Virus record (IMG/VR): IMGVR_UViG_3300021960_000345
Coordinates: 1-29,944 of that record
Source of the DNA: a virus
Strand: one strand, 5' to 3'
DNA length: 29,944 bases
Made by a program: the position numbers and the translations under genes. Of the stretch, positions 1 to 29,944 are shown in pieces (position 1 is the stretch's first letter; each line of letters starts with the position of its first letter). The notes beneath the pieces were generated by a model, which did not search any database, was not told where the DNA came from, and saw only the letters and a list, made by a program, of their open reading frames with translations.

Positions 1-318
1 GAAAAAGAAGAAATGGAATATGCTACTAAAGCAGAACTTTCTGAAATTAAGGCAATGATTGACGAAATCAAAGCAATGATTGAACCTAAAGAAGAAATGA
101 GCGAAGAAGTAGTAGAAAATACTATTAAATCAGAAGAAACAACAACCAAAACGGTTTACGCATCAGAAGAAGAAGAATTATCTGCTGAAACACCAGTAGA
201 GAAAATTACTCACAACCCTGAAGCAGAATCTAAACCAAACTTAAATCTATACGCACAAAAAAGAAATATGACTACTGCGGATAGAGTATTACAAAAAATA
301 GCAAACATTAAAAAATAA
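1..318 (+). CDS. C-terminal part of prohead protease/scaffold protein (5'-truncated)
   Basis: The frame is open from base 1 to the TAA at 316-318, so the gene starts outside the window; the ATG at 13 is probably internal. The visible 105 residues are rich in Glu and Lys and look helical or coiled (a repeated pattern EIKAMIDEIKAMI near the start), followed by a disordered acidic stretch and a basic C-terminus. It lies 9 bases before the major capsid gene, the usual place of a scaffold or of the scaffold-like tail of a prohead protease. The last gene of the window (29466 onward) is the N-terminal half of an XkdF-like protease, and I infer that both are parts of one gene in a circularly permuted genome. 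No catalytic residue lies in this part. It could instead be a separate small scaffold gene. Confidence 0.7.
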   Translation, partial: EKEEMEYATKAELSEIKAMIDEIKAMIEPKEEMSEEVVENTIKSEETTTKTVYASEEEELSAETPVEKITHNPEAESKPNLNLYAQKRNMTTADRVLQKIANIKK

Positions 319-327
319 ATTTAAATT

Positions 328-1272
328 ATGGCAACTACAACAAGTATCACAACTACTTATGCAGGAGAATCAGCAGGACAATATATCTCTGCTGCTCTTT
401 TAAGTGGTTCAACTATTGAAAACGGTGGAATTACCGTTAAACCAAACGTAAAGTTTAAAGAAGTAATCAAAAAAGTAGCAACTGATGACATCGTAAAAGA
501 TGCAGGGTGCGATTTTGACCCAACTTCTACTATCACACTTACAGAAAGAGTTTTACAACCTGAATTTCAGCAAGTAAACTTACAACTATGTAAGAAAGAT
601 TTCCAAAATGATTGGGATGCTATCTCTATGGGATATTCTGCATTTGACAGTTTACCTCCTTCATTTTCTGATTTCTTAATTTCTCACGTTGCTTCTAAAG
701 TAGCACAAAGAACTGAAACTTCTATCTGGGAAGGTACAACAGCAACAAACGGACAGTTTGATGGATTAACTACACTACTTGATGCAGATGCTGCTCACAC
801 AGGTGGTTCTAAAATTGCAGGAAGTGCGGCAATTGGTGCAGCTTCTACGGTTATTACAGAATTAGGGTCTATTGTAGATGCAATCAATTCAAATATTTAC
901 GGTGGAGAAGATTTAAATATCTATATTTCTCAAAATATTGCACGTGCTTACGTAAGAGCATTAGGTGGATTTGGTGCAGCAGGATTAGGTGCAGCAGGTA
1001 CAAATGCAATGGGAACTCAATGGTGGAATAACGGAAGTTTAACTTTTGACGGAGTTAAATTATTCGTAGCTAACGGATTAGCTGATAACACAGCAATAGC
1101 TGCTGAAAAATCTAACTTATTCTTTGGTACTGGTTTACTAGCAGACCACAACGAAGTAAAAATTATTGATATGGCTGACATTGATGGTTCTCAAAATGTA
1201 AGAGTTGTAATGAGATTTACAGCAGGTGTACAATACGGAATTGTAGAAGATATCGTATCTTACGGTATCTAG
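328..1272 (+). CDS. Major capsid protein
   Basis: A 314-residue protein that builds the icosahedral head shell. Identification rests on position (directly after the protease/scaffold tail and before the tail tube and portal genes), on length, which fits the HK97-fold capsid proteins of small siphoviruses, and on general resemblance to capsid proteins of Bacteroidota phages: a Thr/Ser/Ala-rich N-terminus, a helical middle with FSDFLISHVASKVAQRTE near residue 112-129, and a Gly/Ala-rich loop (GGFGAAGLGAAG) near residue 212. The C-terminus is beta-rich. The start ATG follows an AT-rich leader without Shine-Dalgarno, normal for this phylum. The stop TAG is followed within 20 bases by a strong terminator, consistent with separate high expression. 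I do not see an N-terminal scaffold (delta) domain; that role may fall to the preceding gene. Confidence 0.85.
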   Translation: MATTTSITTTYAGESAGQYISAALLSGSTIENGGITVKPNVKFKEVIKKVATDDIVKDAGCDFDPTSTITLTERVLQPEFQQVNLQLCKKDFQNDWDAISMGYSAFDSLPPSFSDFLISHVASKVAQRTETSIWEGTTATNGQFDGLTTLLDADAAHTGGSKIAGSAAIGAASTVITELGSIVDAINSNIYGGEDLNIYISQNIARAYVRALGGFGAAGLGAAGTNAMGTQWWNNGSLTFDGVKLFVANGLADNTAIAAEKSNLFFGTGLLADHNEVKIIDMADIDGSQNVRVVMRFTAGVQYGIVEDIVSYGI

Positions 1273-1292
1273 TAAAAAAGATTAACTAACTT

Positions 1293-1334
1293 AAGGGGTG
1301 GGTAAGCCGAATTTGTGCCTATCTACCCTTTTTT
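1293..1334 (+). terminator. Intrinsic terminator after the capsid gene
   Basis: A 12-bp stem (1293-1304 with 1320-1331, three G-U pairs) encloses a 15-base loop and is followed by a T run to 1334. It separates the capsid gene from the tail tube gene. Confidence 0.75.
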
Positions 1335-1347
1335 AATATAAAAAAAT

Positions 1348-1896
1348 ATGGCTTGTGATTTAACCAAAGGTAGAAAAGAACCCTGCAAAGATGTGGTTGG
1401 TGGTCTTAAAGCTGTTTACTTTACTGATTTCGGAGATTATGGAACGGTAACAGAAACAGACGATGAGATTACTGATATGACAGGAACTTTTGTAGCTTTT
1501 AAATATGAATTGAAAGGGAATAGTAGCTTTGAACAAGCTATTACTTCTTCACGTGAAAACGGAACGACTTTCTTTGACCAAACTTTGACACTTACTTTGA
1601 AAAAATTAAGTAAAGAAGATAACAAAGAATTAAAACTATTAGCTTATGGTAGACCACACGTAGCAGTTGAAGATTATAACGGTAATGTATTTGTTATGGG
1701 TCTTGAACACGGTGCAGAAGTAACTGGCGGAACTGTTTCAACTGGTGCTGCAATGGCTGACCTATCAGGATATACTTTAACGCTAAACGCACAGGAAGTA
1801 AAACCTGCTAACTTTGTAGACAGTCCAACTGCTGCTGACCCATTTGCAGGAATGAGTAGTGCAACTGTAACAGTAACAGAAGGTACAAACTCTTAA
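1348..1896 (+). CDS. Major tail (tail tube) protein
   Basis: A 182-residue protein that I recognise as the tail tube family of Bacteroidota siphoviruses. Telling features are the start MACDLTKGRKEPCKDVVGGL, the central segment YELKGNSSFEQ and SRENGTTFFDQTLTLTLKKL (residues about 53-86), and the motif LLAYGRPHVAVED before residue 110. The protein is beta-rich, as expected for a tube subunit that polymerises around the tape measure. Residues after about 150 form a short Ser/Thr-rich tail that could be surface exposed. The gene stands alone between two intrinsic terminators, which suits a protein needed in very high copy number. The start ATG at 1348 follows a purine-rich AT leader. Confidence 0.8.
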   Translation: MACDLTKGRKEPCKDVVGGLKAVYFTDFGDYGTVTETDDEITDMTGTFVAFKYELKGNSSFEQAITSSRENGTTFFDQTLTLTLKKLSKEDNKELKLLAYGRPHVAVEDYNGNVFVMGLEHGAEVTGGTVSTGAAMADLSGYTLTLNAQEVKPANFVDSPTAADPFAGMSSATVTVTEGTNS

Positions 1897-1919
1897 ACCG
1901 AGTTTCATTTTGATAAATT

Positions 1920-1947
1920 AGGGTGGCTATATGCTGCCCTTTTTTTT
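1920..1947 (+). terminator. Intrinsic terminator after the tail tube gene
   Basis: An 8-bp stem (1920-1927 with 1933-1940, two G-U pairs), loop TATAT, then a run of Ts to 1947. Confidence 0.8.
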
Positions 1948-1975
1948 GCTTTATAAATAACAAAAAACAAATAAT

Positions 1976-1993
1976 ATTATTGTATATATATGA
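1976..1993 (+). promoter_or_regulatory. Repeated leader motif over a start codon
   Basis: The 18 bases ATTATTGTATATATATGA are identical at 20644-20661, where they again end over a start codon. A close copy lies at 29452-29468. In all three the first base of the motif is 14 bases before the ATG. It may be a translation start element or a promoter for a leaderless or nearly leaderless message; the sequence alone does not decide. Confidence 0.45.
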
Positions 1994-2331
1994 TAGTATT
2001 AGAAGAAAGTGCATCGTCACAAACAATCAATTTTATACCACGTCAATTTGTAAGCGGAGATAGTTATAATGTAACTATTGTGAATGAAACTACAAACACG
2101 GAGGTTTATAATCAAGATACTACTGCAATAACAGAACACTTATACCACAATCAATATAGTGCGGTGTTTCCAGTAAAGCAGGATATTACATACACAATAA
2201 CAATAACAGGAACTGAAGTAGTATATAAGGATAAAATCTTTTGTACTAATCAAGCTGATGTTACTTCTTATAGTGTTAACGAAGGTGCATTTATTTTTAA
2301 TGATACAGATAACGAATTTATTACCGTATAA
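1990..2331 (+). CDS. Conserved phage protein upstream of portal, unknown function
   Basis: A 113-residue, beta-rich protein without transmembrane segments. The pattern (QTINFIPRQF near residue 11, then alternating hydrophobic strands, then KDKIFCTNQ near residue 80 and YSVNEGAF near 94) recalls a small protein that I associate with the head/portal region of Bacteroidota siphoviruses; its function is not known to me. Its TAA overlaps the portal ATG by one base, so the two are probably translationally coupled. It leads a new transcription unit after the tail-tube terminator. A head decoration or head-tail joining role is possible from context only. Confidence 0.65.
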   Translation: MIVLEESASSQTINFIPRQFVSGDSYNVTIVNETTNTEVYNQDTTAITEHLYHNQYSAVFPVKQDITYTITITGTEVVYKDKIFCTNQADVTSYSVNEGAFIFNDTDNEFITV

Positions 2332-4070
2332 TGGATAATTTACATATACTTAATTTAGCTTCATACAATAGACCTAAAATTAGCGAAGATAAAAATCGTG
2401 ATTGGGTTAATTATGGAGATAACAATGATTACTATTCTTACTTAATTGACCTTTACACAAACTCAACCACTAATAACGCTATTATAAACGGTGTTAGTAA
2501 TATGATTTATGGTAAAGGGTTAGATGCTTTAGATAGTAGCAGAAAACCTAACGAATACGCTTCTATGCGTTCTATATTTTCTGATAGTTGTTTAAGAAAA
2601 ATAACACTTGATTTAAAACTATTAGGAGAAGGTTCTATACAGGTGTTATACAAAGATGGTAACGTAGTAAAGGGAGAACATTTTCCACGTCAAACACTAC
2701 GAGCAGAAAAGTGTAACGAAGATGGAGAGATAGAAGCATACTATTACTATCACGATTGGGCAAACCTAAAAAGAAGTGATAAGCCAAAAAGAATAGCAGC
2801 ATTTGGATTTGGTAACGGTACAGAACCCGAAGTAAAAATTATAAAAAGGTATGTATCGGGTTACGATTATTACTGTCCAGTAGACTATCAAGGTGGTTTA
2901 GCGTACGCAGAACTAGAAAGCGAAGTATCTGATTACCTTATTAATGATGTACAAAACGGTTTTAGTGGAACTAAAGTAGTAAACTTCAATAACGGTGTAC
3001 CAGACAAAGAAAAACAAATACAAGTTAAGAACGATGTAATGCGTAAATTGACTGGTGCAAGAGGCGAAAAAGTAGTAATTGCATTTAACAATAACGCAGA
3101 ATCAAAAACAACTGTTGACGATATACCATTAAACGATGCACCTCAACACTACGAGTATTTATCTAATGAGTGTTCTAATAAGTTAATTGTAGCACACAGG
3201 GTAACAAGTCCTTTACTTTTAGGAATTAGAACAGAAAACAACGGTTTAGGCTCAAATGCAGACGAAATAAAGACCGCTGCGCTACTTTTTGACAACATAA
3301 CAATAAAACCATACCAAGACTTAATTACCGATGCCCTAGACGATATATTAGCGGTTAACGGTATTAGTTTAAAACTTTACTTTAAGACTTTACAACCTTT
3401 AGCATTTATAGAAACTGATAATGCTATTACAGATGAAGCACGAGAAGAAGAAACAGGAGTAAAAGACGAACTAACATTATCTAAAGAAGAAAGTTTTGAT
3501 GATAGTGAAATGTTTGATTTACTTAATGAGTTTGGAGAAGAAGAAGATTTAGAAAATTGGGAATTAGTAGATGAAAGGGAAGTAGATTACGACCAAGAAG
3601 AAACGTTAGATAAAATGATTGGTTTAGCTTCTACAGGAACTGCAAGACCAAACGCTAAAAGTGAACAAGATGGGGAAGCTGACGATATGCGTTTTAAAGT
3701 ACGTTATCAATATGCACCATTAAAAACACAAGCAAATAGTAGAGATTTTTGTAAGAAAATGGTAAATGCTAAAAAGATATACCGTAAAGAAGATATTACA
3801 CAAATGAGTACTAAAGCGGTAAATGCAGGATGGGGATTAAGTGGAGCAGCTACTTACGATATATGGCTTTATAAAGGCGGTGGTGCTTGTCATCATTTTT
3901 GGATGCGCAAAACATATATGGCAAAAGACGTACAACCTGATGCAACTAACCCAAATGCAGAAGTAAGCGTAAATAAGGCAAAGAAAGAAGGTTTTAAACC
4001 TGAAACAAACGACAAACGAGTGGCTAAACGCCCAAAGGATATGCCTAATCAAGGATTTGTAAATAAATAA
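2331..4070 (+). CDS. Portal protein with extra C-terminal Cys/His domain
   Basis: A 579-residue protein. Residues 1 to about 360 match the phage portal pattern: a start with NRDWVNYGDNNDYYSYLIDL, NGVSNMIYGKGL near 53-64, and VTSPLLLGIRTENNGLGSN near 291-309, followed by the helical segment typical of portals. The portal forms the ring at one head vertex through which DNA passes and where terminase docks. Residues about 365-450 are strongly acidic and probably flexible. Residues about 453-535 form a separate module with RDFCKKMVNAKKIYRKEDI and KGGGACHHFWMRKTY, whose Cys and His residues (C474, C520, H521, H522) could bind metal. Ordinary portals lack this part. The gene lies far from the terminase genes, an unusual order. 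The portal call is firm; the role of the C-terminal module is unknown. Confidence 0.85.
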   Translation: MDNLHILNLASYNRPKISEDKNRDWVNYGDNNDYYSYLIDLYTNSTTNNAIINGVSNMIYGKGLDALDSSRKPNEYASMRSIFSDSCLRKITLDLKLLGEGSIQVLYKDGNVVKGEHFPRQTLRAEKCNEDGEIEAYYYYHDWANLKRSDKPKRIAAFGFGNGTEPEVKIIKRYVSGYDYYCPVDYQGGLAYAELESEVSDYLINDVQNGFSGTKVVNFNNGVPDKEKQIQVKNDVMRKLTGARGEKVVIAFNNNAESKTTVDDIPLNDAPQHYEYLSNECSNKLIVAHRVTSPLLLGIRTENNGLGSNADEIKTAALLFDNITIKPYQDLITDALDDILAVNGISLKLYFKTLQPLAFIETDNAITDEAREEETGVKDELTLSKEESFDDSEMFDLLNEFGEEEDLENWELVDEREVDYDQEETLDKMIGLASTGTARPNAKSEQDGEADDMRFKVRYQYAPLKTQANSRDFCKKMVNAKKIYRKEDITQMSTKAVNAGWGLSGAATYDIWLYKGGGACHHFWMRKTYMAKDVQPDATNPNAEVSVNKAKKEGFKPETNDKRVAKRPKDMPNQGFVNK

Positions 4071-4073
4071 GAA

Positions 4074-4577
4074 ATGGCAGAAGCATTATTAATAACTAGA
4101 AAAGACGTAGTAAAGTTTACTGCAATGAACGGTAATGTAGATACTGATAAATTTATCCAGTATATAAAGATTGCCCAAGATGTACATATCCAAAACTATG
4201 TAGGAACGGAACTTTTAAAGGCTATTCAAGCAAAAATAACAGCGAGTACTTTAACAGGGGACTATTTAGCCCTTGTAACGGACTATATAAAGCCTATGCT
4301 GATACATTGGGCAATGGTTGAATACTTACCCTTTGCAGCATATACAATCGCTAATAAGGGCGTTTATAAGCATAGTTCAGAAAACTCTGAAAACGTATCA
4401 AAAGAAGAGGTAGATTTTTTAATGGAAAAGGAACGTGATATTGCACAATATTATACGGATAGGTTTATATCTTATATGAGTTTTAACGCAAGTTCAAAGT
4501 TTCCTGAATACTACACAAATAATAACGAGGATGTATATCCTGATAAGGATGCAAGTTTTGAAGGATGGGTACTGTAA
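4074..4577 (+). CDS. Head-tail connector-like protein (DUF6712-type)
   Basis: A 167-residue helical protein three bases after the portal gene. The features LITRKDVVKFTAMNGNVD at the start, then KIAQDVHIQNYVGTELLKAI and the helical HWAMVEYLPFAAYTIANKGV, match a family that I know as DUF6712, found next to portal or capsid genes of Bacteroidota phages. By position and helical make-up it is the likely head completion or adaptor protein that closes the portal before tail attachment (similar in role to HK97 gp6 or SPP1 gp15). Function is inferred from context. Its end overlaps the following 38-residue reading frame by 13 bases. Confidence 0.65.
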   Translation: MAEALLITRKDVVKFTAMNGNVDTDKFIQYIKIAQDVHIQNYVGTELLKAIQAKITASTLTGDYLALVTDYIKPMLIHWAMVEYLPFAAYTIANKGVYKHSSENSENVSKEEVDFLMEKERDIAQYYTDRFISYMSFNASSKFPEYYTNNNEDVYPDKDASFEGWVL

Positions 4578-4681
4578 AATATAAACCAAAACAAGAAAAC
4601 GTAAATAAGTTAAAACAGTACTTAGCTTATATAACAAAAACTAAAAAAAGTAATTGTAATAATATAAATAACATTAAATGA
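4565..4681 (+). CDS. Small basic protein, 38 residues, unknown
   Basis: The frame runs from the ATG at 4565, inside the end of the connector gene, to a TGA at 4679-4681 that overlaps the next ATG (ATGA). It encodes a very Lys/Asn-rich basic peptide beginning MGTVKYKPKQENVNKLKQYL. Overlaps at both ends and the absence of any other gene in this gap support real coding, but there is no recognisable domain. A small virion or assembly peptide is a guess from position only. Confidence 0.5.
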   Translation: MGTVKYKPKQENVNKLKQYLAYITKTKKSNCNNINNIK

Positions 4682-4845
4682 GTTGGGGTTCTATATATTC
4701 TGTTTCTTGGTGGGGAAACACAAACGAAGCAAATGGTTGGGGTATTGTTTATCCTTTTGATTCTGATAAATCATATTTTACAGCAGATACCACATTAGTA
4801 ACATCAGATACAACTCAATATAAAGCAGACGCAACAGAATTTTAA
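4678..4845 (+). CDS. Small Trp-rich virion-region protein, 55 residues
   Basis: It starts MSWGSIYSVSWWGNTNEANG and continues with WGIVYPFD. I have seen this kind of short protein in the same place in Bacteroidota phages, always near the head-tail genes, so I regard it as a real conserved gene. Five tryptophans in the first 25 residues and no charge cluster suggest a compact beta structure or a peptide that lies in a protein interface. The second half is Thr/Asp-rich. The ATGA overlap with the preceding 38-residue frame suggests coupled translation. Function unknown. Confidence 0.6.
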   Translation: MSWGSIYSVSWWGNTNEANGWGIVYPFDSDKSYFTADTTLVTSDTTQYKADATEF

Positions 4846-4854
4846 TATATAAAA

Positions 4855-5298
4855 ATGGCACAACAACAAATTAATATTGGAACAACCGCTAATGACGGAA
4901 CGGGAGACCCATTACGCACGGCATTTGATAAAACTAACGACAACTTTAATGAAATCTATGCAGATGATTTTGTTACAGGAAGTAGGTTAGCAGATGATTC
5001 AGTAGATTTTGATAAACTAGGAGCAGAATTTACAACTACCGCAGCAGTAACAACTGCATTAGATTTTGGTTCAGCACAAGTATTCACAAAGACTATGACA
5101 GCGGACACTACATTCACTTACTCAAATGTAGGTATTGGAATGGTAAAAGACTTTATTCTAACAGGAGCATTTGTACCCACTTTTCCAGCAGGAACTAAAA
5201 CAATAGCAGGAACTTATGACGGTTCTGTTTCAAACCTTATTCAAATAGTCGCAGTAGCTAGTGGAGATTACTGGATGTCAATTTCAAAAGCACAATAA
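4855..5298 (+). CDS. Tail fibre/appendage protein with NIGTTANDGTGDPLR adaptor motif
   Basis: A 147-residue protein. The N-terminal segment, residues 5-36, carries the motif INIGTTANDGTGDPLRTAF followed by DNFNEIY, which recurs at the N-terminus of many phage tail-fibre and appendage proteins and probably anchors or trimerises them. The remainder is beta-rich (residues 50-147), without a recognised receptor-binding domain. Two genes downstream lies the large LamG-containing protein, so this may be the adaptor or a short fibre of the same complex. The stop is 1 base before the next ATG. Confidence 0.65.
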   Translation: MAQQQINIGTTANDGTGDPLRTAFDKTNDNFNEIYADDFVTGSRLADDSVDFDKLGAEFTTTAAVTTALDFGSAQVFTKTMTADTTFTYSNVGIGMVKDFILTGAFVPTFPAGTKTIAGTYDGSVSNLIQIVAVASGDYWMSISKAQ

Positions 5299-5299
5299 A

Positions 5300-5884
5300 A
5301 TGAAAGCAAAAGATTTTAACGGAACAATTAGAACTTATAGAAGATTGCCAAATGTTTGGGAAGATGACAACGGTGTACACTTAAACTTTAGAAAAGCTAA
5401 CCACGCTTCTTTTGGGTTTTATGATGTTGTTAAGCCAAGCTACGATAGTATTAGTCAAAGACTAGGTTCTATTGAGTTTGATAGCGAAAACGAAGTATTT
5501 ACTTATCCTGTAATTGATATTGACTTTGATGCCACTTATGAAGTATCTACGCCTATTGTAGATGAAGATGGAGAAGCAGTATTAGATAGTGATGGAGAAC
5601 CAACTTATGACGTAACTACTGAAAGCACTTACAAGATTGACGAATTAAAGTCAGGTAAAAAGAAAGAGGTAAACGAAGAAGCAGGAAGGTTACTAAAGCC
5701 AACTGACTGGTATGTAATTAGAAAATCAGAAAGAGATATTGAAATCCCTACTGATATTGCTACCGAAAGAGCGGATATTATTACAAAGGCTAACGGATTT
5801 GTAGATGCTATTGATGCACTAGAAACTGTAGAGAGCGTTTTAAGATATACGTTTGCGTATTACCCAAGTGAAGATTTAGTATAA
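5300..5884 (+). CDS. Tail-fibre-associated protein (tail fibre assembly-like)
   Basis: I chose the ATG at 5300 rather than the GTG at 5261, because the earlier start would overlap the preceding gene by 38 bases and adds no recognisable sequence; the product has 194 residues. The C-terminal part has LLKPTDWYVIRKSERDIEIP followed by a helical stretch, a pattern common in phage proteins next to tail fibres, where a segment with TDW and an E/R-rich helix follows a beta domain. The middle contains the acidic strand pair DEDGEAVLDSDGEP. It sits between two fibre-type genes. It may be a chaperone for fibre folding or a structural collar; neither is proven. Confidence 0.5.
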   Translation: MKAKDFNGTIRTYRRLPNVWEDDNGVHLNFRKANHASFGFYDVVKPSYDSISQRLGSIEFDSENEVFTYPVIDIDFDATYEVSTPIVDEDGEAVLDSDGEPTYDVTTESTYKIDELKSGKKKEVNEEAGRLLKPTDWYVIRKSERDIEIPTDIATERADIITKANGFVDAIDALETVESVLRYTFAYYPSEDLV

Positions 5885-5897
5885 TTTAATTTAAGAT

Positions 5898-8800
5898 ATG
5901 TTAGGCAAAAGAATTATCAATACTGCAACAGGGGCAGGAGCAGCCTGTACAACAGATACAGTTCAAATATTAGATGGAGTACCATTCCAGTCTATTGCAA
6001 CATATCAATTTGAGAGTGATGCTGATGACTTAACTGGTAATTATGACGGTAATGATAGTAACGTAACGTATGCTACTGGTAAATTTGGTAATGCAGGGGA
6101 GTTTAATGGGAGTAGTTCTAATGTTACATTACCTGCAGGAATTAATAAAAACAATAATTTTAGTTGGTCTTTTTGGGTCAATTTTGATAGTTTAACTGAT
6201 TATGATACAACTATTGCTTTCCAAAACACATATAGAAATTATTTAGATATTTTAGCTAATGGAACTCTTCATTTTTATGATGGTGTAAGTTTAAATTCGC
6301 CTACAGGAACTGTTACTACAGGAACTTGGTATCACGTTGTTATAACTAAAAGTTCTTCTACAGGAAGAAAAATGTACTTAAATAATTCTGTAGTTGCAAG
6401 TGATTCAGGCACAACTAATTCTATTAGTGGAGGTGGACAAAATATGATAGGTGCTTATAATAGTGGTAGTTCAACCCTTTATTATTTGGATGGCAAAATA
6501 GACCAAGTAAGAGTATACGACAAAGCACTTTCAGCAGGAGCGGTAACAAGCCTTTATAATGAAACAGTTGCAACTGCATCTAATAGTTATATAAATCTAC
6601 CTTCTGGAGTAGCATACTACAAAATGTCTGATGCTACAGACGAAACAGGTTCTTATGATGGGACTGCTAGTAATGTTAATTTCAACGTAGCAGGTAAGTT
6701 TGGTAATGCTGCTGTGTTTAATGGTAGTAGTAGTGGAATTAATTTACCGAGTTCTTTAAATGCTAATGTAATTGACGCTACAGGAGCTTTTTCTATCTCT
6801 ATGTGGATTAATGCAAATGACATAAGTACTATTCAATATTTATTTTGTGCTAATACTACTAATAATATAGATTTAGGTATAAATTCAGACAGTCAAGGAG
6901 TAGGTAAAATAGTTTGGACAGTTTATAATACAAGTTATTCTTATTTAATTTCAACAACAACGATTACAACAAATACTTGGTATAATATTGTTGTTACATA
7001 TAACAATGGTTCAAGAGAATTATTTATAAATGGTGTATCGCAAGGAACTGCAACGAAAACTTTAGTAGAAAGTAGTATAGAACCAACGTTGGGTTATAGA
7101 AATACAGGTGGTTCGGTTCGTTTCAACGGCAAAATAGACCAAGTACGCATATTCGACAGAGCAATAACATCAGACGAAGTAGAAACACTTTATAACGAAG
7201 TACAGTGTATTCCTACTATTGTACCTACAGATAATTTTGAGCCTGTTATATATGATGGTAATGGTGGTACTCAATCTATATCTTCTTTGGATTTCCAACC
7301 TGATTTGGTTTGGATGAAAAACAGAGACCAAGCATTTAATCATAGACTTGCTGATTCTGTAAGGGGTGCTACAAAGTATTTAATAACTAATTTAACTAAT
7401 GCAGAATCAACAAACTCACAAACATTAACTTCATTTAATTTAGATGGATTTACAGTTGGCTCTGATGCTGGGGTAAATTATAATAATAGTTTACAAGTCG
7501 CTTGGAACTGGAAAGCAGGAGGAGCAGCGGTATCAAACACAGATGGAACAATTACAAGTCAAGTATCAGCTAATCAAGATGCAGGGTTTAGTATTGTGAA
7601 GTGGACTAACACAGTAAGTGAAGGCAGTATAGGTCACGGATTAAATCAAAAACCTGAACTTATAATAGCAAAGAATTTGGATGTAAGTGCTAATTGGATT
7701 GTTTATACAGATATAATTGATGGTTCAATGGACTATTTAAGATTAAATACAACTGATTCCAAAGGAAATAGTGGAAGGACATTACCTACATCAAGTGTTT
7801 TTTATTTTGCAAGTGATACTAATGACTACATCGCCTACGCCTTCCATTCAGTAGAGGGATACTCTAAAGTCGGTTTTTACGAAGGAACTGGAGCAGCAGG
7901 GAATAGTATTGTAACAGGGTTTAGACCTGCTTTTGTGATGATTAAGCGTACAGATTCAACAGGTAGTTGGGAAATGATAGACAACAAAAGAAGTCCAGAA
8001 AACGTAAGAGACAGGGTTTTATTTGCAAACTTATCAAATGCTGAACAACAAGGAGACACTCTTGGTTACTATCCAACAAACTTTTTAAGTAATGGCTTTG
8101 AACTTTTACAAGGTAGTAACGGATATAACGCAAACGGTGGTTCATACATCTTTATGGCATTTGCAGAAGAGAACGTACAACCAGAACCAGAGTTAGCTAA
8201 TAGTTTTAACGTAGTTACTTATACAGGTAATGGTACAGATATAACTGTTAATACAGGTCTAAAACCAGATATGGTTTGGATAAAAGAAAGAACAAGTACT
8301 TCAGCTCATAGGATAGTTGATTCCGTAAGGGGTGACAAAAAAAGAATATTTACAAATCTAACCAACGCAGAAAGCGAGGCTGCAGCAGGTGAGGTTCTTC
8401 TTGATAACGGATTTCAAGTTGGGGCAGATAATGGTAGTAATCAAAGCGGAGAAGATTACGTAGCTTGGTGTTGGAAAGCATCTAATGACAGTACTATCGA
8501 TAATGAAGGTAGTATTTCAAGTGTGGTTAGTGCGAATCCTGCAAGTGGGTTTAGTATTGTGAAGTGGGCAGGAAATAATACCGCAGGAGCTACTGTAGGT
8601 CACGGATTATCTTCCGCTCCTGAAATGATTATCATTAAAAATTATAGTCAATCGATTGGTCAAAGATGGGTTATTGGACACAACAATATGGCTTCTTCCT
8701 CGCCTTGGAATTATTATCTTGAATTTGATACAGGTGCACGTGCGGTTAATAATTCAAGGTCATTCAATGGAACTGCTCCAACATCTTCGGTATTTAGTGT

Positions 8801-9170
8801 TGGAAATGATACTCAAGTTAATTCTGACGATATGATAGCCTACTGCTTCCATTCAGTAGATTCTTATCAGAAAGTAGGGAGTTATAGTGGAGGTTCTTCA
8901 GGTAGTTCAAATGTTATAACTACAGGGTTTAAGCCAAGATTTTTATTAGTAAAAAGAACTGATATAGCAGGAGATGCTTGGCAAATGTTTGATAGTATTA
9001 GAGGAGGCGGTGATACATTTGATAATTATCTTCAAGCTAATGAAGCATACGCTGAAACATCTTATTCGTTAAGAGAAGTAAATTTTGCTAATAACGGATT
9101 TTATTGGACTAATGCTGAAAGCGGAACAAACATATCAGGAGGAACCTACATCTATTTAGCAATAGCATAA
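5898..9170 (+). CDS. Large tail fibre/receptor-binding protein with two LamG domains
   Basis: A 1090-residue protein. Residues about 33-222 and 238-432 are two LamG/concanavalin-like domains, each starting with a strand pair and FNGSSS and ending in a clear DGKIDQVRVYDKAL-type motif (residues near 198 and 409). LamG domains bind glycans, which suits a receptor-binding or tail-tip protein that touches the capsule or surface sugars of the host. Residues about 447-1090 consist of two copies of a 320-residue block, each made of three related units with the pattern YxGNG...GLKPDMVWIKER or GFKPRFLLVKRTD. I associate this C-terminal type with phage fibre proteins of unknown fold. No enzyme motif is seen. 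It is followed by the lysis cassette with a one-base TAATG overlap. Confidence 0.75.
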   Translation: MLGKRIINTATGAGAACTTDTVQILDGVPFQSIATYQFESDADDLTGNYDGNDSNVTYATGKFGNAGEFNGSSSNVTLPAGINKNNNFSWSFWVNFDSLTDYDTTIAFQNTYRNYLDILANGTLHFYDGVSLNSPTGTVTTGTWYHVVITKSSSTGRKMYLNNSVVASDSGTTNSISGGGQNMIGAYNSGSSTLYYLDGKIDQVRVYDKALSAGAVTSLYNETVATASNSYINLPSGVAYYKMSDATDETGSYDGTASNVNFNVAGKFGNAAVFNGSSSGINLPSSLNANVIDATGAFSISMWINANDISTIQYLFCANTTNNIDLGINSDSQGVGKIVWTVYNTSYSYLISTTTITTNTWYNIVVTYNNGSRELFINGVSQGTATKTLVESSIEPTLGYRNTGGSVRFNGKIDQVRIFDRAITSDEVETLYNEVQCIPTIVPTDNFEPVIYDGNGGTQSISSLDFQPDLVWMKNRDQAFNHRLADSVRGATKYLITNLTNAESTNSQTLTSFNLDGFTVGSDAGVNYNNSLQVAWNWKAGGAAVSNTDGTITSQVSANQDAGFSIVKWTNTVSEGSIGHGLNQKPELIIAKNLDVSANWIVYTDIIDGSMDYLRLNTTDSKGNSGRTLPTSSVFYFASDTNDYIAYAFHSVEGYSKVGFYEGTGAAGNSIVTGFRPAFVMIKRTDSTGSWEMIDNKRSPENVRDRVLFANLSNAEQQGDTLGYYPTNFLSNGFELLQGSNGYNANGGSYIFMAFAEENVQPEPELANSFNVVTYTGNGTDITVNTGLKPDMVWIKERTSTSAHRIVDSVRGDKKRIFTNLTNAESEAAAGEVLLDNGFQVGADNGSNQSGEDYVAWCWKASNDSTIDNEGSISSVVSANPASGFSIVKWAGNNTAGATVGHGLSSAPEMIIIKNYSQSIGQRWVIGHNNMASSSPWNYYLEFDTGARAVNNSRSFNGTAPTSSVFSVGNDTQVNSDDMIAYCFHSVDSYQKVGSYSGGSSGSSNVITTGFKPRFLLVKRTDIAGDAWQMFDSIRGGGDTFDNYLQANEAYAETSYSLREVNFANNGFYWTNAESGTNISGGTYIYLAIA
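7236..9167 (+). repeat. Diverged in-frame tandem repeat, two blocks of three units
   Basis: Within the LamG fibre gene, units begin near residues 447, 564, 655, 769, 884 and 989. Matching units are 322, 320 and 334 residues apart, so a three-unit block has been duplicated. DNA identity is partial, most visible at GGGTTTAGTATTGTGAAGTG (7585 and 8547 areas). Confidence 0.65.
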
Positions 9171-9310
9171 TGCAAGATTTGAAGATAGCTTTTACTAATA
9201 TATTTGCACTTGGGTTAAGTGTTTCAGAAGCAAACCCAGTATTACAAACAGTATCTTTAGTATTAGCTATCGGATATACTATAATTTCAATATATAAAAA
9301 ACTAAAATAA
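9170..9310 (+). CDS. Small membrane protein, 46 residues, lysis-region
   Basis: It starts at the ATG overlapping the fibre gene stop (TAATG) and ends with a TAA overlapping the next ATG. The protein begins MQDLKIAFTNIFALGLSVSE and has one clear membrane helix in its second half (VLQTVSLVLAIGYTIISIY), then a basic C-terminal end KKLK. Size, charge and position directly before other membrane proteins and the endolysin suggest a holin, antiholin or pinholin-type role. I do not recognise a family. Confidence 0.55.
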   Translation: MQDLKIAFTNIFALGLSVSEANPVLQTVSLVLAIGYTIISIYKKLK

Positions 9311-9597
9311 TGGCAAAGATTGATTTAGACGGAGACGGTAAAGCAGACGTTTCAATTAGTATATCACAAATAATTACTATAGCAGTAATGTTTGCTTCTA
9401 TAATTGGTTCTTACTATACGTTAAGTGCCAAGATAGATACTAATACAGCGGAGGTTAAGAAGCTAAAGTATAACGAAAAGGAGTATACTTGGAAGAATCA
9501 AAGGGAATTAGAGAAAGAGATAAGAGAAATAACCTTAGAGATGAGGGATTTTATGAAAGACTTGGAGTATCTAAAGATTGATAAAAAAAGGAAATAA
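9310..9597 (+). CDS. Membrane-anchored coiled-coil protein with EF-hand-like loop (holin/lysis-associated)
   Basis: A 95-residue protein. Residues 5-13 read DLDGDGKAD, the DxDxDG calcium loop seen in EF-hand and dockerin modules. Residues about 17-40 form one membrane helix (ISQIITIAVMFASIIGSYYT). Residues 45-95 are strongly charged and coiled-coil-like. I have seen this arrangement (Asp loop, membrane helix, Lys/Glu coil) before endolysin genes in Bacteroidota phages. A lysis role, such as a holin partner or a spanin-like bridge, is inferred from location. One loop without a complete 12-residue EF-hand ligand set may bind calcium weakly or not at all. Confidence 0.6.
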   Translation: MAKIDLDGDGKADVSISISQIITIAVMFASIIGSYYTLSAKIDTNTAEVKKLKYNEKEYTWKNQRELEKEIREITLEMRDFMKDLEYLKIDKKRK

Positions 9598-9598
9598 G

Positions 9599-9628
9599 TT
9601 GCTTTTTAAGTGGCTTTTTGTATATTAA
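9599..9628 (+). promoter_or_regulatory. Possible promoter before the lysis genes
   Basis: TTG at 9599-9601, a 19-base spacer, then TATATTAA at 9621-9628. The spacing equals that of the better promoter at 11413, but the -7 box matches TAnnTTTG only in its first half. Confidence 0.3.
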
Positions 9629-9645
9629 CAAGAAATATATTACTT

Positions 9646-9798
9646 ATGGATAAGATAAAAGAACTAGCTAAAAAAGGGTGGTTTTTATTGAAAGCACAAA
9701 TTATAAAGGATTGGAATGGAAACTTATTTAGTAAAGGTAAACTTATCTTTATTGGTGGTGTTTTATTGTTAATCTTAATTGGCTTAATTACAAAATGA
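9646..9798 (+). CDS. Small membrane protein, 50 residues, lysis-region
   Basis: I chose the ATG at 9646; a GTG at 9610 would add 12 residues but has no support and would lie inside the possible promoter. The protein is an amphipathic basic N-terminal half (MDKIKELAKKGWFLLKAQII) followed by one strong membrane helix near the C-terminus (LIFIGGVLLLILIGLI). Its TGA overlaps the endolysin ATG. The arrangement (cytoplasmic or periplasmic basic helix plus single anchor) would suit a small holin or a Rz1-like partner. There is no lipobox cysteine, so a lipoprotein spanin is unlikely. Confidence 0.55.
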   Translation: MDKIKELAKKGWFLLKAQIIKDWNGNLFSKGKLIFIGGVLLLILIGLITK

Positions 9799-10151
9799 AC
9801 CTTAAATTCTTTTCCCTATCAGAGTTTGATTGTCCTAGTTTACCTAATTCAGGTAAGAATATGGATATTAACTTTCTTTATAAACTTGAACACGCAAGAG
9901 AACTTGCAGCAATACCATTTAAAATCACAAGTGGTTACAGAACAGCAGACCATAACAAAACAGTCGGAGGTGTGCCTAACTCAAGCCACCTTATCGGAGT
10001 TGCAGCAGATATTGCTGTTGGAAGCGGAAGTGAAAGATACATTATACTTAATGCCCTTATTAGAGCAGGATTCAAACGTATTGGAGTTGCAAAAGGATTC
10101 ATCCACTGTGATACAGATGACTCCAAGTCAAACTCTGTTTGGACTTACTAA
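9795..10151 (+). CDS. Endolysin, M15-family peptidase
   Basis: A 118-residue zinc peptidase of the VanY/M15 type (Peptidase_M15_3-like), which cleaves the D-Ala-containing peptide stem of peptidoglycan during lysis. The catalytic signature is clear: SGYRTADHNKTVGG (residues 46-59), SSHLIGVAADI with the zinc ligands H65 and D72, and GFIHCDTD with the third ligand H104, followed by the C-terminal WTY. Length is normal for single-domain phage M15 endolysins. There is no signal peptide, so release needs a holin, and candidates flank the gene on both sides. It overlaps the preceding membrane protein gene by ATGA. Confidence 0.9.
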   Translation: MNLKFFSLSEFDCPSLPNSGKNMDINFLYKLEHARELAAIPFKITSGYRTADHNKTVGGVPNSSHLIGVAADIAVGSGSERYIILNALIRAGFKRIGVAKGFIHCDTDDSKSNSVWTY

Positions 10152-10169
10152 TACCGTAGGCAATACCTT

Positions 10170-10586
10170 ATGTCTGACAAAAAGAAATTTAAAGATACCC
10201 AAGTAGGACAGTTTCTATTAAAGAAGATACCTGACGTTGTTAATGCAGTAGCAGGAGATACTTTAGCAGGGAACGTAATACAAGCCATTATAGGCGGTTC
10301 TGGGATGTCAGAGGAGGATAAGTCCGTAGCACTAAAGAAACTTGATTTAGAGAGGGCTGAGATAGACGGAATAACTCGTAGATGGGTTGCTGATTCTCGT
10401 AGTGGTTCTTGGTTAGCTACTAATGTTAGACCATTAACTTTGATATTCTTTTCTGTAGCTTATGTTATAGGTTGGTTTTATGGTTTAGAATTGAACTCAA
10501 TAACTGGCTTGTTATCTATTGTTATTGGTGGATACTTCGGCTCTAGGGGTGTAGAAAAAGTGTTTGGAGACAAGCTACATAAATAA
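10170..10586 (+). CDS. Holin-like 3-TM protein
   Basis: A 138-residue protein. An N-terminal amphipathic segment is followed by the motif RRWVADSRSGSWLATNVRPL (residues about 70-89), then two membrane helices (TLIFFSVAYVIGWFYGL and SITGLLSIVIGGYFGSR), ending in a basic tail. This is the pattern of the family of phage holins with up to three membrane segments (Holin_3TMs). Position just after the endolysin fits. Holins form the inner-membrane lesion that sets lysis time. With three further small membrane proteins nearby, which of them is the true timing holin cannot be settled from sequence. Confidence 0.7.
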   Translation: MSDKKKFKDTQVGQFLLKKIPDVVNAVAGDTLAGNVIQAIIGGSGMSEEDKSVALKKLDLERAEIDGITRRWVADSRSGSWLATNVRPLTLIFFSVAYVIGWFYGLELNSITGLLSIVIGGYFGSRGVEKVFGDKLHK

Positions 10587-10595
10587 TTTGTTAAT

Positions 10596-10615
10596 AACTT
10601 TTAGTTTAAAAAGTT
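10596..10615. promoter_or_regulatory. Inverted repeat at the early promoter (possible operator)
   Basis: AACTTTT at 10596-10602 pairs with AAAAGTT at 10609-10615 around a 6-base spacer. It touches the expected -33 region of the promoter whose -7 box is at 10638. It could also form a weak AT-only hairpin at the end of the lysis operon. Confidence 0.35.
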
Positions 10616-10645
10616 TACATTTTAAAAAAAAACGAAGTAACTTTG
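10613..10645 (+). promoter_or_regulatory. Early-region promoter
   Basis: The -7 box TAACTTTG at 10638-10645 is a full match to the Bacteroidota TAnnTTTG consensus. The -33 part is weak (GTTT at 10613-10616, spacing 21). A leader of about 60 bases follows before the ATG at 10714, containing a small possible hairpin (GTAGT with ACTAC). Confidence 0.6.
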
Positions 10646-10713
10646 GTGGGTAGTGGGAAACTAACTACTTTATTATATATTTTAATTTTTATAAAAATTT
10701 AATTAATAAATAA

Positions 10714-10956
10714 ATGTCAGAAGATTTAACAATAAGAAATTTAGCAGAAAAAATTGCTAAAGATTTTCAATTATCTGTAAAAGAAAGAACAGATAGTATT
10801 TTAGAATTAGATGCTATATCATATACTAACTTAGGTATAGATAGTACTAAAGCTGAAACAAATAAAGTTAAATCAGATAGTAAATATTTATATAAGTTAA
10901 TTAAAGGATTTAATGAAACTGATGGTAAACTATTACTAAATCATCTTGATTCGTAA
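10714..10956 (+). CDS. Early protein of unknown function, 80 residues
   Basis: First gene after the early promoter. The protein is small, hydrophilic and helical (MSEDLTIRNLAEKIAKDFQL at the start), with no membrane segment or cysteine. I recognise no family. Phage genes at the front of an early operon often act on the host, for example by blocking defence or redirecting host enzymes, but here nothing in the sequence shows that. It ends four bases before the NinG-like gene. Confidence 0.55.
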   Translation: MSEDLTIRNLAEKIAKDFQLSVKERTDSILELDAISYTNLGIDSTKAETNKVKSDSKYLYKLIKGFNETDGKLLLNHLDS

Positions 10957-10960
10957 AACA

Positions 10961-11353
10961 ATGCCTAAGACAGCTAAAAAACCGACAAGAAGTAAGCTAG
11001 TAAAAAAACTAGACACGGTATTTAGTCAATACATAAGAAGAAGCAATGCGGACAACAATGGATATTGTACTTGTGTTACTTGCAATAAGACTTTCCATTG
11101 GAAAGAAATTCAAGCGGGACACTTTATGAGTAGGAAACATTATTCTATACGTTGGGATGAACGTAATGTAAAACCCCAGTGCGTAGCTTGTAATGTATAT
11201 AGAGCAGGAGAACAATATAAATATTCTATTTTTTTAGGTACGGAACTTGCAAATGTATTATATTTACAAAGTAAAGAATTAGTCAAGTTTACAAATTATG
11301 AATTAGAAGATATGATAAACGATTACAGCGACAAGCTGAAAAAACTTACTTGA
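10961..11353 (+). CDS. NinG/Rap-like recombination endonuclease
   Basis: I chose the ATG at 10961 (130 residues) over a TTG at 10946 that overlaps the preceding gene. The protein matches the lambda NinG (Rap) family: a basic N-terminus, C36xC38xxC41 (GYCTCVTCNKTFHWKEI), AGHFMSRKHYSIRWDERNV (residues 52-70) and C74xxC77. The last two elements form an HNH-like zinc site with H54, N69 and the cysteines. Rap of lambda cuts branched recombination intermediates such as D-loops and Holliday junctions, so the protein would resolve structures made by the ERF annealase encoded just downstream. A strong terminator follows. Confidence 0.85.
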   Translation: MPKTAKKPTRSKLVKKLDTVFSQYIRRSNADNNGYCTCVTCNKTFHWKEIQAGHFMSRKHYSIRWDERNVKPQCVACNVYRAGEQYKYSIFLGTELANVLYLQSKELVKFTNYELEDMINDYSDKLKKLT

Positions 11354-11381
11354 TTTTTTCTTGTATATTGTTCTTTGTTTG

Positions 11382-11415
11382 AAAGGGGTAGGATTAATTT
11401 CTTACCCTTTTTTTT
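11382..11415 (+). terminator. Intrinsic terminator after the NinG-like gene
   Basis: An 11-bp stem (11382-11392 with 11401-11411, two G-U pairs), an 8-base loop, and a T run to 11415. Confidence 0.8.
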
Positions 11416-11443
11416 GTTATGTTAATTTTTTTTTATAACTTTG
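11413..11443 (+). promoter_or_regulatory. Strong flavobacterial-type promoter for the recombination/replication genes
   Basis: TTTG at 11413-11416, a 19-base spacer and TAACTTTG at 11436-11443 match the Bacteroidota consensus fully. The expected transcript start lies at about 11448-11451, at or within the ATG of the next reading frame, so that message may be leaderless. Confidence 0.75.
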
Positions 11444-11447
11444 TGAT

Positions 11448-11555
11448 ATGGAACAATTTACAAAAGCAGAACTCTATGGCAAGGTACAAGAACTGCAATA
11501 CGAAAAAGAACAATTACTAAATCAATTAATTTTAACACAACAGAACAATGGCTAA
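11448..11555 (+). CDS. Short reading frame, 35 residues, before the ERF gene
   Basis: It encodes a Gln/Glu-rich helical peptide (MEQFTKAELYGKVQELQYEK...) with heptad-like Leu spacing. The frame overlaps the ERF start by 8 bases. It starts where the message itself is expected to start, so it is either a leaderless small gene or a leader peptide that couples translation to ERF. No family recognised. Confidence 0.5.
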   Translation: MEQFTKAELYGKVQELQYEKEQLLNQLILTQQNNG

Positions 11556-12072
11556 AGAAACAAACATTAACCAGAAGCTGTTTAACTTACAGCAAGAGAT
11601 TGGAACTATTAGCAAAGATGCTAAGAACCCATTTTACAAATCAAAGTATTTCGATATCAATTCACTTATCAAACAATTACAACCTTTACTTAAAAATCAT
11701 AGATTACTTTTACTACAACCGATTGAGGAAGATATGGTAGTAAGTAAGTTGATTTGTATTGATGGTACTGGTGGCGTTATAAGTGCTTTAAAGCTGCCAG
11801 AAATAAACGACCCACAGAAGTTAGGTTCTGCAATTACATACTACAGAAGATATACATTAGGTTCGCTACTTGGATTACAAGCAGAAGATGATGATGGTAA
11901 TACAGCGAGTGGTAAAACCGAAAACAAAACAGAAGAGTTAAAATGGCTAAACCCTAATACAGTAGAATACAGTAAAGCGATAGAATACCTTAAAGCAGGT
12001 GGCTCAATAGATGCGATTAAAACTAAATACAAGGTGTCTAAAAAAGTAGCTGATGAACTCGCAAAATTGTAA
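11548..12072 (+). CDS. erf: ERF-family single-strand annealing protein
   Basis: A 174-residue recombinase that anneals complementary single strands (P22 Erf type). Signature: NPFYKSKYFDINSLIKQLQP (residues 27-46), then LPEINDPQKLGSAITYYRRY (83-102) and LLGLQAEDDDGN (107-118), all typical of the ERF superfamily. The C-terminal 55 residues form a linker and a helical domain, often used to bind partners such as SSB. The nearby RecE-type nuclease (16051), the NinG-like nuclease and the DUF3127 protein form a complete recombination set. Expression is driven by the strong promoter at 11413. Confidence 0.9.
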   Translation: MAKETNINQKLFNLQQEIGTISKDAKNPFYKSKYFDINSLIKQLQPLLKNHRLLLLQPIEEDMVVSKLICIDGTGGVISALKLPEINDPQKLGSAITYYRRYTLGSLLGLQAEDDDGNTASGKTENKTEELKWLNPNTVEYSKAIEYLKAGGSIDAIKTKYKVSKKVADELAKL

Positions 12073-12131
12073 AATAAAAAAAGTATATTACACAACCAAT
12101 TATAATAACAAATCAATTAAAATAACTATTT

Positions 12132-12464
12132 ATGGAAATTACAGGAAACATCAAATTAATTTTGGACACGGAAACGGGAACGTCTAAAGCAGGAAAAGAA
12201 TGGGCTAAAAGGCAAATTGTAGTAACTACACAAGAAACCTACCCACAAGATATAGCTATCGACTTTATGGGGGATAAGATTACTCAAATAAATAAGTTTG
12301 AGGTAGGAAACCCTGTAACAGTATCAATCAACATTAGAGGTAATGAGTACAATGGAAAGTACTACAACTCTATCAACGGTTGGAAAATAGCTAATCATAT
12401 AGGAAACGTAAGCAATAGCGAACAGCAACCTGCGAGAGAAGAAACAGCAGATTTATCATTTTAA
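12132..12464 (+). CDS. SSB-like OB-fold protein (DUF3127)
   Basis: A 110-residue protein. MEITGNIKLILDTETGT at the start, QIVVTTQETYPQDIAIDFMG (28-47) and the strand segment VTVSINIRGNEYNGKYYNSI with NGWKI are the pattern of the DUF3127 family, which has an OB-fold and is regarded as single-strand DNA binding in Bacteroidota and their phages. The C-terminus is disordered and acidic and ends ADLSF, similar to the acidic tip with terminal Phe by which bacterial SSB binds partner proteins. I infer that it protects single strands during replication and delivers ERF or the helicase. A terminator follows 8 bases after the stop. Confidence 0.8.
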   Translation: MEITGNIKLILDTETGTSKAGKEWAKRQIVVTTQETYPQDIAIDFMGDKITQINKFEVGNPVTVSINIRGNEYNGKYYNSINGWKIANHIGNVSNSEQQPAREETADLSF

Positions 12465-12471
12465 TTTAATT

Positions 12472-12495
12472 GGGGGTTAATAGCCCCCTTTTTTT
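12472..12495 (+). terminator. Intrinsic terminator after the DUF3127 gene
   Basis: GGGGG at 12472-12476 pairs with CCCCC at 12484-12488 around TTAATAG, followed by seven Ts. Confidence 0.8.
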
Positions 12496-12503
12496 ATACA
12501 TAT

Positions 12504-12644
12504 ATGAGAAAACTTAGAGAGGATGAAGAATTTCCTTTAGACTTTTGGAATTATTTAGTAAACCCAATAACTGGTTACTATATAAAAAAAGAAGATGAAA
12601 ATTCATTAAAAATAGAGCGTAAATATAATAAGATGGCACAGTAA
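12504..12644 (+). CDS. Small protein, 46 residues, unknown
   Basis: The frame lies between the terminator and the ATPase gene and ends 2 bases before the latter. The product is charged and aromatic (MRKLREDEEFPLDFWNYLVN at the start) with no membrane segment. It fills an otherwise empty 180-base gap in the tight gene order, which favours real coding. Function unknown; it may be coupled to the ATPase gene. Confidence 0.5.
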   Translation: MRKLREDEEFPLDFWNYLVNPITGYYIKKEDENSLKIERKYNKMAQ

Positions 12645-12646
12645 GT

Positions 12647-13558
12647 ATGATAGCACAGGCAAAGAAACTACAAGACAAAATATTAGATATAAAGTACGGA
12701 AGAGTAAAGGAGGGTTTAAAAATAGGCGTTCCAGAGATTGACGAGTTTATAAGATTTAAAAGAAATACATTAGCAGCAATAGGACACGCAAACGTGGGTA
12801 AGACTACAACTCTAATTTATTTTTATGTATTATGGGCAAAGATGCACAATCTTAAATTTTTAATTTGGTCAAGTGAAAATACACCTGAATCAATTTTAAG
12901 AAAGATTATAGAGTTTTATATGGGTAAACCTATTCAACAAGCTACTGATACGCTAATTAATAATGCAGTAGAGTGGGCTAATAGTCGTTTTAAGATTATA
13001 GACGTAGAGGAATTGTATACATATAAGAGTTTGTTAAAAGAAGCACAACAGATAAAAGATGCGTGGAAATATGATGGTTTACTTATTGACCCTTATAATT
13101 CATTATCTAAAGATGCAGCTATCTTAAAAATGGTTGGTAACTCACACGATTACGATTATCAAGTATTAAGTGAATTAAGAATTTTTAGTAGACAAAATGA
13201 TATACAGGTTTGTGTAAATATGCACGGAGTGAGTTCGGCATTAAGACAAGTACATCACGCAGGACACGAATTTGAAGGATTAACAAGACCATTAGCGATG
13301 AGTGATGCAGAGGGTGGTTCTAAGGTTTCTGCAAGGTTTGATGACATTTGGACTTTACATAGGTACGTTTCCCACCCTACTGATTGGATGTATTCGCATA
13401 TACACGTACAGAAAATTAAAGAAAATGAAACTGGCGCTAGACCTAGCCCCTACGAGCAGCCAGTAAGTTTAAAGATGAAAATAAATAATGTAGGATTTGA
13501 GTTTTTAGGAAAAGATTTAATGCACAATAAACAACCAGTACAAACATTTAAACTATGA
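12647..13558 (+). CDS. DnaB/RecA-type ATPase, putative replicative helicase
   Basis: A 303-residue P-loop protein. Walker A is GHANVGKT (residues 46-53), Walker B is DGLLIDP (143-149), and CVNMHG (around 188-193) occupies the place of the sensor strand. The layout with FLIWSSENTPESILRKI after the first helix resembles the C-terminal domain of DnaB and T7 gp4-type helicases. There is no N-terminal primase or DnaB N-domain, so the protein is ATPase only. It probably unwinds DNA or loads the host machinery, since no phage polymerase or primase is seen. A RadA/KaiC-like recombination ATPase is the alternative. The stop overlaps the next ATG by four bases. Confidence 0.75.
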   Translation: MIAQAKKLQDKILDIKYGRVKEGLKIGVPEIDEFIRFKRNTLAAIGHANVGKTTTLIYFYVLWAKMHNLKFLIWSSENTPESILRKIIEFYMGKPIQQATDTLINNAVEWANSRFKIIDVEELYTYKSLLKEAQQIKDAWKYDGLLIDPYNSLSKDAAILKMVGNSHDYDYQVLSELRIFSRQNDIQVCVNMHGVSSALRQVHHAGHEFEGLTRPLAMSDAEGGSKVSARFDDIWTLHRYVSHPTDWMYSHIHVQKIKENETGARPSPYEQPVSLKMKINNVGFEFLGKDLMHNKQPVQTFKL

Positions 13559-13776
13559 TAGTAATAGGGTCTTTACTAATAATTGCACTTGTATTTATAT
13601 TTATAGGGCATAACAAGGGTGCAGATATTATTATAAGTCCTATTAAAGGAATGATGTTTGGATTTTTATATCACAAAGAACAATACGAAGAAGGAAACGA
13701 GTACACATTACAAACTGTAATAGGTATAATTAGTATAACCGTGATATGGATAAACCAAGTGAATGGCTCGGAATAG
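13555..13776 (+). CDS. Small two-helix membrane protein, 73 residues
   Basis: It begins with a strong hydrophobic segment (MIVIGSLLIIALVFIFIGHN) and has a second one near the C-terminus (LQTVIGIISITVIWI), with a short charged loop between. It starts in the ATGA overlap with the ATPase gene and its end overlaps the sigma-like gene by 31 bases. No family recognised. Early-expressed phage membrane peptides can act in superinfection exclusion, but there is no specific evidence for that here. Confidence 0.55.
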   Translation: MIVIGSLLIIALVFIFIGHNKGADIIISPIKGMMFGFLYHKEQYEEGNEYTLQTVIGIISITVIWINQVNGSE

Positions 13777-14294
13777 TAGCTAAAAGGCATAACGAGTGGA
13801 TTAAAATAGTAAATAGCTTTGGCGAGTTTAATTATGCCGAAGATTTTGTACAAGAAATGTATTTGGTAATTTACAAATATGCTGATGAAGATAAAATTAT
13901 TAAAAATGGTAATGTCAGTCGTGGTTATATTTATTTTACTATTCGCGCTATTTTTTTCCAATATTATAATAGTAAGAAAAGAATTAAAAAGGTTTATATT
14001 GATGATGATGAATCTACCCTACAAATTCAAGACTATTCGGAAATGGATGAACAAGTAGCATACAATGGTATATGCCAACTAATAGACGAACATATAGACA
14101 ATTGGCGTTGGTATGAAAAGAAGTTGTTTACTCTTTACAGGGATTCACATTTAAGCATTAGAGGTATAGCAGCGGAAACTGGTATAAGTTGGGTAAGCAT
14201 ATATCATACTTTAAAAACAGCAAAGCAAGAACTAAAAGAAAAGTTTGGAGAAGATTACGATGACTATAAAAATAACGACTACGAATTAATTTAA
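13746..14294 (+). CDS. Sigma factor-like transcription protein
   Basis: A 182-residue protein with the two conserved sigma-70 parts in order. Region 2-like: AEDFVQEMYLVIYKY (residues 31-45) and GYIYFTIRAIFFQYY (60-74), then basic NSKKRIKK. Region 4-like: a helix-turn-helix with LSIRGIAAETGISWVSIYHT (136-155) and a following basic helix. Size and order resemble ECF-type sigma factors and the phage sigma-like proteins. It would direct host RNA polymerase to phage promoters, most likely for late genes. The acidic linker DDDESTLQIQD lies between the domains. The start is inside the preceding membrane protein gene, and that overlap is longer than most here. Confidence 0.75.
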   Translation: MDKPSEWLGIVAKRHNEWIKIVNSFGEFNYAEDFVQEMYLVIYKYADEDKIIKNGNVSRGYIYFTIRAIFFQYYNSKKRIKKVYIDDDESTLQIQDYSEMDEQVAYNGICQLIDEHIDNWRWYEKKLFTLYRDSHLSIRGIAAETGISWVSIYHTLKTAKQELKEKFGEDYDDYKNNDYELI

Positions 14295-14299
14295 AAACT

Positions 14300-14710
14300 A
14301 TGGAAGAATTTAAAGGTGATAAGCGTTCAAAGGCTTACAAACAATGGAAGAAGAACCACGCTAATAAAAGCGAAGGTGTAGGAGATACGGTAGAGAAAGC
14401 ATTTAAAAAGGTGGGCATTGATAAAGCAGCTAAGTTTTTAGCAGGAGAAGACTGTGGGTGCGATGAAAGAAAGGAAATACTTAATCACATATTTCCATAC
14501 CAAAAACCTTTATGTTTTACAGAGGAAGAATACAATTACCTAACAGGTCGTATAGGTAAAATGAACAAGGTTACGATAGAAGAACAAAAGCAAATACTAT
14601 CTATATACAATAGAGTTTTTAAAGATAAAAAAGAACTTACAAGTTGTAGTAGTTGTTTCTTAAATGGTGTTTGGAAGAAGTTGGAACGAGTATTTAAAGA
14701 GTATTCTTAA
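14300..14710 (+). CDS. Conserved Cys-containing phage protein, unknown function
   Basis: A 136-residue basic protein. It contains EGVGDTVEKAFKKVGIDKAA (25-44), then DCGCDERKEILNHIFPY (51-67) and CFTEEEYNYL (72-81), and near the C-terminus CSSC (116-119). This arrangement recurs in a family of Bacteroidota phage proteins of unknown function. The CxC and CxxC pairs with C72 could hold a zinc ion. It follows the sigma-like gene by 5 bases, so it could help in transcription control or act on DNA; this is inference only. The stop overlaps the next ATG by one base. Confidence 0.6.
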   Translation: MEEFKGDKRSKAYKQWKKNHANKSEGVGDTVEKAFKKVGIDKAAKFLAGEDCGCDERKEILNHIFPYQKPLCFTEEEYNYLTGRIGKMNKVTIEEQKQILSIYNRVFKDKKELTSCSSCFLNGVWKKLERVFKEYS

Positions 14711-15099
14711 TGATTAACTGGAAGGAAAAGGATTTGTTTGATTACCTTACTCAATGTTGCTATGAAGATTTAGTAAAAGCAAAAAAACAAATGAGTAGAT
14801 GGGATTGTTACAGCCCTTTATATTCCCACCGAATAGAGTTAAAATGCAGAGGTGCGCACTATGATACTCTTTTAATTGAAAAGAAGAAGTATGATGCTAT
14901 GATTAATAAATGCGATGAAAATTTAGATATCCCTATGTATATTAATTCTACTCCAAAAGGTATATATAGATTTAATTTGTATATTGTAAAACCAGTTTGG
15001 CAAATACAATACCACAATAAAACAACTCAATTTGCAAACACAAATAAAATACCAAAAGAGATAGCAATGTTAGATATAAAAGATGCGGAAATATTATGA
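14710..15099 (+). CDS. Putative PD-(D/E)XK nuclease-like protein
   Basis: A 129-residue protein not assigned to a named family by me. Residues 30-48 read RWDCYSPLYSHRIELKCRG: an Asp (D32) in a hydrophobic context, then a strand with E43-x-K45, followed by a Tyr and the helix LLIEKKKYDAMI. This is the arrangement of the catalytic Asp and ExK core of PD-(D/E)XK nucleases (resolvases and restriction-type enzymes). Small resolvases of this size are common in phage early regions. A structural or regulatory protein that merely resembles the motif is possible. The gene overlaps both neighbours (TAATG before, ATGA after). Confidence 0.5.
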   Translation: MINWKEKDLFDYLTQCCYEDLVKAKKQMSRWDCYSPLYSHRIELKCRGAHYDTLLIEKKKYDAMINKCDENLDIPMYINSTPKGIYRFNLYIVKPVWQIQYHNKTTQFANTNKIPKEIAMLDIKDAEIL

Positions 15100-15410
15100 A
15101 TAAGAAACTAAACAATATTAAGGAAGCAGAGTACTATACAAACTTTAATTTAATTGGGGAGCATATAGTTAAATCTAAAAAACTAAAGCCAAAGAATCAA
15201 GCCTTAAACGATATGTATTATGCGTGGCAAGAAGTAGGGTTTTATGTACACAACTTAATTACTAATGAGAGAGCATACGAGCAATCTTTAAGCGAATATA
15301 GAAGCGACAAAGTAAGAGCGGTTATACGTGCAAGAGAAGCTGAACAGCAAGTAGCTGAATTAAAAGTACAAATAGATAAACTAAAAACTAAAATCAATGT
15401 TGGTCTTTAA
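15096..15410 (+). CDS. Coiled-coil early protein, 104 residues, unknown
   Basis: The protein is helical throughout. The C-terminal half (about residues 60-100) has a long charged coiled coil, with AREAEQQVAELKVQIDKLKT as the clearest heptad part. The first half contains LNDMYYAWQEVGFYVHNLI. No catalytic motif is seen. Its start overlaps the putative nuclease stop, and its end overlaps the start of a 30-residue frame. Oligomerisation through the coil is likely; function unknown. Confidence 0.6.
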   Translation: MNKKLNNIKEAEYYTNFNLIGEHIVKSKKLKPKNQALNDMYYAWQEVGFYVHNLITNERAYEQSLSEYRSDKVRAVIRAREAEQQVAELKVQIDKLKTKINVGL

Positions 15411-15489
15411 AATTATATTAGGATATGGCATTTTAAGATTGTTTGAAGCAATGATAGTAAAATCAATAAAAGAAACCAACGATGAGTGA
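15397..15489 (+). CDS. Possible small membrane peptide, 30 residues
   Basis: The frame begins inside the end of the coiled-coil gene and ends overlapping the next ATG by eight bases. It starts MLVFKIILGYGILRLFEAMI and so could form one short membrane helix with a charged tail. It fills a 71-base gap. It could be a coupling frame only. Confidence 0.4.
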   Translation: MLVFKIILGYGILRLFEAMIVKSIKETNDE

Positions 15490-15751
15490 TAGCGTGAAAA
15501 AGTATAATGAAATGATTGAAGAAGGTAAATGGTCAACCGATAGTACAGGATATTCATATAACAACTTACCTAAAGACCCAATAGTATTGAGTGTAATAGA
15601 TAAGTATAAGACACGTTCAAGAGATGGTGTTATAAAGTATGGTACAACTCTTTATGATAGCCCTGATGGCTTCTATTCGTTTCTTAATCATTTGCAGGAG
15701 GAGTTAATGGATGCTACTTTATATATAGAGAAACTAAAACAACAAAAATGA
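15482..15751 (+). CDS. Conserved small phage protein, 89 residues
   Basis: I recognise the pattern DPIVLSVIDKYKTRSRDGVI (residues 32-51), KYGTTLYDSPDGFYSFLNHL (52-71) and QEELMDATLYIEKLKQQ (72-88) from many phages. The helical end with EELMDA resembles the Glu/Asp helix of MazG-like nucleotide pyrophosphatases, but the full MazG set of four acidic ligands is not visible in this short protein. It may act in nucleotide pool control or as a small adaptor. The stop overlaps the next ATG (ATGA). Confidence 0.6.
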   Translation: MSDSVKKYNEMIEEGKWSTDSTGYSYNNLPKDPIVLSVIDKYKTRSRDGVIKYGTTLYDSPDGFYSFLNHLQEELMDATLYIEKLKQQK

Positions 15752-15864
15752 AAGAAAGTACATTAGTAAAGATGCAAAAAGATTTAAGATTAGTTCAGCA
15801 AGTTGCAGTAGTATTATTAAATAGAGTTGAGGTCTTAGAAAAAAAATTAGAAGAAAAAGAGTAG
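15748..15864 (+). CDS. Small coiled-coil peptide, 38 residues
   Basis: The frame starts in the ATGA overlap and encodes MKESTLVKMQKDLRLVQQVA followed by a Leu/Val/Glu-rich heptad pattern ending in EEKE. It is likely a single amphipathic helix that could pair with itself or with a partner. The tight overlap supports coding. Function unknown. Confidence 0.5.
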   Translation: MKESTLVKMQKDLRLVQQVAVVLLNRVEVLEKKLEEKE

Positions 15865-15866
15865 TT

Positions 15867-15890
15867 GTTAAAAAAATGTTTATATTTACA
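15867..15890 (+). promoter_or_regulatory. Promoter-like element, copy 1
   Basis: GTTAAAAAAATGTTTATAT at 15867-15885 is identical to 19904-19922, and both are followed by TTTACA. TATATTTA at 15881-15888 is a near match to the -7 box. The element precedes the 49-residue gene at 15905. Confidence 0.5.
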
Positions 15891-15904
15891 AAAACAAGAC
15901 AATT

Positions 15905-16054
15905 ATGTACGAACAATTATTTTATCAATCTTATACTATTACGGAACTAGAACGAATAGTAAACGACCCTAAACAACTTAATGGGTATCGTAAGAGATGC
16001 GAACAAGAATTAAACAAACGTAACGAAGAACAACAAGAAATAACAAGATTATGA
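15905..16054 (+). CDS. Small charged protein, 49 residues, unknown
   Basis: The frame follows a promoter-like element by 15 bases and overlaps the RecE-type nuclease start by four bases (ATGA). The product is hydrophilic and helical (MYEQLFYQSYTITELERIVN at the start, Gln/Glu/Arg-rich C-terminus). Because it is the first gene after the element, its translation may set that of the nuclease. No family recognised. Confidence 0.55.
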   Translation: MYEQLFYQSYTITELERIVNDPKQLNGYRKRCEQELNKRNEEQQEITRL

Positions 16055-16818
16055 TTACACTATTAAATGGAGAAACGTGGGGTAAGGAAGAAATACTTAC
16101 TCAAATGTACTCGGATGAATTTTACTATGGGCATTTAGGCAAACACGCTTTAAGCAGTTCAAGCCTTAAAATGATTCTTAAAAGTCCAAAGACTTATAGG
16201 AACGTAACAAAGTATGGTGACCCTAACGGAGATAGTCCTGCACTTGCAGCAGGTAAGTTAGCTCATTGGATGGTATTAGAACCTCACAAAATAGATGAAC
16301 TACATTTCGTGGATGCTTCCACAAAGAACACAAAGATATATAAAGAAGCTAAAGAACAATATGGGGAAGTATTCCTAACAAAAGAAAGAAGCGCAGCCGA
16401 AAGATTAACAGATGCAGTTCTAAGAAACGAACACTCTTTAAAACTATTGAACAAATCAGAGTTTGAAGTTCCTGCCATTGAAATGCTGGAGGGATTACCA
16501 TTTAGGGGTAAAGCAGATATTATACAGGGAGATACAATCATAGACTATAAAACTACCGCTGAACTATCAAGTTTTAAATGGTCAGCTGATAAATATGGTT
16601 ACGACTTACAGGCTTATATGTATTTAAGATTGTTTAACAAAAAGAAGTTTACATTTTTAGTTATTGACAAGGGAAGTACTGATATAGGAATATTTGAAAC
16701 AACAGAAGAGTTTATAGCTAAAGGAGAACAAAAGTTTTTTCAAGCAATAGAAAACTATAAGTACTTTTTTGAAGAAGGTAATGATTTAGACCAGTATGTA
16801 ATGAGAGGAATATTATGA
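16051..16818 (+). CDS. RecE-type PD-(D/E)XK exonuclease
   Basis: A 255-residue nuclease of the RecE C-terminal type (DUF3799-like). Signature: LSSSSLKMILKSPKTYR (34-50), GKLAHWMVLEP (68-78, with H72), FRGKADIIQGDTIIDYKTT (151-169, containing D156 and the D165-x-K167 pair) and YDLQAYMYLRLF (184-195, with the Q-x-x-x-Y motif). These make up the nuclease core that digests one strand of double-stranded DNA ends to give single strands. Paired with the ERF annealase 4 kb upstream it forms a Red/RecET-like recombination system. The gene lies between a small gene and the methyltransferase, overlapping both by four bases. Confidence 0.85.
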   Translation: MITLLNGETWGKEEILTQMYSDEFYYGHLGKHALSSSSLKMILKSPKTYRNVTKYGDPNGDSPALAAGKLAHWMVLEPHKIDELHFVDASTKNTKIYKEAKEQYGEVFLTKERSAAERLTDAVLRNEHSLKLLNKSEFEVPAIEMLEGLPFRGKADIIQGDTIIDYKTTAELSSFKWSADKYGYDLQAYMYLRLFNKKKFTFLVIDKGSTDIGIFETTEEFIAKGEQKFFQAIENYKYFFEEGNDLDQYVMRGIL

Positions 16819-17468
16819 TTAATCTCTACAATCAAGACTGTATGGAGGCAATGGCAGGGTTTGAGGATAATCAGTTTGACCTTGCTATTGTTGACCCACC
16901 CTATGGTATTGGATTTGGAGAATTTAACAGAACCAATAAAACAAGTGATGGGACAAGAGTTAAAGCAAATAAGTATAAGCATAGTAATTGGGATGATTCA
17001 ATTCCAACGGATAAATATTTTATAGAATTAAAAAGAATAAGCAAAAATCAAATTGTTTGGGGTGCTAATTATTTCCCCTCATTATGGATTAATGGTTGTA
17101 AGGGTTTTATTTTTTGGTATAAAGGGAATCCTGTTCCAAACTTTTCAGATGGTGAATTGGCTTATACAAGTTTTAATAAAGTGGCAAAGCAATTTTATTA
17201 TAGGTATTATGGAAATTTAGAAGGTAATACTTCATCAAGTAATAAAATACACCCAACTCAAAAACCTGTGGCATTATACGAATGGATTCTAATGAATTAT
17301 GCCAAAGAGGGAGATAAGATATTAGATACTCATTTAGGTTCGGGTTCAATAGCAATAGCTTGTCATAATTTAGGATATGATTTAGAAGGATATGAATTAG
17401 ATAAAGATTACTATATTGCAGCAAAGAAACGATTACAAGACCATCAATCACAATTAAGGATGTTTTAA
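16815..17468 (+). CDS. DNA methyltransferase (N6-adenine or N4-cytosine)
   Basis: A 217-residue enzyme with motif IV DPPY at residues 27-30 and the SAM-binding motif DTHLGSGSIAIA at 171-182, with HPTQKP at 146-151 just before it. Order IV then I marks the beta class. DPPY points to methylation of an exocyclic amino group, most often adenine N6. The part between residues 40 and 140 would recognise the target. No restriction enzyme with a matching gene is seen, so it is probably a solitary phage methylase that protects DNA from host restriction or helps control it. It overlaps the nuclease gene by four bases. Confidence 0.9.
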   Translation: MINLYNQDCMEAMAGFEDNQFDLAIVDPPYGIGFGEFNRTNKTSDGTRVKANKYKHSNWDDSIPTDKYFIELKRISKNQIVWGANYFPSLWINGCKGFIFWYKGNPVPNFSDGELAYTSFNKVAKQFYYRYYGNLEGNTSSSNKIHPTQKPVALYEWILMNYAKEGDKILDTHLGSGSIAIACHNLGYDLEGYELDKDYYIAAKKRLQDHQSQLRMF

Positions 17469-17517
17469 ATGATTAAAGAAGAAATAATATAACAGGAACA
17501 TATGAATAAAGACCAAT

Positions 17518-17742
17518 ATGAAAAAAGGTAAAATGTCCTCTATAAGAAGAAAGAGCAATAAGATGTTTAACTATTACGATAAAAATGGAAACATTAAGTT
17601 AGAAAAACTAAATAAGAAAGAAACAAAGAAATATATAGAATTGAAAAAAAATGAGCAGATACTATTAGAAGAAAAAAACCGTTTGCCTAAAATTAGAAAA
17701 AAGATTAATGGCAAATGGGTAATATTAAAAAGATTTGAATAA
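17518..17742 (+). CDS. Small highly basic protein, 74 residues
   Basis: The protein is very Lys-rich, beginning MKKGKMSSIRRKSNKMFNYY, with a predicted helix in the middle (KLEKLNKKETKKYIELKKNE) and RLPKIRKKINGKWVILKRFE at the end. High net positive charge suggests nucleic acid binding, but there is no recognisable fold. Its end overlaps the next gene by eight bases. Function unknown. Confidence 0.5.
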   Translation: MKKGKMSSIRRKSNKMFNYYDKNGNIKLEKLNKKETKKYIELKKNEQILLEEKNRLPKIRKKINGKWVILKRFE

Positions 17743-17944
17743 AGATATAGTAGAAGAGTTTTACTTACTTGCTTTAATAGATATAGCAAACGGTAAAGAT
17801 ATATCAGAACTTGAGGAGGCTTTAGAGATGTATGAGGAGGTTGATGAGTTTGAAGCCTGTGCAGGAATACTAAAAGCAATACACGAATCTGGATATATGA
17901 CAATAAGAGAAATAATAAACGAAATAGAAGAAAATGACAAATAA
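17735..17944 (+). CDS. Small acidic protein, 69 residues, TTG start
   Basis: The frame opens after a stop at 17726 and has no ATG before residue 30, so the TTG at 17735 is the only reasonable start. The protein is very acidic and helical (EEFYLLALIDIANGKDISEL, then ELEEALEMYEEVDEFEA) and might be a small regulator or a partner of the basic neighbour. It overlaps the DnaA-like gene by 11 bases. No family recognised. Confidence 0.5.
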   Translation: MNKDIVEEFYLLALIDIANGKDISELEEALEMYEEVDEFEACAGILKAIHESGYMTIREIINEIEENDK

Positions 17945-18398
17945 ATTAGTACAACAATTAGTAGAAGATTATTATAAACTAAATATAAAATCTAAAACAA
18001 GAAGAAGAGAATTTGTAGAGGCTAGGAATATATACTTTAAACTATTAAGGGATAACACCTTGATGACCACAGCAGCAATAGGCAAGACAATGAAGAAAGA
18101 CCATACAACTGTCTTACACTCCTGCAAGAGAATGAATGAGTGGTTATGCTATGACAAAAAAATACAAAACGATTACAATATTCTAAATACAAGACTAAAG
18201 AAAGCGATAGCATCAAACCCTGACTTGTTTAAAGATTCAGTTACAATAGAAGGATTCTATGAGCAGGAATACGAAAGATACAAACAAGATAGCAATTTTA
18301 AATATAGAGTGCTAGTAAACAAATACAACTTCTTAAAATCACGTTTAGAGAAGTACGAACCTAATAGAGTTGAACGAGGGGAATTTGATTTAGTTTAA
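17934..18398 (+). CDS. DnaA domain IV-like DNA-binding protein
   Basis: A 154-residue protein. KTRRREFVEARNIYFKLLRD (21-40), then AAIGKTMKKDHTTVLHSCKR (47-66), reproduces the C-terminal DNA-binding domain of DnaA, with the basic loop and the DHTTVLH signature helix that contacts DnaA boxes. The AAA+ ATPase part is missing. The C-terminal 80 residues are helical and not recognised. The protein may bind a phage replication origin, compete with host DnaA, or control transcription. I found no clear DnaA box (TTATNCACA) in the window by eye. The gene follows the acidic small protein with an 11-base overlap. Confidence 0.75.
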   Translation: MTNKLVQQLVEDYYKLNIKSKTRRREFVEARNIYFKLLRDNTLMTTAAIGKTMKKDHTTVLHSCKRMNEWLCYDKKIQNDYNILNTRLKKAIASNPDLFKDSVTIEGFYEQEYERYKQDSNFKYRVLVNKYNFLKSRLEKYEPNRVERGEFDLV

Positions 18399-18453
18399 CA
18401 AAACACTTAAAATCTTATTGTTATAGTATAATTAATAATAATCTTTTTTAATT

Positions 18454-18696
18454 ATGGATAAAAGAAAAAACAATGGTGGGCATACAACAGCAGGGAGAAA
18501 GTCCAAAGCTGATGAGGTTGCTTTAATAGAAAAGCTAACACCATTAGAACCATTAGCGTTTGAAGCATTGCAAAAAGGATTAGAACAAAAGGACTTTAAA
18601 TATGTTCAGTTGTTTTATAATTACTATGCAGGTAAACCAAGAGAAACCAAAGATATTACTATCAACGAGGATTTACCGTTGTTTATGGAGGATTAG
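18454..18696 (+). CDS. Putative terminase small subunit (short)
   Basis: An 80-residue protein placed 30 bases before the large terminase gene. Its N-terminus carries NGGHTTAGRKSKADEVALIE, a basic arm followed by a helix, and LEPLAFEALQKGLEQKDFKY and YNYYAGKPRETKDI later. This pattern (GRK arm, AxxALxxGL helices, GKPxE) is common to small terminase subunits of Bacteroidota phages, which bind the packaging start site on the phage DNA. It is shorter than most, so the assignment is moderate. The upstream 55 bases contain TTATTGTTATAGTATAA, a possible promoter. Confidence 0.6.
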   Translation: MDKRKNNGGHTTAGRKSKADEVALIEKLTPLEPLAFEALQKGLEQKDFKYVQLFYNYYAGKPRETKDITINEDLPLFMED

Positions 18697-18726
18697 GGAT
18701 AACTAAACCCCTATTCTCTAACCTAT

Positions 18727-19896
18727 ATGAGGGTAAAGAAAACAATAGCCTTTTATAAGCTAAAGGAACTACAAAGCAGAATACGAATAGTCAAAGGAGG
18801 TACATCAGCTTCTAAGACTATTTCTATTCTTTGTTTACTAATAGACTACGCTATAAAGAATGAAGGCAAAGAAATAAGTGTAGTAAGTGAATCAATACCA
18901 CACCTTCGTAGAGGTGCTTTAAAGGACTTCTTAGGCATCTTAAAGGGTCTTAATAGGTATAAGGATACCCAGTTCAATAAAAGTACCTTAAAATACACCT
19001 TTACAAATGGTAGCTATATAGAGTTCTTTTCAACTGACCAACCAGACAAGCTAAGAGGGGCAAGAAGAACAGACCTATATATAAACGAATGTAATAATGT
19101 ACCCTTTGACGCTTACAATCAATTAGCAGTAAGAACAAGTGGCACTATATGGTTAGATTATAATCCAAGTAATTTGTTTTGGGTTGAAAAAGAATTAATA
19201 GGTAAAGAAGATACGGATTACATTACACTAACCTATAAAGACAATGATGCACTACCTGAATCCATAGTAAGAGAAATAGAAAAAGCAAAAGAGAAAGCAA
19301 AGACCTCAACCTATTGGGCTAACTGGTGGAAAGTGTATGGTCTTGGTTTGCAGGGAAACCTTGAGGGGGTATGTATTCCTGACTGGAAAGAGATAGATAA
19401 CATACCAGAAGAAGCAAGACTATTGGCTTATGGAATGGACTTTGGATATTCAGTTGACCCTACGACATTAATAGCACTTTACAAATGGAATGATGCCTAT
19501 ATCTATGATGAGGTTCTATATAAGAAAGGAATGCTTAACAGGGATATAAGTAGATACCTAACTCAATTAGATATAACAGAAAATATAGTAGCTGATTCAG
19601 CAGAACCTAAATCAATAGCAGAACTAAAAGGATATGGTCATTCTATATATGGAGTAACTAAGGGAAGAGATTCGGTAGTATATGGATTGAATCTAATAAA
19701 CCAAAACGAAATATATGTAACTGCAAGAAGTAAGAACCTTAAACGTGAATTAGCAGGATATGTATGGGCAAAAGACAAAGAAGGAAACCAACTGCAAAAA
19801 CCTACAGGGGAGCATCCCGACTGCATAGATGCTGCTAGGTATGTATTAACAGACCAATTAGAGAATCCTAACAAAGGAGAATATTTTATATATTAA
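18727..19896 (+). CDS. terL: Terminase large subunit
   Basis: A 389-residue packaging motor of the Terminase_3 type. The N-terminal ATPase has a deviant Walker A KGGTSASKT (residues 23-31) and Walker B TDLYINE (115-121). The C-terminal RNase H-like nuclease has the acidic residues in GMDFGYSVDPT (D238), VADSAEPKSI (D290) and HPDCIDAARY (D365 or D368). It cuts concatemers and pumps DNA into the head through the portal encoded near 2331. Length is near the usual 390-430 for this family. Because terminase type is linked to packaging strategy, a circularly permuted genome packaged headful-wise would be expected for many Terminase_3 phages; this agrees with the arbitrary window ends. Confidence 0.95.
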   Translation: MRVKKTIAFYKLKELQSRIRIVKGGTSASKTISILCLLIDYAIKNEGKEISVVSESIPHLRRGALKDFLGILKGLNRYKDTQFNKSTLKYTFTNGSYIEFFSTDQPDKLRGARRTDLYINECNNVPFDAYNQLAVRTSGTIWLDYNPSNLFWVEKELIGKEDTDYITLTYKDNDALPESIVREIEKAKEKAKTSTYWANWWKVYGLGLQGNLEGVCIPDWKEIDNIPEEARLLAYGMDFGYSVDPTTLIALYKWNDAYIYDEVLYKKGMLNRDISRYLTQLDITENIVADSAEPKSIAELKGYGHSIYGVTKGRDSVVYGLNLINQNEIYVTARSKNLKRELAGYVWAKDKEGNQLQKPTGEHPDCIDAARYVLTDQLENPNKGEYFIY

Positions 19897-19927
19897 TTTG
19901 GTAGTTAAAAAAATGTTTATATCTTTA
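19897..19927 (+). promoter_or_regulatory. Promoter of the moron-like gene, copy 2 of the element
   Basis: TTTG at 19897-19900, a 19-base spacer and TATCTTTA at 19920-19927 give a near-consensus Bacteroidota promoter. It contains the 19-base block GTTAAAAAAATGTTTATAT shared with 15867-15885. Confidence 0.65.
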
Positions 19928-19954
19928 CAGAGTAAAACAAAAACAATTATACAA

Positions 19955-20098
19955 ATGAAAAATAAATCAAACATCAATCAATTTTTAAACTTGAAATTTC
20001 AAATTATTGAATCGTTAACAAAACAAGGTTATAAATCAAATTGGACTTATCCAACATTAAAGACCTTAAACATTCATCAAATACATTTCAACGGATAA
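19955..20098 (+). CDS. Moron-like small gene with its own promoter and terminator, 47 residues
   Basis: I chose the ATG at 19955; a TTG at 19898 would place the frame over the promoter. The product is basic and Asn/Lys/Thr-rich (MKNKSNINQFLNLKFQIIES at the start, aromatic near the middle), with no recognised domain. The gene is bracketed by a near-consensus promoter and a G-C rich terminator (20107-20124), so it forms an independent unit between terminase and tail genes. That is the classical layout of a moron, an accessory gene expressed apart from the phage programme. Function unknown; host modification or defence against other phages are possibilities. Confidence 0.6.
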   Translation: MKNKSNINQFLNLKFQIIESLTKQGYKSNWTYPTLKTLNIHQIHFNG

Positions 20099-20106
20099 AA
20101 CAAACA

Positions 20107-20124
20107 GGGGGGAAACCCCCTTTT
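20107..20124 (+). terminator. Intrinsic terminator after the moron-like gene
   Basis: GGGGG at 20107-20111 pairs with CCCCC at 20116-20120 around a GAAA tetraloop, followed by four Ts and a mixed T/A tract. Confidence 0.8.
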
Positions 20125-20143
20125 ATTAACCAATAATTATATT

Positions 20144-20338
20144 ATGGAAAACAATACAGAGTATATTATGATTAAAAAATTAATTGCTAAAGAAAACAGA
20201 AAGCAAGTATTTAAGTATATCTTAGGAGGTGCATTGGCAGGAGTTGGTGGAGCATTAAGTTTGATATTCTTTTTAAATATGTTAGTAGCCTTTGACTGGA
20301 TTAGTGATGCAATAGTTAGAATCATTGCAGGATTATAA
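20144..20338 (+). CDS. Small membrane protein, 64 residues, unknown
   Basis: A charged N-terminal 20 residues is followed by YILGGALAGVGGALSLIFFL and another hydrophobic stretch, giving one long or two short membrane helices with a glycine-rich face (GGALAGVGGA) suited to tight helix packing. The terminator just upstream shows that it starts a new unit. No family is recognised. A host-takeover or exclusion function is possible but unproven. Confidence 0.5.
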   Translation: MENNTEYIMIKKLIAKENRKQVFKYILGGALAGVGGALSLIFFLNMLVAFDWISDAIVRIIAGL

Positions 20339-20339
20339 G

Positions 20340-20558
20340 ATGAGGTTAGCCTGTTGGTACGAGCAAATATATGTAGTACAGAAACCCACTAAGCAGGGAG
20401 GGTATAAATGCGAAGAGGTTACACTCTATATAGACTACAAAGGAAAGAACAGAATAGAAGGTAAGCAAATAGCCTATAAGCAAAACAGCTTAGAACTAGA
20501 GAGTAAAATAGAAGAGGCTTATGAATATGCTTACAAAAGATTTATATTAGGACATTAA
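20340..20558 (+). CDS. Small protein, 72 residues, unknown
   Basis: I chose the ATG at 20340 (one base after the preceding stop) over a TTG at 20325. The protein begins MRLACWYEQIYVVQKPTKQG and is mixed alpha/beta, with EVTLYIDYKGKNRIEGKQIA as a clear beta hairpin region and a helical, acidic end. No motif or family is recognised. A terminator lies 28 bases after the stop. Confidence 0.5.
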   Translation: MRLACWYEQIYVVQKPTKQGGYKCEEVTLYIDYKGKNRIEGKQIAYKQNSLELESKIEEAYEYAYKRFILGH

Positions 20559-20585
20559 GGATTTTCATTTTGATTAGTAGGAATT

Positions 20586-20610
20586 AGGTAGCAGAGATGT
20601 TACCTTTTTC
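20586..20610 (+). terminator. Intrinsic terminator before the tail genes
   Basis: An 8-bp stem (20586-20593 with 20598-20605, one G-U pair) with a GAGA tetraloop, followed by a T run. Confidence 0.75.
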
Positions 20611-20643
20611 TTTTTATTACCTTTTATACAAATTAGTAATTAA

Positions 20644-20661
20644 ATTATTGTATATATATGA
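20644..20661 (+). promoter_or_regulatory. Repeated leader motif over a start codon, copy 2
   Basis: Identical to 1976-1993 over 18 bases, with the same 14-base distance to the ATG; a related third copy lies at 29452-29468. It opens the tail gene block. Confidence 0.45.
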
Positions 20662-21320
20662 AGATTGAAATAAACGTACCTGATTCATTATCAGAAATTA
20701 CTTTAGAACAGTATCAGAAGTTTGAAAAGCTAAACACTAAAGAAAATGAAGATACTACCTTCTTACTTCAAAAGATGGTACAGATATTTTGCAATCTTGA
20801 TTTAAAAGACGTAGCAACAATAAAATACAAAAGCGTACAAGAGATTGTAATGCACTTAAATAAAGTGTTTGATACAAAGCATTCATTAATTCCTACGTTT
20901 GATTTAAACGGTGTTAAAATGGGTTTTATACCTGTATTAGACGATATGACATTAGGGGAATATATAGACCTTGACGAAAATTTAGGGGATTGGTCAACAA
21001 TGCACAAAGCAATGAGCGTATTATATAGACCAGTTACATATAGCAAAGGGCATAAATACCAAATAGAAGAATATACAGGTATGATAAATGCCGAAGCAAT
21101 GAAACAAGCCCCTTTGGATGTAGTGTTTGCTGCAATGGTTTTTTTTTGGAATTTAAGCAACGAGTTAACACAAACTATCCTGAACTATTTACAGCAGGTA
21201 ACGGAGAAGGAAATGACTACTCAACAGAAGCAAACTTTGGGACTAAGTGGGGATGGTATCAGTCGGTCTATGGAATCGCTAAAGGCGATGTTACCAAGTT
21301 TAATAACATTACAAAACTAA
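20658..21320 (+). CDS. Tail assembly chaperone, short form
   Basis: A 220-residue protein with mixed helical and strand content (KIEINVPDSLSEITLEQYQK at the start, LIPTFDLNGVKMGFIPVLDD and TLGEYIDLDENLGDWSTMHK in the middle), located before the tail structural genes. In siphoviruses this place holds the tail assembly chaperone pair (lambda G and G-T) that handles the tape measure. After residue 163 the gene has the T_TTT_TTT slippery site and a second open frame that continues 84 residues beyond the shift. Bases 21147-21320 are thus coding in two frames. The 57 residues beyond the shift in this form include NLSNELTQTILNYLQQ and look like normal protein, so both products are probably made. Chaperone function is inferred. 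Confidence 0.75.
   Translation: MKIEINVPDSLSEITLEQYQKFEKLNTKENEDTTFLLQKMVQIFCNLDLKDVATIKYKSVQEIVMHLNKVFDTKHSLIPTFDLNGVKMGFIPVLDDMTLGEYIDLDENLGDWSTMHKAMSVLYRPVTYSKGHKYQIEEYTGMINAEAMKQAPLDVVFAAMVFFWNLSNELTQTILNYLQQVTEKEMTTQQKQTLGLSGDGISRSMESLKAMLPSLITLQN
21140..21146 (+). other. Predicted -1 ribosomal frameshift site T_TTT_TTT
   Basis: A run of nine Ts (21139-21147) contains an in-frame heptamer T TTT TTT (zero-frame codons TTT at 21141 and TTT at 21144). Slipping back by one base continues with TTG GAA TTT AAG in the frame that ends at 21400. No strong stimulatory hairpin is visible just downstream; a weak CCTG/CAGG pairing exists at 21179-21200. Confidence 0.7.
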
Positions 21321-21400
21321 ACGTACACGAATGTTTAATGTATTTAGCATTTGAAAAAGATAAAGTAGAACTAGAAAAACAATTAATAAAACGTAAATGA
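21146..21400 (+). CDS. Tail assembly chaperone, frameshift extension (G-T type)
   Basis: This frame has no credible start of its own (only a TTG inside the T run) and is best read as the end of a -1 frameshift product that fuses residues 1-163 of the preceding protein to 84 further residues, total about 247. The extension contains FGTKWGWYQSVYGIAKGDVT and ITKLNVHECLMYLAFEKDKV, a pattern that I recognise from Bacteroidota siphoviruses at exactly this location. It is conserved enough to be a real domain that binds the tape measure. Its stop overlaps the next gene by four bases. An independent start at TTG 21146 is the alternative. Confidence 0.7.
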   Translation: MEFKQRVNTNYPELFTAGNGEGNDYSTEANFGTKWGWYQSVYGIAKGDVTKFNNITKLNVHECLMYLAFEKDKVELEKQLIKRK

Positions 21401-21855
21401 AAGGTTTTTACAATTTAACGGATAAACTAAAAGATGCTTTAATTGCAGAACCATTTGTAAATACAGTTACGTTTGGTAGTTTAGATGATGTAGATTTAAA
21501 TAAGCAAACTATATTTCCATTGTCCCATATAACAGTAAACAATACAACAGTAGGAAGTAAAACACTTACATTCAATGTATCGATACTAGCTATGGACATT
21601 GTAGATATAAGCAAGGAAGCAACTACCGATATATTTGTAGGAAACGATAATGAACAAGACGTATTAAATACACAGTTAGCGTTACTTACTAGAATCATTA
21701 ATATATTACAACGTGGAGACTTATATACAGAATTGTATCAAGTACAAGGAGATGTAAGCTGTGAGCCTTTCGTGGATAGATTTGAGAACAAGTTAGCAGG
21801 ATGGGCAGCAACGTTTGACGTAGTAGTACAAAACGATATGACAATATGCGACTAA
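21397..21855 (+). CDS. Tail terminator-like/minor tail protein
   Basis: A 152-residue protein with MKGFYNLTDKLKDALIAEPF at the start, LNKQTIFPLSHITVNN (34-49), ILAMDIVDISKEATTDIFVG (63-82), GNDNEQDVLNTQLALLTRII (82-101) and SCEPFVDRFENKLAGWAATF (121-140). This strongly conserved pattern is familiar from Bacteroidota siphovirus tail clusters next to a HK97 gp10-like protein, in the position of the tail terminator (lambda gpU type). I infer that it caps the tail tube after the tape measure has set its length. It overlaps both neighbours by 4 and 10 bases. Confidence 0.65.
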   Translation: MKGFYNLTDKLKDALIAEPFVNTVTFGSLDDVDLNKQTIFPLSHITVNNTTVGSKTLTFNVSILAMDIVDISKEATTDIFVGNDNEQDVLNTQLALLTRIINILQRGDLYTELYQVQGDVSCEPFVDRFENKLAGWAATFDVVVQNDMTICD

Positions 21856-22367
21856 CAAAAACAGAAGCAGCTTTAGAGGCGTTTAAAAACTTTGTCATTC
21901 AACAAGCACGTACAAGGCTGTCTAAAGGGCGTAAGAACGTTTCTAAGGAACTTTATAATAGTTTGAAGGGTAACATAAAGGTTATGCCCAATTCTATTGC
22001 CTTAGACTTTGAGATGGAGGATTATGGTATATTCCAAGATAAGGGGGTAAGCGGTACGGAAAAGAAATACAATACTCCTTATAGTTATAAATCTAAAATG
22101 CCCCCTATTAAACCTTTAGCAAAATGGGCGCAAAGTAAGAACATAAGGTTAAGAGATGAAAAAGGAAAGTTTAAAAAAGGAAGTTACAATACAATAGGTT
22201 TTTTGATAGCAAGAAGTATATATAGAAAAGGAATCAAACCAAGTTTATTCTTTACTAAACCATTTGAACAAGGATTTAAAAAACTACCAGATGAACTAAT
22301 AAATAGTTTTGGCTTAGACGTAGAAGATTTCTTAGCCTTTACATTAAAAGAAGATAGATTAAGATGA
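21846..22367 (+). CDS. HK97 gp10-like head-tail joining protein
   Basis: A 173-residue basic protein. N-terminal helices (TEAALEAFKNFVIQQARTRL) are followed by the strand core DYGIFQDKGVSGTEKKYNTP (residues 58-77), and residues 110-135 contain LRDEKGKFKKGSYNTIGFLI. This arrangement is typical of the gp10-like family that connects the tail to the head adaptor. It lies away from the portal/connector genes (2331-4577) but in the same likely late transcript as the tail genes. It overlaps the preceding gene by 10 bases and the following one by four. Confidence 0.65.
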   Translation: MRLTKTEAALEAFKNFVIQQARTRLSKGRKNVSKELYNSLKGNIKVMPNSIALDFEMEDYGIFQDKGVSGTEKKYNTPYSYKSKMPPIKPLAKWAQSKNIRLRDEKGKFKKGSYNTIGFLIARSIYRKGIKPSLFFTKPFEQGFKKLPDELINSFGLDVEDFLAFTLKEDRLR

Positions 22368-23959
22368 GTACAAAAATAAATGTAAGAAGTCCGTTTTATT
22401 TAAAGTATGGAGAACCTGCTTTACCTGCGGTTGCTCTTGATTGCGCAACAATTAATTTACAAGGTTTCGCAGTAGACCAATTCGGTAATATTACTTTACC
22501 AGATTCAGATTATGGTACAATAGCATCTTATACATCTTCAGCAGGAGATTTTACTGATGGTAGGTTTGCCACAGTAGGAAGTGATACAAGTAGAACAGTA
22601 ACGTTTTCCATAAGTATACCACCAAACTTTAGTAATGCAGGAGATACAACAATAGACTGTGATGCAACCGCTACACAACCTCAATACGTTTGTACAGGAG
22701 GTGTAACACTAAATGGTAGTATTCCTAATCAGTCAATAGATACCGATGGAGATATAGCAACAATAGATTTATCATCTTACTTTACTCAAGGTGTTGCTCC
22801 AATTGCTAACTATACTATTACTAATAATTATTTAGATTTATTTACCCATAGTATTAATGGAAACACGTTAACGATAATTGGTACAAGTAGAGGAGGTACT
22901 AAAAATATGTATGTAGAGGCGAGTGATGCAGACCCATTAACTTGTAATGCTACACAAACAATACAGATTACTACTACTGCGCAAGTTGCATACACTTGTA
23001 CTGATGCTTATATTTCAGGTGGTTCTATTTCACAATCAGGTACAATAACAGACCCTACTGTAAACGGAACTATTACTGCGGTAAAAGATTCAAGTGGGGG
23101 TAGTACAATAACAAGCTATCCTGCAAACACGACAGGAAGCGATAGGGATGTAACATTATATTTTGATATAACTGTACCAACTGGGTATTCTAATAGTGGT
23201 AGTACTGTAGAATGTTCTAAAACATTTTCACAACCTACCGCAGCTTTACCAACCTTTACCTGTGCAATAGCTTCTTTAACAAATCAAGCTGTATATTCAT
23301 CAGGTGCAATAGTAAAAGGTATTGCAAACGTAGGAACTATTAGTGGATTTACTCCTATTGGATTTGATTCCGTTACAGTCGATACACCAAGAACAGTTAC
23401 TTACACGATTACACCACCTGCAAGTGGGTATTCTAATAGTGGAGGTTCTGATATAAGTTGTGTTATTACAATGACCCAACCTGCAATAAGACCAACGGCA
23501 GGAAATGAATTATGGTACACAGGTGGAGTAGGTCTTGACTTTATGACTAAAGCACAATATCAAGCAGTAGACCCATCAGTTACAACCTTGCAATTAAACT
23601 TTAACACTTACGAAGGTGCATTAGAGGCAAATGGATTATATGACCCTAAGAAAAGAATTACAGATAAAGCGGTAGTACCATTAAGGTTTTCTTCTACAAT
23701 ACCTGAAAATCTCGTTAACACTTACGCATTCCACGATAGAGGCTCACTTAATGCGTCATTATGGGTATCAAACAATTATTCTTACTTCAATCCTTCAGGA
23801 GGCTTATATTGGCGAATAACTAAGGTAAGAGAAAGTGGTAGTTATATATCTCCTGCATTTTTACAAACAAGTTACTATATGAAATTAGAACCATCAGGAC
23901 TTATAACAGAAATTTGGTTTGTTGATTGGTATGCAGCAACCTTTACTAAAATAGCTTAA
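22364..23959 (+). CDS. Large repeat-containing virion protein with Ig-like Cys-bracketed units
   Basis: A 531-residue protein. An N-terminal segment MSTKINVRSPFYLKYGEPAL is followed by four beta-rich units of about 80-100 residues (approximately 24-107, 108-210, 211-297 and 298-380). Units 1, 3 and 4 each start with Cys in a pattern like F/Y-x-C and end in C-x(4,5)-QP (DCDATATQP, ECSKTFSQP, SCVITMTQP), so they look like Ig-like domains with a potential Cys pair. Residues 381-531 are a different C-terminal domain with ELWYTGGVGLDFMTKAQYQA. The protein sits between the neck and baseplate-like genes and may project from the tail or head to touch host surface sugars. No enzyme motif. Confidence 0.6.
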   Translation: MSTKINVRSPFYLKYGEPALPAVALDCATINLQGFAVDQFGNITLPDSDYGTIASYTSSAGDFTDGRFATVGSDTSRTVTFSISIPPNFSNAGDTTIDCDATATQPQYVCTGGVTLNGSIPNQSIDTDGDIATIDLSSYFTQGVAPIANYTITNNYLDLFTHSINGNTLTIIGTSRGGTKNMYVEASDADPLTCNATQTIQITTTAQVAYTCTDAYISGGSISQSGTITDPTVNGTITAVKDSSGGSTITSYPANTTGSDRDVTLYFDITVPTGYSNSGSTVECSKTFSQPTAALPTFTCAIASLTNQAVYSSGAIVKGIANVGTISGFTPIGFDSVTVDTPRTVTYTITPPASGYSNSGGSDISCVITMTQPAIRPTAGNELWYTGGVGLDFMTKAQYQAVDPSVTTLQLNFNTYEGALEANGLYDPKKRITDKAVVPLRFSSTIPENLVNTYAFHDRGSLNASLWVSNNYSYFNPSGGLYWRITKVRESGSYISPAFLQTSYYMKLEPSGLITEIWFVDWYAATFTKIA

Positions 23960-23960
23960 T

Positions 23961-24947
23961 ATGGCACTTAAAACAGTACAATTACAAGTATATATATATG
24001 AGGGTACATCAGGCTCTTATACAAACGGTGATTTAAAATACACGTTACAAAACTCTACAATAGGAGATGATAATAATGTAGTATTTGAAATAGCAGAACT
24101 TGTTAGGGATTATTTATATTTAACATTCAATGATGATTATTTATCTAAAACCATTTGGGTTACAACGGTAGCTACTTTGTTAGATGAAAACAATAATGTA
24201 TTTACTTATGGCTCTCCTGTTACAAATACATATTTAGCAACAGATGGGTATGGGTATTTTGAAGATGGTGCAAGTCCTGAATTATCAAGAAATGCATTAA
24301 TGACTGCAAATAGTATTTACTTACCAGAAAACACAGCAGGAAAACTACCAATATATGCAGAAGGTGTTGGTAAGATTACTATTGATAGCGTAGATACACA
24401 AATAACCGACAATGACAATTCAAATCAAAAAATACAGTACGTTACAATACCTGCTAATAGTTCTATTGTACAGGTGTACGATACAGACGATACAACACTA
24501 CTTAAAACTGTAACAGTTAATAATGTATGTGAACCTAAGTTTACTCCTTATAAAGTAACCTTTGTAAATAAGTATGGTGCATATCAGGATTTATGGTTCT
24601 TTAAAAAAGCAATAGAATCATTTAACGTTACAGACGAAAAATATAAAAGAAATACCTTATCTAATGACACGGCAACATACGCAAAATATTTAGGTCAAGA
24701 ACAAAGGTATAATACAAACGCAACAAAAAGTATTACACTAAATACAGGTTTTATAAATGAGGATAATAACTCTACTATTGAGGAATTGTTTTTATCTGAA
24801 AATGTATGGATTAAATATAATGGAGATACATTACCTGTAATACCCAAAAGTAAATCACTTACATTAAAAACAAGTTTGAACGATAAGATGTCAAACTATA
24901 CAATTAATTTTGATTTTGCGTTTAATAAGATAAACAATGTACGTTAA
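23961..24947 (+). CDS. Conserved tail protein, possibly distal tail (Dit)-like
   Basis: A 328-residue protein. The N-terminal half is beta-rich (VQLQVYIYEGTSGSYTNGDL), with VVFEIAELVRDYLYLTFNDD (residues 40-59). The second half has YKVTFVNKYGAYQDLWFFKK (198-217) and YKRNTLSNDTATYAKYLGQE. I recall this architecture from tail clusters of Bacteroidota phages, immediately before a large baseplate-like protein. A distal tail or tail tip component fits position and size, but no decisive motif is seen. The stop overlaps the next ATG by one base. Confidence 0.55.
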   Translation: MALKTVQLQVYIYEGTSGSYTNGDLKYTLQNSTIGDDNNVVFEIAELVRDYLYLTFNDDYLSKTIWVTTVATLLDENNNVFTYGSPVTNTYLATDGYGYFEDGASPELSRNALMTANSIYLPENTAGKLPIYAEGVGKITIDSVDTQITDNDNSNQKIQYVTIPANSSIVQVYDTDDTTLLKTVTVNNVCEPKFTPYKVTFVNKYGAYQDLWFFKKAIESFNVTDEKYKRNTLSNDTATYAKYLGQEQRYNTNATKSITLNTGFINEDNNSTIEELFLSENVWIKYNGDTLPVIPKSKSLTLKTSLNDKMSNYTINFDFAFNKINNVR

Positions 24948-27628
24948 TGCTTACACTACAATTATATATAGAAAACAAACAAGTAGATTTATACGATGAT
25001 GAATCTGTAACTCTTGTACAATCAATTCAAGATGTAAGGGATATTGAAAAAGTATTTACTGACTTTACAAGAACGTTTTCTGTACCTGCTTCTAAAACAA
25101 ATAATAGGATATTTCAGCATTTTTACAACTATCATATTATAGGATTTGATGCAAGAAAAAAGATAGAAGCAAAACTCTTCTTAAATAATGAATTGTTTAA
25201 AGAAGGTAAAATTAAATTAGAAGGTGTAACAAGAAGAAACAATAAAGCGCATACATATAAAGTAACGTTTTATGGTAATGGTGTAAACTTAAAAGATTTA
25301 TTAGGAGAAGATAAAATAGATACATTATCCCAAATACAAGAATCATTTAACTTTACATATAGTAATGCAAATATTAAAAGCTATTTAGCAGATGGTTTAG
25401 ATGTTACCGTCAAAGATACGACATATCAAGATGCAATTATATTCCCCTTAATATCTCATACTAAAAGGTTTATTTATGATTCAGGGTTTTCAGGTACAAG
25501 TGCAAATTCGGATAAGATAAATAACATAGCATACGAAGCAGCCGAATCAGGTAATCACGGTTTAGAGTTGTCGCAGTTAAAACCTGCTATAAGAGTATAT
25601 CCTATTATAAAAGCTATTGAAGCTGATTTCAATATTACTTTTAGTGATGACTTTTTTAATGCACAAAACGAATCTTTTTACAACCTGTATTTATGGATGC
25701 ACAATAAAACAGGAGGTTTATTTGTAGATGATGAAAATGAAGCCCCAGTAGGTTCTTTTGAATTAAATGATGATTATGGTGCAGTATTAGATTTGTATGA
25801 CAATTACTTTGTTACACCACAAGCAGACCAAAGAGGAAAAGAAGCAAGGGCGCAAAGAATATTAAATGTATCTATATATCCAAGTGTTGGAGATGAATTT
25901 ACTTTTACTATTTATAAAAATGGTAATGTATTTGAGCAGTACGCAAACATAAGTAGAGATACAACATCTTTAAGATATGAGATTATAGATTTAGATATTG
26001 ATGCAGGTAAATATAACTTTACAGTAGAATCTGCAACCCCATCAACTTATGATATTGATTTTTATGTTAAAAGAAAAAATAACTTAGGATGGGGGTACAG
26101 AGATATACATTTTAGCGGTACTTCGGAAGTGTTATCAGTTGTACAAATCAATACAAGTAAGAAGTTACCCAACATTAAGATTATAGACTTTCTTACTTCT
26201 TTATTTAAGATGTTTAATTTAACATCGTTCCAAAATGATAATGGGATTATAGAAGTTAAAACATTGGATAATTTTTATAGTGAAAGTAGTAAAATATGGA
26301 ATATAACAGAATACTTAGATAAAACAGAATCAACAGTAGATAATGTTTTACCATACAAGCAAGTAGATTTTAGTTATGAGGGTTTAACTAATTTCTTTGC
26401 AAAGAATCATAACGAATTATTTAATGCAGAATGGGGAAGCGAATATTATACTGCTACCGATTTAGACAAAATAGAGGGAGAAGTATATACAGTTAAAATA
26501 CCTTTAGAACATTTTAAATACGAAAGGTTACAAGATGTTGCTAATTCATCTTTTAAGGATTTGTTATGGGGATGGAGTGCGGATATAAAACAAGAGGCTA
26601 CATTAGGAAAACCCCTTTTGTTTTACCCTATTAACCAAACAAAAACAATAGGTGTTATAAATAGTGATGGTAGCGTAGATTCACAATCTAAAGTTTACAT
26701 ACCAAGTAATTCAGTTAGATTAACAGATTCAAAAAATATAAACTTTAGTGCAGAACCTAACGAGTTTTTAGGTACACCATTTAAGAAAACATTATTTGCA
26801 GAATATTATCAAAACTACATAAAAGAAATATTTGACCCACAAAGAAGATTATCTACAATCAAAGCGTTTTTACCTTTATCAATGTTACTTGAATATACAC
26901 TTGCAGATAAAATACAGGTGTTTGATGGTTTATATAAAATAAATAAAATCACAACAAACTTTGAAACGAAACAATCTTCATTAGAGTTAATAAATATAAA
27001 ATCTCAAGCAGGAGAGTTAATAGAAGATACGATTATTGTACCCGATAAATTTGTTCCAAACTCGGTTTGCTTTACTGTTGACCAAACAGATATATTTGCT
27101 GACAATTTTATTATAACTACTGATGCAAGTTGTGATGTAGAAGGATTAGAAATAAAATCTACAACTGAAGTAATACCAAATGCCGTAGATGCAGGAAACA
27201 AACCGCAAACAGTTGACCATTCAGTACCTATACCTGTTACACAAGCACTTATTAGTTTATCACCAGCAGGATTTACAGGTAGTAATACAGTAATGTTTTC
27301 AGCATTAATAGATGAAACAGGACAAATTGGTAATGTATCTAATTGGGCAGAATATGGAGTTTTCTGGACAACTAGCGTACACGCTTTAAATTCTACTGAT
27401 TTTTCAGTATTAGATACAAATTCATTATTAACAAAAATAGCTGTACAAAGTTCTGCTTTAAATAAACATTCAGCACCAAAAAGTTTTAGTTTAAAAGTAA
27501 CTGCATTATCACCTAACACAACATACTACTATAAAGCATATATAAAAACTAATGCAAATAGTAATTATAATACAGGGGATGAAACTATAGCAATAACAGA
27601 TACAGGATTTAGAAAAACAAATATATGA
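24947..27628 (+). CDS. Baseplate hub/tail tip protein with C-terminal fibronectin-like domain
   Basis: An 893-residue protein. The N-terminal part matches a large tail-tip protein of Bacteroidota siphoviruses: MLTLQLYIENKQVDLYDDES, then FTDFTRTFSVPASKTNNRIF (residues 37-56), GFDARKKIEAKLFLNNELFK (66-85) and YKVTFYGNGVNLKDLLG (103-119). Its middle carries folded beta domains, and residues about 400-690 still resemble the hub. The last 120 residues (about 770-890) look like a fibronectin type III-like domain, with NWAEYGVFWT and LSPNTTYYYKAYIKTNANS. It probably forms the central tail tip that penetrates or binds the host, placed before the tape measure. No peptidase or lysozyme motif is visible. 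Confidence 0.65.
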   Translation: MLTLQLYIENKQVDLYDDESVTLVQSIQDVRDIEKVFTDFTRTFSVPASKTNNRIFQHFYNYHIIGFDARKKIEAKLFLNNELFKEGKIKLEGVTRRNNKAHTYKVTFYGNGVNLKDLLGEDKIDTLSQIQESFNFTYSNANIKSYLADGLDVTVKDTTYQDAIIFPLISHTKRFIYDSGFSGTSANSDKINNIAYEAAESGNHGLELSQLKPAIRVYPIIKAIEADFNITFSDDFFNAQNESFYNLYLWMHNKTGGLFVDDENEAPVGSFELNDDYGAVLDLYDNYFVTPQADQRGKEARAQRILNVSIYPSVGDEFTFTIYKNGNVFEQYANISRDTTSLRYEIIDLDIDAGKYNFTVESATPSTYDIDFYVKRKNNLGWGYRDIHFSGTSEVLSVVQINTSKKLPNIKIIDFLTSLFKMFNLTSFQNDNGIIEVKTLDNFYSESSKIWNITEYLDKTESTVDNVLPYKQVDFSYEGLTNFFAKNHNELFNAEWGSEYYTATDLDKIEGEVYTVKIPLEHFKYERLQDVANSSFKDLLWGWSADIKQEATLGKPLLFYPINQTKTIGVINSDGSVDSQSKVYIPSNSVRLTDSKNINFSAEPNEFLGTPFKKTLFAEYYQNYIKEIFDPQRRLSTIKAFLPLSMLLEYTLADKIQVFDGLYKINKITTNFETKQSSLELINIKSQAGELIEDTIIVPDKFVPNSVCFTVDQTDIFADNFIITTDASCDVEGLEIKSTTEVIPNAVDAGNKPQTVDHSVPIPVTQALISLSPAGFTGSNTVMFSALIDETGQIGNVSNWAEYGVFWTTSVHALNSTDFSVLDTNSLLTKIAVQSSALNKHSAPKSFSLKVTALSPNTTYYYKAYIKTNANSNYNTGDETIAITDTGFRKTNI

Positions 27629-27765
27629 TAGAAAATATATTAAACTTATTGGAGTTTGCAAGAAACGAAAAGTGGCAAGGTAAACATATAGATATTGCTT
27701 TAGGCAAAAACAAATACCCCGAATCAATTAAAGAAGCGTACCAACAATTTAGAAAGGAACTATGA
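27625..27765 (+). CDS. Small protein between tail tip and tape measure, 46 residues
   Basis: The frame overlaps the tail tip stop by four bases and the tape measure ATG by four bases, which supports coupled translation. The product starts MIENILNLLEFARNEKWQGK and is a charged, partly helical peptide with an aromatic middle. No family recognised. A minor tail or assembly role is inferred from place. Confidence 0.55.
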   Translation: MIENILNLLEFARNEKWQGKHIDIALGKNKYPESIKEAYQQFRKEL

Positions 27766-29429
27766 GCATAAAGAAAACAATAGAATTAGAAGCTAAAGTA
27801 GATAAGGCTGAAAAAGATTTAAAAGGCGTAGCTGATAGTGTACAACGCATAGACGATAACTTAACTGACGTAAAAGAAACCACGGGAGGAGTTGCAAAAG
27901 GTGTAAAGGGTATTGGCAACGCTATAAAAGCAGCAGGAATCGGATTGGCTATTGCAGCTTTTTCTAAACTTGCAGAGGTATTTAATCAAAATCAAAAAGT
28001 AACAGATGCTTTTAGTACTGCCTTTGAGGCATTAAGTTTAGCATTTAATGATTTCTTTAGATTTCTTGATTCAAACGTAGGAACTATTATAGATTATTTT
28101 AAAGGCTTGTTTGACAATCCTGTACAATCTTTAAAGAACTTTGGTCAAGCGATAGTAGACAACATTATAGAAAGGGTAAGTAGTGCATTAGATGCTTTAG
28201 GATTCTTAGGAGATGCTGTTGTAAAAGTGTTTAGCGGAGATTTTGCAGGTGCGGCAGAAAGCGCAAAGAATGCAGGAAAAGAGCTATTTGATGTTGTTAC
28301 AGGAGTAAATAATACATTTGACAAAGTAGCTGAGGTATTACCTACTGTTGTAGATGGTATAACTAATTATGCTAAATCAACTGTAGATGCAGCAAGAGCA
28401 ACAGTAGACCTAAACAAACAAGCGGAGGTAGCAGCGGTTATCAATCAAGGTCTTATTGAGAAGTACGATAGACAAGCCGAACAGCAAAGACAAATACGAG
28501 ATGACGAAAGCAAGACTATTGCAGAAAGAATTGCAGCCAATAATAAGTTAGGCGAAGTATTAGAAGAGCAACAAAAATTAATGCTTGAAAACGTAGATAT
28601 TACGATTAAAGCAGCACAAGCTGAATACAATAAAAACCAAAATCAAGAAAACTATATTGCTTTACTAGAAGCACAAAACGAACGTGAAGCAGTATTAGCG
28701 CAAATAGAAGGGTTTAGGTCAGAACAATTAATTAATAAAATATCCCTTGATAAGGAAGCATTAGAATTACAAAAAGAAGCTATTGAGACAGAAGATGAGC
28801 GAATAGCTAAAATTGCTGAATTAACTAACTTTGAAATACTAACTGCGGTTGAAAAGTTACAACGTGATAGGGATAATGCCTTAGCAGAACTTGAGTTACT
28901 AGAAGCAACAGAAGCAGAAAAACAAAAGATAAGAGACCATTACGCAGAAGAAGAAGAAAAGCTAACAAAACTAACTACTGCAAATAAATTAGATTTAGCT
29001 TCAAATGCTATGGGCGATTTAGCTACAATTTTTGGAGAAGAAAGTAAAGCAGGTAAGGCAGCAGCAATAGCACAAACAACAATAGAAACCTATAAAGGTG
29101 CTACTTCAGCTTTTGCATCATTATCAGGTATTCCAGTAGTTGGTCCTGTATTGGGTGGAATAGCAGCAGCAGCAGCGGTAGCAGCAGGTATTGCAAACGT
29201 TAAAAAGATAACTTCTATTGGTCCTGCTGTATCAGGTGGTGGTGGTTCAACACCTTCAGTACCCCAAGCACCAAGTTTTAACGTAGTAGGAGCAGCACCT
29301 GAAAACCAATTAGCACAAGCAATAGGAGAAAAAGAAGATAAGCCAATTAAAGCGTTTGTAGTTAGTAACGATGTAACAAATGCACAAGCATTAGATAGAA
29401 ACATTATAGAAGGGGCTTCAATAGGTTAA
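27762..29429 (+). CDS. Tape measure protein
   Basis: A 555-residue protein with features of a phage tape measure: an N-terminal coiled coil (residues 1-45), a hydrophobic Ala/Gly-rich helix (GIGNAIKAAGIGLAIAAFSK, near 49-68), long helical Glu/Gln/Lys-rich coiled-coil stretches (about 235-420) and an Ala/Gly-rich hydrophobic part near 445-490 (GIPVVGPVLGGIAAAAAVAA). Tape measure length sets tail length at roughly 0.15 nm per residue (established for siphoviruses), so about 80 nm would be expected, a short siphovirus tail. It acts with the chaperone pair encoded 6 kb upstream. Normally the tape measure precedes the tail tip genes, so this order is unusual. Confidence 0.8.
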   Translation: MSIKKTIELEAKVDKAEKDLKGVADSVQRIDDNLTDVKETTGGVAKGVKGIGNAIKAAGIGLAIAAFSKLAEVFNQNQKVTDAFSTAFEALSLAFNDFFRFLDSNVGTIIDYFKGLFDNPVQSLKNFGQAIVDNIIERVSSALDALGFLGDAVVKVFSGDFAGAAESAKNAGKELFDVVTGVNNTFDKVAEVLPTVVDGITNYAKSTVDAARATVDLNKQAEVAAVINQGLIEKYDRQAEQQRQIRDDESKTIAERIAANNKLGEVLEEQQKLMLENVDITIKAAQAEYNKNQNQENYIALLEAQNEREAVLAQIEGFRSEQLINKISLDKEALELQKEAIETEDERIAKIAELTNFEILTAVEKLQRDRDNALAELELLEATEAEKQKIRDHYAEEEEKLTKLTTANKLDLASNAMGDLATIFGEESKAGKAAAIAQTTIETYKGATSAFASLSGIPVVGPVLGGIAAAAAVAAGIANVKKITSIGPAVSGGGGSTPSVPQAPSFNVVGAAPENQLAQAIGEKEDKPIKAFVVSNDVTNAQALDRNIIEGASIG

Positions 29430-29465
29430 TAAATAACAAAATAAACTAATTATTATTGTTTAAAT

Positions 29466-29944
29466 ATGGATATAATAGAACTTTTTATAGATGAAACAGA
29501 TGAAGTATCAGGAATTGAAGCTATTAGCGTAGTCGAAAACCCTGCTATTGAATCAGACTTTATAGCATTAAAAAACCAAGAGTTTAAACTAGCAGAAGTA
29601 GACAAAGAAAAGAAGATACTTATGGGTGCTGCTTTAATTCCAAACAAACCTATTTACAGGGTAAGCGGAGAACAAGAGTATTATATATACTTTTCTAAAG
29701 ATACGGTTCGTAAAGCATCGGAATTATTTTTTATAAAAGGTAACCAAAACAACACAACTTTAGAACATCAATTAGAACTTAAAGGATTAACTGCGGTAGA
29801 AAGTTGGATAGTAGAATCAGAACAAGATAAAAGTAGAATGTACGACTTAGACGTACCTATTGGGACTTGGATGGTATCTATGAAAGTAAATAACGATGAT
29901 GTCTGGAAACAAGTTAAAGAAGGTAAAGTAAAAGGGTTCTCTAT
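29466..29944 (+). CDS. XkdF-like prohead protease, N-terminal part (3'-truncated)
   Basis: The frame continues to the window end; 159 complete codons are visible. MDIIELFIDETDEVSGIEAI at the start, VVENPAIESDFIALK (22-36), LMGAALIPNKPIYR (52-65), TLEHQ (98-102, with H101) and VKGFS (155-159, with S159) are the XkdF-like serine protease pattern; the His and Ser are the presumed catalytic pair. It would trim the scaffold and capsid proteins during head maturation. The window ends just after the catalytic Ser, and the expected C-terminal helical, scaffold-like tail is most likely the fragment at 1-318. It lies after the tape measure, preceded by a third copy of the repeated leader motif (29452-29468). 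Confidence 0.8.
   Translation, partial: MDIIELFIDETDEVSGIEAISVVENPAIESDFIALKNQEFKLAEVDKEKKILMGAALIPNKPIYRVSGEQEYYIYFSKDTVRKASELFFIKGNQNNTTLEHQLELKGLTAVESWIVESEQDKSRMYDLDVPIGTWMVSMKVNNDDVWKQVKEGKVKGFS

Follow-up and report, generated by a model that had tools for sequence, protein, structure and literature searches.

Does a virion-block gene that runs through nine consecutive T's, beyond which two reading frames stay open, encode two proteins by programmed recoding and, if so, does the slip take place at the ribosome or at RNA polymerase? We addressed this question in the window, i.e. the whole stretch of DNA analysed, a virus contig of 29,944 bases, and by comparison with relatives of the locus.

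Layout of the locus

The features of interest in the window are the following:
20658–21320, plus strand: ORF0, the zero-frame, G-like product of 220 aa, from an ATG to a stop at 21318–21320; PHROG_32199 (unknown function).
21139–21147, plus strand: T9 run, the putative recoding site, read GTT TTT TTT TGG; at least nine T's in 244/246 loci.
21140–21146, plus strand: T_TTT_TTT heptamer, in frame, as read from the letters of the window.
21146–21400, plus strand: GT-like −1 extension of 84 residues, from Leu (TTG, 21146–21148) to TGA (21398–21400).
21146–21320, plus strand: dual-coded overlap of the zero and −1 frames, 175 nt; synonymous observed/expected ratio (O/E) 0.36 versus about 1 upstream.
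21397–21855, plus strand: next gene of the virion block; phrog_30964 (unknown).
27762–29429, plus strand: tape-measure-like gene of the same block, about 6.4 kb downstream; PHROG tape measure families, E down to 1.6e-15.

A −1 shift at the T9 run gives a fusion of 163 + 84 = 247 aa. The first-pass annotation had placed an in-frame heptamer at 21140–21146 within a nine-T run, joined residues 1–163 to an open frame of 84 residues and described 175 bases as coding in two frames; the coordinates agree, the 247-aa fusion was recovered when recomputed, and the overlap does measure 175 nt and does carry the dual-coding constraint described below. Note that any run of nine T's holds a T_TTT_TTT heptamer, whatever its codon phase. 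The ATG of the next gene (21397) and the TGA that ends the GT frame share bases as ATGA, an overlap found in 66/105 representatives, and the full length of ORF0 is kept in 80 close relatives.

Inside the predicted genes of the window, no T or A run other than the T9 of ORF0 reaches nine; two other runs of nine, an A9 at 10624 and a T9 at 11426, are intergenic by prediction. The contig carries virion genes towards each end, with capsid/portal at 328–4070 and terminase to tape measure at 18727–29429, a pattern as in a circularly permuted genome.

Conservation of the T run and dual coding

With G as query, IMG/VR yielded 408 confirmed relatives. We fetched 80 of these, and every one has T9 or T10 at the corresponding codon, together with the same −1 frame. 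Relatives at about 28–35% identity, reached by repeating the search with a divergent profile, again had T9 or T10 only. Because selection for the site itself had to be avoided, we also searched with the GT domain alone (query trimmed after the run) and with the pre-slip part of G alone; the T run was present in 83/84 loci and in 79/79 assessable loci, respectively. In the pooled set, with protein identity down to about 29%, nine or more consecutive T's occur in 244 of 246 loci. Conservation at this level is not due to chance. These counts are not independent, since the loci, mostly from metagenome contigs, share phylogeny; the effect of this was limited by 90% clustering and by the use of disjoint pairs. 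The counts given search by search overlap, some contigs having been fetched in more than one search, and cultured relatives are thinly covered in the databases.

Of the two pooled loci without the run, one (L153) stops at a contig edge, and its run is visible in the divergent-profile search. The other (L176, positions 2610–3220 of a metagenome contig) lacks about 50 codons of G including the T run, its zero frame being open through to the usual tail; the site is gone and a GT fusion is therefore impossible there. This deletion may be a genuine exception or an assembly artefact.

The arrangement extends to a cultured phage and to a prophage. The Nonlabens phage P12024L has CTT TTT TTT TAT at the matching position (T9 at 8443–8451 in the locus 8001–8695), followed by a homologous −1 frame. 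Its record lists gp40 and gp41 as two hypothetical genes, gp41 starting from an internal ATG; sequence comparison shows that they form one recoded gene. The phages P12024L and P12024S, the sole detectable homologues in the cultured-phage collection, are true homologues that share both the phase of the T9 and the −1 frame, at about 27–30% identity to the window proteins, P12024L having been deposited without recoding. A prophage on a 3.9-Mb contig, drawn from the family (Flavobacteriaceae) of the Winogradskyella MAG behind one of the loci (L166), has the same run and −1 frame arrangement; tape-measure-like and capsid-like genes, assigned by reading the ORFs, come after the pair. Judging from two MAGs labelled Flavobacteriaceae and Winogradskyella, two Bacteroidetes MAGs and the Nonlabens phages, the hosts are presumably Bacteroidota.

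Synonymous differences, counted in 48 disjoint pairs of relatives, reveal how the two frames are used. Through most of G before the run, the zero-frame O/E is about 0.6–1.2 in populated windows, and about 1.0–1.2 across the hundred columns before the run; it drops to 0.36 in the overlap. The −1 frame, for its part, is under strong constraint within the overlap and relaxed past it. Such a suppression of synonymous change downstream of the run is the pattern expected if both frames are translated, and on these substitution counts we conclude that they are. At the three run codons, about 33 synonymous differences would be expected and 0 were counted, with mostly normal variation up to the codon just before.

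The first-pass annotation had also stated that the second frame has no credible start. This holds for most relatives: 64/105 representatives have no ATG, GTG or TTG from the upstream stop to the conserved WGWY motif, and an ATG is found in 2 only. It needs qualifying for the window, in which the T run itself creates a possible start, TTG at 21146; this codon is not conserved, being TTA in relatives with ATC or ACA after the run. The locus thus shows the arrangement of a G/GT pair, with overlapping ORFs joined by a −1 shift and the second ORF lacking a start of its own.

Two readings that dispense with recoding can be set against these data. That the pair is a single long gene broken by a sequencing error or a natural frameshift mutation draws on the error-prone nature of homopolymers, on the deletion in L176 and on another locus, L202, which has the run and an extra G downstream, close to the contig end. 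We rejected it as having practically no chance of being right: the same run and frame recur across hundreds of independent assemblies, as well as in the cultured phages and the prophage of the 3.9-Mb contig, and the zero-frame tail after the run is conserved as a protein, under dual-coding constraint. Two separate genes, the second started at TTG 21146, at a downstream ATG or by coupling, are suggested by that TTG in the window and by the annotation of P12024L gp41; however, the 64/105 representatives devoid of a start codon before the WGWY motif speak against this arrangement, which would moreover have no need of an invariant T9. It was likewise rejected, as very improbable, since the −1-frame conservation starts at the run, upstream of the ATG annotated in P12024L. 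The comparison of relatives supports a conserved site, dual coding and a second frame without independent start, and on this comparison programmed −1 recoding almost certainly happens at the T9 run.

Ribosome or RNA polymerase

Several features of the site are those of −1 ribosomal frameshifting. The in-frame T_TTT_TTT heptamer is conserved in all relatives with the run, and GT lies in the −1 frame in every relative. In E. coli, both UUY codons are efficient shifters, and U_UUU_UUC and U_UUU_UUU are among the efficient heptamers (PMC4066793); early E. coli tests found U_UUU_UUU weak next to A_AAA_AAG (PMC5009743). A ribosomal site might be expected, though not obligatorily, to be conserved as a heptamer only, with a free Z base. 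This is not what we observed. Changing the Z base from T to C would be silent in both frames (TTC is Phe; CTA and CTG are Leu), yet the change is absent: TTC occurs in 0/105 and 0/101 cases at the slip Phe columns, compared with 137/573 (24%) at six other conserved Phe columns. Likewise, a Z change (TTC/CTR) was found in 0/45 disjoint pairs versus 11/30 at another doubly silent Leu column of the same overlap. We also scanned the DNA of IMG/VR with a degenerate pattern, TTYTTYTAYNAYTTRGGVAAYGA, which encodes F-F-Y-x-L-G-N-E and accepts either TTT or TTC for each Phe. All 80 readable loci have TTT TTT preceded by NTT, and none has TTC. By comparison, U_UU.C is if anything better than U_UU.U among tetramers in E. 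coli (PMC4066793).

The length of the run is maintained as well. It stays at nine or more across three codon phases, though seven T's would suffice for the heptamer, and the run gains a T at one end where one is lost at the other. One phase is NTT TTT TTT TNN; two loci (L139 and L142) have the phase TTT TTT TTT CTG, and other relatives have T10 forms. One locus (L335, around position 2004; genome G208) has T9 in the third codon phase, GGT TTT TTT TTG, which makes it a natural case for telling the role of run length from that of the heptamer. A 3′ stimulatory structure, a common but not obligatory element of ribosomal sites, was not seen: downstream RNA structure was not detectable (mean z about 0 in 45 relatives; z of +1.0 in the window), and an Rfam scan of the site returned nothing.

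Known cases of transcriptional slippage offer a second standard of comparison. In bacteria, programmed slippage occurs on runs of nine A or T, A9 or T9 (PMC1088944, PMC5009743), and the locus has a conserved homopolymer of this kind at the ORF junction. E. coli RNA polymerase slips from seven T's upwards and prefers poly(T), A runs having to be somewhat longer; at T8 it makes about 10% single-base deletions (PMC6260861). A further mark of such systems is the under-representation of long A/T runs in other coding sequence, and this is indeed found in the 837 kb of other nonredundant coding sequence scanned from the relatives' contigs. A8 runs number 97 against 129 expected (O/E 0.75) and A runs of at least nine 19 against 77.5 (O/E 0.25). 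There are 6 T runs of at least nine against 14.2 expected, and 3/6 are leftover G/GT copies, which leaves 3 true cases. T runs are depleted from length 7 up, and long runs are avoided in all three phases. We tried phase-specific avoidance of T7/T8 as a discriminator, which proved weak: 51 runs in heptamer phase against 115 expected, and 37 out of phase against 59.

Polymerase slippage accounts for the conservation pattern no less well than ribosomal frameshifting does, and the pattern suggests that the slip occurs during RNA copying rather than, or in addition to, translation. The locus would then be a G/GT-type recoding module in which one gene yields a 220-aa G-like protein and a minor 247-aa fusion, the first 163 residues being common to both and followed in the fusion by a conserved 84-residue helical domain. 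RNA polymerase would omit one U (or add two) on the T9 template in a fraction of the transcripts, and ordinary translation of the slipped transcripts would produce the fusion. We infer both the polymerase as agent and the minor abundance of the fusion.

The main competitor is classical −1 ribosomal frameshifting on T_TTT_TTT, in which two tRNA-Phe would slip back one base with no extra stimulator. The heptamer kept in frame in every relative with the run and the constant −1 position of GT suit it well, as do the efficiency of U_UUU_UUU as a heptamer in E. coli (PMC4066793) and the experimentally known phage G/GT systems, which are cases of ribosomal frameshifting (PMC5009743). That same precedent counts against the polymerase, and so does the constant −1 direction, given that polymerase slippage also yields +1 products, insertion being commoner than deletion (PMC6260861); the dual-coded overlap may, however, have locked the frame at −1. 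An invariant UUU at Z could also stem from host tRNA-Phe pairing, the somewhat stronger depletion of T7/T8 elsewhere in heptamer phase leaves room for some cost of ribosomal slipping, and replication slippage could also lie behind the avoidance of long runs. On the other side, a ribosomal mechanism does not account for a Z base that is never C, a change both doubly silent and allowed at the E. coli ribosome (PMC4066793), for the nine or more T's kept in three phases when seven would do, or for the absence of downstream structure; nor does the weakness of U_UUU_UUU next to A_AAA_AAG in early E. coli tests (PMC5009743) favor it. Ribosomal frameshifting is thus a serious possibility, if not our preferred one. 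The run-length depletion and the signals at the slip site match published polymerase properties; we therefore rank polymerase slippage somewhat ahead, and consider it the main mechanism with a probability of about 0.55. As to the −1 programmed frameshift of the first-pass annotation, conservation and the dual-coding constraint lend strong support to the recoding; the ribosome as its agent is not established.

Function of the module and its place among known systems

Sequence profiles of Pfam, PHROG, NCBIfam and PDB gave no named family for the G and GT products. The AF2 model of G (mean pLDDT 82) is mostly helical with two beta hairpins, and that of GT consists of helices at lower confidence than G (pLDDT 70); Foldseek comparison of both models with the PDB returned nothing significant. 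In BFVD, the matches to G comprise many homologues from uncultured phages, the protein of P12024S and, as a weak match (E 0.026, prob 0.98, TM about 0.4), a single entry that bears the name tail assembly chaperone. The pair lies behind the terminase region and upstream of the tape measure gene, about 6.4 kb from it with several genes between; elsewhere in the window, a candidate tail tube gene (1348–1896) is without a named family.

Given a tape measure gene further along the block, a role in tail assembly is our best guess, by analogy rather than homology, and a probable one: we infer that the products act as chaperones, probably working in a set ratio like lambda gpG and gpGT. The label 'tail chaperone pair' of the first-pass annotation finds backing in the G/GT-like architecture, in the position upstream of the tape measure and in the weak fold match, and none in a sequence family. 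Similarly, its 'recognisable conserved tail-cluster domain' is strongly conserved; neither Pfam nor PHROG has a family that matches the extension, and the description as a recognisable tail-cluster domain therefore lacks support from family searches. The module could instead be recoded as described and its products serve another virion or assembly function. This is rather unlikely in view of the G/GT-like architecture upstream of the tape measure and of the chaperone-named BFVD match, though the profile searches against Pfam, PHROG and NCBIfam gave no function, no PDB fold was matched, and the block lies behind the terminase with other genes between the pair and the tape measure.

Two further candidate relatives were considered. 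The 'tail assembly chaperone' of FpV9 was rejected, hhalign showing no relation. By hhalign, AGN89393 of Flavobacterium phage 6H is related to G as a remote homologue (prob 82%, E 1.1e-5). Its gene, at 10044–10927 on the minus strand, has a frame that seems broken near TGT TTT TTC TAT; the same site was not seen in the reading frames of the corresponding region, and the unannotated ORF that follows has no GT match. This layout may reflect recoding, a sequencing error or a different gene arrangement.

As with lambda gpG/gpGT, a zero-frame protein and a −1 fusion carrying a C-terminal domain come from a single gene, which sits in the virion block upstream of the tape-measure gene. The slip site of lambda G/GT is a G_GGA_AAG-type heptamer, whereas here it is an invariant T9/T10 homopolymer. 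The locus further differs from lambda in that its products match no family or solved fold, in that the 175-nt overlap brings G close to the fusion in length, and in that the pair stands behind the terminase, several genes before the tape measure. Tail chaperones of T4-like phages are reportedly the subject of a paper by Vladimirov et al. (2022). A second likeness is to Thermus thermophilus dnaX, Shigella mxiE and IS-element slippage, in which a conserved homopolymer of about nine A/T likewise gives two frames, and in which long runs are likewise avoided in other genes (PMC1088944, PMC5009743). Those are cellular, plasmid or IS genes for which slippage has been reported, whereas here slippage would act on a phage virion-block gene and is deduced from sequence.

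A literature search for a slippage-type tail-chaperone case found none. To our knowledge, no tail-chaperone case with RNA polymerase slippage has been described. At roughly even odds, these Bacteroidota phages, a large family with hardly any cultured members, set the ratio of two overlapping virion-assembly proteins, probably tail chaperones, by polymerase slippage on the invariant T9 and not at the ribosome. If so, the outcome that lambda obtains at the ribosome would already be obtained at the preceding step, a parallel to dnaX of Thermus and of E. coli. In hundreds of phages from the environment, the pair would be split or truncated by ordinary gene calling, as happened to gp40/gp41 of P12024L, and predictors tuned to heptamer plus structure may name the wrong frameshift mechanism.
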